From: an uncultured Alistipes sp.
GTDB taxonomy: Bacteria > Bacteroidota > Bacteroidia > Bacteroidales > Rikenellaceae
Length of the DNA stretch: 64,000 bases
Direction of reading: 5' to 3'
Assembly: GCA_944321945.1 (NCBI GenBank)
Contig: CALUNE010000003.1
Location: 1 to 64,000, forward strand
In this document: positions 1 through 64,000 of the stretch, one piece after another
How positions within the stretch are numbered: position 1 is the stretch's first letter
Layout of the letters: the number at the start of each line of letters is the position of its first letter
The notes under the pieces: generated by a model
The model's input: only the letters and a program-made list of their open reading frames with translations
What the model was told of the DNA's origin: nothing
The model's database searches: none
Made by a program: the position numbers and the translations under genes

Positions 1-47
1 TATTCCTGTCCGCAGGGGACTTTGGGACGCACGCGTCACCCGGTCTG

Positions 48-208
48 CCGTCCGGCCCCGTCAGCCACCGGCTCCACAAACCGTCCGGCTCCACAAACCG
101 TCCGGCCCCGTCAGCCACCGGCTCCACAAACCGCCCGGCCCCGTCAGCCACCGGCTCCACGAACCGCCCGGCCCCGTCAGCCACCGGCTCCACGAACCGC
201 CCGGCCCC
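48..208. repeat. 33-bp GC-rich tandem repeat
   Basis: Full 33-bp units lie at 48-80, 98-130, 131-163 and 164-196. A 17-bp shortened unit sits at 81-97 and a partial unit at 197-208. Units differ only at a few bases (ccgtccgg/ccgcccgg and cacaaa/cacgaa). There are no unique spacers, so it is not a CRISPR array. The unit length is a multiple of three, but the short frames through it have no start context or family resemblance. I read it as a non-coding intergenic minisatellite downstream of tig. Confidence 0.85.
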
Positions 209-219
209 ACACAAGAAAA

Positions 220-250
220 GGACTTTGCAAACATCGCGCCTGCAAAGTCC
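220..250 (-). terminator. intrinsic terminator of tig
   Basis: A perfect 10-bp inverted repeat (220-229 with 241-250) surrounds an 11-nt loop. Read on the minus strand it is followed by TTTTCTTGT. It sits 25 bases past the tig stop codon, as expected for a rho-independent terminator. Confidence 0.8.
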
Positions 251-275
251 AAAGATAATCAAAATTCCGCGAATC

Positions 276-1601
276 CTAAAGCTCCTTTGCCAATTTGGCG
301 AAATCCTCTGCGGAAACGGCCTTTTCCGTTACCTTGATCTTCGACTTGATGTCGTCGACGACCTTCGTTTCGTAGAGCTTCTCGTAGATCTTCTGACCCT
401 GATCCTTGTCCGCGAGAATCTTCTCGGCATAGCCGGCCAGCATGTCATCCGGAGCCGACGGCATGCCGTACTGTGCGAACTGGGCGGCAGCCAGCGCCTT
501 GGCCTCGGCCGTAGCCTCCTCCTTGGTGACGGCGAGGTTGTCGGCCTTGATGAAGTGCTTCTGGAGGTAGTTCCAGGTGAACATCTTCAGGAACTGGTCG
601 AAATCCTTCTCGATCTCCTCCATCGTGAACTTGCCCTCGTTGATCGTGTAGAGCCAGCGCTTGAGGAACGGAACCGGCATCTTCAGATCGGCCTTCTTCA
701 GAAGGTAGTCGCGCAGCTGCAGCGTGAAGAGGTAGTCGCTCTCACGACGCAGTTCGGCGGCGATCTGCTCGTCGATCAGCTTGTCGAAGCCGGCCTCGTC
801 CGTCACGTTGCCCTGCGGGAAGGCCATCTTGAAGAACTCCTCGTTGAGTTCGGGCTCGGCGAAGCGGCGGATCTTGGTGATCTCCATCTCGAACTCGGGG
901 TTGATGCCCTCGAGCTCATGCTCCTTGACCTGCAGGCAGGCGGCACGCTGGGCCGGGGTCTTGTAGAGTTCGTTGATGTTGACCTTCATCTTGTCGCCGA
1001 CCTTCTTGCCCAGGTAGGGCTTGCGCTCCTCGTCGGTCATCGAGATCAGACCCACGTAGGCATCAGCCACGTTCATGTCACCGTTGTCGAGCGTTACGGT
1101 CAGCGCCTCGTCCGAGGTCACCTCGTCGGCATCGACCAGACGGCCGTAGCGGCGCAGGTAGTTCGAACGGTAGTCGTCGTGCATCTTCTTGTCGACCTTG
1201 ATCGAGTGGTAGGTCAGCTTGTCCTTGTCCGAGAGTTCGAGGTTGATGGCGGGAGCCTCGCCGATCTCGAAGACGAATTCGAATTCGGTGTTGTTCTCGA
1301 AGTCGAAGGCACCCTGCTCCTCGGCGGGGATCACGTCGCCCAGGTAGTCGATGTTCTCCTTCTGGAGATACTCGAAGACGGAGTTCGAGGCCTTGCGGTA
1401 GGACTGCTCGGCCACGACGCCCTTGCCGTACATCTTGCGGATGATGTTCATCGGGACCATGCCGGGGCGGAATCCCGGGATGTTGGCCTTGCGACGGTAC
1501 TCGCGCAGGGCCTTTTCAACCTCCTGGCCGTAATCGGCCTCGCCGACGGTCACGCGGATCAGCGAATTATTCTCGCCGTGCTGTTCTCTTACGATGTTCA
1601 T
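276..1601 (-). CDS. tig: trigger factor, ribosome-associated chaperone
   Basis: This 441-residue protein matches the family length. It should bind the ribosome exit tunnel and shield nascent chains in the cytoplasm. The ribosome-docking signature GFRPGMVP is at residues 43-50, the same place as in characterised trigger factors. The middle region, where the FKBP-like PPIase domain lies, is diverged. The C-terminal half is long, helical and charged, as in the chaperone arms. The gene is monocistronic: it has its own TAnnTTTG promoter about 50 bases upstream and a strong terminator downstream. It is divergent from the cyclotransferase-metH run. Confidence 0.95.
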   Translation of the reverse strand: MNIVREQHGENNSLIRVTVGEADYGQEVEKALREYRRKANIPGFRPGMVPMNIIRKMYGKGVVAEQSYRKASNSVFEYLQKENIDYLGDVIPAEEQGAFDFENNTEFEFVFEIGEAPAINLELSDKDKLTYHSIKVDKKMHDDYRSNYLRRYGRLVDADEVTSDEALTVTLDNGDMNVADAYVGLISMTDEERKPYLGKKVGDKMKVNINELYKTPAQRAACLQVKEHELEGINPEFEMEITKIRRFAEPELNEEFFKMAFPQGNVTDEAGFDKLIDEQIAAELRRESDYLFTLQLRDYLLKKADLKMPVPFLKRWLYTINEGKFTMEEIEKDFDQFLKMFTWNYLQKHFIKADNLAVTKEEATAEAKALAAAQFAQYGMPSAPDDMLAGYAEKILADKDQGQKIYEKLYETKVVDDIKSKIKVTEKAVSAEDFAKLAKEL

Positions 1602-1653
1602 AATGAATGTATTATATCTGTTTTCTTACGTTTTTCCACTCGGAATCGGGAGG

Positions 1654-1661
1654 CAAAGATA
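1654..1661 (-). promoter_or_regulatory. tig promoter -7 element
   Basis: On the minus strand this reads TATCTTTG, an exact match to the Bacteroidota -7 consensus TAnnTTTG. A GTTGG at about 1681-1685 is a fair -33 TTTG-like element at the usual distance (about 20 nt). It lies 52 bases upstream of the tig start. Confidence 0.6.
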
Positions 1662-1734
1662 CGAAATTATTCGAATCCGCCCAACAGAAACTTTCATAAT
1701 ATAGAGGAAATTATGATATGTGGTTTGCTTTTCG

Positions 1735-1742
1735 TAACTTTG
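1735..1742 (+). promoter_or_regulatory. promoter -7 element for the cyclotransferase-metH run
   Basis: TAACTTTG matches TAnnTTTG exactly and lies 21 bases before the ATG at 1764. No clear TTTG is seen at the -33 distance. I saw no cobalamin-riboswitch B12-box sequence in the 1602-1763 leader, which is too short for one in any case. Confidence 0.5.
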
Positions 1743-1763
1743 TAGGCTATATTGCATCGAACA

Positions 1764-2591
1764 ATGAAACTCGCAACGATCCTTCTGCTGACGGCCGTGC
1801 TGCTGACGGCCTGCGGAAACTCCCCGGCCCGCACGCGCAATGCCGTGAGCCACAGCACGTCGACCGCCGCCCCGAGTGAACCGAAACGCTATACCTACCG
1901 CATCCGGGCCTCCTATCCCCACTCGACGAAGGCCTACACGCAGGGGCTGCTCTGGCACGACGGCCGCCTGTGGGAGGGAACGGGACAGAACGGCGAATCG
2001 GTCATCCAGACGCTCGATCCGGCCTCGGGCCGCAGCCATGTCCTGACCCGCCTGCCGCGCTCGGAGTTCGGCGAAGGGATCGCCATCGCCGGCGACGAAC
2101 TCTTCCAGCTCACCTGGCAGTCGAACACCGCACACGTCTACCGCCTCACGGAGAAGGGGCTCGAAAAGATCCGCGACCACCGCTATGCGGGCGAAGGCTG
2201 GGGGCTGACCTCCGATCCCGAGGGACGAAAGCTCTACATGACCGACGGTTCGGCCAACCTCTACACGATCGATCCGGCGACGTTCCGCCGCGAAGGCCGC
2301 GTGACCGTCACCTGGAAGGGCGAAGCGGTCCCCTATCTGAACGAACTGGAGTGGATCGACGGCCGCATCTGGGCCAATGTCTACACGACGGACCAGCTGG
2401 TCATCATCGACCCGGCCTCGGGACGCGTCGAAGGGGTGGTCGACCTCACGGGGCTGCTCCCCGACACGGAGCGCACGCCGACGACCGACGTGCTGAACGG
2501 CATTGCGTGGGATCCGGACACGAAACGCCTCTTCGTCACGGGCAAAAACTGGAGCAAACTCTTTGAAATTGAGATCATCGAACTGAAATAG
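1764..2591 (+). CDS. glutaminyl-peptide cyclotransferase, lipoprotein
   Basis: This 275-residue protein belongs to the Glu_cyclase_2 beta-propeller family (PF05096), which converts N-terminal glutamine to pyroglutamate. I chose ATG 1764 over an upstream TTG (1752) because it starts directly at a lipoprotein signal: MKLATILLLTAVLLTAC, lipid Cys17. The mature part has the family's blades: 'HSTKAYTQGLLW', 'GWGLTSDPEG', 'LNELEWIDGRIWANVYTTDQ' and the terminal 'LNGIAWDPDTKRLFVTGK'. It should be periplasmic, anchored to a membrane, and act on exported proteins. Only 13 bases separate it from metH, so the two are probably cotranscribed even though their functions are unrelated. Confidence 0.88.
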   Translation: MKLATILLLTAVLLTACGNSPARTRNAVSHSTSTAAPSEPKRYTYRIRASYPHSTKAYTQGLLWHDGRLWEGTGQNGESVIQTLDPASGRSHVLTRLPRSEFGEGIAIAGDELFQLTWQSNTAHVYRLTEKGLEKIRDHRYAGEGWGLTSDPEGRKLYMTDGSANLYTIDPATFRREGRVTVTWKGEAVPYLNELEWIDGRIWANVYTTDQLVIIDPASGRVEGVVDLTGLLPDTERTPTTDVLNGIAWDPDTKRLFVTGKNWSKLFEIEIIELK

Positions 2592-2604
2592 CGATCACCG
2601 ACAC

Positions 2605-6237
<3,633 letters not shown>

Positions 6238-6240
6238 TCC

Positions 6241-7197
6241 ATGAACGTCGTCGACATCATCCGCGAAGCCGTCGCCTCACAGCGCACCCGCTTCGCCTTC
6301 GAACTCCTCCCGCCGCTCAAGGGCGACGGCAGTCAGAAGATCTTCGCCGCCATCGAGCCGCTGATGCCCTACCGCCCGGCTTACATCAACATCACGTTCC
6401 ACCGCGAGGCAATCAAGGAGACCGTGCGCGAGGACGGCAGCATCGAGTGGCATGTCGTGCGGCGGCGCCCAGGCACGGTCGGCATCTCGGCCGCCATCCA
6501 ACAGCGATACGGCGTCGAGGTGGTGCCCCACCTGATCTGCGGCGGACTGTCGAAATACGACATCGAGGATACGCTCATCGACATGGACTTCCTTGGACTG
6601 CACAACGTGCTGGCCCTGCGCGGCGACAAGTCGCAGAACGAACGCCGCTTCATGCCCCACCCCCAGGGTCATGCCCACGCCATCGACCTCGTGCGGCAGA
6701 TCGACGGCATGAACCACGGCCGGTTCATCGACGGAGAAGTCGAGGAGTGCCACCATTCGAAATTCTCGATCGGCGTGGCCGGATACCCCGAAGTCCACTT
6801 CGAGGCCCGCGACATCACCGCGGACATCGCCCACCTGAAGGCCAAGATCGATGCCGGCGCCGAATATGTCGTCACGCAGCTCTTCTTCGACAACCGCAAG
6901 TACTTCGATTTCGTGCGCCGCTGCCGCGAAGCGGGGATCACCGTGCCGATCATCCCCGGACTGAAGCCCCTCTCGACACCGCGCCATCTGGAAGTGCTGC
7001 CCGAGACGTTCCACGTCTCGATCCCCGACGAGCTGGCCCGCGAGGTGAAGGCCCATCCCGACCAGGCCCGCGAAATCGGCACCGAATGGGCCATCGCCCA
7101 GAGCCGCGAACTGATGGCCGCCGGCGTCCCCGTGCTGCACTACTACACGATGAGCCGCACGACCAACATCCAGAAGATCGTCTCGGCGCTCTTCTGA
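6241..7197 (+). CDS. metF: methylenetetrahydrofolate reductase
   Basis: This 318-residue TIM-barrel flavoenzyme reduces 5,10-methylene-THF to the 5-methyl-THF used by MetH. Family landmarks include an N-terminal 'FAFELLPPLKGDG', 'LALRGDK' in the folate/FAD region, 'IGVAGYPEVH', 'AGAEYVVTQLFFDN' and 'PIIPGLKPL'. It is the usual bacterial catalytic-domain length, without the eukaryotic regulatory extension. The start is three bases after the metH stop, so it is certainly in that operon. About 160 bases without an obvious terminator separate it from the amidohydrolase. Confidence 0.95.
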   Translation: MNVVDIIREAVASQRTRFAFELLPPLKGDGSQKIFAAIEPLMPYRPAYINITFHREAIKETVREDGSIEWHVVRRRPGTVGISAAIQQRYGVEVVPHLICGGLSKYDIEDTLIDMDFLGLHNVLALRGDKSQNERRFMPHPQGHAHAIDLVRQIDGMNHGRFIDGEVEECHHSKFSIGVAGYPEVHFEARDITADIAHLKAKIDAGAEYVVTQLFFDNRKYFDFVRRCREAGITVPIIPGLKPLSTPRHLEVLPETFHVSIPDELAREVKAHPDQAREIGTEWAIAQSRELMAAGVPVLHYYTMSRTTNIQKIVSALF

Positions 7198-7357
7198 CCG
7201 GGATGGGAGGGGCCGTGAAAAAGACACGGGAGCGAGAGATGCAAAAAAGAGAATACAGAACAGCCCGTCCCCGATCCCCGAAAAGAAAATGACGGAGCGC
7301 TGCCGGACCTCAACCCACGTCCGACGGCCTCCGATGAGATATTTTCAAGGTTACACA

Positions 7358-8485
7358 ATGGAAAGCAACAAAGAGATAACCCCCGTCGAGTTCCGACGCC
7401 ATCTGCACGCCCATCCCGAGCTTTCGTTCCAGGAGCACGAAACGGCCCGCTACATCGAAGAACGGCTCGATGCGCTGGGAATCGAACACCGCCGGATCGC
7501 CCGGACCGGCGTGCTGGCCACGATCCGCGGGACGAAAGGACCGGACAACAACCGGGCCCTCGTGCTGCGCGCCGACATCGACGCCCTGCCCATCACCGAA
7601 CAGAACGACTGCCCGTGGCACTCGCAGCACGACGGCGTGATGCACGCCTGCGGCCACGACATGCATGCCGCCATCCTCTACGGCGTGCTGCAGCGCATGG
7701 CCGCCCGGCCCGACTTCCGCGGCACCCTCTTCGGACTGTTCCAGCCCGGCGAGGAGTGCAATCCCGGTGGCGCCTCGCTCGTACTGGCCGAAAAACCCTT
7801 CGAGGGGTATGACGTGCTGGCCGTGGTGGGCGAACACGTCGATGCGCAGCTCGAGGTGGGATACCTCGGATTCCGCGCCGGAAAGTACATGGCCTCGAGC
7901 GACGAACTCCGGCTGCATATCCACGGTACGGGCGGTCACGGCGCCATGCGCCAGCTGCTGCGGGATCCCGTGGCCGCCGGCGCCGAACTGCTCTCGCGCC
8001 TGGTGGCCCTCAACGGCGAGGAGTGCGTGCTGTCGATCGGCCGCGTCGAAGCCCTCGGCGCCACGAACATCGTCCCCGACGACGTCTACATGGAGGGCAC
8101 GCTGCGTACCTTCGACGAACGCCAGCGCAAGATCTTCCACCAGCGAATCGCCAACATCGCCGCCGAAATCGACTCGCGCTACGGCGTCAAGAGCCGCGTG
8201 GAGATCAGCCACGGATACCCGTGCGTGGTCAACGACGAACTGCTGGTCAAACTCGCCGTAACGCTCGCCCGACGCGAGAATATCCACATCGAAATGCTCC
8301 CGCTGCGGACCACGGCCGAAGACTTCGGATTCTACTGCAAGGAGTACCCCTCGCTTTTCTACCGCCTGGGCGTCGGCGCCCAGGCCGGCCGCTCGCACAC
8401 CGCCACCTTCCTGCCCGACGAACGGGCCATCGACACCGGCGTCGACTTCATGCACAAGCTGGCGCTCCAGATCCTCGAAAAATAA
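7358..8485 (+). CDS. M20-family amidohydrolase (N-acyl-amino-acid hydrolase-like)
   Basis: This 375-residue cytoplasmic metallohydrolase is of the M20 amidohydrolase type (hippurate / IAA-amino-acid hydrolase / aminoacylase group). The metal-site motif 'MHACGHDMHA' gives C98, H100 and D101. 'PGEECNPGG' provides the E132/E133 pair and 'GEH' gives H160. The dimerisation-domain motif 'GTGGHGAMRQ' follows at about 190. ATG 7358 is chosen because upstream codons give a poor, basic, non-conserved extension. The substrate cannot be told from sequence; removal of acyl groups from amino acids is most likely. rnr begins 10 bases downstream, suggesting cotranscription. Confidence 0.88.
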   Translation: MESNKEITPVEFRRHLHAHPELSFQEHETARYIEERLDALGIEHRRIARTGVLATIRGTKGPDNNRALVLRADIDALPITEQNDCPWHSQHDGVMHACGHDMHAAILYGVLQRMAARPDFRGTLFGLFQPGEECNPGGASLVLAEKPFEGYDVLAVVGEHVDAQLEVGYLGFRAGKYMASSDELRLHIHGTGGHGAMRQLLRDPVAAGAELLSRLVALNGEECVLSIGRVEALGATNIVPDDVYMEGTLRTFDERQRKIFHQRIANIAAEIDSRYGVKSRVEISHGYPCVVNDELLVKLAVTLARRENIHIEMLPLRTTAEDFGFYCKEYPSLFYRLGVGAQAGRSHTATFLPDERAIDTGVDFMHKLALQILEK

Positions 8486-8495
8486 GACACACGAT

Positions 8496-10745
8496 ATGAA
8501 CAAGAGACAACAAAAGGCCCCGAAAGGCGCCAGACGATCCAGTCGCGAGGAGATCATTCTCCACATGTTCCGCGACTTCCCCAACACCCAGTTCACGCTC
8601 AAATACCTCGCCTCGATCTCGGGAGGCGCCTCGAAGGAGGGCCGGCGCGAAACGTTCGAAATCCTCGGGAGGCTCTTCGACGAAGGAATCGTCGAGGAGT
8701 GCTCGCGCGAAAAGTACCGCCTCTCGCAGCAGCACCGGCCCCACTACGAAGGTGTGGCCAGCATGACCCAGTCGGGATCGGTCTACGTCGAGGTCGAGGG
8801 GCTCGACGAGGACATCTTCGTCAACCCCCGCAACACGGCCAATGCCCTGGACGGCGACCGCGTCGAGGTGGCCGTCATCCACCGCGGCCGCGACGACCGC
8901 TTCGAGGGCGAGATCACCCGCATCATCGAACGCTCGCGCAAACCCTATGTCGGCGTGGCCGAGGTGGGCGCCCACCAGATCTTCGTCAAGGCCGATTCGC
9001 GCCGCATGCCGATGGACATCTACCTCTCAAAACGCGACTGCCCGGAGGTGCACGACGGCGAAAAGGTCGTCGTGCGCATCGTCGACTGGCAACCCGGCAG
9101 CAAGAGCCCCGTCGGCGAACTGGTCGAGCGGCTCGGCATCGCCGGCAACAACGACACCGAAATGCACGCCATCCTGGCCGAATACGAACTCCCGTACCGC
9201 TTCGAACCCGAGATCGAAGAGGCCGCCAAGGCCATCGACGGCCGCGTCACGGCCCACGAAATCGCCCGGCGGCGCGACTTCCGCAAGGTGGTGACCTTCA
9301 CGGTCGACCCGGCCGACGCCAAGGACTTCGACGACGCCCTCTCGGTCCGCAAGGTGCGCGACGGCGTCTGGGAGATCGGCGTCCACATCGCCGACGTCAC
9401 CCACTACGTCAAGCCCCACTCGGTGATCGATGACGAAGCCGTCGAACGCGGCACGTCGGTCTATCTGGTGGACCGCACCGTGCCGATGCTCCCCGAACGC
9501 CTCTCGAACGAACTCTGCTCGCTGCGCCCCAACGAGACAAGCCTCTGCTTCTCGGCCGTCTTCACGATGAACGAGGATCTCGAGATCCTCGACGAGTGGT
9601 TCGGCCGCACGGTCATCCACTCCGACCGTCGCTTCACCTACGCCGAGGCCCAGGAGGTGATCGAGACCGGCCGCGGCGACTTCGCCGAGGAGATCCTCAC
9701 GCTCAACCGCCTGGCCCAGGCCCTGCGCACACGCCGCTTCAAGAACGGCGCCATCTCGTTCGAACGTCAGGAGGTGAAATTCAAACTCGACGAAGACGGC
9801 AAACCGCTGGGCGTCTACTTCAAGGAGCAGAAGGAGTCGAACCAGATGATCGAGGAGTTCATGCTGCTGGCCAACCGCCGCGTGGCGGAGTTCTGCGCCC
9901 ACCGCCGCAACGAAAAGGGTCGGGCCGTGCCCCGCACGATGGTCTTCCGCGTACACGACGCCCCGAGCGAGGAGAAACTCGACCGCTTCCGGCAATTCAT
10001 CCTCCGCTTCGGCCACGTCTTCAAGGCCTCGAAGGGCCGCGCCGTGGCCAAGGAGATGAACAAGCTGCTCAAGCAGGTCAAGGGCTCGACCGAAGAGAAT
10101 GCCGTCACGACGATGGCCGTGCGTTCGATGGCCAAGGCCTACTACTCGACCGACAACATCGGCCACTACGGTCTGGCATTCCCCTACTACACGCACTTCA
10201 CCTCGCCCATCCGCCGCTATCCCGACATGATGGTCCACCGGCTGCTGGCCCACTACCTGGAGGGCGGCAAGTCGGTCGAGAAGGAGCCCGTCGAGGAGCT
10301 GTGCGTCCGGGCCTCGGACCGCGAAATCGTCGCCGCCGAGGCCGAACGCGCCTCGATCAAGTACAAGATGGTCGAGTTCATGAAGGAGCACATCGGCGAG
10401 GAGTTCGACGGCCACATCTCGGGTCTCACCGAATGGGGCGTCTATGTCGAGCTCGACGACACGCACATCGAGGGCATGTCGTTCCTGCGCGACATCCAGG
10501 GCGACTTCTTCCTCTTCGACGAACAGCAGTACGAGATCGTCGGCCGCTCGACCGGCATCCGGCTCACACTCGGCAGCCCGGCCCGCGTGCGCGTCAAACG
10601 CGCCGATCTGCAGAAGCGCCAGCTCGATTTCGAACTGTTGCTGCCGGGTCTCCCGACACGCCGGCCGAACGCCTCCGACGACCGCGGAAAGGGGCGCGGA
10701 AAACGCTCCGAACCGGGGCGCTCCTCCCGCCGCAAGAACCGATGA
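8496..10745 (+). CDS. rnr: ribonuclease R
   Basis: This 749-residue processive 3'-5' exoribonuclease degrades structured RNA. It has an N-terminal winged-helix region ('NTQFTLKYLASISGGASKEG'), then OB/cold-shock domains with 'GDRVEVAVI'. The RNB catalytic domain (about 265-590) carries the acidic metal cluster 'DPADAKDFDDALSV' near residue 270 and 'YTHFTSPIRRYPDMMVHRLL'. An S1 domain (about 635-715, 'GHISGLTEWGVYVELDDTHIEG') and a basic lysine/arginine-rich tail follow. All hallmarks are intact. It is the last gene of the run, ended by a strong terminator at 10774-10810. Confidence 0.96.
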   Translation: MNKRQQKAPKGARRSSREEIILHMFRDFPNTQFTLKYLASISGGASKEGRRETFEILGRLFDEGIVEECSREKYRLSQQHRPHYEGVASMTQSGSVYVEVEGLDEDIFVNPRNTANALDGDRVEVAVIHRGRDDRFEGEITRIIERSRKPYVGVAEVGAHQIFVKADSRRMPMDIYLSKRDCPEVHDGEKVVVRIVDWQPGSKSPVGELVERLGIAGNNDTEMHAILAEYELPYRFEPEIEEAAKAIDGRVTAHEIARRRDFRKVVTFTVDPADAKDFDDALSVRKVRDGVWEIGVHIADVTHYVKPHSVIDDEAVERGTSVYLVDRTVPMLPERLSNELCSLRPNETSLCFSAVFTMNEDLEILDEWFGRTVIHSDRRFTYAEAQEVIETGRGDFAEEILTLNRLAQALRTRRFKNGAISFERQEVKFKLDEDGKPLGVYFKEQKESNQMIEEFMLLANRRVAEFCAHRRNEKGRAVPRTMVFRVHDAPSEEKLDRFRQFILRFGHVFKASKGRAVAKEMNKLLKQVKGSTEENAVTTMAVRSMAKAYYSTDNIGHYGLAFPYYTHFTSPIRRYPDMMVHRLLAHYLEGGKSVEKEPVEELCVRASDREIVAAEAERASIKYKMVEFMKEHIGEEFDGHISGLTEWGVYVELDDTHIEGMSFLRDIQGDFFLFDEQQYEIVGRSTGIRLTLGSPARVRVKRADLQKRQLDFELLLPGLPTRRPNASDDRGKGRGKRSEPGRSSRRKNR

Positions 10746-10773
10746 AACTCGATCCGCGCACGATGCATCCAAA

Positions 10774-10810
10774 GGAACCTTCCTCCACCCGGGGAAGGTT
10801 CCATTTTTTT
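10774..10810 (+). terminator. intrinsic terminator after rnr
   Basis: A perfect 10-bp stem (10774-10783 with 10793-10802), a 9-nt loop and then ATTTTTTT. It separates the housekeeping run from the glycan locus. Confidence 0.92.
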
Positions 10811-10846
10811 GATTTCCGGCCCCAAATACGCTCCAGCGGGCATTTC

Positions 10847-10877
10847 GACCGGATCGTATCGTTTTCTGACCGGATCG
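10847..10877 (+). promoter_or_regulatory. 10-bp direct repeat, candidate HTCS operator
   Basis: GACCGGATCG occurs at 10847-10856 and again, identical, at 10868-10877. The period is exactly 21 bp, two helical turns. Relative to a start site expected near 10917, the copies are centred around -65 and -44. AraC-type DNA-binding domains commonly bind direct half-sites spaced about 21 bp, and an AraC-tailed HTCS is encoded in this locus at 25818. The link to that protein is inferred. Confidence 0.6.
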
Positions 10878-10903
10878 GAATGTTCTCTACAGCCTCGAGA
10901 GCG

Positions 10904-10911
10904 TAACTTTG
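10904..10911 (+). promoter_or_regulatory. promoter -7 element of the GH88/SusCD operon
   Basis: TAACTTTG matches the TAnnTTTG consensus. It lies 66 bases upstream of the GH88 start and after the rnr terminator. No good TTTG is present at -33, as expected for an activator-dependent promoter. Confidence 0.6.
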
Positions 10912-10976
10912 GAATAGCAAAAACGGAGGCCTGAACCCCCTCTGTCAACCACGGCAACAACCAACCCAAACTACCC

Positions 10977-12176
10977 ATGAAAACGAGATCCTACTACGCG
11001 GTATTTCTGTCGATCGTTCTGGCGGCAGGATGCTCCCATCAGGAAACCATGCCTGAACTGACCGACCGGGTCTTCAACATCGCCTCATCCCAATACAAAC
11101 TGATGGATGAACGGCTGGCTCCGGATTCGCTTCCCAGGACGTTCCTTGCCGACGGAAAGATCGTCAATTCGAACATCCGCTGGTGGTGCAGCGGTTTCTA
11201 TCCCGGCTCGCTCTGGTACATCTATGAATATACGGGCGACGAAACCGTCAAACAACTCGCCGAGAAAAATACCCTCAAACTCGCTCCCCTTCAATATAAA
11301 GGTACGGACCACGACCTGGGGTTCCAGATGAACTGCAGTTTCGGAAACGCCTATCGCCTGACCGGCGACGCAAAATATCTCGAACCGCTGGAACGTTCGG
11401 CCCGGATTCTCGCCAGCCGCTTCTCGCCCGTCACGGGCGTTATCCGCAGTTGGGATTTCGTGCGCGAAGGACGCGACTGGAAGTATCCGGTCATCATCGA
11501 CAACATGATGAACCTCGAACTGCTCAACTACGCCGGCGAACTCTTCGGCAACGACTCGCTGAAGGAGGTGGCCATCAAACATGCCAACACGACCATGTGC
11601 AACCACTTCCGCCCCGATTTCACGTGCTATCATCTGGTCGACTATGATCCCGTAGACGGACACGTCCGCAGCAAGGAGACCGTCCAGGGCTTCAGCGACG
11701 ATTCGGCCTGGGCCCGCGGCCAGGCCTGGGCGCTGTACGGCTACACGATGATGTTCCGCTACAGCGGTCTGGAATGCTACCTCAACCAGGCCGAGAATGT
11801 CGCCGAAATGCTCATGAACCGTCTGCCCGAAGACGGCATTCCCTACTGGGATTTCGACTCCGACCGCATCCCCGACGATCTGAAGGATGCTTCGGCCGCC
11901 GCCATCATGGCCTCGGCCTTCGTCGACCTGAGTTCGCTGACCAACAAGCCCGAAAACCGCGACAAATACCTCGCCGTGGCCGAAAAGCAACTCCGGACCC
12001 TGGCCTCGGACGAATACCTGGCCGCCGTCGGCAAAAACGGAGACTTCCTCCTGAAACACAGCGTCGGATCGCGCCCCGACAACTCGGAAATCGACGTCCC
12101 GCTCACCTATGCCGACTACTATTTCCTCGAAGCCTTAATCAAATTCAAAAAAACATGCATCATTCTACCCGATTAA
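10977..12176 (+). CDS. GH88 unsaturated glucuronyl hydrolase, lipoprotein
   Basis: This 399-residue GH88 enzyme should remove the 4,5-unsaturated uronic acid left at the non-reducing end of oligosaccharides by polysaccharide lyases. The (alpha/alpha)6-barrel landmarks are present: 'DHDLGFQ' with D113 and 'IIDNMMNLELL' with D175. These two aspartates are spaced like the catalytic pair of characterised unsaturated glucuronyl hydrolases. 'SAWARGQAWALYGYTMM' and 'PYWDFDSD' also fit. Signal peptide and lipobox end at Cys19, so it is a membrane-anchored periplasmic lipoprotein. It is first in the operon, ahead of SusC/SusD, and partners the two lyases at 20020 and 21957. Confidence 0.92.
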   Translation: MKTRSYYAVFLSIVLAAGCSHQETMPELTDRVFNIASSQYKLMDERLAPDSLPRTFLADGKIVNSNIRWWCSGFYPGSLWYIYEYTGDETVKQLAEKNTLKLAPLQYKGTDHDLGFQMNCSFGNAYRLTGDAKYLEPLERSARILASRFSPVTGVIRSWDFVREGRDWKYPVIIDNMMNLELLNYAGELFGNDSLKEVAIKHANTTMCNHFRPDFTCYHLVDYDPVDGHVRSKETVQGFSDDSAWARGQAWALYGYTMMFRYSGLECYLNQAENVAEMLMNRLPEDGIPYWDFDSDRIPDDLKDASAAAIMASAFVDLSSLTNKPENRDKYLAVAEKQLRTLASDEYLAAVGKNGDFLLKHSVGSRPDNSEIDVPLTYADYYFLEALIKFKKTCIILPD

Positions 12177-12224
12177 CACCCTGAAACTTTCAAATCAACC
12201 TTAACCAATCTAAAACTTCACACT

Positions 12225-15200
12225 ATGAAACAAAAACTGACCAAACTGCTGTGTTCGGTATTTTTGTTCGCCATGGCCTTGCCAGCTCTGGCGCAGCAAA
12301 ATGACACCCACACAATCACCGGAAAGGTCATCGACAACGACGGGGCTGCCGTTGTCGGCGCAGTCGTAATGGTTTCACCAAGAGAAGCCACGACCACCAA
12401 CACCGAAGGTGTCTACACTCTCGAAGTCAAAAATCCAAAAGCAACGCTTCAGATCTCCTGCATGGGCTACAAATCGGTTTCTGAAGCTATCAACGGACGT
12501 AAAGTCATCGACATTACACTCCAGACCGACAATATGATGCTCGAAGATGTCGTTGTGGTCGGTTACGGCGTGCAGAAAAAAGTCAACCTGACCGGTTCGG
12601 TATCGTCGATCGATTTTGCGAAGACCTCCGACAGCCGTTCGATCGTCAGCACGTCGGCTGCTTTGGCCGGTCTGGCTCCCGGTATGAACGTGACCCAGAG
12701 CTCGGGTCAGCCCGGCTCCGACGGCGCCACGATCCGTATCCGAGGCGACGGTTCGTTCACCTCGAGCGCAAATGGCCCGCTGGTACTGGTCGACGGTATC
12801 GAATGGAGCATGGACAATGTCAACCCGAACGACATCGCATCGATCTCCGTACTGAAGGATGCCGCTTCGGCTTCAATCTATGGTACGCGTGCCGCCAACG
12901 GTGTGATCTTGATCACCACCAAGAACGGTATGGAGGGCAAACCTCAGATCAGCTATTCGTACAAAGGCATTCTGCAGATGCCCTACAACAAGCTCCACTT
13001 CGTATCGGACTATGCCCGTCACATGGAACTCATCAACGAGTCGTGCGACAACATCGGAACCTCGCGCATCTTCTCGCAGTCGAACATCGACCTCTGGCGC
13101 GAAAAGGCACTTGATCCCTACGGCGTAAACGAGTATGGCGTACCCAACTACGCAGCCTATCCCAACACCGACTGGTTCGACGAAATCTTCCAGACCGGCT
13201 ACTCGCAGGAGCACAACCTCTCGATCTCGGGCGGCTCGAAGACGGTTCGCTACCTCATCTCGATGGGTTACCTTGACAACCAGGGTGTCATGGGACGCTT
13301 TGGCATCGACTCCTCGACCCAGAAACTCAACTTCCGTACGAACCTCGAGGCCGACGTGACGAAATGGTTCACCGCCGGTGTACGCATCTTCGGACAGCGT
13401 CAGAGCTATGGTCTGGCGGCTATCTCCAATGCTTTCAACGCACTCTATCAAACCACTCCGGGTGTCTATCCGGGTGATGTCAACGCCTGGGGACGTCCAG
13501 CCTTGAACGCCGAAGAGTCGTCGAACGCCAACAACATCTTCGGCATGATGTACGGCTCGGGCGGTTACAACGTCTCGACGCGTGTCAACGGATCGCTCTA
13601 CGCCAAGTTCCGCCCCCACAAAGACCTCTCGATCGAAGCAACGATGAACTACTCGCCCACCTTCGGCGAAAGACACTCCTACGGCCGCGAAAACGGGTAT
13701 TGGGACTACACGACCGATACGCGCTACTCGAGTTCCGACCTGGCCAACTCGTCGGCATCGAACACCACTTCGAGAAACTATTATATCTCGTCGGAAATTC
13801 TGGCCCGCTACACCAAAACCATCGGCGAGCATGACTTCAGCATCCTGGCCGGTTACTCCGCCATGGAGTACCGCACATGGGGCTGGGGCGTCAGCAAGAA
13901 GGGCGCTACGGATTGGATTCTGAACGACCTGGGCACCTACGAGACCCTCTCCGGATCGTCCAGCACGGCCAAGAACGGCTGGGGTCTGCGCTCCTACTTC
14001 GGACGTATCAACTACTCGTTCAAGGACCGCTACCTGTTCGAGGCCAACCTGCGTGCCGACGGTTCGTCGCGCTTCGGTATCAACAATCGCTTCGGTATCT
14101 TCCCGTCGTTCTCGGCAGGTTGGAAGATCCACGAAGAGAGCTTCATGGACGGCACCGAAGACTGGCTCTCGAACCTCAAACTGCGCGCTTCGTGGGGCGA
14201 GGCCGGTAACAACCAGGGTATCGGCAACTACGCCTGGCAGGCCGTATATGCCACTCAGAACGTCGTAGTCGACGGAAGTGCCACAAAGGGTCTCTACATC
14301 TCCTCGCTGAGCAATGCCGACCTCAAATGGGAGACTACCGCAACGACCGACATCGGCCTCGACCTCGGGTTCTTCGACAATCGACTCACAGCTGAAATCG
14401 ACTATTACCGCAAAAACACCACCGACATCCTCTACACCCCGACCATCTACATGACCATGGGTGAGGTATCGGGTGTACCTTCAAACCTGGGCAGTGTTGT
14501 CAACAACGGTATCGAACTGGCTCTGAACTGGAAGAGCCATATCGGCAAGGACTTCTCCTACTATGCCGGCGTGAACTTCTCCTACAACAAGAACCGCGTC
14601 ACCAAGTTCAAGGGTGATCTGGTCAAGCAGTGGGTCGACGGCGAATACATCAACAACCTCTCCGACGTGACGGCCGGTTACGGCAGCGGCAAGCTCTGCG
14701 AAGGCCATGCTCTGGGCGAGCACTATCTGCGTCGCGTATACAACGGTACCGGAGCCGGTTATTCGGGAGGTGCCGTCGACATCAACGCCGGTCCGAAGGA
14801 CGGTATGATCCGCACCGAAAAGGATTTCCAATGGGTTCAGGCCATGATGGAATCGAGCTATACGTTCAACGGCGTTTCGGCGCTGAGCAAGGACCAGCTC
14901 TGGTACGGCGACATGATCTACGCCGACCGTGACGGCGACGGAAACTACGGCGACGAAGACGACCGCGACTTCAACGGCCGTACGAGCACTCCGTCGTACA
15001 ACCTCGGTCTGAACCTCGGATTCGCATGGAAAGGTCTCGACTTCAACATGACCTGGTCGGGCGCCTTCGACTTCTGGATCATCTACAACGCCCTCTACTA
15101 CAACGGTACCCAGACCACCAACGGCCACGGTATCAGCGAGCGCGTTGCCAACGACCACTACTTCTTCGATCCCGAAAATCCGACCGACTCGCGGACCAAC

Positions 15201-15491
15201 CTCACGGCCACCTACCCGCGTCTGACCTACGGTACGCCGATGAGCAACCGCATCGACAGCGAATTCTACGAATACAAGGGTGACTACCTCAAACTGAAGA
15301 ACATCCAGATCGGCTACACGCTGCCGTCGCACATCACCAAGAAGTTCTTCGTCCAGCAGCTTCGCTTCTTCGTTTCGGGAGAGAACCTGCTGACCATCAC
15401 CGATTATCCCGGCCTCGATCCGGAGAAGGGATCCACGATCGGCTATCCCCTCATGCGTTCAGTAACTTTCGGAGCCCAAATCACATTCTAA
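12225..15491 (+). CDS. SusC/RagA-type TonB-dependent outer-membrane transporter
   Basis: This 1088-residue SusC-family protein imports oligosaccharides with its SusD lid. A signal peptide ends near 'ALPALAQQ'. A carboxypeptidase-regulatory-like domain follows (about 30-105). The TonB-box/plug region begins at 'LEDVVVVGYGVQKKVNLTGSV', with plug motifs 'IRIRGDGSF', 'GPLVLVDGIEW' and 'ISVLKDAASASIYGTRAANGVILITTK'. The C-terminal 22-strand barrel ends '...MRSVTFGAQITF', a terminal aromatic as usual. It sits 48 bases after the GH88 gene and 6 bases before susD, in the same operon. Confidence 0.96.
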   Translation: MKQKLTKLLCSVFLFAMALPALAQQNDTHTITGKVIDNDGAAVVGAVVMVSPREATTTNTEGVYTLEVKNPKATLQISCMGYKSVSEAINGRKVIDITLQTDNMMLEDVVVVGYGVQKKVNLTGSVSSIDFAKTSDSRSIVSTSAALAGLAPGMNVTQSSGQPGSDGATIRIRGDGSFTSSANGPLVLVDGIEWSMDNVNPNDIASISVLKDAASASIYGTRAANGVILITTKNGMEGKPQISYSYKGILQMPYNKLHFVSDYARHMELINESCDNIGTSRIFSQSNIDLWREKALDPYGVNEYGVPNYAAYPNTDWFDEIFQTGYSQEHNLSISGGSKTVRYLISMGYLDNQGVMGRFGIDSSTQKLNFRTNLEADVTKWFTAGVRIFGQRQSYGLAAISNAFNALYQTTPGVYPGDVNAWGRPALNAEESSNANNIFGMMYGSGGYNVSTRVNGSLYAKFRPHKDLSIEATMNYSPTFGERHSYGRENGYWDYTTDTRYSSSDLANSSASNTTSRNYYISSEILARYTKTIGEHDFSILAGYSAMEYRTWGWGVSKKGATDWILNDLGTYETLSGSSSTAKNGWGLRSYFGRINYSFKDRYLFEANLRADGSSRFGINNRFGIFPSFSAGWKIHEESFMDGTEDWLSNLKLRASWGEAGNNQGIGNYAWQAVYATQNVVVDGSATKGLYISSLSNADLKWETTATTDIGLDLGFFDNRLTAEIDYYRKNTTDILYTPTIYMTMGEVSGVPSNLGSVVNNGIELALNWKSHIGKDFSYYAGVNFSYNKNRVTKFKGDLVKQWVDGEYINNLSDVTAGYGSGKLCEGHALGEHYLRRVYNGTGAGYSGGAVDINAGPKDGMIRTEKDFQWVQAMMESSYTFNGVSALSKDQLWYGDMIYADRDGDGNYGDEDDRDFNGRTSTPSYNLGLNLGFAWKGLDFNMTWSGAFDFWIIYNALYYNGTQTTNGHGISERVANDHYFFDPENPTDSRTNLTATYPRLTYGTPMSNRIDSEFYEYKGDYLKLKNIQIGYTLPSHITKKFFVQQLRFFVSGENLLTITDYPGLDPEKGSTIGYPLMRSVTFGAQITF

Positions 15492-15497
15492 AACACC

Positions 15498-17318
15498 ATG
15501 AAAAAGATATATAACACCCTCCTCGTCGCAGTTGCCGCCCTGACGGCCACCTCCTGCGTGGATCTGCTCAACACCTCGCCCGAGAACCAGATTGCCAGTG
15601 AGAACATGTGGACGACGCCCGAACTTGCCCTGAAGGGCATGAACGGACTCTACGAGACCTTCTACAACCGCAAGCAGAGCAACGGTACCCAGGTGCGTTC
15701 GGAGAACCTCGACGGCCTGAACAAGTACGGTATCGAAGCCCTCGGTTTCTGCACCGACTACTACGCCAACAACTACCCGATCTACCTGCTCTACAACCAG
15801 GCCAAATCGGCCAATGACTGGCAGATCAACCACGAATGGAAGTTCTGCTACACGATCGTACACGCCGCCAACGATGCCATTGCCAACCTGCAGAAGGCTG
15901 GTCTGGATGATGTGACCTACGACCGATATCTGTGCGAAGCCAAGTTCATCCGCGCATGGGCCTACTCGCGTCTGAACAAGTTCTGGCAGGGCGTTCCGGT
16001 CTATCTGGAACCCATCTCCAACGAAGAGTGCACGCGCACCCAGGAGACGGCCGACTACGTGTGGCGCGAAGTAGTACTGCCAGACCTGAACGACTGCATC
16101 AACAGCGCGAACTTCCCCAACAACACACTGACCGAGAACTACGGTCGTCCGTCGAAAGGCGCCGCCTATGCCCTGCGTGGCATGGCCTACATGTGGCTCA
16201 AGGAGTGGCAGAACGCCGCCAATGACTTCAGCCAGGTCAGCAAATGCGGATACGACCTCTGGCAGGGCGAATACGCCGACTTCTTCACTGCCACCAACGA
16301 AAAGGACAACGAGATGATCTTCGCCATCCAGTACGACGAGGAATCGGGCTACTGCGACAACATTCAGCAGGCCGTCGGCGCCCGTGACACCTACGGCGGC
16401 TGGGACGAAGTGAAACCCGCAGCCGATTTTGTCGACTACTATCAGAATGCCGACGGTTCGAAGTTCGAGTGGAACCAGGTTCCGGGTCTCGAGGACTGGG
16501 ACAAACTCACGGCCAAGCAGCGTGCCGTCTTCTTCTGCCGCGACGGTCTGAAAAGCAACTCCGCCCTCTCGTCGCAGAAGACCCAGGCCATCAGCGTCTG
16601 CGGTCAGGACACTTTCGACAAGTACTACCTCGATGACGGAAATGAAGCCCGCATCAAGGCCGCCTACGAGAACCGTGACCCACGTCTGAAGCAGACGATC
16701 CTGACCCCCTACGAGCTCATCGACTGCTATACGCCCAACTACAACAACGACGAAAACATGATCGGCAAGGCTCTCCGCTGGCCACTCTACCAACAGGGAA
16801 CCGATGGCGGCGACTTCTGGCTCGACAAGCGTACATCGGCCTACTACTGCTATCGCAAATATGTCTACTTCCTGAAGGGCGATCTGATCGACCGTCAGCG
16901 CTGCCACACCGACTTCCCGCTGATCCGCTACACGGACGTGCTGCTGCAGTGGGCCGAGGCGCTGATCGAGCTGAACGACTTCTCGACAGCCAAGAATCTG
17001 ATCGACCAGGTGCGCACACGTGCCCACATGCCGGGCATCCAGATCGGTTCACTCGAGGAGATGCGCGAAGCGGTTCGTTACGAGCGCCGCGTAGAGTTCC
17101 CGGTAGAGGCTTTGAACTACTTCGACGAAGTGCGCTGGGGCACCTACAAGGAGACCAAGTTCCAGGGTAAGGACATCCACGGCGGTCAATCGTGGTGGGG
17201 TGACGATACGGTCGAATATCCCTGGTACTGGAACGACTGCCTCTGGCCGTGGAGTGTTCCGCAGGGTGAATACCAGCGTAATCCGGCCCTGTCGATACTC
17301 CCGGGATGGGTCTATTGA
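15498..17318 (+). CDS. SusD/RagB-type surface glycan-binding lipoprotein
   Basis: This 606-residue SusD homologue forms the extracellular lid on the adjacent SusC. The signal peptide has a lipobox at 'TATSC' (Cys20). TPR-like helical segments carry family motifs: 'EAKFIRAWAYSRLNKFWQGVPVY', 'GAAYALRGMAYMWLKEWQNA' and near the end 'LIRYTDVLLQWAEALIELN' plus 'VRYERRVEFPVEALNYFDEVRWG'. It is toward the long end for the family. The gap to SusC is 6 bases, so the pair is translationally close. Confidence 0.95.
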   Translation: MKKIYNTLLVAVAALTATSCVDLLNTSPENQIASENMWTTPELALKGMNGLYETFYNRKQSNGTQVRSENLDGLNKYGIEALGFCTDYYANNYPIYLLYNQAKSANDWQINHEWKFCYTIVHAANDAIANLQKAGLDDVTYDRYLCEAKFIRAWAYSRLNKFWQGVPVYLEPISNEECTRTQETADYVWREVVLPDLNDCINSANFPNNTLTENYGRPSKGAAYALRGMAYMWLKEWQNAANDFSQVSKCGYDLWQGEYADFFTATNEKDNEMIFAIQYDEESGYCDNIQQAVGARDTYGGWDEVKPAADFVDYYQNADGSKFEWNQVPGLEDWDKLTAKQRAVFFCRDGLKSNSALSSQKTQAISVCGQDTFDKYYLDDGNEARIKAAYENRDPRLKQTILTPYELIDCYTPNYNNDENMIGKALRWPLYQQGTDGGDFWLDKRTSAYYCYRKYVYFLKGDLIDRQRCHTDFPLIRYTDVLLQWAEALIELNDFSTAKNLIDQVRTRAHMPGIQIGSLEEMREAVRYERRVEFPVEALNYFDEVRWGTYKETKFQGKDIHGGQSWWGDDTVEYPWYWNDCLWPWSVPQGEYQRNPALSILPGWVY

Positions 17319-17357
17319 TGCGACTAACCGATTCAACACCTGAAAATACCAAACCTT

Positions 17358-17837
17358 ATGAAAAAGTATCTATTGATTACCGTTGCACTCGTTCTGGGAT
17401 TCTTCGGCGGATCCTGCGGCGACTCTTCGTCAGACTCGGACAGCGGCAGCACAGGAAATGCCCCGACCGTAAAGATCGAAGCAAGCAACATTGCAGACAA
17501 CAAGGCAACCATCACCGCCTCGCTGACCAGCGGCGATTTCTACGGCGCCAAGGTCATTACCGGCATTCGCATTTCCACGCTGGACTTCGACTATACGCGT
17601 GAAATTCAACTCATCAAGTACGTCGAAGCGAATGGTACCGCGATCGACGGACTGCCCTACACTACCGAACTGAGCGGTCTGGTCTTCGAACAGGACTACT
17701 TGTGCGCCGTAATCGTCTACGACGGCACGGGCCGCGCCTGCGCCTCGAGCTATGTCACTTTCACGGCCGATGGTGTCCCGGAAGGTATCAGCGACGAGAA
17801 CTCCGCCGGCAATCTCGAAGACAATCCGCAGCAATAA
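17358..17837 (+). CDS. small lipoprotein with Ig/Fn3-like domain, SusE-position protein
   Basis: This 159-residue protein has a lipoprotein signal ending at Cys20 (GGSCGD) and a Ser/Asp-rich linker. It then has one beta-rich domain whose pattern (VKIEASNIADNKATITASL ... LSGLVFEQDYLCAVIVYDGTGRA) resembles Fn3/PKD-like domains of surface glycan-binding proteins. Its place directly after susD is where SusE/SusF-type binding lipoproteins are found. Binding to the target glycan is inferred; no catalytic motif is seen. Confidence 0.7.
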   Translation: MKKYLLITVALVLGFFGGSCGDSSSDSDSGSTGNAPTVKIEASNIADNKATITASLTSGDFYGAKVITGIRISTLDFDYTREIQLIKYVEANGTAIDGLPYTTELSGLVFEQDYLCAVIVYDGTGRACASSYVTFTADGVPEGISDENSAGNLEDNPQQ

Positions 17838-17858
17838 TCTCCTAAATGAATCGAAGTC

Positions 17859-19886
17859 ATGAAAAAATTACTTTATACCTCGGGAATCGTTCTGCTGGCT
17901 TTGAGTTCCTGCACAACAGAAGAGCCGGAGATGAACGCCGCCCCGGAAAACGGTAAAAACAGCATCACCTTCGTCGGTGAGACCTTTGCCCCCGGAACCC
18001 GCATCGAAATCGGGGACAAGGAGGGATCCACCTATCCCGTTCTGTGGAGCGCAGGCGATAAGATCGGCATCATCTCGCCCGTAGAGACCACCTTCCAGAA
18101 TGCCAGCGCCACGCTCAATGCCAGTGACGCGGGCAAGAACAGCGGAATCTTCGTACTCGATACGGAGACTCCGGTCGAGACCAAGATGGATCTGATCATC
18201 TACTACCCCTACAGCAGTTTCACCTCCTACAGCGAGGGGGCTCTGCACTCGGTTGTCCCGATGGAGCAGAAACAGGCCAGTCCGAACGACAACACGCACG
18301 TCGGCAAATACACGCTGGCCTACGCTACCTCGTCGATCGACCCCGCTCTGGCCGAAGAGGGCAAATCCCCGACGGTGAACTTCTCGCTCAAGCATGCAGT
18401 TGCCTATGTGAAGTTCGTCGTTTCGAGCTCGGAATTCGCATCATACAAGCTCAACGGCGTCTCGCTGTGGAGCGAAGGTGAGGCCATTGCCGGCGACATC
18501 GCCGTCAATCTCTCCACCGGTGAGACCAAGACCGAAACCCCGCGCAACTATGCAACAGTGCTGGTCGAGGAGCCCCAGGCCCTCTCGTCGACCCAGGAGC
18601 TGTGGCTGGTCACCCTGCCCGTGGATCTGACGGGCAAGGAGGTCTACGCCTCGATCTCGATGAGTGACGGCACGAAGAACGTCACCATTCCCCGCAAGAT
18701 CGATGTCAAGCAGCTGAAGGCCAATGCCGTCAATACGATCACGCTGTCGAACGTTAGCATGGCCGACAACACCATTCCGTGGTACGAGCCCGAAGAGACG
18801 CGTTACCTGGCTGCCGGTTGGGCCTATGGCGAGGCCAATACCTTCGTCACGACGACGGACGGAGAGGAGATCACCATCGACGTCAAGGCTCGCGGCTACT
18901 TCAACGGTTGCGAAGAGCCCAAATACGCCAAGATCATCTTTACGAACAACCTCAACGGCACGAACTACACCCTGGCCATCAACGGCAAGCGCAACAATCC
19001 CGAATCGCCGAGTGACTACGCAGAAGACGTGGAAATCAGCAGCGATTACACGCTGACAATCAAGACCTCGAAGGGAAGCTACGAAGGTTGGTTCGGAAAA
19101 GTAGGTATCATGAATGCAGAAAAAGAGTATATTTGGGCATTCAACGTATGGTATCTCCCCGGCGGTATCGTAGAGCATACCTACAAGAATGGCGTGGTGA
19201 TGGATCGCTACATTGGCGACAGCTACGCTCCGGACTATACCAACTGGCACGGTGTGGGTGCCTACTTCCAGTGGGGCCGTCCGTTCGCCTTCTCGTGGGG
19301 CAGCACCACCTACAAGGTCAAAACGACCGACGTCACCGACCTGAAGATTTCGGCCAATAACCCGGATTATTTCTACAAGACGGATGGTGCCGAACTCCAC
19401 AACGGCGACTGGTGGCTGGGGGACTGGCAGGGTGCCCGCACGGATCGTAAGGACGACTTCTGGGGCAATCCCAACACCACGGCTCAGGCCGGATCGCCCG
19501 ACAAGGGAACCAAATCGATCTTCGACCCGTGTCCGAAGGGCTGGATGGTAGCATCACCGACCATTTACAAGGAGGTAATTGAAGGAAAGGAGAGCGCTTT
19601 TGAGACGAATGGATCCGTACAGTCGATGATCTACAAATACGATGGCATCAACAAGGCCTACTGGCATTTCAGCGGTCTGAAATGGGCTTCGTCGGGAGGT
19701 AACCCCAACAACAACATGAACGATATTGTCGGTGTTTGGTCGAACTCCTCGTATCACGGATACGACGCCTCGGATCACAACGTCTACCAGATCTACTACC
19801 GCACCTCGCAGGGAACGTGGAGCGACGCAGGTGGTCGTGCCGCCGGCATGTCGGTACGTTGCATGAAAGATAATGATAACCGATAG
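17859..19886 (+). CDS. fimbrillin-like lipoprotein with C-terminal FISUMP-type domain
   Basis: This 675-residue lipoprotein (lipobox Cys18, 'LALSSC') has two parts. The N-terminal half (about 30-300) resembles the fimbrillin/FimB-like beta-sandwich family of Bacteroidota: 'TRIEIGDKEGSTYPVLWSAGDKIGIIS', 'VNFSLKHAVAYVKFVV', 'VNTITLSNVSM'. The C-terminal half (about 430-675) shows the motif set 'FDPCPKGWMV' ... 'GMSVRCMKD' typical of the FISUMP-type domain in many Bacteroidota surface lipoproteins. In this operon it is probably an extra surface glycan-binding or adhesion protein. No enzyme motif is visible. Confidence 0.72.
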   Translation: MKKLLYTSGIVLLALSSCTTEEPEMNAAPENGKNSITFVGETFAPGTRIEIGDKEGSTYPVLWSAGDKIGIISPVETTFQNASATLNASDAGKNSGIFVLDTETPVETKMDLIIYYPYSSFTSYSEGALHSVVPMEQKQASPNDNTHVGKYTLAYATSSIDPALAEEGKSPTVNFSLKHAVAYVKFVVSSSEFASYKLNGVSLWSEGEAIAGDIAVNLSTGETKTETPRNYATVLVEEPQALSSTQELWLVTLPVDLTGKEVYASISMSDGTKNVTIPRKIDVKQLKANAVNTITLSNVSMADNTIPWYEPEETRYLAAGWAYGEANTFVTTTDGEEITIDVKARGYFNGCEEPKYAKIIFTNNLNGTNYTLAINGKRNNPESPSDYAEDVEISSDYTLTIKTSKGSYEGWFGKVGIMNAEKEYIWAFNVWYLPGGIVEHTYKNGVVMDRYIGDSYAPDYTNWHGVGAYFQWGRPFAFSWGSTTYKVKTTDVTDLKISANNPDYFYKTDGAELHNGDWWLGDWQGARTDRKDDFWGNPNTTAQAGSPDKGTKSIFDPCPKGWMVASPTIYKEVIEGKESAFETNGSVQSMIYKYDGINKAYWHFSGLKWASSGGNPNNNMNDIVGVWSNSSYHGYDASDHNVYQIYYRTSQGTWSDAGGRAAGMSVRCMKDNDNR

Positions 19887-19915
19887 TAACACAAAACTCT
19901 CACACGGCTGATGCC

Positions 19916-19950
19916 ACGGGGCTGTCCGACCAAAGGTCAGACAGCCCCGT
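19916..19950 (+). terminator. strong intra-operon hairpin without U-tract
   Basis: An 11-bp perfect stem (19916-19926 with 19940-19950) is extended inward by partial pairing. It lies 30 bases after the preceding stop. No T-run follows, so it may be a 3'-end-stabilising or attenuating hairpin rather than a full terminator. It would allow higher SusCD than lyase expression. Confidence 0.6.
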
Positions 19951-20019
19951 CATCACCCGGAAACTGCCAAAACGACATTCCTGCACCAGAAAGCAATCAC
20001 CACTGAATACGAAAACCTT

Positions 20020-21960
20020 ATGAAACTGTTAACAAGAGCAATTTGGATCGTGGCCCTGTTCTGCACGCTGTCGGCCTGCTCGAGCGACGACAAGGCTACC
20101 TACACCCCCGGAAGCGGAGGCACCTCACAAGACGGCGGAGATGGAGGTAACACCCCGAGCGGTGTGGGTGACTACTCGCAGCTTACGGCGGCCAATCACC
20201 CCCGAATCATCATGACCGAAGACGATGTCACGGCCATTCGCACCAAACTCGACGCAGGAACAGACGCCAATCTGAAGGCCCTGCACGACTGTATCATCAC
20301 CTATGCCGACAAAGCAGTGACAGCCAAGGATCTCGTCTATCAGCTGGCCGGGAAACGACTGCTCGATGTCTCGACCGAAGCCGCCAACCGGATCATCTCC
20401 TGCTCGTACGCCTACCGACTTACGGGCGAAACGAAATACCTCGACAAGGCCAAAAAGGATATTCAGACGGTTTGCGCCTTCAAGGACTGGAACTCGGCCA
20501 CACACTTCCTCGACGGAGCAGAGATGGCTCATGGCGTAGGTATCGGTTACGACTGGCTCTACAACGAACTGGACGATGCGACCAAGAAAAGCGCCGAAAA
20601 AGCCATTCAGGACTATGCGTTCTACTGCGCACTGAACGGCAAGTGGAACCTCAACTTCTACGAATCGGCCACCAACTGGAACCAGGTCTGCAACGGCGGA
20701 CTGGTCGTAGCGGCAATGGCCATCTACGAGACCTGCACGGATCAGGCCCAGCAGATCATCGACAAGGCTATCGAAAGCAATGCCGCAGCCGTCTCCGAGA
20801 TGTACGATCCCGACGGCAACTACCCCGAAGGCTACGGCTACTGGGGCTATGGCACCGCCTTCGAGTGCATCATGCTCGCCGCCATGGAGTCCTGCACCGG
20901 AACCGACAACGGATTGGCCAGTTCAGACGGATTCAAGAAAACCGGCAAGTGGATTCTCTTCATGGAGGGCATGAACAAGGAGGCCTTCAACTATTGCGAC
21001 TGCGCTCCGTCGAGTGTCGCCATGCCGGCCCTGTGGTACCTGGCCTACAAGTTCAACGACCAGTCGCTGCTCTACGGCGAGCTGATCAAACTCAACGATG
21101 GACGCTACACATCCTCCGATGGTTTGAAATACCTTCCCATGGCCGCCGTTTATGCCAGCAAGTTCGACCTGAACTCCGTCACTCCGCCGACCGACAAACT
21201 CTGGAGCGGGAAGGGCATCAATCCGGTGGTGCTGGTCCACAGCGACTGGAGCTTCTCCGACACGGACAAGTTCCTCGGCATGAAGGCCGGACGCGCCAAC
21301 TACAGCCATGGACACATGGATGTCGGATCGTTCGTCTACGATGCCTACGGCACCCGCTGGTCGGCCGATCTGGGGCTGCAGAGCTACGGAACAATCGAAA
21401 ACGTCACGCTGCCCGGTTATACCGGCAATTTCGGCAGCTATGATCAGGGGTCGTTCCGCTGGGCCGTCTTCCGCTACAACAACTACAACCACAGCACCAT
21501 CACGATCAACGATGCCCTGCACAAGGCCAGCGGACGCGCCGAAATCACCGGCGTGATCAACTCCGAGACTTCGCGGGGTGCCACGATCGACATGACCGAC
21601 ATCCTCGACGACGAGTGCGAAAAGGCCACCCGGACCATCACGCTCGACAACGATACGGATCTGATCGTCAAGGACCAGATCAAGGCCTACTACAACAAGG
21701 CGGCCGACGTGCGCTGGACGATGGTCACCAAGGCCATGCCGGTCGTGGAATCGAATCGGATCGTGCTGCAGGGAAAGACCAAGAACCTCTACCTGACGGT
21801 CACGAGCGAAAAAGGCGTCAAAATCACCCTGAAGACATGGTCGACGGTCGGCGAATCGTACGACGCCAGCAACGCCGGTTATTATGAAGCCGGATTCGAA
21901 GCCCGTGTCACCTCGGGACAGACCGACACATTCACCGTAAAACTCTCACCCAACGAATGA
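20020..21960 (+). CDS. heparinase II/III-family polysaccharide lyase, lipoprotein
   Basis: This 646-residue lipoprotein (lipobox Cys20, then a Gly/Ser-rich linker) has an N-terminal alpha/alpha-toroid region: 'ANHPRIIMTEDDVTAIRTKL', 'GIGYDWLYNEL', 'TNWNQVCNGG', 'YPEGYGYWGYGTAF'. A C-terminal beta-sandwich starts with the heparinase II/III motif 'NYSHGHMDVGSFVYDAYGTR' (H430, H432, D434). Such enzymes beta-eliminate at uronic acids in glycosaminoglycans, alginate or related polymers. The GH88 upstream would remove the resulting unsaturated residue. Exact PL family and substrate cannot be told; hyaluronan/chondroitin/heparosan-like polymers are candidates. No sulfatase is encoded nearby. Confidence 0.85.
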   Translation: MKLLTRAIWIVALFCTLSACSSDDKATYTPGSGGTSQDGGDGGNTPSGVGDYSQLTAANHPRIIMTEDDVTAIRTKLDAGTDANLKALHDCIITYADKAVTAKDLVYQLAGKRLLDVSTEAANRIISCSYAYRLTGETKYLDKAKKDIQTVCAFKDWNSATHFLDGAEMAHGVGIGYDWLYNELDDATKKSAEKAIQDYAFYCALNGKWNLNFYESATNWNQVCNGGLVVAAMAIYETCTDQAQQIIDKAIESNAAAVSEMYDPDGNYPEGYGYWGYGTAFECIMLAAMESCTGTDNGLASSDGFKKTGKWILFMEGMNKEAFNYCDCAPSSVAMPALWYLAYKFNDQSLLYGELIKLNDGRYTSSDGLKYLPMAAVYASKFDLNSVTPPTDKLWSGKGINPVVLVHSDWSFSDTDKFLGMKAGRANYSHGHMDVGSFVYDAYGTRWSADLGLQSYGTIENVTLPGYTGNFGSYDQGSFRWAVFRYNNYNHSTITINDALHKASGRAEITGVINSETSRGATIDMTDILDDECEKATRTITLDNDTDLIVKDQIKAYYNKAADVRWTMVTKAMPVVESNRIVLQGKTKNLYLTVTSEKGVKITLKTWSTVGESYDASNAGYYEAGFEARVTSGQTDTFTVKLSPNE

Positions 21961-24035
21961 CGCTCATGATCAACCAACCCCTGAAAACAGCACTTCTGAC
22001 CCTCATATTGAGCTGCGCCGGATTCTTTACGTCGTTGGCCGCCACCGATCAACCCACGGAAAACGATATGCTGCAGGTCGCATACGAGAAACCCGGAGTG
22101 GCCCAGTCGTTCGTTGCCGGCAAGGAGTGGTTCCCGCTGCCCGCCTACGAGGACCGCAAAGCCTGGGACGAACTGCTCGGCAAGGATGCCCGGAAACTCA
22201 TTAAACAAGGTGAAAGCCTCCTCGATTACGAATGGAAGGTCATCCCCGCAACAGCCTATCTGGCCTTTGAACGCACGGGAGACCGCCGGGCCATGGAAAA
22301 CCCCGAAGGAGCCAACCGCGGCGCCCTGATCAAACTGATTCTCGCCGAACTCGCCGAAGGCAAGGGCCGTTTCATCGACCAGATTGCCAACGGAGTCTGG
22401 CAGGCTTCGCAACAATACTCCTGGGTGCTGTCGGCCCATCAGAGCCATCAGCGGAGCAAGCGTGCACTGCCCGACATGCGCGAACATTTCATCGATCTGG
22501 CCTCGGGCCGCTACGGTTCGATCGTATCGATCGCCTATCACTTCTTCCACAAGGAATTCGACAAGCTCGATCCGTCGATCTCGTACGCCGTCGAAGAGGC
22601 CGTCAAGCGCAATATCCTCGACCCGTATCTGGATCCGAACGAACTGTGGGCCAACTGGTGGCTGGGGCTGGGACGCCCCAACCCCGCGCTGAACAACTGG
22701 ACACCGTGGTGCAATTCGGACGTCATGCTGAGCTTCCTGCTCATGGAAAAGGACCAGGAGCGGCTCGACCAGGCCATTGCCCAGTCGGTGAAGTCGATGG
22801 ACCGATTCTTGAACTACATCCAGAAGGACGGTGCCTGTGAAGAGGGCCCCGGATACTGGGGAGCCGCAGCCGGCAAACTCTACGACTGGCTTCAGATTCT
22901 CTACGACGCATCGGACGGCAAGTTCACGGTCTTCGGCAACGACCGCATCCGTCGTATGGGTGAATTCGTATCGCGCGCCTACATCGGCAACCGTTATGTG
23001 GTCAACTTCGCCGACGCAAGCGCCGTGCAGGATGTTCCCAACGAACTGATCTGGAACTACGGACACGCCGCCGGCAGCCGGGAAATGACCGATTTCGCCC
23101 TCTACTGCATGGCTGACCGCAAGAACAACCGCTTCAAGACCCCCGTCTACCAGAACAACGATGCCTACCGGGCCGTCGAAAACCTGCGGTTCAATCCGCT
23201 GATCCGACAGGCCGTCGATTCGCTCAACCAACAGTTGGAAAGCCACTCGATGGAGGAGGTCCTGCAGGCACTGCGCAAGGATATCCCGACGGCGACGTGG
23301 TACCCCGAAACCGAAATGTGCTTCATGCGCAATTCCTCACAATGGTATCTCGGCACCAAAGGCGGTTACAACAACGAAAGTCACAACCACAACGACATCG
23401 GAACGTGCGTACTCTACATCCGGGATATTCCGGTGCTGGTCGACGCCGGCGTGGGGACCTATACCAAACAGACCTTCAGCAAGGATCGCTACACGATCTG
23501 GTCGATGCAGTGCAACTGGCACAATCTGCCGATGATCAACAGCGTGGCACAGCCATTCGGCGGCCAATATCGCGCCCGGGAAACCCAGTGCAACCTGAAC
23601 CGGGGAACCTTCTCGGTCGAGCTTGCGGGAGCCTATCCCGCAGAGGCAGCCTGCCGAAGCTGGGTGCGCGCCTATCGGCTGACGATGAAGGGCACGCCGA
23701 CGCTCACGATCTCCGACACCTATGCACTCGAACAACGGACCGCTCCCGACATCGAGCACTTCCTCGTCAAAGGCGAAGTATTCCTGCCGGGCGATCAGAT
23801 CGAAGGTCGTACGATCGCCGAAGGGGAACTGTTGATCCGCTGCCCGGAGGGAATCACCGTGCGGATGACCTATCCCCGGACACTGAAAGCCTCGGTGGAT
23901 GTCCAGGAGCTCACGGATCCGAAACTGAGCAAGGTCTGGGGACCGAGTCTGCGACGCATCAATCTGACCTCGGCGCCCGACGCTCCGGTCAAGGGCCGGT
24001 ACGAATTCCGGCTGAGCGAAGTGACCACGAAATAG
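21957..24035 (+). CDS. second heparinase II/III-family polysaccharide lyase
   Basis: This 692-residue protein starts with an ATGA overlap onto the previous stop (21957). A second ATG at 21966 gives an equally good Sec signal peptide ending 'TSLAA'. It has an alpha/alpha toroid ('ELWANWWLGLGRPNPALNNWTPWCNSDVM', 'DGACEEGPGYWGAAAGKLYDWL') then a heparinase II/III C-terminal domain with 'ESHNHNDIGTC' (H476, H478, D480). It has no lipobox, so it is a soluble periplasmic enzyme, unlike its anchored neighbour. This suggests an endo (surface) and exo/oligosaccharide (periplasm) split. Sequence similarity between the two is low, so they are not a recent duplication. Confidence 0.85.
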   Translation: MTLMINQPLKTALLTLILSCAGFFTSLAATDQPTENDMLQVAYEKPGVAQSFVAGKEWFPLPAYEDRKAWDELLGKDARKLIKQGESLLDYEWKVIPATAYLAFERTGDRRAMENPEGANRGALIKLILAELAEGKGRFIDQIANGVWQASQQYSWVLSAHQSHQRSKRALPDMREHFIDLASGRYGSIVSIAYHFFHKEFDKLDPSISYAVEEAVKRNILDPYLDPNELWANWWLGLGRPNPALNNWTPWCNSDVMLSFLLMEKDQERLDQAIAQSVKSMDRFLNYIQKDGACEEGPGYWGAAAGKLYDWLQILYDASDGKFTVFGNDRIRRMGEFVSRAYIGNRYVVNFADASAVQDVPNELIWNYGHAAGSREMTDFALYCMADRKNNRFKTPVYQNNDAYRAVENLRFNPLIRQAVDSLNQQLESHSMEEVLQALRKDIPTATWYPETEMCFMRNSSQWYLGTKGGYNNESHNHNDIGTCVLYIRDIPVLVDAGVGTYTKQTFSKDRYTIWSMQCNWHNLPMINSVAQPFGGQYRARETQCNLNRGTFSVELAGAYPAEAACRSWVRAYRLTMKGTPTLTISDTYALEQRTAPDIEHFLVKGEVFLPGDQIEGRTIAEGELLIRCPEGITVRMTYPRTLKASVDVQELTDPKLSKVWGPSLRRINLTSAPDAPVKGRYEFRLSEVTTK

Positions 24036-24057
24036 AATCCGACAACCGATCCCTATC

Positions 24058-25743
24058 ATGAAAAGCAGCACACTTCTTCTGACGGCAGTTGCGATCGGAG
24101 CCCTGTCCCTCCTGTATTCATGCGGCAGATCCGAGGAACAAAAACTGCACGAAGCAGCCATGCAGGAGTATCTCGAACCAATCCGCCCGGGATACGAAGG
24201 ACGAAATCCCTATTGGAATACCTTTGCCACAAAATTCATCTATGCGCCGGCATTCGGATTCCAAAAGGTCGAAGGAGCCGTAAAATACCGTTTTACGATC
24301 TGCGATCTGGGGACAGCCATGACCGAATCGACACGCTATCGCAAGGATGCGCTGACCGAGGATCCCGAACCGCGCTGGATCCTTGCCGAAGGAGAGCCCA
24401 CGGGACGATTCTGGAGTTTCGAGGCCGATACACCCGAGGCTTCGCTCGCCCCCGTGTGGAACGAGATTCCGGTGGGCAAGGTCCGCGTGCGGGTCGAGGG
24501 CCTCGATGCACGGGGTGAGGTCACGGGGGTGGCTGGTGAACGCGAATTCCTGCGCGACTTTTCCTTCCAGCCCCCCTATCCGGGTCCCGTGAGATCCTAT
24601 CGCGAAGCGGCAAAAATGGCTGCGCTCTATATCCACGAACTGCCGACCATCCAGCATTGGATGACCTCCGACAAGCCCGACATGAGCTACCGTCACAACA
24701 CCTACGCCTGCAAGATCATCGGTGCAACGATCCAGCTCGAGGTGCTGATTGCGAAACTGCTGCCCCGCCATCGCGACGAGGCTCTGACCATCGCTCGCAA
24801 CGCCGCCCGCTTTCTGATGGATCAGAGCCAGCCGGCCGATGCACCGCTGGCCTTCTTTCCGCCGACCTACTACTCGAATCTGATCTCCTCGTCGCGCGAA
24901 GAGAACCAGGGTAAAACGATGACCATGGAGGCCTGCGTGGCGGGAAACGCCCTGCTCGATCTCTACGACGTCACCGGCGAGCGTATCTATCTCGACCGGG
25001 CGCTGGCCATCGCCTCGACCTACGCCCGACTGCAGGCCGAAGACGGCTCCTATCCAATCAAAATGGACTACGAAACCGGCGTGCCGGTCAACAACGGCAA
25101 GGCCATGCTCACCGTGCTGATGGAGTATTTCCACCGGCTGGAACGCGATTACGGAGTCACCGACTTCCACTCCCACCTGACCAAGGCTGAAAAGTGGATG
25201 AATGATGTCGCCCTCGCATCGTTCGACATGACCGGACAGTTCGAGGACATGACCGTGCTGAACCAGCAGCCTTACCAAAACCTGACCAACTGTGCATCGG
25301 CACCTTATGCGTCATGGCTGCTGAAAAAGGAGGCCCGTACGGAACAGGAGATGCGGGATGCCGTCGATCTGATCCGATTCAGCGAAGATCAGTTCGTCTG
25401 CTGGGACGTATTGCCCAACGCCGACGGTGTGAAGACAATCTGCACACCCTCGGTCTATGAACAGTACGGCTACCGGGTACCGATCGACAACAGTTCGTGC
25501 GTGGTGGCCAACGCTTTGCTGGACCTTTACGAAGCCACCGGCGATAAACTGGCCTATGCCAAGGCCAAGGCACTGATCGACAATCTGACCGTGGTACAAA
25601 ACGCACTCGACGGACTGATTCCGACGTCGCTCGACGTGCGTGGCGGCGCAAAGAACAAGATCCGTGGATTCTGGACCAACTGTACTTACGCCTCGATCGT
25701 CACCCTGCTCAGAATGGCCGAAATCACCGGTGAGGAACTCTGA
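24058..25743 (+). CDS. lipoprotein with predicted alpha/alpha-barrel sugar-enzyme domain
   Basis: This 561-residue protein has a lipobox at Cys22. After an N-terminal beta-rich part (about 35-185; 'FGFQKVEGAVKYRFTICD' looks Fn3-like) comes a repeated helical-hairpin region. The repeats are 'ACVAGNALLDLYDVTGERIYLDRALAIASTYARLQAEDGSYP' and 'SCVVANALLDLYEATGDKLAYAKAKALID', as in six-hairpin glycosidases, epimerases and C5-epimerases. I cannot assign a family or catalytic residues. Placement 22 bases after the second lyase suggests a role on uronic-acid oligosaccharides. A glycoside hydrolase, lyase or epimerase are all possible. Confidence 0.65.
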   Translation: MKSSTLLLTAVAIGALSLLYSCGRSEEQKLHEAAMQEYLEPIRPGYEGRNPYWNTFATKFIYAPAFGFQKVEGAVKYRFTICDLGTAMTESTRYRKDALTEDPEPRWILAEGEPTGRFWSFEADTPEASLAPVWNEIPVGKVRVRVEGLDARGEVTGVAGEREFLRDFSFQPPYPGPVRSYREAAKMAALYIHELPTIQHWMTSDKPDMSYRHNTYACKIIGATIQLEVLIAKLLPRHRDEALTIARNAARFLMDQSQPADAPLAFFPPTYYSNLISSSREENQGKTMTMEACVAGNALLDLYDVTGERIYLDRALAIASTYARLQAEDGSYPIKMDYETGVPVNNGKAMLTVLMEYFHRLERDYGVTDFHSHLTKAEKWMNDVALASFDMTGQFEDMTVLNQQPYQNLTNCASAPYASWLLKKEARTEQEMRDAVDLIRFSEDQFVCWDVLPNADGVKTICTPSVYEQYGYRVPIDNSSCVVANALLDLYEATGDKLAYAKAKALIDNLTVVQNALDGLIPTSLDVRGGAKNKIRGFWTNCTYASIVTLLRMAEITGEEL

Positions 25744-25756
25744 CCGACAGTCTGAC

Positions 25757-25794
25757 ATCCGCTCCCCGTTCCAACTGAGGATCGGGGAGCGGAT
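25757..25794 (+). terminator. strong hairpin between the enzyme genes and the HTCS
   Basis: A perfect 12-bp GC-rich stem (25757-25768 with 25783-25794) with a 14-nt loop, followed by TTTACAAAA. It starts 13 bases past the stop codon. The poor T-run suggests partial termination, which would keep HTCS expression below that of the enzymes. Confidence 0.65.
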
Positions 25795-25817
25795 TTACAA
25801 AACATGACCCCGATTTT

Positions 25818-28800
25818 ATGATGAGGAAACTCTACATCTCGATTCTAATTCTGTTGCTCGGAATGATCCTGCCGGCCGCAGGGATCAATCCCTATCGTCG
25901 CTATGACGTCCGGAGCGGACTTTCCGACAACAGCGTCAAGGATATTTGCCAGGACAGCAAAGGATACATGTGGTTTGCCACGAAAGATGGCTTCAACCGT
26001 TTCAACGGATATCGATTCGACGTTTTCGGCTCCTCCCTGACGGGAAATCTGCTCAATATCGACGTCATCTGTCCCCACAACGACAACGAACGTATCTGGC
26101 TGGGGTGCACGCATGCCCTCATGCTCTTCAATCCCAAGGATGAAAGTCTGCAACGATTCGAGATGCGCAGCAACGACGGATCAACCATCAACAGCTGCAA
26201 CAGCCTCTACTACGACCAATCGGGAAATCTCTGGATCGGTACCAACAACGGCCTCTATCGATGGAACGAAACCAACGGAGAACTAAACCATTACAAACTG
26301 AAAGGCCCCTGCGGAAAGCCCTGCTACAGCATTCGGATCATCACCGGCAACAACCAGGGAGACGTCTGGGTCGGGACTACCGATGGCCTCTATCGCCTCG
26401 GTAATTTGAAAGAGGGCGCCCATTATCACTGGCCCTTGCGCCCAAAACCCGGAAGCCAGATACTGGGCGACAACGAAATCACGGCCATCGTCCAGACCGA
26501 ACCGGGCAAACTGCTGATCGGAACCCAGAACGGACTGTTGGCCGAACTGGACATCGAAAGCGGAAGGTTCCGCGCATTCCCGGCCGTGGATGCCTCCGGC
26601 AAAACCTTCTCCGTCACACGCATCCACACGATCTTCCGCAAATCGGCCCACTTCTACATCGTGGGATCCGACAGCGGCCTTTTCTACTTCAACCGGCTCG
26701 ACAACACCTGGGCCACATCGAGAGACGATCTGGCCAATGAAAGCGTCTACAAATGCTTCCGCGACCGCGAAGGCGGCATCTGGATCGGAACCTTCTTCTG
26801 CGGGGTCAACTACCTGTCGCCCCGTCAGGACGAGATCAAATGGTACTACGACGACGGACGCCCCTCCTCGCTGCAAGGCAATGCCGTCAGCCAGTTCTGC
26901 GAAGATGAAAAGGGCAATCTGTGGATTGCCACCGAAAACGGAGGTCTGAACTACTTCGACCCCCGAACCGGAACCTTTACCGACTACTCCTCGAAAAGCC
27001 ACAACAACCTCCATGCACTCTGCCTCGATGGTGAGGATCTCTGGATCGGCACCTTCTCACGGGGTCTGGACCGCATGAATACCCGTACGGGACGGGTCAC
27101 CAACTACATGAATATTCCCGAAGATTCGACCTCGCTGAGCAACGACTACGTCTACGTCATCCACAAGGCCGACGACAACCGGCTCTATGTCGGAACCATG
27201 AGCGGGCTGTGCATTCTGGACAAACGCACGGGCCGCTTCACCCGCGTGCGGGAACTGACCGACTACTTCGTCTATGACATCACCGAGGACGATCGCGGCA
27301 ACATCTGGGTGGCATCCCGCGTACACGGTATCTACCGCTACTCGAAACACGACGGAACGTGGACAAACTACCGCCACAATCCGCTCGACCCCTTATCGCC
27401 TCCGAGCGACAAGTTCATCCGCGTCTATATCGACACCAACCAGCGCATCTGGTTCTGCGGCGAAAGCGACGGCATCTGCCGCTACGACCCCGAAATCGAC
27501 GGATTCGAGAATTTCGGGCCGAACGAAGGCCTGCCCAGCAGCGTCTATTACGGCATACTCGATGACGGGGCGGGCAATCTGTGGCTCTCCTCCAATCAGG
27601 GAATCATCCGCTACAACCCCGAACTGCGCACCCACATCCGTTATACGACCGAAGACGGATTCCAAAGCAACCAGTTCAACTTCCGGTCGTCATTCAAGGC
27701 CGACGACGGAACCTTCTACTTCGGCGGCATCAACGGATTCAACCATTTCTCACCCTTCAACATCTCGGTGAACAAGGTCAAACCCAATGTGGCCATCTCG
27801 TCGGTGAGCATGCACGGCACCAACAAGGTCTCCACCAGTTCCGAACAACGGATCATCCCGGACGGACACCTGGAGGTCTCCAGCAAAACCATTTCATTCG
27901 ATATCAATTTCGAATGCCTGAGCTACGTGGCCCCCGGACAGAACCGGTATGCCTGGAAACTCAACGGACCGAACAACGACTGGGTATACACCGACCAGCA
28001 TTCGGTTTCGTTCATGAAACTGCCTGCCGGACACTACACCTTCTCGGTCATGGGATGCAACAACGACGGCTACTGGAGCCAGGCCTCGTGCGACCTGGAG
28101 ATCGGGATCCTGCCCCATCCGTTTCTGAGCCCCATGGCCAAGATCGGCTATCTGCTGCTGGCCCTCGTGCTCATCGTCCTGACCGTCAAGTTCATACTCA
28201 AGCGCCAGAGCGAAAAGAAAGAGAAAAAACTCATCGAAGCCAAGATCAACTTCTTTACACAGATCGTCCACGAAATCAAGACACCGGTTTCGCTCATCAA
28301 GTCGCCGCTCGAACACGTCATCGAGACCGGCCGCTGGAATACGGACGTGGCGGCCAACCTCAACATCATGAAACGCAACGTCGACCGGTTGCTGGAACTC
28401 ATCCGCCAACTGCTCGACTTCCGCAAGATCGGTGACGAAGGCTTCCGCCTGCGGTGCAGCGACACGGACATCAGTCTGCTCATCCGGGAGACCGTCGACC
28501 GTTTCCGCACGTCGGCCGAAGCCATCACGATCGAAACCGAACTGCCCGCCACTCCGATGATCTTCCACGTCGACAAGGAGGCCCTGACCAAAATTCTGAG
28601 CAATCTGCTCGCCAATGCGCTGAAATATGCCCGCCATACGATCCGCGTCACGCTGACCGACCTGTCCGATACGAAGAAGGAGGAGCGGAAATTCCGCCTG
28701 TCGGTACGCGACGACGGCCCCGGAATTCCAACCGCAAGCCGCAAAAAGGTCTTCGATGCCTTCTATCAGGAGAACCCCTATTCGGGACAGGGCGTCGGCA

Positions 28801-29888
28801 TCGGTCTGAGCCTGGTAAAACTGCTCGTCGAAAAGCATAACGGTAAAATCGCCATCAACGATGCCGACGCCGCGGGCGGTTGCGAACTCTCGATCGAGAT
28901 TCCCGACGTACGGGAACCCGGCTCCGCAAAGCAACTCCCGGCAGCGGCTACCGCCAAGGAGGAGGCCACGACCCAGGACGAGGAGGCCCCCGCAACGAAG
29001 CAACACTGCATCATGATCGTCGAGGATACGCCCGACATGCTGGAGTTCCTCTACAAGAACTTCGAGGATACGTACGACGTACTCCCGGCCCGGAACGGCC
29101 GCGAAGCACTCGACATACTCAAGAAACGTTCGTGCGATCTGATCATCAGCGACATCCTCATGCCCGAAATGGACGGTTACGAACTGCTCGTGCGTGTCCG
29201 CAGCGACGAACTGCTCTGTCACATTCCCTTCATTCTGCTCTCGGCGATCGATTCGGTCGACTCGAAGATCAAGGGACTGGAGTCCGGAGCCGACGCCTAC
29301 ATCGAGAAACCCTTCTCGCTGAGCTACATCAAGGCGACGGTCGAGAGTCTGCTCGAGAACCGCGAACGCGCCTTCCGCCACTTCGCCTCGGAGCCGAACC
29401 TGCAATACGAAAAGGATACGATCGGCAGCAGCGACCGTGCATGGCTCGACAAACTGACGGGGATCATCTCCGAAAACCTCACCAACGAGGCACTGTCGGT
29501 GGATCTGCTCGTCGAGCAGATGGCGCTGAGCCGTTCGAGTCTGCAGCGCAAGCTGAAGGGGCTGACCGGCACCTCGCCCAACGAATACATCCAGCTGGTA
29601 CGGCTGAAGACTGCGGCCCAACTGCTCCGCAAGGGCGAGCTGCGCATCAACGAAATCTGCTATCTAACCGGTTTCAGCAGCATGTCGTGGTTTGCCAAGT
29701 GCTTCTCCAAGCAGTTCGGCATGCGCCCGAAGGACTACATGAAGCAGAACCAGAACGAAGCGGTGCCCGATGAGAAAAACGCACCGGATGCGGATCCGAA
29801 CTCCGATCCGTCCCACGCATCCGACGCCCCGGCCCCACGCAAAGAGACCCCGACCCGAAAAAACAAAGGACAAACACCTAACAAATAA
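25818..29888 (+). CDS. hybrid two-component system (HTCS) glycan sensor-regulator
   Basis: This 1356-residue one-protein sensor-regulator has a signal peptide (1-22), then periplasmic two-component propeller repeats ('DNSVKDICQDSKGYMWFATKDGFNRFNGYRF', 'GNLWIGTNNGLYRWN' and so on). A Y_Y_Y domain follows (about 700-765) and one TM helix ('GYLLLALVLIVLTVKFIL'). The kinase has 'VHEIKTP', phospho-acceptor His818, then an ATPase with 'NALKYA', 'DDGPGIP' and 'GVGIGLSLVKLL'. A receiver has 'IMIVEDTPD' and phospho-acceptor Asp1112 in 'IISDILMPEMDGYELL'. A C-terminal AraC HTH completes it. It probably senses an oligosaccharide released by this locus and activates the promoter at 10904. The DUF1080 gene starts 11 bases later. 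Confidence 0.95.
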   Translation: MMRKLYISILILLLGMILPAAGINPYRRYDVRSGLSDNSVKDICQDSKGYMWFATKDGFNRFNGYRFDVFGSSLTGNLLNIDVICPHNDNERIWLGCTHALMLFNPKDESLQRFEMRSNDGSTINSCNSLYYDQSGNLWIGTNNGLYRWNETNGELNHYKLKGPCGKPCYSIRIITGNNQGDVWVGTTDGLYRLGNLKEGAHYHWPLRPKPGSQILGDNEITAIVQTEPGKLLIGTQNGLLAELDIESGRFRAFPAVDASGKTFSVTRIHTIFRKSAHFYIVGSDSGLFYFNRLDNTWATSRDDLANESVYKCFRDREGGIWIGTFFCGVNYLSPRQDEIKWYYDDGRPSSLQGNAVSQFCEDEKGNLWIATENGGLNYFDPRTGTFTDYSSKSHNNLHALCLDGEDLWIGTFSRGLDRMNTRTGRVTNYMNIPEDSTSLSNDYVYVIHKADDNRLYVGTMSGLCILDKRTGRFTRVRELTDYFVYDITEDDRGNIWVASRVHGIYRYSKHDGTWTNYRHNPLDPLSPPSDKFIRVYIDTNQRIWFCGESDGICRYDPEIDGFENFGPNEGLPSSVYYGILDDGAGNLWLSSNQGIIRYNPELRTHIRYTTEDGFQSNQFNFRSSFKADDGTFYFGGINGFNHFSPFNISVNKVKPNVAISSVSMHGTNKVSTSSEQRIIPDGHLEVSSKTISFDINFECLSYVAPGQNRYAWKLNGPNNDWVYTDQHSVSFMKLPAGHYTFSVMGCNNDGYWSQASCDLEIGILPHPFLSPMAKIGYLLLALVLIVLTVKFILKRQSEKKEKKLIEAKINFFTQIVHEIKTPVSLIKSPLEHVIETGRWNTDVAANLNIMKRNVDRLLELIRQLLDFRKIGDEGFRLRCSDTDISLLIRETVDRFRTSAEAITIETELPATPMIFHVDKEALTKILSNLLANALKYARHTIRVTLTDLSDTKKEERKFRLSVRDDGPGIPTASRKKVFDAFYQENPYSGQGVGIGLSLVKLLVEKHNGKIAINDADAAGGCELSIEIPDVREPGSAKQLPAAATAKEEATTQDEEAPATKQHCIMIVEDTPDMLEFLYKNFEDTYDVLPARNGREALDILKKRSCDLIISDILMPEMDGYELLVRVRSDELLCHIPFILLSAIDSVDSKIKGLESGADAYIEKPFSLSYIKATVESLLENRERAFRHFASEPNLQYEKDTIGSSDRAWLDKLTGIISENLTNEALSVDLLVEQMALSRSSLQRKLKGLTGTSPNEYIQLVRLKTAAQLLRKGELRINEICYLTGFSSMSWFAKCFSKQFGMRPKDYMKQNQNEAVPDEKNAPDADPNSDPSHASDAPAPRKETPTRKNKGQTPNK

Positions 29889-29898
29889 AACCAATACC

Positions 29899-31203
29899 AT
29901 GACCCTTATCACGAACAAAAGGCTGATTGCACCTCTGTGCGGAGCATTGATGCTCGCTCTGGGAGCCTCCTCCTGCGCTCCACAGCCCAACACCCTGACC
30001 AAAAAGGAGATTGCCGACGGCTGGCAGCTGCTCTTCGACGGCAAAACGCTCGACCAGTGGAAGGACTACAACGGCGATTCGCTGACGATGCCGTGGCACG
30101 TGGTCGACGGATGCATCCAGGCAGCCGGCGACGGAAGCGACCTGACGGGCTATATCGTCACGCGCAAACAGTACGAAAACTTCATCCTCGAATGGGACTG
30201 GAAGCTCTCCCACGGCGGTAACAGCGGCATGCTCTACCACGTGGTGGAGGACCCCTACTTCGCCGTGCCCTACGTAACCGGTCCGGAATACCAGCTCATC
30301 GACGAGAAGGGTTGGGAAGAGGACAATGCCCCCACCAAACTCGAGGAGTGGCAGCGTCTGGGCGTCGACTACGCCATGCATCTGCCCGACAAGTCCGCCA
30401 TGCAGGTCCATCCGCAGGGTGAATGGAACTCCTCGCGCATCGTCTTCGACAACGGACACGTCGAACACTGGCTCAACGGCCGCAAGATCCTCGAATTCGA
30501 GGCCTGGACCGACGACTGGTTCATCCGCAAACACAGCGGCAAGTGGGAAAACGCACCCGAATACGGCCTGGCCCATCGCGGAGTGATCTGCCTGCAGGAT
30601 CACGGTTATCCCGCCTCGTTCCGCAATCTGAAGATCAAGGAGCTGCCGCGCAAGGCCGGCCGCGAAATCGACCTCTTCAACGGCGAGGACCTCTCGGGTT
30701 GGGAGATCTACGGCACGGAGAAATGGTACGTCGACGCCGACGGCAACCTCGTCTGCGAAAGCGGCCCCGACAAGCAGTACGGCTATCTGGCCACGCGCGA
30801 ATACTACGACGACTTCGATCTGACGGCCGAATTCCGCCAGCTGTCGAACGGCAATTCGGGGATCTTCTTCCGCTCGTTCGTGGAGCCCGAAGCCCGGATT
30901 CACGGCTGGCAGTGCGAGGTGGCACCCCGCAACCAGGGCACGGGCGGCATTTATGAATCCTACGGCCGCGGATGGCTCGCACAGACACCCGCCGACAAGG
31001 AGGTGATGCTCAACGAGGGATCGTGGAACACACTGCGGCTGCGCGTCGAGGGCGACCACGTCCAGACGTGGCTCAACGGCGAAAAGATCGTCGACCTGCA
31101 CGACGCCAAAATCGGTGCCGCCCAGGGCCGCATCGCCCTCCAGATCCACGACGGCGGCGGCATCAAGGTACAATGGCGCAGTCTGAAACTGACGACACTC
31201 TGA
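29899..31203 (+). CDS. tandem DUF1080 (3-keto-disaccharide hydrolase-type) lipoprotein
   Basis: This 434-residue lipoprotein (start at ATG 29899; lipobox 'GASSC', Cys26) contains two copies of DUF1080 (PF06439). The first (about 38-245) starts 'DGWQLLFDGKTLDQWKDY' and carries 'GNSGMLYHV' and 'GPEYQLID'. The second (about 252-434) starts 'REIDLFNGEDLSGWEIYG' with 'GNSGIFFRS' and 'GWQCEV'. DUF1080 proteins have a concanavalin-like fold and include 3-keto-glycoside hydrolases/lyases that cleave after a sugar C3-OH has been oxidised. It is 11 bases after the HTCS and 34 bases before a Tat-exported Gfo/Idh/MocA protein, the probable source of the 3-keto substrate. An upstream in-frame extension lies inside the HTCS gene and is rejected. 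Confidence 0.88.
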   Translation: MTLITNKRLIAPLCGALMLALGASSCAPQPNTLTKKEIADGWQLLFDGKTLDQWKDYNGDSLTMPWHVVDGCIQAAGDGSDLTGYIVTRKQYENFILEWDWKLSHGGNSGMLYHVVEDPYFAVPYVTGPEYQLIDEKGWEEDNAPTKLEEWQRLGVDYAMHLPDKSAMQVHPQGEWNSSRIVFDNGHVEHWLNGRKILEFEAWTDDWFIRKHSGKWENAPEYGLAHRGVICLQDHGYPASFRNLKIKELPRKAGREIDLFNGEDLSGWEIYGTEKWYVDADGNLVCESGPDKQYGYLATREYYDDFDLTAEFRQLSNGNSGIFFRSFVEPEARIHGWQCEVAPRNQGTGGIYESYGRGWLAQTPADKEVMLNEGSWNTLRLRVEGDHVQTWLNGEKIVDLHDAKIGAAQGRIALQIHDGGGIKVQWRSLKLTTL

Positions 31204-31237
31204 ATATCGAACCACAACCGAAAAACCACTTCATATC

Positions 31238-32521
31238 ATGGGACTCAATCGTAGAGATTTTTTGAAAACGGCGGGTGCCGCGACCCTCTTCACCATCGTT
31301 CCCCGCTGGGTGCTGGGAGGCCCGAATCACATCGCCCCGAGCGATCAGCTCACCAAAGGCATTATCGGCGTCGGAGGCATCGGACGCTCGAGCTATCACT
31401 TCACCAGCGACGAACGCTGCCGGCTGGTGGCCGTCTGCGACGTCGACCAGAACCATCTGGACAGCGCCGTGGAACTGGGCCGCAAGAAGTTCGGCAAGAC
31501 CCTGAAGGCCTACCACTTCTACCGCGACCTGATCAACGACCCGAACGTCGACATCGTCCACATCGCCACCCCGCCCCACTGGCACGGCATCATGGCCGTC
31601 GAGGCGGCGCGCGCCGGCAAGGATATCTGGTGCGAAAAGCCGATGACGCGCACCATCGGCGAAGGCAAACGCATCATGGAGGCCGTCAAGCAGAACGGCC
31701 GCATCTTCCGTCTGAACACGTGGTTCCGCTTCCAGGACACCTTCTACGGACTGGGCACGACCGTCGAACCGCTCAAGAAACTCGTCGACAGCGGCATGCT
31801 CGGATGGCCGCTGAAGGTGACCATCTCGGGTGCCACGGGCTTCACGTGGAAATTCTTCTGGGTGGGCAAGGAGAATCTCACCCCGCAGCCCGTTCCTGCG
31901 GCGCTGGACTACGATCTGTGGCTGGGTCCGGCCCCCTACAAGCCCTACAACGTACACCGCACGCACCAGACTTTCCGCGGATACTGGGACTATGACGGCG
32001 GCGGTCTGGGCGATATGGGCCAGCACTACATGGACCCCGTACAGTACCTGCTGGGCAAGGACAACACCTCGCCGGTAAAGGTCGAGGTGGACGCTCCGCA
32101 GCAGCATCCCGATGCCATCGGCATCTGGCGCCGCATCGTCTACACCTACGACGACGGCTGCCAGATCATCCTCGAAGGCGAGGGGTACGAAAGCAAGGGA
32201 AAGGTGCCCTACATCGAGGGCCCGAAGGGCAAGGTCTACAAGGGATTCGAGTGTACGATCCCCGACGTGATGAACCGCATCGCCGAGCTGCCCGATCCCG
32301 AACCGCAGAATACCGACTTCATCCGCTGCGTCCACACCCGCGAACGCTTCGCCTTGGACGAAATCAAGGGTTACCACAGTGCCACACTGGTGAACATGGC
32401 CCTCTGCGCCCTGCGTCTGAACCGCACGCTGAACTTCGACCCGCAGAAGCAGCTCTTCATCGACGACGATGCCGCCAACCGCCTGATCGACCAACCGATG
32501 CGCTCTCCCTGGAAAATCTGA
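31238..32521 (+). CDS. Tat-exported Gfo/Idh/MocA oxidoreductase
   Basis: This 427-residue NAD(P)-dependent oxidoreductase has a twin-arginine signal, 'NRRDFLK' at residues 4-10 plus a hydrophobic stretch, so it should be folded with cofactor before export to the periplasm. Rossmann region: 'GIIGVGGIGRSSYH', 'VAVCDVD', 'VHIATPPHWHGIMAVEAARAGKDIWCEKPM' with the family EKP motif. The C-terminal Gfo/Idh/MocA domain has 'GGGLGDMGQHYMDPVQYLLG'. Proposed job: oxidise or reduce the C3 hydroxyl of a glycoside so the DUF1080 partners can cleave it. Tightly bound NAD would be needed because free NAD is scarce in the periplasm. Confidence 0.88.
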   Translation: MGLNRRDFLKTAGAATLFTIVPRWVLGGPNHIAPSDQLTKGIIGVGGIGRSSYHFTSDERCRLVAVCDVDQNHLDSAVELGRKKFGKTLKAYHFYRDLINDPNVDIVHIATPPHWHGIMAVEAARAGKDIWCEKPMTRTIGEGKRIMEAVKQNGRIFRLNTWFRFQDTFYGLGTTVEPLKKLVDSGMLGWPLKVTISGATGFTWKFFWVGKENLTPQPVPAALDYDLWLGPAPYKPYNVHRTHQTFRGYWDYDGGGLGDMGQHYMDPVQYLLGKDNTSPVKVEVDAPQQHPDAIGIWRRIVYTYDDGCQIILEGEGYESKGKVPYIEGPKGKVYKGFECTIPDVMNRIAELPDPEPQNTDFIRCVHTRERFALDEIKGYHSATLVNMALCALRLNRTLNFDPQKQLFIDDDAANRLIDQPMRSPWKI

Positions 32522-32550
32522 CCGCCAACCACCCCAAAAAAACGCATACC

Positions 32551-35328
32551 ATGAAGAAACTGATTCTCATACTGTTTGCCGGACTGCTTCTGCCCCTGGT
32601 CTCGGGGGCGCAGGAGGTCCGCGATGACCGCCAGCGGACCACGTCGACCATCATTGCCGACGCTCTGGCCCAGCTTCCGGCCGAAACCCCCGACCTCTAC
32701 AACGAACTGATGAAGGAGCTGGCCGCCACGGGTGCCGCCGGCATCCGCGAAATGGCCGACATGCTCGTGCCCGCAGCGAAGGGCCCCAATGCTACGGTGG
32801 AATATGCCCTGAGCGGCGTCGTGCATTACGTCACGGCCAAGGGTCAGGAGGCTGCCCGAGCCGGGATCCGGAAAGGACTGGCCGAGAGCGTGGCCGCCTG
32901 CACGGACAAGCCCAATCAGGCCTTTCTGCTCTCGTTGCTGCAACTCTGCTCGACGGCCGAGGATGTGGAGATCTTTGCACGCTACGTCGATGACGCATAC
33001 CTGGCCGACGCAGCCGTGCGGGGTCTGATCGCCACGCCGGGCAGCGAAGCGATGCTGACCGACCTGATCCGCCGCAGCGACCGTCCCGTCATCCGGCTGG
33101 CCGATGCCGCCGCAGCAAAAGGAGTTACGGAGGTCGAGCCGACGCTGCTCGACTGGGCCGCAAAGGCCGACGACGACCCGACGCGCGAAGCCGTCTATCA
33201 CGCACTGGGTTGCTGCGGAAGCAAGGCCTCGCTCCGAACGCTGGCCAATGCGGCTGCCGCTTCGGATTACGACTTTGCACCGAACGATGCCACGGCCTCC
33301 TACCTCCGGCTGCTGAACAGGCTGGCCGAACAGGGCGACACGAAGAGTACGCTCGCAGCGGCCCGAGCTCTCGGCAAGGCCACGGCCCGTGCGAACGTGC
33401 GCGCCGCCGCCCTCGAACTGCAACTCAAGTACGATACCGGCAAACGTACCCGGCTGCTGCTGACAGCCCTCAAGGATTCGAACCGCGCGTATCGCGGAGC
33501 GGCGCTCGATGCCGCCAACGACTTTGCGGACGAGGCGCTCCAGGCTGCCGTGGTCAAGAAACTTCCATCGCTGGGTGACGAAGCCCGCACGGATGTCATC
33601 AACTGGCTGGGAAGCCGCCATGCCGCCTCGCAGATCGGAGCCGTCACGCCGTGGATCGAATCGTCGAACGACGAACTGGCCGCGGCAGCCATCCGCGCAG
33701 CCGGCCGAATCGGTGGCGACGAGGCTCTCGAAGCCCTGATCGCAGCCCTCGACGGCAAACACGCCGCCGAAGCCGCCTCCGCTCTGCGGGCCTTCAACGG
33801 AAAGGTGAACGACGGCCTGATTGCGGCTCTCGACCGCGACCCGCAGATCCAGATCCAGGCTCTGAAACTGATCGCCGTACGCCGCATCTCGGCCGCCTCG
33901 GAACAGGTCTTTGCCCTGCTCGCCTCCGACAACCGCGCGGTTCACGATGCCGCCGTAGAGGCGCTCTCGGGCATCTGCACGATGCAGGAGTTCGGACCGC
34001 TGTGCGACCTGCTGGACAAGGCCTCGGGCGATGAGATCGGCAAGTATCAGGCCGCCCTGAAGAATGCCCTCGCCTCGCAGCAGCCCGAAGCCCAATACGC
34101 CAAAGTCTCGGAACGCATGGCCTCGGCTCCCGAAAAGACCCGCTACTATCCGCTTCTGGCCCAGTCGGGCGTTCGTGCAGCCATCGACGATCTGCTCGCC
34201 GCACAGGACCGCGAGGCCGCATTCCGGGCGCTCCTGACGGTCGAGAATCCCGAAATGGCCAACGTTCTCTACGATCTGGCGCGGCAGAACCCCGCATGGA
34301 CCGATGCCGCCCTGACGCGTTACACCGACTTCATCGCCGCAGCTGCTGCCGACAAACAGGTCGAGGGCTTCCGCAAGGGACTCGAACTCAACCCCTCGGC
34401 CGCCGTCTGCAACAAACTGCTCCGTGCCCTGGCCCGGACCTATTCGCTGCCGGCCGTCAGCATCATCGCCCCCTATCTCGACAATCCGCAAACCGAGGCG
34501 GCGGCTGCCGAGGCCGTCAAGACCATCGCGGCCAAGAACCCCGGCATGGGCGGTGAAACGGTGGTGGCCGCACTCGAAAAGGCCCGCGACAGCTACGCCG
34601 CACGCGCCAAAAGCGATCCCGATGCCGGTTATGCCGTCGACGAAATCAAGGGACTGCTGGCCCGTTATGCGGCCATTCCGCGTTTCGAACTCCCGGCCGA
34701 CGAGGCTGCCGAAGGTTTCGAGATCCTCTTCGACGGACTTTCGCTCGAAAAATGGACCGGCAACAAGACCAACTATGTTCCCCAGGAGGGTACGATCTAC
34801 GTCACGGCTCAGTTCGGCGGCAGCGGCAACCTCTACACCATCAAGGAGTACGGCGACTTCATCCTGCGCTTCGAATTCGCCTTCGACCGCGCCGGCGTCA
34901 ACAACGGCATCGGTATCCGCACGCCGATGGGCGTCGACGCCGCCTATCACGGCATGGAGATCCAGGTGCTCGACCACGACGCCCCGATCTACAAGAACCT
35001 GCGCATCTACCAGCAGCACGGATCGGTCTACGGCATCATCCCCGCCCAGAAACACGTCAAGTTCGGCGAGCTGGGCACGTGGAACACCGAAGAGATCCGC
35101 GCCGTGGGTGACCACATCACCGTCACGGTCAACGGCGAGGTGATTCTCGACGGCAACATCCGCCAGGCCTGCAAGGGGCACAACGTCGCCCCCGACGGCT
35201 CGAACAAAAACCCCTACACGGTCGACGGCCGCAACCACCCCGGCCTCTTCAACAAACGCGGACACATCGGTCTGCTGGGCCACGGCCCCGGCATCCAGTT
35301 CCGAAACATCCGCATCAAGGAACTCTAA
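32551..35328 (+). CDS. HEAT-repeat / DUF1080 fusion protein
   Basis: This 925-residue protein has a Sec signal peptide ('MKKLILILFAGLLLPLVSGAQ'). About 680 residues of alanine-rich helical HEAT-like repeats follow (for example 'AAAIRAAGRIGGDEALEALIAALDGKHAAEAASALRAF'). A C-terminal DUF1080 domain (about 724-925) begins 'EGFEILFDGLSLEKWTG', with 'GVNNGIGIRTP', 'GMEIQVLDHD' and 'GHIGLLGHGPGIQFRNIRI'. The start at ATG 32551 excludes a longer frame inside the previous gene. It follows the Tat oxidoreductase by 29 bases. The HEAT solenoid may scaffold the oxidoreductase or bind glycan; the catalytic domain probably acts on 3-keto glycosides. Confidence 0.88.
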   Translation: MKKLILILFAGLLLPLVSGAQEVRDDRQRTTSTIIADALAQLPAETPDLYNELMKELAATGAAGIREMADMLVPAAKGPNATVEYALSGVVHYVTAKGQEAARAGIRKGLAESVAACTDKPNQAFLLSLLQLCSTAEDVEIFARYVDDAYLADAAVRGLIATPGSEAMLTDLIRRSDRPVIRLADAAAAKGVTEVEPTLLDWAAKADDDPTREAVYHALGCCGSKASLRTLANAAAASDYDFAPNDATASYLRLLNRLAEQGDTKSTLAAARALGKATARANVRAAALELQLKYDTGKRTRLLLTALKDSNRAYRGAALDAANDFADEALQAAVVKKLPSLGDEARTDVINWLGSRHAASQIGAVTPWIESSNDELAAAAIRAAGRIGGDEALEALIAALDGKHAAEAASALRAFNGKVNDGLIAALDRDPQIQIQALKLIAVRRISAASEQVFALLASDNRAVHDAAVEALSGICTMQEFGPLCDLLDKASGDEIGKYQAALKNALASQQPEAQYAKVSERMASAPEKTRYYPLLAQSGVRAAIDDLLAAQDREAAFRALLTVENPEMANVLYDLARQNPAWTDAALTRYTDFIAAAAADKQVEGFRKGLELNPSAAVCNKLLRALARTYSLPAVSIIAPYLDNPQTEAAAAEAVKTIAAKNPGMGGETVVAALEKARDSYAARAKSDPDAGYAVDEIKGLLARYAAIPRFELPADEAAEGFEILFDGLSLEKWTGNKTNYVPQEGTIYVTAQFGGSGNLYTIKEYGDFILRFEFAFDRAGVNNGIGIRTPMGVDAAYHGMEIQVLDHDAPIYKNLRIYQQHGSVYGIIPAQKHVKFGELGTWNTEEIRAVGDHITVTVNGEVILDGNIRQACKGHNVAPDGSNKNPYTVDGRNHPGLFNKRGHIGLLGHGPGIQFRNIRIKEL

Positions 35329-35337
35329 ATACTCACC

Positions 35338-35376
35338 GGAAAAGCCCGCATCCGCTTCGGCATGCGGGCCTTTTCC
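35338..35376 (+). terminator. terminator-like hairpin closing the glycan operon
   Basis: A 14-bp arm (35338-35351) pairs with 35362-35376 through one bulged base, around a 10-nt loop. The T-rich end is inside the stem (CCTTTTCC). It begins 9 bases after the HEAT-DUF1080 stop. It probably limits read-through into the next oxidoreductase gene, which has no clear promoter of its own. Confidence 0.7.
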
Positions 35377-35412
35377 AAATCTCCGTCCATACTACAAGTG
35401 TGTCTACAAATC

Positions 35413-36666
35413 ATGGATGAAATCACATTTTCGAACACTCCGGTGACGATCGTTGCCATCGGCGGCGGCAACCGCACGAACAAATACCTCGAATATGCCG
35501 TGCGGCACCCCGAACGCCTGCAACTCGTAGGAATTGTCGAACCCAATCCGCTGCGGCGCCATGCCCTGGCCGAGAAGTTCGGACTAAAACCCGAACAATG
35601 TTTCGAGGATTACAAGCTCTTCTTCCGTAATCCGCTGAAGGCCGATGCCGTGCTGATCGCCACCCCCGAAAACATCCACTTCGAACCCTGCATGCTCGCC
35701 ATCGAGGCCGGTTACCACGTGCTGCTCGAGAAACCCATCGCCCGCACCCTCGCCGAATGCCGGGCCATCGCCCGGGCCGCCCGCAACAAGGGGGTCATCG
35801 TCGGCGTCTGCCACGTGCTGCGTTACCACCCCTACTTCATCCGGATCAAAGAGATCGTCGATTCGGGCGAACTCGGTCAGATCATCTCGATCAACCACAA
35901 CGCCGCAGTCGGCATCGACCGCATGACCCACGGATACGTCCGCGGCATGTGGCGCCGCGAGGAGATCACCAACCCGATCCTGATCTCGAAGTGCTGCCAC
36001 GACATCGATTTCCTGCTGTGGCTCACCTCGTCGCAATGTCGGAAACTCACGTCGTTCGGGTCACTGCGCTGGTACCGCCCCGAGAATGCCCCCGCCGGAA
36101 GCTCCGATCGCTGCATCAACTGCCCGATCGAACCCTCGTGCCCCTACTCGGCCGTCGATCTTTACCGCACGCGCCGCGACTGGATCTCGAATTTCGACGT
36201 CCCCGAAGGAGCCACCATCGACCAGGTCATCGACCGCGAACTGAGAACCGGTCCCTACGGACGATGTGTCTTTCACTGCGACAACGATGTGGCCGATCAT
36301 CAGGTCATCGCCATGGAGATGGAAAACGACGTCACGATTTCTTTCACGATGGACACCTTTACGCTCGACGACCAGCGCCAGACCCATATCCGCCTCACAC
36401 AGGGCGAGATCGACGGCGACGAACGCTCGCTGCGCATCCGTTGGTTCCGCGGCGCCCGCGAGGAGGTGCTCGACTTCTCGTCGCTCATCGGAACGCCCTA
36501 CCATGCCGGTGCCGACCTCAACCTGATCGAGGATTTCGTCCACACGCTGGCCTGCAAGGAGCACAACTTCCGCACCTCGATCGAACAATCGGTCGAGAGC
36601 CACCGGATCTGCTACGAAGCCGAGCGCAGCCGGCTCACGGGCCAGACCATTCGTCTGGACGATTAG
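35413..36666 (+). CDS. cytoplasmic Gfo/Idh/MocA oxidoreductase with Cys cluster
   Basis: This 417-residue NAD(P)-dependent oxidoreductase has no signal peptide. ATG 35413 places the Rossmann motif 'VTIVAIGGGNRTNKYL' at the N-terminus; the longer frame starts inside the terminator hairpin. Further motifs: 'LVGIVEPNPLRR', 'AVLIATPENIHFEPCMLAIEAGYHVLLEKPIA' and 'SKCCHDIDFLLWL'. An inserted cysteine cluster, C234-x2-C237-x5-C243 with 'PYSA', could bind a metal. It probably acts in the cytoplasm on imported sugars, for example reducing a 3-keto sugar back, completing the cassette begun at 29899. Exact substrate unknown. Confidence 0.85.
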   Translation: MDEITFSNTPVTIVAIGGGNRTNKYLEYAVRHPERLQLVGIVEPNPLRRHALAEKFGLKPEQCFEDYKLFFRNPLKADAVLIATPENIHFEPCMLAIEAGYHVLLEKPIARTLAECRAIARAARNKGVIVGVCHVLRYHPYFIRIKEIVDSGELGQIISINHNAAVGIDRMTHGYVRGMWRREEITNPILISKCCHDIDFLLWLTSSQCRKLTSFGSLRWYRPENAPAGSSDRCINCPIEPSCPYSAVDLYRTRRDWISNFDVPEGATIDQVIDRELRTGPYGRCVFHCDNDVADHQVIAMEMENDVTISFTMDTFTLDDQRQTHIRLTQGEIDGDERSLRIRWFRGAREEVLDFSSLIGTPYHAGADLNLIEDFVHTLACKEHNFRTSIEQSVESHRICYEAERSRLTGQTIRLDD

Positions 36667-36752
36667 CGCCGTTCCGTGCACGGCATGGGACACGGCCTCT
36701 GAGAGGCGATCCGCCCCCGCCAGCGTCCCGTCCGAAGACGACATACGGCACC

Positions 36753-36791
36753 AAAAAAGGAGGCACCCGAAATTCGGGTGCCTCCTTTTTT
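36753..36791. terminator. bidirectional intrinsic terminator
   Basis: A near-perfect palindrome has A6 on the left, T6 on the right and a long GC-rich stem (36759-36771 pairing with 36773-36785). It serves both the plus-strand oxidoreductase (stop at 36666) and the convergent minus-strand V-ATPase operon (stop at 36806). Confidence 0.93.
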
Positions 36792-36805
36792 CCGAACGAG
36801 CCTCG

Positions 36806-37273
36806 TCAGAAGAGGTTCACGCCGTCGAGCGTGGCGATCAGGAAGGTAGCGGCTACCGACAGAATTGCGTACAACTCCGGGAAGGCGGCCAGAATCAGCG
36901 TCTTACCCATCACGTCGTGACCGTTTCCGATGGCGGCGATACCGTTGGCGCAGATCTTTGCCTGGTAGATCGACGAAGCCAGGTTGACGATACCCACCAG
37001 AATACCGGCACCCAGAATGGCGGCGCCCTGCGTCATCGTGGGGTTCGTCAGACCGCCCTGCACCAGGAAGAAGCAGACGAATCCGTAGAGGCCCTGCGAA
37101 CCCGGAAGCGCCGAGAGAATCATGTAGCTACCGAATGCGCCGCTGTTCTTCTTCATGGCTCCGACCGACGCCTGGCCGGCGATGGCCGTGCCGATGGACG
37201 ATGCGATGCCCGCGAGGCCCACCATCAACGCTACGCCGACGTAAGCCATTACCAATGCTGTTGTTGTTTCCAT
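36806..37273 (-). CDS. atpK: V-type ATPase proteolipid subunit K
   Basis: This 155-residue four-helix proteolipid forms the membrane rotor ring. The ion-binding glutamate is E133 in 'AAFPELYAIL'. L56 and S59-Q60 in 'ALPGSQGLYGF' and Q104 in 'IYQAKICANG' align with the Na+ ligands of the Enterococcus hirae NtpK ring (Leu61, Thr64, Gln65, Gln110, Glu139; Thr replaced by Ser). This suggests a Na+-coupled enzyme. It is the last gene of the operon, 38 bases after subunit I, ended by the shared terminator at 36753. Confidence 0.93.
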   Translation of the reverse strand: METTTALVMAYVGVALMVGLAGIASSIGTAIAGQASVGAMKKNSGAFGSYMILSALPGSQGLYGFVCFFLVQGGLTNPTMTQGAAILGAGILVGIVNLASSIYQAKICANGIAAIGNGHDVMGKTLILAAFPELYAILSVAATFLIATLDGVNLF

Positions 37274-37311
37274 AATGTTTTGAAAGTTGTTGATTATTTG
37301 ATTATTGTTGT

Positions 37312-39150
37312 TTATTCGTCACGTGTGTCCATTTTGCGGATGGGGTCGAACGACCGCGTAGCCATCTCGAAGCCGGCGTTCTTGAAGAACTCCACGAAGG
37401 TCAGTCGCATCGGGTGGACGAACGACGAGATGGTCGACATGAAGAGGTTGATGCCGTGGCCGATCAGCAGGATCGGGATCATCACCAGCAGCCGCACCAC
37501 GATGTTCGCCCCCTCGGGAACGAAGCCCTCGGCCAGCGTATTGAAGACCAGGGCCAGTACACCGCCCGAGAGTCCGATGGCGAACAGACGGATGTACGAC
37601 AGCACATCGCTCAACAGTCCCGTGATGTTGTTGTAGAGGTCCCACAGGCCGGCGCCGACGTTGATGAGCGGATTGCGCCGCGGATTGTTGAGCAGCAGGA
37701 GCAGCACGCCACCGACAGCCAGCGCCACGTAGAAGGCCACCGAATCGGAGGCAAAACCCGGAATCGTGATCCCGGCCATGGGCAGGGCCACGGCCAGAGC
37801 GCACGACACGAGGATCACAAACCATCCCAACTGTCCGAAGGCGTGCGAGATGCCGAAGCAGCGCGTCGTCGTCCAGATGTTGAGCGCCATGCCGAAGAGG
37901 ATCTGCACCAGGCCGATCACCAGCGAGATGATGAAGAATCGTCCCTGGAAGTCGAAGAACGGGATCGACGGGAAGTACTCCTTGAGGCTCAGTCCGAAGA
38001 ACGAGCCGCAGATGCCGCCGAAGACGATCGTCGCCACCGCACACAGCGTGGCAAACCACGCCGCACGCCGCATCATGCCCGGTTCGCGGAACTTGCGCAG
38101 CATCACCAGACCCGCCGCCAGCAGAATCAGTCCGTAGCCGGCATCGTTCAGACAGATGCCGAAAAAGAGCATGTAGAACGGCGCGAAATAGGGCGTCAGG
38201 TCCAACGTGCCGTACTTGGGTCGCGCATAGAGGTCGCCGATCATCTCGAAGATCCGCGCGAAGCGGTTGTTCTTCAGTTTGACGGGCGTATCGTCCTCGG
38301 GCGTGGGATCGCTCTTGATCCACACGACGTTGGGGTACGATTCGAGCAGGGCATCGACCCGGGCCGAAGTCTCAGTCTCGGCCCAGCCCTCGAGCAGGGC
38401 CAGCGAACCGTCGGCCTCCTTGCGGGCCGTAGCGACGACCTGTACCCCCTGCAGACGCTCCTTGAGTTCAGCGGCATAGGCTGCCAGCTGCGTCTCGGAG
38501 GCTGCCACGCGGGCAAACTCCGCATCCAAAGCCGCGAGTTTCGCCTGCTCGTCGGCCACACGCCGTTCCGCCTCGCGGATATCCATCTGCGGGGTCTTCA
38601 TCTCCTGGGCGTCGATGGTCACCTCCTCGCCCGGAGCCGCCACCACGACGAACCATACGGTCGAATCCGTGCGTGTAATCTCCGTGAGCGTGTAGTGTTC
38701 GGCCCATTGCTCCCGCTGCTTGTCGAACGTGGCGCGCTGCGTCGAGAAATAACGCAGCACGATGCCCTGTTCGGCCAGTTTGGCGGTGCGGTCGACATCG
38801 AACGGTCCCCACGGACGCAGTTCGTCGGCGAGCTTTTCGAGCCGGGCGATCTCCGAACGGATCGACGCCGCCTCACGCTGTGCCGCCGCATAGTGTTCGT
38901 AAGCCTCGCGCCCCGTGGCAAAGGGTTCGCCCCGCAGGGCGGCATGCGCCGGATCGGCCCGGAACCCCTTGAGGAACTCCGCGGCACGGCCACAACCCTC
39001 GATGTCGAGCAGCAGCTGACGGTCCTCCTCCGAGGGTTCCCAACCCGTCGTGGTGATGTCCACCAGCCCGAGTTCGCGCAGCTTCTCAATGAAATCCTCA
39101 CTCTGTGCCGCATAGAGCACAAAGTCGTATTTCGACATTCTGGCTATCAT
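37312..39150 (-). CDS. atpI: V-type ATPase membrane subunit I
   Basis: This 612-residue protein holds the stator half-channel. The N-terminal cytosolic half is helical/coiled ('ASIRSEIARLEKLADELR', 'REAERRVADEQAKLAALDAEFARVAASE'). The C-terminal half has about seven TM helices ('APFYMLFFGICLNDAGYGLILLAAGLVML', 'LLVMIPILLIGHGINLFMSTISSFVHPMRLTFVEFFKN'). The start at 39150 overlaps the subunit D stop as TTATGA, implying translational coupling; M at 39138 is the alternative. A longer upstream frame through subunit D is rejected. Confidence 0.93.
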   Translation of the reverse strand: MIARMSKYDFVLYAAQSEDFIEKLRELGLVDITTTGWEPSEEDRQLLLDIEGCGRAAEFLKGFRADPAHAALRGEPFATGREAYEHYAAAQREAASIRSEIARLEKLADELRPWGPFDVDRTAKLAEQGIVLRYFSTQRATFDKQREQWAEHYTLTEITRTDSTVWFVVVAAPGEEVTIDAQEMKTPQMDIREAERRVADEQAKLAALDAEFARVAASETQLAAYAAELKERLQGVQVVATARKEADGSLALLEGWAETETSARVDALLESYPNVVWIKSDPTPEDDTPVKLKNNRFARIFEMIGDLYARPKYGTLDLTPYFAPFYMLFFGICLNDAGYGLILLAAGLVMLRKFREPGMMRRAAWFATLCAVATIVFGGICGSFFGLSLKEYFPSIPFFDFQGRFFIISLVIGLVQILFGMALNIWTTTRCFGISHAFGQLGWFVILVSCALAVALPMAGITIPGFASDSVAFYVALAVGGVLLLLLNNPRRNPLINVGAGLWDLYNNITGLLSDVLSYIRLFAIGLSGGVLALVFNTLAEGFVPEGANIVVRLLVMIPILLIGHGINLFMSTISSFVHPMRLTFVEFFKNAGFEMATRSFDPIRKMDTRDE

Positions 39151-39755
39151 AACATGGCGCCCTCCCCGGCGGCTTGTTGTTTGTTTTTGACGATCTTCTG
39201 GGCCGACTTCGAGAGATTCTCCTCGTCCTCCATGAAGCGTTTGATCTTTCGGATGGCATCCTCGTAGCCCGGAATCTGGACCTTTTCGTAGAGGTTCACC
39301 TTCTGTGTGGTCTTGCGTCGGGCGAAGTCCAGCAGCTCCATGCGCCGCGTGTAGACCTCGCATTCGAGGCCCAGCCGCGCCAGCCGCTTGAGGATCTCCA
39401 CCCCGTCGGCAAACCACGCCGGCGACGAGAAGAGGTCATAGGCCTTCTCCTCGAAGCGAACCCCCTCCAGTTCCGGGATGCGCACCCCCGCAATCTTGCG
39501 GACCGTGAGGTCCACGTCCGCGATGCGGAGCAGGTCACTGTCAAACTCTCCCCACAGCGACACCATGTAGTCGTACTCGGCCTTCAGGGCCTCGAGCCGT
39601 CGACGGAAGTCGCCTGCGGAGTCCTTCGCCTTCTTCACCTCGGATCGAAGCGCCGACTCCTTGCTTTTGATCGTAGGGAGTGCCTTCTGCCGCATTTTCA
39701 GCTGCTTGCCGAGTTCGCCCAGCGAGGTCTTGTTGTATTGGAACTTGATGGCCAT
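39147..39755 (-). CDS. atpD: V-type ATPase central-stalk subunit D
   Basis: This 202-residue subunit D is a long antiparallel coiled coil that forms the rotating axle, linking A3B3 catalysis to the K ring. Features: N-terminal 'FQYNKTSLGELGKQLKMRQKALPTIKSKESAL' and a C-terminal helix with 'LARLGLECEVYTRRMELLDFARRKTTQKVNLYEKVQIPGYEDAIRKIKRFMEDEENL', both typical of the family. It lies 6 bases after atpB, and its stop overlaps the subunit I start. Confidence 0.93.
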   Translation of the reverse strand: MAIKFQYNKTSLGELGKQLKMRQKALPTIKSKESALRSEVKKAKDSAGDFRRRLEALKAEYDYMVSLWGEFDSDLLRIADVDLTVRKIAGVRIPELEGVRFEEKAYDLFSSPAWFADGVEILKRLARLGLECEVYTRRMELLDFARRKTTQKVNLYEKVQIPGYEDAIRKIKRFMEDEENLSKSAQKIVKNKQQAAGEGAML

Positions 39756-39761
39756 GGTGCG

Positions 39762-41084
39762 TTACGCCTCCTTCCAGTATTTCTTGATCAGCTCCTCCTT
39801 GATGGCGACCTCCTCCTTCGAGAAGTACTTCGCGAAGAGCGTCCACGCCGTGTCGAGCATCTCCGTGATGCCGATGTTGACGTCGATGGCCAGCAGTTTC
39901 TCCGAGTAGTCGCGGGCGAATTTCAGGGCCCGTTCGTCGTAGTCCGAAAGGTCGAAACCGTTTTCGAGTTTGGTCTTGGCATTGGCCGCGTCGGCATACA
40001 GACGCACGCAGGCGTTCATCACCTGCGGATGGTCCTCACGCGTCTTCTTGCCGATCACGAGCTGCTTCAGACGCGACAGCGAACGGAACGGGTCGACGAT
40101 CACCTTGCCCGTATCCGAGTCGTTGCGCAGGAAGAGCTGACCTTCGGTGATGTAACCCGTGTTGTCGGGCACGGCGTGCGTGATGTCGCCGCCCGAGAGG
40201 GTCGTCACGGCGATGATCGTGATCGAACCGCCGTTGGGCAACTGTACGGCCTTCTCGTAGATCTTTGCCAGATCCGAGTAGAGCGATCCGGGCATCGAGT
40301 CCTTCGACGGGATCTGGTCCATACGGTTCGAGACGATGGCCAGCGCATCGGCATAGAGCGTCATGTCCGTGAGCAGCACCAGCACCTTCTCGCCCTTGTC
40401 GACGGCGAAGTACTCGGCGGCCGTCAGGGCCATGTCCGGCACAAGCAGTCGCTCGACGGGCGGATTCTCCGTCGTGTTGACGAACGACACGATGCGGTCC
40501 AGCGCACCGGCGTTCTCGAAGACCGACTTGAAGTAGAGGAAGTCGTCGTTCGTCAGACCCATGCCGCCCAGGATGATCTTGTCGGCCTTGGCGCGCAGGG
40601 CCACGTTGGCCATCACGGCGTTGTAGGGCTGGTCCGGGTCGGCGAAGAAGGGGATCTTCTGGCCCGTCACGATCGTGTTGTTGAGGTCGATGCCGGCGAT
40701 ACCCGTGGCGATGAGCTCCGAGGGCTGGATACGCTTGAAGGGGTTGACCGTCGGGCCGCCGATCTCGCGGGCCTCGCCCTCGACGATCTCACCGCCCTCC
40801 AGCGGTTCGCCGTAGGCGTTGAAGAAGCGGCCGGCCAGGGCGTCCGAGACCCGCAGCTTGGGCGGTTCGCCGTGGAAGACGACCTCCGAATCGGTCGAGA
40901 GGCCCTCGGTGCCGGCGAAAACCTGAAGCGTCACGTTCTCGCCCATAATCTTCACCACCTGGGCCAGTTTGCCGCCCACGGTAGCCAGTTCGTCGTTGCC
41001 GACGCCCTGGGCCCGCAGCGTGACCGTCGCCTTGGTGATGTTGTCAATGCGGGTATATATCTTCTGAAATGCGCGTGTTGTCAT
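39762..41084 (-). CDS. atpB: V-type ATPase subunit B
   Basis: This 440-residue non-catalytic nucleotide-binding-fold subunit of the A3B3 head has no Walker A lysine motif, as usual for B. Family landmarks: 'NPFKRIQPSELIATGIAGIDLNNTIVTGQKIPFF', 'LVLLTDMTLYADALAIVSNRMDQIPSKDSMPGSLYSDLAKIYEKA' and 'GSITIIAVTTLSGGDITHAVPDNTGYITEGQ'. It lies 3 bases downstream of atpA. Confidence 0.96.
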   Translation of the reverse strand: MTTRAFQKIYTRIDNITKATVTLRAQGVGNDELATVGGKLAQVVKIMGENVTLQVFAGTEGLSTDSEVVFHGEPPKLRVSDALAGRFFNAYGEPLEGGEIVEGEAREIGGPTVNPFKRIQPSELIATGIAGIDLNNTIVTGQKIPFFADPDQPYNAVMANVALRAKADKIILGGMGLTNDDFLYFKSVFENAGALDRIVSFVNTTENPPVERLLVPDMALTAAEYFAVDKGEKVLVLLTDMTLYADALAIVSNRMDQIPSKDSMPGSLYSDLAKIYEKAVQLPNGGSITIIAVTTLSGGDITHAVPDNTGYITEGQLFLRNDSDTGKVIVDPFRSLSRLKQLVIGKKTREDHPQVMNACVRLYADAANAKTKLENGFDLSDYDERALKFARDYSEKLLAIDVNIGITEMLDTAWTLFAKYFSKEEVAIKEELIKKYWKEA

Positions 41085-41087
41085 GGC

Positions 41088-42842
41088 TTAGTTGTTTTTT
41101 TCACTCACGTACTCTTCGATCTGTCGCTTGTAGTTCTCGAACTTCTCCGACTTCCACTCCGAGTAGTTCATCTGACGGAAGAGGTTGATCAGACCCTTGA
41201 AGAACTGCGAGCACTGCTCGAAATCGGCAAACGAGAAGTTCTGCCGGCAGATGCCCAGCACCATCTCGTACATCATCTTCTGACGTTCGATCGGGCAGTT
41301 GGCGTCGATGGCGTCGAAGGCGTCCTGCTGCAGGATCACGAAGTCGATCAGTTCCGACTTCCAGAAACGCTCGTGATACTCCACCGGCACGCCGTCGTCG
41401 CCCAGAATGTTGATCTGGTCGTTGGCCTCCTTGCCGCGCTGCACGAGCGTCTTGCCCGCATAGACCAGGTCGACCCAGTCCTTTTCGATATGCTGGTCGA
41501 GGTATTCGCGGATTTCGGGATATTCGAGGTATTTCGAGTAGGACTCCAGCGGGTCGATGGCCGGATAGCGCTTCGAATCGGCACGTCCCTGCGAGAGGGC
41601 GTAGAAGCAGCGTGCGGCCTTTTTGGTCGATTCGGTCACCGGCTCCTTGAGGTTACCGCCCGCGGGCGACACCGTACCGAGGAACGTGACGGAACCCGTC
41701 TCCCCGTTCGAGAGCTTCACCAGACCGGCGCGCGAGTAGAAGTTCGAGATGATGGCCGAGAGGTCCATCGGGAAGGCGTCCTGACCCGGAAGCTCCTCCA
41801 GACGGTTCGACATCTCGCGCAGCGCCTGGGCCCAACGCGATGTCGAATCGGCCATCACCAGCACCTTCAGACCCATCGAACGGTAGTACTCGCCGATGGT
41901 CATACCCGTGTAGACCGACGCCTCGCGTGCCGCAACGGGCATGTTCGACGTATTGCAGATGATGATCGTACGCTCCATCAACTTGTGGCCCGTGCGGGGG
42001 TCGACCAGTTCGGGGAACTCCTTGAAGATCTCCACCACCTCGTTGGCACGCTCGCCGCACGCCACCATGATGATCACGTCGGCATCGGCCTGTTTCGAGA
42101 TGGCGTGCTGCAGCACGGTCTTGCCGGCGCCGAACGGCCCGGGGATGAAGCCCGTACCGCCCTCGGCCATCGGGTTGAACGTGTCGATGGCCCGCACGCC
42201 CGTCTCCATGACGCGTGACGGACGCGGCTTCTCCGTATAGCAGCGGATGGCCTGCTTGACGGGCCACTTCTGCACCATCGTAATCGCGTGATCATGCCCT
42301 TCGGCATCGGTCACCACGGCCACCGTGTCGCGCACCTTGTACTTGCCGGCCGGAGCCACGCTCTTGACCGTATAGCTCTGCGTCATCGTGAAGGGAACCA
42401 TGATCTTGTGCCGCACCCACTGCTCCCGGACCTCGCCCAGCCACGAAGCGGCCGAGACCTTGTCGCCGGCCTTGGCCAGCGGCGTGAAGTCCCATTCGGC
42501 GTCGAAATCCACCGGATCGGTGATCGAGCCGCGGGCGATGAACAGCCCCTCCATCTTTTCGAGGTCGTTCTGCAGACCGTCGTAGTTGCGCGACAGCAGA
42601 CCCGGCGCGAGGGTCACTTCGAGCATGTGTCCCTCGAACTCCACGCGGTCGCCGATCTTCAGCCCGCGCGTACTGTCAAAAACCTGTACATAGGCCGCAT
42701 CGCCTATGACCTTGATGACCTCGGCCATCATCTTCGTATCACCCGTCCACACGTGGCAGATCTCGTTCTGGCCCACAGGTCCGTCGGCCTTGACGATCAC
42801 GATGTTGGAGATGATACCGTTTACACGTCCCGTTGTTTTCAT
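41088..42842 (-). CDS. atpA: V-type ATPase catalytic subunit A
   Basis: This 584-residue catalytic subunit has Walker A 'GPFGAGKT' (235-242, Lys241) with 'FIPGPFGAGKTVLQHAISK'. Walker B region: 'GLKVLVMADSTSRWAQALREMSNRLEELPGQDAFP'. The characteristic non-homologous insertion (about 115-190) includes 'VRHKIMVPFTMTQSYTVKSVAPAGKYKV'. With B it forms the rotary head that hydrolyses or makes ATP. It lies 9 bases downstream of the DUF2764 gene. Confidence 0.97.
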   Translation of the reverse strand: MKTTGRVNGIISNIVIVKADGPVGQNEICHVWTGDTKMMAEVIKVIGDAAYVQVFDSTRGLKIGDRVEFEGHMLEVTLAPGLLSRNYDGLQNDLEKMEGLFIARGSITDPVDFDAEWDFTPLAKAGDKVSAASWLGEVREQWVRHKIMVPFTMTQSYTVKSVAPAGKYKVRDTVAVVTDAEGHDHAITMVQKWPVKQAIRCYTEKPRPSRVMETGVRAIDTFNPMAEGGTGFIPGPFGAGKTVLQHAISKQADADVIIMVACGERANEVVEIFKEFPELVDPRTGHKLMERTIIICNTSNMPVAAREASVYTGMTIGEYYRSMGLKVLVMADSTSRWAQALREMSNRLEELPGQDAFPMDLSAIISNFYSRAGLVKLSNGETGSVTFLGTVSPAGGNLKEPVTESTKKAARCFYALSQGRADSKRYPAIDPLESYSKYLEYPEIREYLDQHIEKDWVDLVYAGKTLVQRGKEANDQINILGDDGVPVEYHERFWKSELIDFVILQQDAFDAIDANCPIERQKMMYEMVLGICRQNFSFADFEQCSQFFKGLINLFRQMNYSEWKSEKFENYKRQIEEYVSEKNN

Positions 42843-42851
42843 GGTATCGTT

Positions 42852-43688
42852 TTATTGTTTATTTTCAATGAGTTGCTTACCGTCGAGTTCGGCCATCAGA
42901 CGGGCGAACATCTCCCGTCCGCGGGCGGCGTCCAGACGCGTCCAGCGCGCCACGATGTTCACCCGCACCAGATACGACAGAATGGCATCGAGATCGAAAT
43001 AGTCGAACGTGGCCAGTTCCGCGGCCTCCGACCAGCGGATCAGATCCAGCTTGCGCTCCTTTTCGACGAGGTTGGCCTCGTCGTTCATCGCCGCGATCAC
43101 GGCATCCATCCAGGGCAGTTCGCCCCGCAGACCGAAATCGGCGGCCGAACTGCGCTGCAACTGATCGACGACATCGCCTTCGCCGACGAGCGCCTCCTCG
43201 ACATTCCGTCCGGCGGCACGCGCGGCCACGGCGGCCGTGACGTTGCGCAGCGTACGGTCGAAACGCGACCATTCGCGCAGGAAACGGCTCCGCGATCCCT
43301 CGCAGATCCGGTAGTAGGCTTCAAAAAGCTCCTTCTCGAAACGTTGCGCCGTATCGACCGATTCGGCATCCTCGCCTTCGGGATCGGCATAGGCCCGCAC
43401 GACGCGTGCCAGTGGCTCGGGCAGCTGCTGCGGCGCCTTCAGCTCCTCGTCGAGCTCTTCACGCGCGAGGTTGCCCAGCGGATTGAAGGCATTGCGTCCG
43501 CAGCGCAGCGCAGCGAGATTCTCGCAGTCGTAGTAGCCGTAGAGCATCCGCACCTGGAGGGCATCCCGTCCGCGAACCCCTTCGAGGATCTCGTCGATGA
43601 TGGCCCGCGCATCGAATCCCTTCGTATCGGCATCGAGCGTATACTCCCGGAGCGATGCAACCAGCGTATAGTATTGGTTTTCGAACAT
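42852..43688 (-). CDS. DUF2764 family protein of the V-ATPase operon
   Basis: This 278-residue soluble helical protein ('MFENQYYTLVASLREYTLD', 'MLYGYYDCENLAALRC', 'GREMFARLMAELDGKQLIENKQ') matches DUF2764, a family found in Bacteroidota-type V-ATPase operons. It lies between atpE and atpA, where many other V/A-ATPase operons carry subunit C/d. Its size and helical make-up would suit a C/d-like socket between the axle and the K ring. That role is inferred from position; no recognisable C subunit is present elsewhere in the operon. Confidence 0.8.
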   Translation of the reverse strand: MFENQYYTLVASLREYTLDADTKGFDARAIIDEILEGVRGRDALQVRMLYGYYDCENLAALRCGRNAFNPLGNLAREELDEELKAPQQLPEPLARVVRAYADPEGEDAESVDTAQRFEKELFEAYYRICEGSRSRFLREWSRFDRTLRNVTAAVAARAAGRNVEEALVGEGDVVDQLQRSSAADFGLRGELPWMDAVIAAMNDEANLVEKERKLDLIRWSEAAELATFDYFDLDAILSYLVRVNIVARWTRLDAARGREMFARLMAELDGKQLIENKQ

Positions 43689-43691
43689 GCC

Positions 43692-44306
43692 CTACGCCTT
43701 GAACAGCAGTTGATAGACCTTATCACGAAGGTACTCGCCCAGCAGGGCCTCCAGATCGGCGTCCGTGAACGAGATGTAGTAGCCGCCCTCCTTGGCGCCC
43801 ACCTTGAAGCCGCTCTTGACCTCCTTGGACCAGCCCACTTCGATACCGGCATCGAGCAGGGCCCGGGCACTCTTGGCGAAGGCCGCATCGAGTTTTTCGC
43901 GGGCCTCTTCGGGGAGCAGCGCCTGCAGCGAGACCTTGCCCGAATCGGTGCCGTTCCAGTTGCGGGCCACGGCGAGGAGCATCTCCTCGAGGAATTTCGG
44001 ATCGAGCGCTGCGGCCTTGACCCCCTCGGCGGTCGATTTGGCAACGATGGCCGAGGCGATTTCGGACTTGATGGTCGAGAGTGCCTGACGGCCGGCGAGC
44101 GAGATTTCGGTCATGGTGTTTTTCTCGACCTCCTCGGCCTTGGCGTGAGCCTTGCGGACGATCTCGTCGGCCTGGGCGCGGGCCTCGTCGAGGATTTTCC
44201 GGGCCTGGACCTGGGCATCGGAGATCAGTTTGTCGGCATCGGCACGCCCCTTCTCCAACCCTTCGTCATAGAGTTTGCGGGTCAACTCCTGCAGTTTGTT
44301 TTCCAT
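43692..44306 (-). CDS. atpE: V-type ATPase peripheral-stalk subunit E
   Basis: This 204-residue subunit E has a long N-terminal helix rich in Ala/Glu/Lys ('ADKLISDAQVQARKILDEARAQADEIVRKAHAKAEEVEKNTMTEI') and a globular C-terminal domain. It is part of the stator stalk holding A3B3 against rotation. It is the first gene of the operon, behind a TAnnTTTG promoter, and 3 bases before the DUF2764 gene. No separate partner subunit (G/H type) is found beside it. Confidence 0.88.
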   Translation of the reverse strand: MENKLQELTRKLYDEGLEKGRADADKLISDAQVQARKILDEARAQADEIVRKAHAKAEEVEKNTMTEISLAGRQALSTIKSEIASAIVAKSTAEGVKAAALDPKFLEEMLLAVARNWNGTDSGKVSLQALLPEEAREKLDAAFAKSARALLDAGIEVGWSKEVKSGFKVGAKEGGYYISFTDADLEALLGEYLRDKVYQLLFKA

Positions 44307-44347
44307 AATGTTATCGTGTTTGATTATTGTTTTTCATTTTTGCCGTA

Positions 44348-44355
44348 CAAATATA
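44348..44355 (-). promoter_or_regulatory. V-ATPase operon promoter -7 element
   Basis: The minus strand reads TATATTTG, an exact TAnnTTTG match, 42 bases upstream of the atpE start. A weak TTTA-type -33 element lies near 44370-44373. Confidence 0.55.
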
Positions 44356-44460
44356 TAAAAGATTACGAATAAACCGTATTTCCGGGCGACAATTTATCCG
44401 GAAATGACAATTTTCCCACACAAATGGAGGGGCTGGACTTTTCCGTCCGGAGATGCGGAC

Positions 44461-44495
44461 AAATAAAAACCCCCGCCCGTTGAAACGGACAGGGG
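44461..44495 (-). terminator. intrinsic terminator after the GH115-like gene
   Basis: An imperfect hairpin (44470-44481 with 44484-44495, two mismatches) is followed on the minus strand by GTTTTTATTT. It lies 24 bases past the stop codon of the GH115-like gene and separates it from the V-ATPase promoter. Confidence 0.7.
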
Positions 44496-44518
44496 ATTTG
44501 AACACATGGCCATATGGA

Positions 44519-46585
44519 TCAATCCGTTCTGCGGGCTGCGTCATGACGCAACGCGCGCAACATCTCCAACTTTGCGGCCAGACCGAACAGACGGTCGTTG
44601 TCGTACCAGGTTGCGAAGACCCCCTCCTGCGTCGTCTGCAGGGCCTGACGGGCCTGTTCGAGGTACGTGATGGCCCGGTCCAGATCCGCCGCCCGTTCGG
44701 CCGCAGACTTGTAGGCCCGCACGAAGTGGTAGAGCGAACGGTTCAACGACGCCATGTAGTGGCACGGCGCCTGGAGATTGTCGCGGAAGAAGCGCCGCGA
44801 AGCCTCCGGCAGACGCCCCATCAGTCGGTCGCAACGCTCCGCAACCGTCTCGAACCGCACTGCTGCAGCCTGCGTCCCGGCCAGCAGCGAATCCACCTGA
44901 TTCTGCCCGTCGATGCGGAACGATCGACCCGGAATGCGCTCGAAACCGATCTCGCAGAGCGGATTGGGCGAAAAGTCCGCAAAACGCCTGCCGATCTGGT
45001 CGAAGACCCGCGCGTAGCGCAGATCCTGGAAGAGGAACTGCCGCTCCAATCCCGGGAACTGCGAGGGTTTCTGCTGCCAGTAGGCATAGTAATAGTCGTG
45101 GTAGAGCCGGGCCGCCTCGCGGGCATGGCGCGTCCCGTAATACTGCCGGCAGAAAGCCTCCAGGAAACGGTCCGTATCGTAGGCCTCCATGTTCCACATC
45201 ATCCGCGCGTTGGCCGACAGTTCCATGACGAACTCCCGCAGGTTGCCGGCGTTGACCACCGAGAAGGTCAGCGGACCCTTCGTATTGACGTACCGATAGT
45301 TGAACTCCATCTTCCAGGGGCCCTCGGCCGCCGCGAGATGGGCCCCCGTCGAGGTGAACTGCAGATTCATGTAATAGCCCAGCTTGACGTGCTGCGTCGT
45401 GTCGAAGGCCACCAGATCATCATACGGGTAATGGTCCCGGCGCCCGGCCACGAACGTCCACAGCATGTTCTCGCCCGTAGGCGGTTTCAGATAGCCCTTG
45501 GCCAGCAGATCCGACAGTTCGTCGTAGAAGGTCATCCGCACGAAGGGATCCCGTTCGCCGGTTGCCTGCTTGATCAGTTCGAGCTGGATGCGGATCATGC
45601 GGTTGATCACCTCGGCGCGTTCGCGTTCGCCTGCCGGGGCATCGGCAAAGGCCGCCCAGAAGGGCTGGTCACCGACCCCGCGGAAGGCAATCTGCCAAAG
45701 ATTCTCCTGGTGGTTGCGGCAGACGGTCTCGACACTGTACTGCCAGAACTCGCGCAGAGCCGCCTCGTTGGACAACAACAGCGCCGGCGGCTCCATGCCG
45801 CGGACCTTCCGCCAGTAGCCGGCCCAGTTCGCGAGGTTGTTGTTGCAGGCCACGTGGTGGTGCGAGGTCAGCACCAGACCGTACTTGCGCAACAGCGCGG
45901 CCTGACGGTTGAGCCGGTAGTCGGGATAGGTCACCGTAGCCTCGAGTTCGACCGTATTGAGTTTCAGGCGCAGCATGGTCTCGAGCCACAGCTCGTCGTT
46001 TTCGCGCGAAAGGGCCCGCCACGGCGTGAAGAGATCCGTATCGTTGGGGAACCAGGCCCGGTAGCGCACCTGCGGCGACTTGAAAAAGAGATCGCAGTCG
46101 GGCGGGACCGTGATCCGCGAACGACGCTGCGGCTCCCACGACGAGAAATACCACAACGGAGGAACTCCGAGGAGCTGCTCGCTGAAGGTGTAGATGGCAT
46201 AGATGGCGCCCCGCATGTCCTTTCCGCAAAGGCAGACGCGCCGGTTTTGGGGATCGGCGTAGACGCGATGGGATTCAAAGCCGTCGAGCGGACGCAGCGT
46301 CGACGGATCGACGGTCGGCTGCGGGGAGGAGGCATCCACGATCAGCAGGTCGACCATGCGGGGATCATCGGCCGGCGCATCGGGCGTCACCACCTCGGGG
46401 CGGCAGCCCGTGACACGTTCGAAATCGCGGCAAAGCGTCTCGGCAGCCAGCCGCACCGGCGCCTCCGCCCCGGCCGACAGCACCAGCCGGAAATGTCCGG
46501 GTTTCAAAACCAGCGGTGCTGCGTCGAGATGCAACACGGGCACACACAGGAAAAACAAAAGCGTTAAAGCAATACGAACAATCAT
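44519..46585 (-). CDS. GH115-like alpha-glucuronidase family protein
   Basis: This 688-residue exported protein starts at ATG 46585 with a Sec signal ('MIVRIALTLLFFLCVPVLHLDA'). N-terminal domain: 'VRLAAETLCRDFERVTGCRPEVV' and 'GKDMRGAIYAIYTFSEQLLGVPPLWYFSSW'. TIM-barrel-like centre: 'RYRAWFPNDTDLFTPWRALSRENDELWLETMLRLKLNTVE' and 'MLWTFVAGRRDHYPYDDL'. Later comes a helical part ('GNLREFVMELSANARMMWN'). These are the features of GH115, which releases (4-O-methyl)glucuronic acid from xylan. It is shorter than typical GH115 enzymes, probably lacking the C-terminal Ig-like domain, so activity is less certain. Confidence 0.78.
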   Translation of the reverse strand: MIVRIALTLLFFLCVPVLHLDAAPLVLKPGHFRLVLSAGAEAPVRLAAETLCRDFERVTGCRPEVVTPDAPADDPRMVDLLIVDASSPQPTVDPSTLRPLDGFESHRVYADPQNRRVCLCGKDMRGAIYAIYTFSEQLLGVPPLWYFSSWEPQRRSRITVPPDCDLFFKSPQVRYRAWFPNDTDLFTPWRALSRENDELWLETMLRLKLNTVELEATVTYPDYRLNRQAALLRKYGLVLTSHHHVACNNNLANWAGYWRKVRGMEPPALLLSNEAALREFWQYSVETVCRNHQENLWQIAFRGVGDQPFWAAFADAPAGERERAEVINRMIRIQLELIKQATGERDPFVRMTFYDELSDLLAKGYLKPPTGENMLWTFVAGRRDHYPYDDLVAFDTTQHVKLGYYMNLQFTSTGAHLAAAEGPWKMEFNYRYVNTKGPLTFSVVNAGNLREFVMELSANARMMWNMEAYDTDRFLEAFCRQYYGTRHAREAARLYHDYYYAYWQQKPSQFPGLERQFLFQDLRYARVFDQIGRRFADFSPNPLCEIGFERIPGRSFRIDGQNQVDSLLAGTQAAAVRFETVAERCDRLMGRLPEASRRFFRDNLQAPCHYMASLNRSLYHFVRAYKSAAERAADLDRAITYLEQARQALQTTQEGVFATWYDNDRLFGLAAKLEMLRALRHDAARRTD

Positions 46586-46676
46586 CGGATAATATCTTGA
46601 AAACGAGGTTTCGAAAAGGTTCGGACCGTCATGCCATCCACAGTATGCCGGCCCGAATTGGGGTCCATCAGTCCAA

Positions 46677-47261
46677 TCATCGGACATACACGCAGATATC
46701 ATCGAGAATATGCGCCGGACCGTTCGTCATGATGTAGTTGCTGGCCACGGCCGTAACCACCGTACTGGAACCACAGTTGGTCATCAGGTTCAGCCGGTCG
46801 ATCTTGTTGCGGTCGGAGGCCGCCTGCTGAAGAACCATCGACATTTTGGCCTCTCCGCCCAGCAGAGTCTCCACATAGGTCACATTGTACGTCAGAATCC
46901 CATAGGCATGGTACTCTCCCTTGATGATATGAAAGAGAAAGATATCCTTCAGCTCCTGCAACTGTCCGGGATCGGTCTTGGCCGCAGCAACCTTGTCGGC
47001 TATGGCCGTCTCGGTCAACAACAGATAGGTATACTTCGTCGTTGTCTGGGTATAATAGTCCGTCATACCGCACAACTCCAGTCCGTCCATCATGCTCGTG
47101 AAGAGATCCGGACGACTTTCCATGTATTCCCAACAGGTCTTGTGCTGGTAGATATCGAGCGTACTGCCCGTATATTCGTCATTCCGCTGCAGCGCAAGGT
47201 CGCACGAACCCATCGTACAGGCGACGACCAAGGTCATGAATACAGATACAAGCTTTTTCAT
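46677..47261 (-). CDS. fasciclin-domain lipoprotein
   Basis: This 194-residue lipoprotein (lipobox 'TMGSC', Cys20) has one fasciclin-like domain. The helical start 'TCWEYMESRPDLFTSMMDGLELCGM' leads to a 'YTYLLLTETAI' strand, 'LKDIFLFHIIKGEYHAYGILTYNVTYVETLLG' and a terminal 'VVTAVASNYIMTNGPAHILDDICVYVR', matching the FAS1 pattern of late 'TNG-h-h-HIID' motif. Fasciclin domains mediate adhesion or glycan contact. Position after SusD suggests a third surface component of this PUL. Confidence 0.75.
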   Translation of the reverse strand: MKKLVSVFMTLVVACTMGSCDLALQRNDEYTGSTLDIYQHKTCWEYMESRPDLFTSMMDGLELCGMTDYYTQTTTKYTYLLLTETAIADKVAAAKTDPGQLQELKDIFLFHIIKGEYHAYGILTYNVTYVETLLGGEAKMSMVLQQAASDRNKIDRLNLMTNCGSSTVVTAVASNYIMTNGPAHILDDICVYVR

Positions 47262-47274
47262 GATTCGTTGTTTT

Positions 47275-48693
47275 TCAATATTGAGTCTGTTCCAGATTGG
47301 AATTTTGCAACAAATGATCGCGATGGATCGGGAACGGGATTCGGGAATCGGAGCATCCGGCCACCTTCAGGGCATTGCCCGTCCGCACCAGATCGAACCA
47401 ATATTTGCCCTCACCCAAGAGTTCGAACCGGCGTTCGGACAGAACAGCCTGCGCCGTCTGCTCCTTGTCGAGTGTGCCGGGCAGTGCATCCAGTCCGGCC
47501 CGTTCGCGCGTTCGGTTCACACAGGCAATCGCCTCCGCACTGCGATTCTGCTCGTTCAGAGCCTCCGCATACAGCAGCAACAGATCCGAATAGCGGTACA
47601 TGATCAGATCATTGTCCGAGGCATAATCCTTGATATCCGCATTGTTCAACTCCCAGAACTTCTCCAGTTTGTAGGGAATCGACTGCAGTTCGCCCGTGTC
47701 CTCGTCCCGATACTCCTTGCACGTCCCCCGGAAACGGATATCGCGCGCATCAAACTCCGAACGAATCGCTTCGCCCAATACCAACCGCTGTCCATCGGCA
47801 CAGAGCATGGCCCGCGTGTCATTCTCACGGCCGTCGCCCGTCTTGTCATAACGGACCGCAAAGAATATCTCCAGATCCGTACTTTCATCCCAAACGATCG
47901 AACGCCAGGCCAGAATCGAACTCTCATCCTCGGGCCCCGCCGCCTTGAAATCCTTGAATGCGAACTTCGAGGACGGAAGGCCCGTAATCTTCTCTTCCCA
48001 GATCCGAACCACCTCCTCATACCGATGCAACCAGGCATAAAGATCCATCTGAATGGCATAAACGGTCGGCAGCGTAATATAAGTCCGATCCAATGCCGTC
48101 GATGATCCGATTTCGGGCAGATACGTTTCGGCCGTCTTCAGATCCTCCTCGACATGTGACAGCAACACCTCCTTAGCTTCCCGACTCTTCAGACACGTAT
48201 TGACATCGAACTCCTCGACCGCATCGAGAAACAACGGGGCGTCTCCCCAGACACGGACAATGTAGAAATAAGCCAGCGCCCGCATGGCATACGCCTCTCC
48301 GATGGTCGGAGTGGCAATGGTAGGATCGACACCCGACATGGTCGGAACATATTTGATGATCAGATTGGCTCGATTGACCGTCTCGTAGATATCCGTCCAC
48401 TTGCAGGCGCTGTTCGTCTCCGGAATGATGTCGTTGATCAGCTCCTCCTGGGCCGAACCGAAATGTTGAAAGGGATCCCAGTTCTCGCCGCGAACCTCAC
48501 CCCAGCTGAAATAATTGCTCGACATGGCGTTGGCAAACGAAATGTACATGGCAGCCCGCGCCGACTGGATATCCGAATCGGTCTTCCAGAACAGATTGGT
48601 ACTCAGATTACTGATGGGTTCTTCATCGAGAAAGGCCCCGCACGAGGTCGCCAACAGGCCGAAGAACAAAAGGTATGATCTGAACTTTTTCAT
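47275..48693 (-). CDS. SusD/RagB-type lipoprotein of the alpha-glucuronide locus
   Basis: This 472-residue SusD homologue starts at ATG 48693, where the signal peptide begins (MKKFRSYLLFFGLLATSC, lipid Cys18). An ATG nine bases upstream is possible. Family motifs: 'EAYAMRALAYFYIVRVWGDAPLFL', 'YRYSDLLLLYAEALNEQNRSAEAIACVNRTRERAGL' and 'ERRFELLGEGKYWFDLVRTG'. It pairs with the SusC starting at 51829, ends 14 bases before the fasciclin gene, and should bind the imported glucuronic-acid glycan at the cell surface. Confidence 0.94.
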   Translation of the reverse strand: MKKFRSYLLFFGLLATSCGAFLDEEPISNLSTNLFWKTDSDIQSARAAMYISFANAMSSNYFSWGEVRGENWDPFQHFGSAQEELINDIIPETNSACKWTDIYETVNRANLIIKYVPTMSGVDPTIATPTIGEAYAMRALAYFYIVRVWGDAPLFLDAVEEFDVNTCLKSREAKEVLLSHVEEDLKTAETYLPEIGSSTALDRTYITLPTVYAIQMDLYAWLHRYEEVVRIWEEKITGLPSSKFAFKDFKAAGPEDESSILAWRSIVWDESTDLEIFFAVRYDKTGDGRENDTRAMLCADGQRLVLGEAIRSEFDARDIRFRGTCKEYRDEDTGELQSIPYKLEKFWELNNADIKDYASDNDLIMYRYSDLLLLYAEALNEQNRSAEAIACVNRTRERAGLDALPGTLDKEQTAQAVLSERRFELLGEGKYWFDLVRTGNALKVAGCSDSRIPFPIHRDHLLQNSNLEQTQY

Positions 48694-48712
48694 AGTCGTC
48701 ATAGTCGTAGTT

Positions 48713-51700
48713 TTAGAATCCCAGGTTTATACCGAAACCGAACTCCCGCGTACGGGGATACTTGCCCGTATCGATTCCGAAATCGAGGATCCCCCCTCCG
48801 AATTCCGGATCGAAACCCGTGTAATTGGTCCACGTGAGCAGGTTGTTGCCGTAAAAATAGACCGATGCACTCTTCATGCGGATCTTGTCGAGAATCTTCT
48901 GCGGCAGCTGATAGGAGAGTTTGAGCGAACTGAGGCGGATGTAGGAGCCATCCTCGATCCAATAGTCCGAAACGCAGTTGCGGTTCCAGTTGTGATCCTT
49001 GTCCGGCGTCGGGAAAATGGCATCGTCACCCGGATAAAGCCACATGTTGCGGATCGTATAGGGATCCGGCGTGGTCATGTCATTGGCGAAATTGTTCCGC
49101 TTGTAGTTGGTCCAGTTGTAGAGATCGCCACCCAACGAATAGTTGAACGACAGGAAGAGCGATAGCCCCTTCCAGGAGACCGTCGTATTCAATCCTCCGA
49201 ACACATCCGGCTGTGCACATCCCAGCAGAACCCGGTCATTTTCGTCAATAACCCCCATATTGGGATCATCCGGGTTGTCCAGCCAGTTCACGTCGCCGGC
49301 TCCAAGCACGTTTCCATCGCGGGTCTTGCGATTCACATTGCCTTCGTATCGGGCACCATTGAGCATATAATGGGAGAAGACGCCATCGTTGAATACCGGC
49401 GTGAGCTGGTTCCAGTTGTCGTCATAGGCATTCGACTCATCATAGGCAAAAACTCCGTCATGACGGAATCCATAGAATTCGCCGATCGGACGACCCGTCT
49501 GGACATAAATGGCACTTTCGCTTCCCGTATAGAAAGGCACGTCGTCAGCCAGTTTGGTCACCGTACTCAGGTTATGCGAGATATTGAAATCCACCCCCCA
49601 ATGCCAGTCCTTTCCACGGACCAGATCGGCATGAAGCGAGAACTCAACACCCCGGTTGCGCATGGCCCCCACATTACGGGTCATGCTGCCATAACCGATC
49701 TCCTTGGGGACCTCCACGTCATACAACAGATCCGAGGTATTCTTTTCGTACCAGTCGAATCCGAGTGTGATACGGCTGCCGAGCATCGTAAAGTCGGCTC
49801 CGACATTGAACTGTTCGGTCCGTTCCCAACCCAGCTCCGCGTAGGTCAGGTTCGGCGCAAGGCCACCCACACCGTTATAGACCCCGACATTGCCGTATTG
49901 CGGCCACGAAGCATAGTTTCCAATGTCTTCATTGCCGGTGACACCATAGCTCAGACGAAGTTTCGCATCGTCCAGAAACGGCTTGGTCCACTGCATGAAA
50001 CTCTCATCCGAGAAGCGCCAGCCAAGCGAGGCCGAGGGGAAAAAGCCCCAACGGTTGTTTTTGGCGAAACGCGACGACCCGTCGTAACGGATGTTCCCGG
50101 CAAAAAGATAACGGCTCTTCCAATTGTAGGTTCCCCGGAAGAAGAACGAAGCCAGCGAATGTCTCTCCTGCTCCGAATAGTTGTCTCCGGCCTTGAATAC
50201 CGATGCGTTGTTCAACGTCCAGATATAGTCGGTCGAATAATCCTGCCCCCGGACCTGCGCCACCTCGGCGGTCCACGCCTGCGTACTGTTTCCAAGCATC
50301 AGAGAGAAGGTGTGATCGCGAATCGTCCGATCGTAGGAGAGGTAATTCTCATTGAGCCAGTTGTAATCCAGCTGGGTCATGTCGTAGCCTTCGGTATGTC
50401 CCGTCGTATTGAGCAACTTGCTGGGTTTGAAATAGTAATTGCGCACCGTACTCATGGATCCCGACACGTTGACCCGAAGTTTCAGATACTGATTGAAACG
50501 GTATTCGCCATAAAGCAGGGCGGATCCCCGGAACTGCTTTTCGCCATTTCTCTCCAGCATGGCCTGAGCATAGGTGCTGTTTTTTCCGCCGACGTTGTGC
50601 ATGATTTCGCCCGTCGCATCGAACAGATTCCAGTAGGGAATCCAGTTGTAGATGTTACCGATTACGTCCGATTCGTTGATACCGCTCTGATCCGAATAGG
50701 TAAACTGAACGTTATTGCCGATCGTCAATCGTTTCGAAGCCTTGTACGTCGCATTCATACGGGTCGTATAACGCTTGTAGGCACTGTTCACGACAATGCC
50801 GTCTTCGTTGTAGAAGCCCCCGCTCAGGTAATAGGTCATCTTTTCCGAGGCACCGCTGACACTCAAATTCACTTCGTCCTTGGCCGACGTGCGGAACAAC
50901 TGATCATACTGATTTCCATCGCCGTTGAAAAAGGGCTTCAGCGAATCGATCAGTTCATACTTGCTCGTATTTCCGGTCAGACGCAGACGCTGACGGTTGA
51001 AGTAGCGAAATTCATCCGGCGATGTCAACGGCAGACGATGGGCAATCTTGCTCCAGCTGCGCGTATATTTCACATCGACGCGCGGTTTGCCGGGGACACC
51101 TTTTTTCGTCGTAATGATGATAACGCCATTGGCCGAACGGGACCCGTAGATGGCCGCCGAAGCAGCATCCTTGAGGATCTCGATCGATTGAATGTCATTG
51201 GGGTTGATCGCCGAAATATCATCCATCGGCACTTCATCGACGACATAGAGCGGATTGGTTCCGGAGCCGAAGGTCGAAGTTCCGCGAATCCGAATATTGG
51301 CACCTTCACCGGGTGCACCCGAATTGGTCGTGATCTGCACACCCGGAGCTGCACCCTGCAAGGCATCGAACAGATTGGTCGGATTGCGTTCCATGATCGT
51401 TTTGCTGTCGACCGAGGTAATCGAGCCGGTCAGATCCCGCTTGCGAACAGCGCCATAACCGACCACCACTACATCATCAAGCGTATTGGCCGCCTCTTCG
51501 AGCTGCAGATTCAGTTCGGTGCGTCCTTCGAGCGCAACTTCACGGGTCTGATATCCGATATAGGATACGACCAGAACGGCATCGGAAGACAAACGCCGCA
51601 ATTCAAATTTTCCCGTCAGATCCGTCGTTGCACCGATGGAGGTTCCTTTGGCATAGATCGTAGCCCCGATCAACGGTTGACCGCTCATATCGGTGACAGA

Positions 51701-51829
51701 TCCACTGACGGTTGTCGTTTGTGCCATCAAAGGCAACTGAACAAACATCGAGATCAAACATGCCAGCACAAACCTCCGTAAGCCGGCAAAACGTTCGCCA
51801 GGACTTCCCTGTTTGTCGAATTTAATCAT
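48713..51829 (-). CDS. SusC-type TonB-dependent transporter of the alpha-glucuronide locus
   Basis: This 1038-residue SusC homologue has an unusually long charged n-region before its signal ('MIKFDKQGSPGERFAGLRRF' then a hydrophobic stretch ending 'PLMAQ'). A carboxypeptidase-regulatory-like domain follows ('TVSGSVTDMSGQPLIGATIYAKGT'). The plug has 'LDDVVVVGYGAVRKRDLTGSI', 'VQITTNSGAPGEGANIRIRGTSTF' and 'IEILKDAASAAIYGSRSANGVIIITTKKG'. The barrel ends 'FGFGINLGF'. It is only distantly similar to the SusC at 12225, so the two loci handle different ligands. Confidence 0.95.
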   Translation of the reverse strand: MIKFDKQGSPGERFAGLRRFVLACLISMFVQLPLMAQTTTVSGSVTDMSGQPLIGATIYAKGTSIGATTDLTGKFELRRLSSDAVLVVSYIGYQTREVALEGRTELNLQLEEAANTLDDVVVVGYGAVRKRDLTGSITSVDSKTIMERNPTNLFDALQGAAPGVQITTNSGAPGEGANIRIRGTSTFGSGTNPLYVVDEVPMDDISAINPNDIQSIEILKDAASAAIYGSRSANGVIIITTKKGVPGKPRVDVKYTRSWSKIAHRLPLTSPDEFRYFNRQRLRLTGNTSKYELIDSLKPFFNGDGNQYDQLFRTSAKDEVNLSVSGASEKMTYYLSGGFYNEDGIVVNSAYKRYTTRMNATYKASKRLTIGNNVQFTYSDQSGINESDVIGNIYNWIPYWNLFDATGEIMHNVGGKNSTYAQAMLERNGEKQFRGSALLYGEYRFNQYLKLRVNVSGSMSTVRNYYFKPSKLLNTTGHTEGYDMTQLDYNWLNENYLSYDRTIRDHTFSLMLGNSTQAWTAEVAQVRGQDYSTDYIWTLNNASVFKAGDNYSEQERHSLASFFFRGTYNWKSRYLFAGNIRYDGSSRFAKNNRWGFFPSASLGWRFSDESFMQWTKPFLDDAKLRLSYGVTGNEDIGNYASWPQYGNVGVYNGVGGLAPNLTYAELGWERTEQFNVGADFTMLGSRITLGFDWYEKNTSDLLYDVEVPKEIGYGSMTRNVGAMRNRGVEFSLHADLVRGKDWHWGVDFNISHNLSTVTKLADDVPFYTGSESAIYVQTGRPIGEFYGFRHDGVFAYDESNAYDDNWNQLTPVFNDGVFSHYMLNGARYEGNVNRKTRDGNVLGAGDVNWLDNPDDPNMGVIDENDRVLLGCAQPDVFGGLNTTVSWKGLSLFLSFNYSLGGDLYNWTNYKRNNFANDMTTPDPYTIRNMWLYPGDDAIFPTPDKDHNWNRNCVSDYWIEDGSYIRLSSLKLSYQLPQKILDKIRMKSASVYFYGNNLLTWTNYTGFDPEFGGGILDFGIDTGKYPRTREFGFGINLGF

Positions 51830-51877
51830 GTCGTTTAAGTTTTAGGTTGGTTTCTATGATTCCCCGCAGGGCCTATA

Positions 51878-51885
51878 CAAAATTA
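51878..51885 (-). promoter_or_regulatory. SusC promoter -7 element
   Basis: The minus strand reads TAATTTTG, matching TAnnTTTG, 48 bases upstream of the SusC start. There is no TTTG at the -33 distance, consistent with activator dependence. Confidence 0.55.
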
Positions 51886-51911
51886 AACGACACGACCGCA
51901 ATCTGGAAGGG

Positions 51912-51925
51912 CCGGCATCCGGCAT
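51912..51925 (-). promoter_or_regulatory. 7-bp direct repeat, candidate activator site
   Basis: CCGGCAT occurs twice in immediate tandem (51912-51918 and 51919-51925). The segment also contains the dyad gccgg-cat-ccggc. Relative to a start site near 51872 on the minus strand, it spans about -40 to -53, the usual place for an activator. A degenerate version (CCGGCAG-CCGGTCA) lies at 55867-55880 upstream of GH67. Binding by the SusR-like regulator at 52020-53600 is inferred. Confidence 0.45.
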
Positions 51926-51933
51926 ACAAAAAA

Positions 51934-51953
51934 AATATAAATGATTTTATATT
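51934..51953 (-). terminator. AT-rich hairpin with T-run after the regulator gene
   Basis: A perfect 8-bp AT stem (51934-51941 with 51946-51953) with a 4-nt loop. On the minus strand it is followed by TTTTTTTTGT. It lies about 65 bases past the regulator stop, so it may terminate the GH67-regulator transcript. The all-AT stem is weak; an operator role is the alternative. Confidence 0.5.
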
Positions 51954-52019
51954 GATTATAAGACGATTAACATATCTATTCTCCTTAAGAATATAAATAT
52001 TTGGGATCCCTTTCAACTC

Positions 52020-53600
52020 TTATAATCCAATTTTCTGAATATTGGCCTCGAAATTTTTCGGATCGAGTGATTTGTTGCGCATCCGGGTCCGGTAGTTGTA
52101 AATCGTATTGAGCGAATAACCCAACGCCCGGGCAATCTGATCCGACTCCGTAATACCCAGCCGAATCAGGGCAAAGATCCGCAAGGTCGAATTCAGGGAC
52201 TTGCCGACAAACTGGATCTGCTCCCGTTCGGGCAACAGCCGGTTGAACTCCTCGACGAAAGTCGGGAATAACGACAGAAATGTCCGGTCGAACTCCTCGA
52301 AAATCCGCTCCTTGCTCTGCCGTCCCTTCAATTCGCGGAGCAAGGGTCGAAGTCCCTCATACTGACCGTGATCCATCTTGTGAGTGGCCCGCACCACAAA
52401 ATCGTCCAGTTGGCCCGCAATCTCGGCACTGATATCCAGATAGTGCCCCAGATAGCTCTCCTTGATGCGGTTGGCCTCCTGCAACCTGCGGTTCATCGCC
52501 TCCAACTGCTGCCGCGACCGCTTCAGCCGCCGAACCTGCAGCCACGTATTCACGGCCGCCACAATCAAGATGACTCCCACGAGCATACTCAGAACAAAAC
52601 TCAACAGCAGGGCCTGCTGACGCTCCTCATCGATCCGCAGCTGTTCGTTCAGGAAAATCGGCAGCAGCGTACCGATGACATTCATCCGATGCCGCGTTCC
52701 GAAGGCCGTCGCATCGTCAAGGGCCATGTTGATGTAGCGCGAAGCATCGTCGACCTCACCCCGGTGGTAGAAGAGAATCGAGGCCAGTCCCCGCAGCGCA
52801 ACCGATTCGCGCACCGCCTCCCGGCTGTCGTTGATCACCGAAAGCCGGTAGTAATACTCCGCTTCGTCGTTATGACCCGCCTTGCGGGCGATATACGCCA
52901 AAGTCGAATAGAAGACCGTCAGCCACTCGGGCGCGTGGCACAACGACAGGGCCTGTTCATAGAGGGCATGCGCCGTCACCAGATCACCACTCTTGAGGGC
53001 GATTTTACCCCGCACGTAGGCCGTCAGCATCGGGTCGTGGAGATAGGCCAGACTGGCCGCCAGCGCCTGGTTGCCGAGACGGTTGTACTGCGGGGAGAAG
53101 ACCGCATCGTTCGTATAATCGGCCAAATCCTGGTACGTCCGTCCCAAACAGATGTAGTAGTTGGCCATCACGCTGTCGGGCAGAATCCGCGGATCAGGAT
53201 CGATGGTCGTCAACGAATCAACGGCCTCTTTGAAGAATCCGCCCCGCGCCAGGGCATAACCGAAATGCGTCCGGGCATGCGTCCGGTAAGGTTCCGCACC
53301 GATCCGGTCGGCCAGACGGCACAATTCGACCGAATAACGGTACGACGAATCGAAGACGAAGAGCATGTATCCGTCGCAAATCGCATTGCAAATCCGGAAG
53401 CGGTTCTCCAGCGAGAGAGGCTTTTCGCGATAAAGACGGTGTTTCAAAGCCGAAAGGCGGGCCTCCTTCCGGGCCGCGAACTCCTGCTTGTGCTCTAGGA
53501 CCTCGCGAAACTCCCGGTTGAGATCCTCTCCGGTCAAAGTCTTCGGAGCGGCCTGCACGGCCCCCGCCCCCCAAAAGATCAGCAGCACAGGGACAGCCAT
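52020..53600 (-). CDS. SusR-like membrane-bound transcriptional regulator
   Basis: This 526-residue regulator is of the SusR/DUF6377 architecture. Signal/N-terminal segment 'MAVPVLLIFWGAGAVQAA' is followed by a periplasmic TPR-like helical domain (about 40-320, 'GKIALKSGDLVTAHALYEQALSL'). Then one TM helix (331-353), a cytoplasmic coiled coil (355-385) and a C-terminal helix-turn-helix (about 473-515, 'ALIRLGITESDQIARALGYSLNTIYNYRTRMRNK'). ATG 53600 is chosen because it starts at the signal; an in-frame start at 53732 would overlap GH67 and adds a basic, unlikely extension. It probably senses periplasmic oligosaccharide and activates the SusCD genes. Confidence 0.85.
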   Translation of the reverse strand: MAVPVLLIFWGAGAVQAAPKTLTGEDLNREFREVLEHKQEFAARKEARLSALKHRLYREKPLSLENRFRICNAICDGYMLFVFDSSYRYSVELCRLADRIGAEPYRTHARTHFGYALARGGFFKEAVDSLTTIDPDPRILPDSVMANYYICLGRTYQDLADYTNDAVFSPQYNRLGNQALAASLAYLHDPMLTAYVRGKIALKSGDLVTAHALYEQALSLCHAPEWLTVFYSTLAYIARKAGHNDEAEYYYRLSVINDSREAVRESVALRGLASILFYHRGEVDDASRYINMALDDATAFGTRHRMNVIGTLLPIFLNEQLRIDEERQQALLLSFVLSMLVGVILIVAAVNTWLQVRRLKRSRQQLEAMNRRLQEANRIKESYLGHYLDISAEIAGQLDDFVVRATHKMDHGQYEGLRPLLRELKGRQSKERIFEEFDRTFLSLFPTFVEEFNRLLPEREQIQFVGKSLNSTLRIFALIRLGITESDQIARALGYSLNTIYNYRTRMRNKSLDPKNFEANIQKIGL

Positions 53601-53712
53601 GCGAAGAACCGCCCGTCGCCAGGAGGCTCTCCGCCAGCAGATGGTGCGGCAAACGGCAGAGCCGGCAATGGCCGACGCAACCGGCTCAACCGGCCGGCCC
53701 GTACCTCGGGTG

Positions 53713-55779
53713 TCACGGCAAAGCAATCGCATCATCCACATAGGCTCCGAAAAAGTCTTGCGCCTCGGCTGAGAAATGCGAGGCATCGTCATACTCTTGT
53801 TGCAAACGCTCCAGCACGGTTGCATAACGCCCCGGATCGATCCTGTCGTGCAGCGACTGCCAACGCTCGAGATTCTGCCGCACCAGCGACGGCGTACTCC
53901 CAAGGCCCTCGAAAAACTCCTCGCGCAGACTCCGTCCCGAGGGCATGCGATGGCTCCACGGCAGCCAGTGGAAGCTCAGCAGCCACATCGGCGGACAGCA
54001 GTCCGGATCGTCGAAACACGACCGGTTGGGCTCGAAATACTGGCCCGTAAATCCCGTGCCGTGCGACGTACGGTCGGTACCGATCCCTTCACGGCTCACC
54101 TGCCACTCGCGTCCGGCGCGTCCGGCGAAGTTCGCCCGATAGTGCGTCGCCACGTCGAGCGTCAGCCCCAGTCCGTAGGGCGAACTGCTGCGCAGGAAGC
54201 ACTCCCAGCTGGGCATCATCATCGCTTCGATCACCCGCAGCTCCTCCCCGTCGACCTGCCACGTCGTACGGATCCAGTCGCACGTGATGCGGCTCACCGT
54301 CTGGTCGGGGTTCCACGCCAGCCGCCCGAAGGCATACCAGTTGGCCTGGGCGAAGGGATGACCCGTCCAGTTGGCGTCGCTGCCCGTATTGGCCACCCCG
54401 GCGATGGCACGAATCCGCTGGGGATAGACCTCGCCCTGCGTAAGGCGGCTCACCGTACATCCGGGCCCCGCACAGCAGGTATCGAAATCCAGCACCCGAC
54501 GCCACATCGGCAGCAGATAGACCAGCGACGTTGCGTGTCCGGTATACTCCTGGGTGATCTGCAGTTCGAGCATCATCTGCGAACGGGGCATCGCCCCGAA
54601 CAGCGGCTGCACGGGCTCCGAAGGCTGGAAATCGAGCGGACCGTTCTTCGTCTGCAGGATCACGTTGTCGTCGAACGTCCCGTCGAGCGGCCGGAACTCC
54701 AGGTAGGAGCGTTTCATGCGGTCGGGATCGATCGCCGGATTGTAGACGAACGTGCGCCACATGACGATGCCGCCGTAGGGTTTCAGCGCCCGGGCCAGCA
54801 GATTGGCCCCGTCGGCGTGCGTACAGCCGTAATCCTGCGGACCGGGCATCCCCTCCGAATTGGCCTTGACGAGAAAGCCCCCGAAATCGGGGATCAGCGC
54901 ATAAATCTCCGCCGCCTTTTCCCGCCACCAGGCCTGCACCCGCGGATCGCGCGGATCGGCCGTATCGAGATCCCCCACTCCGCCCCAGGCCTTCATCACG
55001 TCGGGCGTAGACGACGGCTTCATCGGCGCCGCAAAGTTGGCCGTCAGGTAGACGCGGATGTGATAGCGGCGGAAGAGATCGGCCAGCGCCGCCACCTTCT
55101 CCAGATAGTCGTGACGCAGGATCCGCGGATCGGCATTGACGTTGTTGAGCACCACGCCGTTGATGCCGATCGAGGCGTTGGCCCGCGCATACGCCGCATA
55201 GCGGGGATAGAGCCGTTCGGGGAGATCGTTCCATTTCCAGAGCGAGCGGCCGGCATAACCGCGTTCGATCGTACCGTCGAGATCGTCCCAGTGGTTGAGC
55301 AACCGACGGTCGTACGCTGGCTTCTCCGTCCGGTCGAGCCCATCGAGCGAATCGCCGCACTGCAGCATCCGCAGCAGGTGGAACATGCCGTAGAGCAGTC
55401 CGGCATCCGCCGCCGCTTGAATCTGGACGCCGTTGCGGCCGCCGCGGATACGGTAACCCTCCTCGCCCAGGAGCTTCGGATCGCCGTCGAGCGAGAAGCG
55501 GATGCCGCTCCGGGCATGCGGATCGACCATCGGGGTGATTTGCAAAAGTCCCTCGATACCGCGGGTCAATTCGGCAACCAGCAGCGAATCATAACGGCTT
55601 CCGGCCAGGCGGATCCGCGAGCAGTATGCACCGAGCGCCTCGCAGTCCGCCTCGGCAAGGGGTTCGTAGCCGAGCCACAATTGGGCGCCGGGCGCCGTCT
55701 GATCCGGCGCCGAAACGGCTCCCGCAGCCACGATCGAAGATAGAAACAGGAAAAACAGCAGCGAAAGAAGTCTCTTCAT
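53713..55779 (-). CDS. GH67 alpha-glucuronidase, exported
   Basis: This 688-residue GH67 enzyme should remove alpha-1,2-linked (4-O-methyl)glucuronic acid from the non-reducing end of xylo-oligosaccharides. It has a Sec signal ('MKRLLSLLFFLFLSSIVAAGAVSA'), an N-terminal domain ('GYRIRGGRNGVQIQAAADAGLLYGMFHLLRML') and a TIM barrel. The predicted general acid is E309 in 'KANSEGMPGPQDYG'. The predicted bases are D383 in 'NGPLDFQ' and E411 in 'QITQEYTG', with spacing close to characterised GH67 enzymes. The C-terminal domain is complete. Export to the periplasm is notable, since many GH67 enzymes are cytoplasmic. It is first in its transcript, 112 bases before the regulator. Confidence 0.93.
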   Translation of the reverse strand: MKRLLSLLFFLFLSSIVAAGAVSAPDQTAPGAQLWLGYEPLAEADCEALGAYCSRIRLAGSRYDSLLVAELTRGIEGLLQITPMVDPHARSGIRFSLDGDPKLLGEEGYRIRGGRNGVQIQAAADAGLLYGMFHLLRMLQCGDSLDGLDRTEKPAYDRRLLNHWDDLDGTIERGYAGRSLWKWNDLPERLYPRYAAYARANASIGINGVVLNNVNADPRILRHDYLEKVAALADLFRRYHIRVYLTANFAAPMKPSSTPDVMKAWGGVGDLDTADPRDPRVQAWWREKAAEIYALIPDFGGFLVKANSEGMPGPQDYGCTHADGANLLARALKPYGGIVMWRTFVYNPAIDPDRMKRSYLEFRPLDGTFDDNVILQTKNGPLDFQPSEPVQPLFGAMPRSQMMLELQITQEYTGHATSLVYLLPMWRRVLDFDTCCAGPGCTVSRLTQGEVYPQRIRAIAGVANTGSDANWTGHPFAQANWYAFGRLAWNPDQTVSRITCDWIRTTWQVDGEELRVIEAMMMPSWECFLRSSSPYGLGLTLDVATHYRANFAGRAGREWQVSREGIGTDRTSHGTGFTGQYFEPNRSCFDDPDCCPPMWLLSFHWLPWSHRMPSGRSLREEFFEGLGSTPSLVRQNLERWQSLHDRIDPGRYATVLERLQQEYDDASHFSAEAQDFFGAYVDDAIALP

Positions 55780-55804
55780 AAGGGCAGGGGTCAGGAGTGT
55801 CTCA

Positions 55805-55812
55805 CAAAGATA
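55805..55812 (-). promoter_or_regulatory. GH67 promoter -7 element
   Basis: The minus strand reads TATCTTTG (exact TAnnTTTG), 25 bases upstream of the GH67 start. No consensus -33 is seen. Confidence 0.55.
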
Positions 55813-55894
55813 GAAAAATTATAAGGATATTCCATTTTCAGAGCATCTGAAGGTGCTTTCCTCCGCCCGGCAGCCGGTCATACCCCGAAAAAGC

Positions 55895-55927
55895 ATCACC
55901 CCTGCCACCTTTCGGGGCAGGGGTGAT
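55895..55927 (-). terminator. intrinsic terminator of the FimB-like operon
   Basis: A perfect 12-bp stem (55895-55906 with 55916-55927) and 9-nt loop. On the minus strand it is followed by GCTTTTTCGG. It lies 84 bases beyond the stop of the last operon gene (56012). Confidence 0.85.
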
Positions 55928-56011
55928 TCGCAACGGGTTCCGGCTCAATCGACCATCTAACTCTTCATCCGTTTCCACGCTCCGGCCGACTTGCGCTCCG
56001 ATCGTCTCGTC

Positions 56012-58336
56012 TCATCGCATCGGACGATCCGCATCCGGACCGTAGACATACTCCACAGGAGACTTCTTGAAACGCAGGATTCGCGTATCCTTCGTGCCGG
56101 CGCCGTTGCGGATCATATAGAGATTGGTCATACCGCCGGTTATGTACCAACCCGATCCTTCGGGAGAATAGACCCCGAAGAGAATGTTGTTGTAGTGGTT
56201 CGAATGGCGGATACCGTCGGCATTCCACTGCGCACCGGGTCCGTACCAGGTGATTCCCTCGTCGTCGGGGAAATCGGGGCTCCACATCCGAACACTGATC
56301 AATTCGTTGAGCGTCAGCGAACCCACCACGACGTCACTGCGCCGCTGCTGGCTCCGCTTGATGGCCGAGTGGCCCTCCCACGGCTCCCTGAGCGTATGCG
56401 AACCGCTCCACATCATCCAAATATAGTCCGTGGCATTGAACACCCGGTTGTACTCCGCCATCGAGGGCAGTTCGTAGCCGTCGGGCGACAGCGCATCGGC
56501 CGGCAGCTTGTTGATATGGGCCGCGACATCGGTCGTGAAGCCCTCCATGACAGCCTTGCCGTCCTGCTCGATGACCCGCAGCCCCTCGCCGCTGTCACCC
56601 TGATAGGCCCAGCCCCAAAGGTCGCGGTACTCCTCGGGCGAACAGCCGGCCAGATATTCGTAGAGGCTCTTGCCGGCCTCGACGGCCGGATCGGCCGACG
56701 AAAGGATCTGATCCTCGAAACGACGCGAATTGCCCCGCGCATTGTACTTGCACCACCACACGCCGTGGAACCACGTCACGGGAAGTCCCCAGTTGCGGCG
56801 CACGAGCGTATACTCCTCGCGCTGCGAACCGTCGGCGCGGTTGCTCACCACCAGACGGGCCTCCTGACGGCGGCCGTCGGCCGTCGGGTCGTTCGGACGC
56901 CAGCCGCCGACCACCCGCAGGGTATTCGCCGCGCCGTCGGCCTCCGAGAGACGGATCCAGGGGTCCTCCCCCTCGTCGAACTCCACCTCGAGGCGTTTGT
57001 CGGCCGGCAGCACGAAACGGCCCAGTTCGTTGTCCACGTAACGTTCATAGTCGACCGTATAGGCGGCGTTGTCGAAATCCAGGCCACCCTCCGTCCGCGT
57101 GGGGTTGGCCGCCAGCCGCAGCAGGATCCGATCCTCGGGATAGACCTGCTCGAGCCCCTTGCGGCGGAAACGCACCGGAATGTCGACCGCCGGACGGTTC
57201 GGCGCAAAGAGCGACTTGCGGATCCGGAAGAGGTTGACGTCGTCGGGACCGATCCCCGTCGAGACCTCCTCGACCGTCAACGGGAACTCCGTCAGCGGGA
57301 GCACCTCCAGCTGGCTGTCGCACGCCACGGCCAACAGAATCTCCGTCTCGGTATAGGGCAGCGCAAGGGTTGCGCCGTCGGCCTCGACGCGCACGTCGTC
57401 GGGAATCCGCGAGCGGTCTGAATCAACCGTCAGCGGGGTCTCCAGATCGGGTTCGAGCGGTGTCTCGCCGCCATCGCCCCACGCCTCGACCGTCAGTCGG
57501 GCCTCGGTGTCGATCACATCCTTGCGCACAGTCACCGTATAAATGCGGTTGCGCAGGATCGGTCGCGGCAGAGCACTCTCCAGCGTCGAGGGCTTGCCGT
57601 CGATCACCACCTCAAGGCGCACGCGCAGCGAGGCGTTGTCCTGTTCGCAGAGGTAGGCCACACCGGGCGTATCAACCGCAATCGGCAAGGCCACGGAGGT
57701 CTGTACGTCGGCAAGTTCGGTGCCGGCAGGCGTCGCGGCCACCTCCCGCGGCAGCAGATAGCCCGCCGAGGCGGCATCAAGCAGCGTAAAGCCCTCGACC
57801 GAGATCTCCCCGGCGACCCGCAGCCGCAGGTCGAGACGGGCCGAGCCGTGGCGAAGCTTCAGCGTCGCGGCCGACGAGCCGGCCGGGAGCGTCGCCAGAT
57901 CGAGGCAACCGGTCGCGAAACGTGCCGTCGCAGCATCGGCCGCACGGACCGTCGCCTCCATCCAGGCGCTCTCGGAAAGTCCCGGAGCGGGCTCGGCCCC
58001 CTCGATCTGCGGGCGGGCATCGGCCACCACGTAGAGCGTTCCGGAGAGACGGTCGAGCTGCAGATCGAAGCCCGTGCCCGAAACCGGAACGGCTTCGTGG
58101 ATCCGCGTCAGACGTCCCTGTTCGAAAAGGTATGCGCTGACCTGCCCGATCGCATCCTCACCCGCCACCCGATCGGCCGCGTCGGAGGCAAACGACGCCT
58201 TCGAGATCCGGACCACTCCGCCCGCAGCGGAGCCTCCCGGAACCGCCTCGGGAGATTCCGTACACGAGGCAAGCCCTCCGACCAGGAGCACAAGGCCCAT
58301 CGTACGAACCAACAGCTTGTTTTTCAGCGTTTTCAT
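56012..58336 (-). CDS. FimB/Mfa2-like lipoprotein, long paralogue 1
   Basis: This 774-residue lipoprotein (lipobox 'GLASC', Cys25) has an N-terminal FimB/Mfa2-like region (about 35-290): 'GFDLQLDRLSGTLYVVADA', 'LRHGSARLDLRLRV' and 'ILRNRIYTVTVRKDVIDTEARLTVEAW'. A middle beta region begins 'IPDDVRVEADGATLALPYT'. A C-terminal domain (about 470-774) has 'GGWRPNDPTADGRRQEARLVVSN', 'RRNWGLPVTWFHGVWWCKYN' and a terminal 'KSPVEYVYG'. The last two parts recur in the paralogue at 59333-61570, and the first also in 58379-59284. It is probably a surface-anchored fimbrial accessory or adhesin. Confidence 0.75.
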   Translation of the reverse strand: MKTLKNKLLVRTMGLVLLVGGLASCTESPEAVPGGSAAGGVVRISKASFASDAADRVAGEDAIGQVSAYLFEQGRLTRIHEAVPVSGTGFDLQLDRLSGTLYVVADARPQIEGAEPAPGLSESAWMEATVRAADAATARFATGCLDLATLPAGSSAATLKLRHGSARLDLRLRVAGEISVEGFTLLDAASAGYLLPREVAATPAGTELADVQTSVALPIAVDTPGVAYLCEQDNASLRVRLEVVIDGKPSTLESALPRPILRNRIYTVTVRKDVIDTEARLTVEAWGDGGETPLEPDLETPLTVDSDRSRIPDDVRVEADGATLALPYTETEILLAVACDSQLEVLPLTEFPLTVEEVSTGIGPDDVNLFRIRKSLFAPNRPAVDIPVRFRRKGLEQVYPEDRILLRLAANPTRTEGGLDFDNAAYTVDYERYVDNELGRFVLPADKRLEVEFDEGEDPWIRLSEADGAANTLRVVGGWRPNDPTADGRRQEARLVVSNRADGSQREEYTLVRRNWGLPVTWFHGVWWCKYNARGNSRRFEDQILSSADPAVEAGKSLYEYLAGCSPEEYRDLWGWAYQGDSGEGLRVIEQDGKAVMEGFTTDVAAHINKLPADALSPDGYELPSMAEYNRVFNATDYIWMMWSGSHTLREPWEGHSAIKRSQQRRSDVVVGSLTLNELISVRMWSPDFPDDEGITWYGPGAQWNADGIRHSNHYNNILFGVYSPEGSGWYITGGMTNLYMIRNGAGTKDTRILRFKKSPVEYVYGPDADRPMR

Positions 58337-58378
58337 GTAATTACAGGTTTAACGTATACCGGGAATCGGGATGCGGGG

Positions 58379-59284
58379 TTATCGACGCAGCGGAGTCAGC
58401 TCCGTATCGCTGCCCTCCTCCCACTCGTCGAACGTGAGATCGAGATGCACGTCGATGACATCCTTGCGCACGGTCAGCGTATAGATCTTGTTGCGCTCCA
58501 GATCGCAGCTCAGACGTTTGGTGAGCGTCTTGGGCTGTCCGTCGATCAGGGCCTCGACAACCACTTCCAGACCGTCGTTCTGCTGCTCATAGGCATAGAG
58601 GACGGCGGGCGTATCCTTCGTCAGCGGTTCCGCGATGGTGGCCACGGCATCCTGACGCTCGACTCCCGAGGGCGAAAGCTCCCCCTCAACCGGGAAAAGA
58701 TAGGCCGACTGAGCGGCATTGCGGAGCGTGATGCCGCTCACCGAAGCCACACCTGCCGTGCGCAGCTGCAGATCGAAGCGCACCAGACCGCGCCGAAGCG
58801 TTACGGGAATCTCCGTCTGCGAATTCTGCAGACCGTCGAGTGCGACGCTGCCCGAGAAGAAGCGTGCCGGAGCCGCCTCCTTCATCGCCACGGCGATTTT
58901 CCGCCACTCACTTTCGCTGATGCTGCGCTCCTGAAGAGCATCGAGATCGATCAGCCCCTCGGTGTTGGCCACCACGTAAAGCGTACCGGCATGACGGTCC
59001 AGCTGCAGGTCGAAACTTCCGCTGCCGGGTGTCTGGGCGTTGTAAACCTTCGTCAGCGCGCCGTCGACGAAGAGGCAGGCCCGCAAATCCTTCACCTCAT
59101 TCTCTCCCTCCAGAGCCTGTCCCTCTCCTTCGAACGAAGCCAGACGCGTCTTCACCACCGGAACGGCGGCAGGGGTCGTCGGGGTCATCGGGGTCTCGAC
59201 CCGCTCCGAGCAGGCACTCAATCCCAAAGCCATGGTGGCGGCAAAAGCAAACGTCTTCACAGTCATCATCTTGTTCGTTTTCAT
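58379..59284 (-). CDS. FimB/Mfa2-like lipoprotein, short paralogue
   Basis: This 301-residue lipoprotein (lipobox 'GLSAC', Cys25) is homologous over its whole length to the first 290 residues of its neighbours: 'SFDLQLDRHAGTLYVVANTEG', 'LRRGLVRFDLQLRT' and 'LERNKIYTLTVRKDVIDVHLDLTFDEWEEG'. It stops where they continue into the middle and C-terminal domains, so it is either a natural single-domain form or a shortened duplicate. It lies 42-48 bases from both neighbours. Of the three paralogues, its size is nearest to the FimB/Mfa2 anchor proteins of fimbriae. Confidence 0.78.
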   Translation of the reverse strand: MKTNKMMTVKTFAFAATMALGLSACSERVETPMTPTTPAAVPVVKTRLASFEGEGQALEGENEVKDLRACLFVDGALTKVYNAQTPGSGSFDLQLDRHAGTLYVVANTEGLIDLDALQERSISESEWRKIAVAMKEAAPARFFSGSVALDGLQNSQTEIPVTLRRGLVRFDLQLRTAGVASVSGITLRNAAQSAYLFPVEGELSPSGVERQDAVATIAEPLTKDTPAVLYAYEQQNDGLEVVVEALIDGQPKTLTKRLSCDLERNKIYTLTVRKDVIDVHLDLTFDEWEEGSDTELTPLRR

Positions 59285-59332
59285 GTTCTTTCTGATTAAA
59301 TGGTTTGTTGTTATCTGTCGTTTGTCAATCGA

Positions 59333-61570
59333 TCAATCATACATATATTCAACGGGCGTCTTCACGCAACGCACCATACGGGTCTTGGTCGTGTTGTTGG
59401 CCACGAACTTGATCCAGTTCTGGCCGGGACGGTCGACTGCGGCATACCCCTCCATGACCCAGGTCTTCGAGGCATTGCCGTAGGTGGCCATCAGCAGCGT
59501 CATGGGAGCGATGTTGCCCGGCGTGGTGTTCCACTGGTGGCCCAGTCCGCACAGCACCCACACGGCCTCGCCCGAGCGGAATTCGTAGATCGCAATCGTC
59601 CCGTACGAATGGCCGAGGAACTCTGCCTCGCGCTCCTGGATGCGCACCGTGATCGGCTCGCCCGAGGCATTGGTGTAGGAGCGTTCGCCCACTCCGCCGA
59701 TGTTGTAGTTTTCGTTGCGCGTGAAGAAGGCATAGTCGTCATAGTCGGGGATCCGGTAGCCGTAGGGGGCCATTGTCGCCGGATCCAACGTACCGAAGTT
59801 CTGCGTCGTGGAGACCATTCCCTCGTGGTAGAAGGCCGTGCCGTCGTGACGCAGCGGAAGCCCCTGCGGATTGTTCGCCTGATACTGGTCGCCCAGCAGC
59901 GCAAGCAGTTCGTCGTCCGGACAGGCGATCAGATGGTCGGCCAGCGCATCGTCCGCCGCGGGATCGGCCGCTATGGGCACCTGATCCTCGAAGCTCTTCA
60001 CGTCGCCCCGCAGGTTGTACTTGCACCACCACTCGCCGCCGATGCGCACGACGGGGAGGCCCCAGTTGCGGCGTCGCACGGTGTAGCGTTCGGGGTGTCC
60101 GCCCGCGGCATCGGTGACAACCAGGAAGCCCTCCTGCTCGCGGCCGTCGGCCGTCGGATCGTTCGGTTTCCAGCCTCCGAGCAGGCGGTATGCATCGCCG
60201 TCCGACACCAGATCCATCCAGCGCGACTCGCCGTCGCCGAACTCCAGGCGGAGGTTCATCCCTTCCGGGAGGGTAATGCGGGCCAGTTCGCCCTCGAGGT
60301 AGCGACCGAAATCGCACACGCCGTCGTCGTCGAGCGCCAGAAGCCCCTCGATCCGGACCGGATTGGCCTCGAAGGCCAGCACCACGCGTCCCGACGAGAC
60401 ACCTCCGTGCGAAAGGGTCAGTCCGACATAACCGGTCGTCGTACCCGGCACACGCAGCGGGCTGCTCACCTCGACGGCCGCCACGGTCTCCAGCCCGCGG
60501 GTCAGGCTCTGCGGCGTGACACTCACGCCACGCACCTCGCCGTCGACGGTCAGCGCCGCTCCGGCTCCGCCGCGCAGCACCACCCGCAGGCGGCTGGGCG
60601 TATGGGGAATGTAGACCGTATCACGAGCCTCGTTGACCCGCACGTCGTCGGGGAGATCCGAGGCTTCGAGGTCGACCAGCCCCTCGAGAACCGGCCGCGA
60701 TTCGGTCCCGACACCCTCATTCCAGCTTCCGGATGTCACCGAGACACCGGCCTCGGCGCCCCGTCCGTAAACCTCCAGCGTATAGACCGTATTGCGGAGG
60801 ATCGTCGCCGGGAGCGTGTTGTGCAGGCGGTGCCACCCTCCCGCAAAGCGGGCCACGATCTCGACCTCCAGCCCGTCGTTGGGCTGTTCACACAGGTAGA
60901 GCAGCGGTTCGCGGCCGTTGACCAGCGGTTCCGCATCGTACGTGCGCAGGAAGGTCTCCCGCGCGGCCGAGGCCGGCGATGCCGGCGTGGCGGAGGGTTC
61001 GACATAACCCCGGTCGGCAATCCGGCGGATCGTCACCGAGTGCACCTCGACGCCGGCATCGCACGACCGCAGGTCGATCCGTGCCACGCTGCGGTGCAGC
61101 GTCACGGCACGGGCCCCGGCCGCCGACCCGCCCGCGAGGTCCAGCGACCCGCTCATGGTCAGTCCCTGACGGGTCATCTCGCCGATCGAAGCCTCAAGGC
61201 TGCGATACGTCTCCAGCGACGAGACGTCGGGCGTCAGAGCGGCAAAGGCCTCGATCGAGGCGGCATTCACCGCCAGACGAAGTTCGCCGTGCGGGGCGGC
61301 CGACGGAAAGGTGTAGAGCCCGTCGCCCGCCGCAACCCCCGGAATCACCTCGCGCAGGATCCCCTCCTCGAACCGATAGGCCGTCACGGAACGGATCTCC
61401 GCCTCGGAATCGGTGCCGGAAGCCGTGCCCGATCCGTCGGCCGCCGCGGCCGTCAGCCGCAGGGTCAGCGGAGCCCCCTGAGGTTGCGGAGCCGCGCTCT
61501 CGTCGCGCGAACACCCCGCCGCAAGTTGTGCCAGCACAGCCGCCAGCAGGACAAGATATCGTATGTTCAT
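59333..61570 (-). CDS. FimB/Mfa2-like lipoprotein, long paralogue 2
   Basis: This 745-residue lipoprotein (lipobox 'LAAGC', Cys20) has the same three-part layout as the product of 56012-58336. N-terminal FimB-like region: 'LYTFPSAAPHGELRLAVNA', 'TLHRSVARIDLRSC', 'ATILRNTVYTLEVYGRGAEAGVSV'. Middle: 'LPDDVRVNEARDTVYIPHT'. C-terminal domain: 'GGWKPNDPTADGREQEGFLVVTD', 'RRNWGLPVVRIGGEWWCKYNLRGDVKSFEDQ' and a terminal 'KTPVEYMYD'. The stop of the upstream gene is 7 bases from its start. No enzyme motif is visible. Confidence 0.75.
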   Translation of the reverse strand: MNIRYLVLLAAVLAQLAAGCSRDESAAPQPQGAPLTLRLTAAAADGSGTASGTDSEAEIRSVTAYRFEEGILREVIPGVAAGDGLYTFPSAAPHGELRLAVNAASIEAFAALTPDVSSLETYRSLEASIGEMTRQGLTMSGSLDLAGGSAAGARAVTLHRSVARIDLRSCDAGVEVHSVTIRRIADRGYVEPSATPASPASAARETFLRTYDAEPLVNGREPLLYLCEQPNDGLEVEIVARFAGGWHRLHNTLPATILRNTVYTLEVYGRGAEAGVSVTSGSWNEGVGTESRPVLEGLVDLEASDLPDDVRVNEARDTVYIPHTPSRLRVVLRGGAGAALTVDGEVRGVSVTPQSLTRGLETVAAVEVSSPLRVPGTTTGYVGLTLSHGGVSSGRVVLAFEANPVRIEGLLALDDDGVCDFGRYLEGELARITLPEGMNLRLEFGDGESRWMDLVSDGDAYRLLGGWKPNDPTADGREQEGFLVVTDAAGGHPERYTVRRRNWGLPVVRIGGEWWCKYNLRGDVKSFEDQVPIAADPAADDALADHLIACPDDELLALLGDQYQANNPQGLPLRHDGTAFYHEGMVSTTQNFGTLDPATMAPYGYRIPDYDDYAFFTRNENYNIGGVGERSYTNASGEPITVRIQEREAEFLGHSYGTIAIYEFRSGEAVWVLCGLGHQWNTTPGNIAPMTLLMATYGNASKTWVMEGYAAVDRPGQNWIKFVANNTTKTRMVRCVKTPVEYMYD

Positions 61571-61577
61571 GGCCGAA

Positions 61578-63437
61578 TCAGTATAAAGTCGGATTTTTAC
61601 TGCTGTTCAGATATGAGGACGAATTGATCGGCATTTCGTCCAGGTTGTTGACATAAAAATGGTTCATCAGCTCCTGCGCCCAGGGTCCGTAGGTGAACGA
61701 GCTGCTGTGGTTGTATCCCATGACGTGCCCCAGCTCGTGGAACATGATCTCGCAGGAATAGGTGTTGAAGTAGTGCTGCAGCCAGGCCTGCTGATAGACC
61801 CCGTAGGAGGAGCCGCCGCCCAGACCCACAATGCCGTTTCCGGGATAGACCAGCCCGACGTTCAGATTGCGGCTCTGACGCATCTGGCTCAAGACCTTCT
61901 CGGGGGTCACCTTGTCGTTGACACCGCCGTTTCCGTAGAGGCGGTCCTGGTTCTCGCGCAGGATCACCTCGTGTTCCGGCATGTCGATCATGTAGGTGAA
62001 GTTCAGGAAGAAGGCCACCGCTTCGCGGCAATGCACCGGGCGGATACCCATCCAGTTGCCCGACGGACCGCCGTCCGGACGGTCCGGATCACCATTGAAA
62101 AGGCTGAAGGCGATGGTCCAGCCGTGGAGGATCTGACGCAGCTTCTTCCAATAGGGATCCTCGGATTCGATCGTGAATTCGACCCCCTCGAAATCGGCCG
62201 CCTCCAGCTGCGGAATCTCCACCCAGCGGCCCGAGGCCGATCGGCACACCGTCGGACGCAGGGTCTGCGGCAACCGCTCGTAGAAGTCCGCAAAGGGCGG
62301 AATGCTGTCGAACCACGCCAGGTCGAGATACTCGTCGTCGACGCGCGGAATGCGTGCCCGAACCAGCACCCCCGAGAGGGCCCGCGGCGAATAGAACCGC
62401 GCATGGAGTTCGCCCGCATCGGTCACCGCGATCTGAAGCGGTGCCGCCGTATTGAAGCGCCGCTGGGCGGGATCCGTGTAGACGGTCTTCGATTCGCCGT
62501 CCTGGAGGATCAGCCCGTGCGCCCCCTCGTCGTAGGCCCGCTGCGTAAGGAACATCGTCCCCGACGAATTGTCCGGATGGACCACCGGCGTGTGAATCTG
62601 CCCGATGCGGTTGGCTTCGAGTCGCTCGAGTTCGAAGCCGAAGAGCCGCCGGACCTGACCGCCCCGATAGGTGCGCGTCACCAGTTCGATCTCACCCCGC
62701 AGCGGATGCCCCTCGACCGTAGGCAGGAAGCAGTAGCTCGCCACGGAATCGAGATCGGTCTCGAAAGCCAGCTCGTCGCTCCGGCCCGTGAACGCTCCGC
62801 CGCCGGTCATTCCCGTGCGGAAACGGGCGCCGCCGAGCGTGGCCCGCAGCGACACCAGCGCCGTGCGGATATAGGGATTCGCGTAGGTAAAGTCGAAGTC
62901 GGCGCGTCCGATGATGCGCTGCTGGGAGGTCTGCGTGCCGGTCACCACGGAGGAGACCTCCCCTGCGGCCGAGGTCGTCACCCGCACCGTGAAAGGTGTC
63001 TGCGAATAGAAGTATTCGGCGACGAGCGGCTTGCCGAGATCCTCGGGGAAGCTCACCCACTCTTCATCGACGTGTCCGATCGGATGGACCTCCACGCCGT
63101 CCTGCTCCCAGTCGCCGCGGATGCCCAGCACCAGCAGACGGTAGTCGCCCTCGCGCAGCCCTTCGATGCGCAGCACCGAACTCTGCGGATCGTACAACCC
63201 CTTCAGATTCGGGACCGTGCTGCCCGAAGCATCGTCGACCACGCGGAACTCCACCCGGTCGTAGTTCGTCCGCAGCCCGGCCGACCGAAGCGCCGGCCGA
63301 TCCTCGTAGTCTGCCGCATCGAGGCGGAAAACCGCCTCGTCCGACTCCTTGACCGGCGTCGCCGGCACCCGCTCGTCGCGCTCGCACGCAACCAGCAGCA
63401 GGCAACTCCACAAAACAACGGAAAGAATTCTGCTCAT
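61578..63437 (-). CDS. metzincin-motif zinc metalloprotease lipoprotein
   Basis: This 619-residue lipoprotein (lipobox 'LLVAC', Cys18) starts the FimB-like operon. N-terminal beta-rich regions (about 30-270; 'YDRVEFRVVDDASGSTVPNLKGLYDPQSSVLRIEGLREGDYRLLVLG') resemble fimbrial-accessory domains. Near the C-terminus, 'HELGHVMGYNH' (H567, E568, H571, H577) is a perfect metzincin motif HExxHxxGxxH. M591 in 'ELMNHF' is a possible Met-turn. It could process fimbrial or host proteins at the surface. The central region has no known family that I recognise. Confidence 0.8.
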   Translation of the reverse strand: MSRILSVVLWSCLLLVACERDERVPATPVKESDEAVFRLDAADYEDRPALRSAGLRTNYDRVEFRVVDDASGSTVPNLKGLYDPQSSVLRIEGLREGDYRLLVLGIRGDWEQDGVEVHPIGHVDEEWVSFPEDLGKPLVAEYFYSQTPFTVRVTTSAAGEVSSVVTGTQTSQQRIIGRADFDFTYANPYIRTALVSLRATLGGARFRTGMTGGGAFTGRSDELAFETDLDSVASYCFLPTVEGHPLRGEIELVTRTYRGGQVRRLFGFELERLEANRIGQIHTPVVHPDNSSGTMFLTQRAYDEGAHGLILQDGESKTVYTDPAQRRFNTAAPLQIAVTDAGELHARFYSPRALSGVLVRARIPRVDDEYLDLAWFDSIPPFADFYERLPQTLRPTVCRSASGRWVEIPQLEAADFEGVEFTIESEDPYWKKLRQILHGWTIAFSLFNGDPDRPDGGPSGNWMGIRPVHCREAVAFFLNFTYMIDMPEHEVILRENQDRLYGNGGVNDKVTPEKVLSQMRQSRNLNVGLVYPGNGIVGLGGGSSYGVYQQAWLQHYFNTYSCEIMFHELGHVMGYNHSSSFTYGPWAQELMNHFYVNNLDEMPINSSSYLNSSKNPTLY

Positions 63438-63453
63438 TTGGCGTTTTTATTTG

Positions 63454-63461
63454 TATCTTTG
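63454..63461 (+). promoter_or_regulatory. candidate promoter of the Crp/Fnr gene
   Basis: TATCTTTG matches TAnnTTTG, with TCTG at 63429-63432 as a possible -33 element 21 bases upstream. It would give a leader of about 145 bases overlapping the divergent transcript. Confidence 0.4.
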
Positions 63462-63536
63462 TACGGTCTGAAAACGTTTCGGCGCGAAACCTGCTCCCGG
63501 ACATCGGCCGGATGCCTGTTCCCTCCGGAACGGGTG

Positions 63537-63544
63537 CAAAAGTA
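63537..63544 (-). promoter_or_regulatory. promoter -7 element of the metzincin/FimB operon
   Basis: The minus strand reads TACTTTTG (exact TAnnTTTG), about 100 bases upstream of the first gene. It lacks a -33 element; instead the palindrome at 63567-63580 sits just upstream, centred near -42. Confidence 0.5.
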
Positions 63545-63566
63545 GAGCAACGAAACAACCTTTCGC

Positions 63567-63580
63567 GTAACAAATGTTAC
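63567..63580. promoter_or_regulatory. Crp/Fnr-type palindromic operator
   Basis: GTAAC-AAAT-GTTAC is a perfect dyad, extended to 7-bp arms (CGTAACA-AA-TGTTACG, 63566-63581). The GTAAC-N4-GTTAC form resembles boxes of HcpR-like Crp/Fnr regulators as I recall them. It lies between a Crp/Fnr gene and a divergent operon. Confidence 0.7.
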
Positions 63581-63612
63581 GACGAATCCGCAACTGCAAA
63601 ATTCGATCCTCG

Positions 63613-64000
63613 ATGGAGTGTGAAATCTATGACATGCCTCTTTTCCGGGGAGGCGACCGTTCCGTACTGGAAGCGGCTCTGCAACGCTCACCCGGACGTT
63701 ACGCCTCCTTCCGCAAGGGAGACTTCATCGCCATGCAGAACAATGCGTGCCGTTCGCTGCTGCTGCTCTGCGAGGGAAGCGTCTATGCCCAGATGACCAG
63801 CAGCGAAGGTCGGGAACTCACCCTCGACACCCTCTCGGCCCCCGATACGCTCGCCTCGGCCTTCCTCTTCGGCACCGAAAACCGCTACCCGGTCTCGATC
63901 ATCGCCAATGCCGACTGCCGGCTCTGGATCATCGACCGCGAATGCCTGCGCCAGATCCTCGAACAGGACCGCACCGTGATGAACAACTTCCTGACGATCA
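63613..64000 (+). CDS. Crp/Fnr-family transcriptional regulator, partial
   Basis: An open frame of 129 codons runs off the right edge. From ATG 63613 it reads 'MECEIYDMPLFRGGDRSVLEA', then a cyclic-nucleotide-binding-like domain: 'YASFRKGDFIAMQNNACRSLLLLCEGSVYAQ', 'ELTLDTLSAPDTLASAFLFG', 'RYPVSIIANADCRLWIIDRECL'. These are the strand and 'phosphate-binding cassette' positions of Crp/Fnr proteins. The arginine and glutamate that bind cAMP in E. coli CRP are not evident. The HTH domain lies beyond the window. ATG 63574 would put the start inside the palindrome and is less likely. Confidence 0.82.
   Translation, partial: MECEIYDMPLFRGGDRSVLEAALQRSPGRYASFRKGDFIAMQNNACRSLLLLCEGSVYAQMTSSEGRELTLDTLSAPDTLASAFLFGTENRYPVSIIANADCRLWIIDRECLRQILEQDRTVMNNFLTI

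Follow-up and report, generated by a model that had tools for sequence, protein, structure and literature searches.

Gene content of the locus

The analyzed window, a 64,000-nucleotide stretch of a contig from an uncultured Alistipes sp., contains a cassette of four genes, referred to here as DUFx2, GFO1, HEATDUF and GFO2 (Table 1). A preliminary description made from the sequence alone had listed them as four consecutive genes encoding a double DUF1080 lipoprotein, a Tat-exported GFO/IDH/MocA oxidoreductase, a HEAT-DUF1080 fusion and a cytoplasmic-type oxidoreductase, and the genes and their domains are borne out by the Pfam matches and by the recurrence of the GFO1-HEATDUF adjacency. The signal and lipobox of DUFx2, the signal of HEATDUF and the absence of a signal in GFO2 were judged by eye from the sequence letters. 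The GH88, SusCD, lyase and HTCS genes described upstream are present as well; with SusC, SusD, HTCS and glycan-active enzymes all located upstream of the cassette, this region constitutes a PUL.

Table 1. Features of the cassette and of the neighbouring PUL (positions in the window).
Feature	Position	Strand	Description
Neighbouring PUL	10977..25743	+	outside the conserved cassette
GH88	10977	+	PUL member
SusC	12225	+	PUL member
SusD	15498	+	PUL member
PUL protein	17358	+	no Pfam match
PUL protein	17859	+	no Pfam match
PL35-like lyase	20020	+	heparinase II/III-like
Heparinase II/III-like protein	21957	+	slightly below Pfam cut-off
Protein	24058..25743		no Pfam, NCBIfam or PDB sequence match
HTCS	25818..29888	+	hybrid two-component sensor, neighbouring PUL
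DUFx2	29899..31203	+	two PF06439 (DUF1080) stretches; lipoprotein-like
GFO1	31238..32521	+	GFO/IDH/MocA oxidoreductase, twin-arginine start; PF01408 + PF19051
HEATDUF	32551..35328	+	HEAT-PF06439 fusion (PF13646 + PF06439); directly 3' of GFO1
Terminator-like hairpin	35338..35376	.	between HEATDUF and GFO2
GFO2	35413..36666 (ORF from 35362)	+	cytoplasmic-type GFO/IDH/MocA oxidoreductase

Conservation of the GFO1-HEATDUF pair

The adjacency of GFO1 and HEATDUF is beyond chance: HEATDUF directly follows GFO1 in 80 of 80 named loci (the best 80 of 545). This figure is partly due to selection, because these loci are the best 80 of 545 and the query was derived from loci first found via HEATDUF. A fairer test is the search of family genomes with GFO1 alone as the query, in which HEATDUF was present in all 57 genomes carrying a GFO1 orthologue; 11 of the 80 named loci coincide with stretches in the genus/family locus set, and the sets are thus not independent. 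Among 14 distant Bacteroidota loci, 12 had at least the DUF1080 domain of HEATDUF matched beside GFO1 (this domain alone in L167, L168, L172 and L173), and the remaining two (L169 and L175) had no HEATDUF match at this place. The pair is near-obligate. DUFx2 and GFO2 are accessory, since both are absent from the available stretch in 56 of the 80 named loci; 13 loci have both, six DUFx2 alone and five GFO2 alone, these association counts being uncorrected for phylogeny, completeness and contig ends.

GFO1 orthologues were found in 57/268 family genomes and 15/395 phylum genomes, and because of this sparse distribution GFO1 is not generally essential. Where present, it is well conserved (82% mean column identity for 13 family sequences; 59–74% identity across the phylum) and single-copy in all of the 57 family genomes but G258, the copy in G060 being split across two contigs. 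Strong conservation, near-universal single-copy status and rare proximity to SusCD speak for GFO1 and HEATDUF as an envelope or glycoconjugate-processing pair, applying the same chemistry to the cell's own glycan in a non-catabolic role; however, the sparse distribution and the linkage of two loci to a BT2156-2158-type operon argue against such a role, which we consider quite unlikely.

The distribution of the Tat system was analyzed as well. TatC is found in 55 of the 57 family genomes with GFO1 vs 122 of the 211 others (uncorrected for phylogeny, completeness and contig ends). In five genus/family loci tatC lies inside the cassette, by HEATDUF, and three of these recur, with tatA, as named loci L084 (on a contig of A. 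montrealensis), L095 and L104. No Tat homologue was found in the window by TBLASTN (E 1e-4).

Sequence features of the oxidoreductases

The TAT_signal profile PF10518 scores 21.6 bits on GFO1, slightly below the cut-off of 22.7. Of the 80 named loci, 60 have R-R and 12 have R-K as the start motif; of the eight GFO1 proteins missed by the twin-arginine pattern, at least five read RRxF(F/M)K. The best NCBIfam match of GFO1 is NF058561 (BT_2158_fam glycoside 3-dehydrogenase), with 142.5 bits against a cut-off of 750 and covering only residues 4–283; given this low score and partial span, GFO1 falls outside the characterized family. Its nearest PDB chains are 8tdf and 8tdh, which are also the nearest ones to the BT2158-type protein of the same genome (about 1000 bits). 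K134, D259 and H263, the catalytic residues of GFO/IDH/MocA enzymes, are invariant in 80/80 named loci (the best 80 of 545). GFO2 retains the K and the H (18/18), but KCCH replaces D-x-x-x-H.

Sequence features of the DUF1080 domains

DUFx2 and HEATDUF match PF06439 with 285.3 and 122.1 bits, respectively, above the curated cut-off of 26.8, while no NCBIfam profile matches DUFx2, HEATDUF or the PUL proteins tested. HEATDUF consists of a signal-peptide-like start, a HEAT alpha-solenoid of ~680 residues and a C-terminal PF06439 domain. In DUFx2, domain A carries the E-x-Q motif also seen in the BT2157 orthologue, and domain B the Q-x-E motif, a distinction that rests on our own alignments.

In the eliminating lyase of B. 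theta, the substitution H275N yields a hydration-deficient enzyme (PMC13273386). We assigned the H275 position from PDB chain 9fbe_B, which shows H to N within QDHG. By alignment, the equivalent histidine is present in all three DUF1080 domains of the window, and it is kept in 19/19, 18/18 and 76/76 named loci passing the alignment filter (45% identity and 80% coverage); these counts are used in place of larger sets of 33, 31 and 108 loci, which contain duplicate genomes. According to the preliminary description, DUF1080 domains lacking active-site residues would speak against 3-keto chemistry; for the one published residue checked, this histidine, no such loss was seen.

Models of DUFx2 and HEATDUF match 8tda, 8rr2 and 8v31 among others, and the top PDB matches are 3u1x and 4jqt, entries titled just putative glycosyl hydrolase. 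We presume that 8tda, 8v31, 8rr2, 9fbe, 8tdf and 8tdh represent enzymes of the BT2156-BT2158/Alistipes 'AL' pathway and correspond to Nature 2024 631:199 and Angew 2024 e202410681. None of the window domains is the BT2157/AL2 orthologue, which is a protein on contig C13 (520 bits to 8v31) with 33% identity to domain A and 27% to HEATDUF. As far as sequence comparison can tell, the closest characterized solved relatives of the cassette proteins are 3-keto enzymes.

The DUF1080 domains could also be ordinary GH16-like hydrolases, the oxidoreductases acting on the freed sugars: a DUF1080 protein of Thermogutta is reported to hydrolyse xanthan and beta-glucans and to have endo-glucanase activity (PMC10881899). 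We regard this as highly improbable, as the closest characterized solved relatives are 3-keto eliminases/hydratases with the same histidine, and an oxidoreductase with a twin-arginine start stands beside a DUF1080 protein in 80/80 loci (the best 80 of 545).

Relation of the cassette to the neighbouring PUL

The cassette begins close behind the HTCS, as had been noted, with 10 bases between the HTCS stop and the first cassette ATG on the same strand. The view that the cassette and the SusCD/HTCS locus form a shared unit did not hold generally. Among 15 DUFx2 loci examined, just two, those of the window genome and of its sister G151, combine the PUL with the cassette. In G010, GH88-SusC-SusD-...-HTCS are found at 72–92% identity between the same neighbours as in the window genome, are directly followed by V-ATPase genes, and lack the cassette and W561; a GFO1 orthologue was not found in this genome (84% complete). 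As this empty site lacks the cassette beside the PUL, the two are separable. The upstream flank is visible for 12 further cassettes of the genus (in G011 the contig begins inside DUFx2, leaving that flank out of view), and none of the 12 has an adjoining HTCS or SusD match; the neighbours identified at other genus cassettes are infB-nusA, hisIE, BatA-like, S41 protease and DUF6377 genes. Specificity of the cassette for this PUL is thus rejected as a general rule, and the SusCD/HTCS linkage is a lineage-specific and not a defining trait.

The cassette could nevertheless be a functional arm of the PUL, one uronate-rich glycan being attacked, under the control of the HTCS, by lyases and GH88 as well as by the redox route, which is compatible with 3-keto chemistry. 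The 10-base distance on the same strand and the retention of both parts in G151 are in line with this, as are the title of PDB chain 8tdi ('Glucuronide-3-dehydrogenase'), the co-occurrence of GFO1 and PL35-like genes in the family (27/57 vs 45/211, uncorrected for phylogeny), SusC near the pair in 3/14 phylum loci and 3/80 named loci, HTCS-like matches in 3/14 phylum loci, and other SusC/SusD pairs near GFO1-HEATDUF in L165, L117 and L162 (genome G614), the last having SusD 1.3 kb upstream of GFO1 on the same strand. Against it stand the empty site in G010 and the 12 genus cassettes without adjoining HTCS or SusD. Moreover, unrelated SusC genes lie near the pair in only 3/80 named loci and SusD in 1/80, G152 and G153 have just a divergent SusC-like receptor (27–28%) 4–5 kb from the cassette, and in G179 such a receptor is about 15 kb away. 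We consider a functional arm of the PUL unlikely, and co-regulation of the cassette with the HTCS across the 10-base gap possible in this lineage. Of the initial redox and PUL proposal, the 3-keto part is retained on the grounds of homology, residues and two loci described below, while the joint action on one glycan has weak support. Adjacency to a PUL in a single genome says little about a shared substrate.

Transcription units

A predicted hairpin separates HEATDUF from GFO2 (17 pairs, two one-base bulges, -26.1 kcal/mol in the computed fold, 3' arm ending in CTTTTCC). The ATG at 35362 lies within this hairpin, which makes the one at 35413 the more probable start codon of GFO2. A similar hairpin is found at the same spot in L039, L042, L043 and L044, and other hairpins without a T tail in L045, L046, L057 and L067. 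In L088, L089, L091 and L093 the hairpin before GFO2 is absent or weak and GFO2 starts 24–48 bases after HEATDUF, which indicates that GFO2 can belong to the operon elsewhere. A single four-gene operon in the window is doubtful given the terminator-like hairpin, and GFO2 is here probably a transcription unit of its own. A search for TAnnTTTG, the Bacteroidetes-type promoter consensus, yielded a site within 300 bases upstream for GH88 alone and was uninformative; the sigma-70-like scan (6 vs 3.5) and the terminator scan (16 vs 13.7, the hairpin at 35338–35376 being absent from its output) were near chance.

Proposed function

Homology, active-site residues and the juxtaposition of BT2158/2157/2156-like genes with the module in L122 and L153 support redox (3-keto) cleavage as the best reading of the cassette. 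We think it rather likely that these genes form a portable module for 3-keto-glycoside cleavage in the periplasm and represent a paralogous branch of the BT2156-BT2158/Alistipes pathway. GFO1 would be exported via Tat, presumably in a folded state with the nicotinamide cofactor bound, and would oxidize a terminal sugar at its C3 hydroxyl; the DUF1080 domains of DUFx2 and HEATDUF may then eliminate the aglycone and add water back to the resulting 2-hydroxy-3-keto-glycal. Reduction of the 3-keto sugar could fall to GFO1 itself, in a redox-neutral cycle, or, once the sugar has been taken up, to cytoplasmic GFO2. The role of the HEAT solenoid is probably to hold GFO1 or the substrate beside the lyase domain fused to it. 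The module may perform other chemistry, since the genome already has true BT2157/BT2158-type orthologues.

A more elaborate scheme is a second machine dedicated to glycoside cleavage in the periplasm, in which the Tat-exported C3 oxidase GFO1 and a lyase carried on a karyopherin/CAND1-like HEAT superhelix would form a fixed complex channelling the reactive 3-keto-glycal, a helper lipoprotein would contribute two functionally distinct DUF1080 domains (the E-x-Q and Q-x-E types each serving a different step), and the Tat translocase would be inherited largely with such 3-keto operons. We put this forward tentatively and regard it as conceivable, if rather doubtful.

Comparison with known systems

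The window genome holds an orthologous BT2156-2158/AL operon elsewhere, on contig C13, so the cassette represents a second, apparently uncharacterized system, and no paper on HEAT-DUF1080 proteins or on the GFO1-HEATDUF pair was found in a search of open-licence literature. The cassette seems to belong to a widespread branch, so far little studied, of a pathway that was described only recently. Oxidation-elimination cleavage falls outside the usual classification of glycan-degrading enzymes. If our reading is correct, the occurrence of GFO1-HEATDUF across Bacteroidales, separate from the characterized operon, would extend the 3-keto pathway, give HEAT-DUF1080 fusions a role and hint at the task of Tat in these gut bacteria.

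The cassette shares with the BT2156-BT2158/AL pathway the PF06439 fold with its histidine and a GFO/IDH/MocA oxidoreductase with a putative twin-arginine signal. It differs in that the lyase domain is fused to a HEAT superhelix, GFO1 is far outside BT_2158_fam, and there is a second protein with two dissimilar DUF1080 domains; no BT2156-like TIM-barrel was found in the window by TBLASTN (E 1e-4). DUFx2 resembles BT3469 (PDB 4jqt) in having one E-x-Q and one Q-x-E domain, but in the reverse order, the 4jqt order occurring in the C12 copy of the genome. The cassette is no conserved member of the SusCD/HTCS PUL for a uronate-rich (GAG-like) glycan, which adjoins it in the window genome and G151. 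Finally, the lactose pathway proposed for Caulobacter, with LacABC and a DUF1080 protein (PMC9007349), resembles our proposed module in that periplasmic oxidation precedes DUF1080 cleavage, whereas Caulobacter uses the membrane dehydrogenase LacABC and the window cassette has a putatively Tat-type GFO enzyme.

Gene content of the cassette and chemistry of its DUF1080 domains

The four genes of the cassette have the domains and positions assigned to them in the preliminary description, and in the window they follow the HTCS gene of the upstream SusCD/HTCS locus (PUL) after 10 bases, a spacing by which the HTCS may control the cassette in this genome. An upstream ATG of GFO2 (35362) falls inside the hairpin that separates this gene from HEATDUF.

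Features of the cassette and two proteins encoded upstream of it
Feature	Position	Strand	Description
675-aa protein	17859-19886		no Pfam match
W561	24058-25743		561 aa, lipoprotein-like; no match in Pfam, NCBIfam and PDB sequence searches
DUFx2	29899-31203	+	lipoprotein-like, two PF06439 (DUF1080) domains, A and B
GFO1	31238-32521	+	GFO/IDH/MocA domains, twin-arginine-type start
HEATDUF	32551-35328	+	HEAT repeats and C-terminal PF06439
Hairpin	35338-35376		between HEATDUF and GFO2
GFO2	35413 (likely start)-36666	+	GFO/IDH/MocA oxidoreductase, export signal absent by eye

The H275N variant of the eliminating lyase of Bacteroides thetaiotaomicron (BT2157) is hydration-deficient, according to PMC13273386. 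As the QDHG motif of PDB chain 9fbe_B has asparagine in place of histidine, the histidine of this motif was taken as H275. All three DUF1080 domains of the window keep the equivalent residue, so the loss of active-site residues considered in the preliminary description is not seen at this position. Among the best 80 of 545 confirmed matches (the named loci), this histidine is present in 19 of 19 domains A, 18 of 18 domains B and 76 of 76 HEATDUF proteins that passed a filter of 45% identity and 80% coverage. In our alignments the E-x-Q type comprises domain A, HEATDUF and the BT2157 orthologue, and the Q-x-E type domain B together with the first of the two domains in a double DUF1080 protein from C12, another contig of the window genome.

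The AlphaFold models of DUFx2 (pLDDT 82.8, pTM 0.80) and HEATDUF (pLDDT 90.1, pTM 0.58) have as their best matches 3u1x, 4jqt and further DUF1080 entries that are uncharacterised; the 3-keto enzymes 8tda, 8rr2 and 8v31 come after these. The HEAT part of the latter model resembles CAND1 and karyopherins and, as modelled, is a generic solenoid; its superhelix would probably serve as a scaffold. The best reading of the cassette is that C3 oxidation, elimination, hydration and reduction would proceed in the periplasm. A number of HEATDUF orthologues have a second C-terminal DUF1080 domain (open frames of ~1130 aa; L048:2591-5923 and similar), the window protein having one.

Conservation of the GFO1-HEATDUF pair

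HEATDUF directly follows GFO1 in all of the 80 named loci (more existed); DUFx2 is found in 19 of them, GFO2 in 18, both in 13 and neither in 56, contig ends shortening some. Nearly all of these 80 are labelled Bacteroidales and one Akkermansia; the latter contig (L146:10001-16653, uncultured Akkermansia), where the order is GFO1-HEATDUF-GFO2-DUFx2, is possibly mis-binned or transferred. In the family search a HEATDUF match accompanies GFO1 in 57 of 57 genomes, and four further genomes (G033, G105, G188, G230) have one, via the DUF1080 part, without GFO1. The phylum sample contains GFO1 in 15 of 395 genomes, the window genome counted, with a HEATDUF match beside it in 12 of the 14 other loci (in four of these, the DUF1080 part alone).

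The surroundings of HEATDUF were taken from 32 of 60 other genomes with a family-search match, giving 33 loci with the window. Fifteen of these, including the window, have DUFx2, 13 with GFO2 and two (G152, G153) with a GFO2 fragment only; the remaining 18 are without DUFx2. In L040 and L041, GFO2 is matched only as a fragment (residues 5-98) beside HEATDUF, with a GH109-like oxidoreductase gene next.

Genes similar to BT2158, BT2157 and BT2156 of the characterised B. thetaiotaomicron 3-keto-glycoside operon abut the module in L122 and L153, in the latter ~10 bases from GFO1 by match ends. The tatC gene lies between HEATDUF and GFO2 in G170, G011, G133 and G013 (in G013 together with a TatA gene) and near HEATDUF in G260. 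Of the genomes with GFO1, 55 of 57 have TatC, and of those without GFO1 122 of 211, a statistic that ignores phylogeny.

Other 3-keto-type loci in the window genome

No TatA, TatC or TIM-barrel homologue was found in the window. On contig C13 lie genes for TatA, for an oxidoreductase of the BT2158 type scoring 1002 bits against 8tdf, for a protein of the BT2157/AL2 type scoring 520 bits against 8v31 (whose title is Alistipes 3-keto-2-hydroxy-glucal-hydratase), for a TIM-barrel protein and for TatC; by sequence similarity these form a second system within the genome. The tatA and tatC matches, one each in the genome, flank this BT2158/BT2157/BT2156-type operon (L008:7867-12384); absences are weak, since the genome is 77.65% complete. 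Examples of tatC 3-4 kb from a BT2158-type gene are also seen in G007, G008, G138, G150, G151, G153 and G179.

Contig C12 holds a further double DUF1080 protein with oxidoreductases and ApbE (L007:9298-14622). This protein has the 4jqt domain order, and with it are encoded two GFO enzymes, one with a twin arginine and the other with a twin arginine plus a lipobox-like cysteine, as well as a membrane-like protein of 74 aa and the ApbE flavin transferase. Such a set could conceivably provide 3-keto chemistry with an electron outlet linked to flavin.

Relation of the cassette to the neighbouring PUL

The PUL reported upstream of the cassette is real, GH88 (closest PDB entry 3wiw), SusC, SusD, a lyase (8khv/8khw, next 9o3q, "PL35 chondroitinase"), a second protein of the heparinase-like kind and the HTCS all being found; it further holds an unknown protein. 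As a reasonable guess, its substrate could be a glycan that is GAG-like or otherwise contains uronate. From its sequence, the 675-aa protein gives the impression of a PUL surface protein of the fimbrillin type. W561 is present in G151, whereas the orthologous PUL in G010 lacks it.

The preliminary description had joined the cassette to this PUL. Among the 15 DUFx2 loci examined, their adjacency holds only in the window genome and in G151 (GFO1 97%, DUFx2 94% and HEATDUF 91% identical). In G010 the same PUL (GH88 76%, SusC 91%, HTCS 72%) is flanked, as in the window, by RNase R and V-ATPase genes, but the V-ATPase genes directly follow the HTCS and the cassette is absent; the best GFO1-like match in G010 reaches only E = 5.5e-30. 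The contig of one of the 13 other genus DUFx2 loci (G011) starts within DUFx2, and no HTCS or SusD match adjoins the cassette in the 12 with the upstream flank in view, whose identified neighbours are infB-nusA, hisIE, a BatA-like gene, an S41 protease and a DUF6377 protein. A distant SusC-like receptor lies at 4-5 kb on the opposite strand in G152 and G153, and one at ~15 kb in G179. A complete lack of any PUL link is counted against by the pair lying near SusCD genes elsewhere more than once: of the 14 loci from the phylum sample, three have SusC matches, two SusD and three HTCS, and in G614 (L162) a SusD-like match precedes GFO1 by 1.3 kb on the same strand; among the best 80 of 545 confirmed matches SusC occurs in three loci and SusD in one (L117). 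Given G010, the 12 genus loci and these counts, the GFO1-HEATDUF pair repeatedly came near SusCD genes, and the window PUL and cassette are nonetheless separable.

Comparison with characterised systems

The literature cited comprises PMC13273386, PMC9007349, PMC10434189, PMC10881899 and PMC9765024, and, via the references of PMC13273386, two further papers (Nature 2024, Angew 2024). No description of the GFO1-HEATDUF branch was found in the open-licence literature searched, and a mention in those two B. theta/Alistipes papers is possible. The 3-keto cleavage pathway as such is already known; the kind of chemistry is not new and partnership with the PUL is weakly supported, and what GFO1-HEATDUF offers is a widespread, testable pair without an assigned role. 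GFO1 scores 142 bits with BT_2158_fam, its best NCBIfam model, whose cut-off is 750, and among PDB chains it matches 8tdf and 8tdh best; GFO1 thus lies outside the characterised family, although it may act alike.
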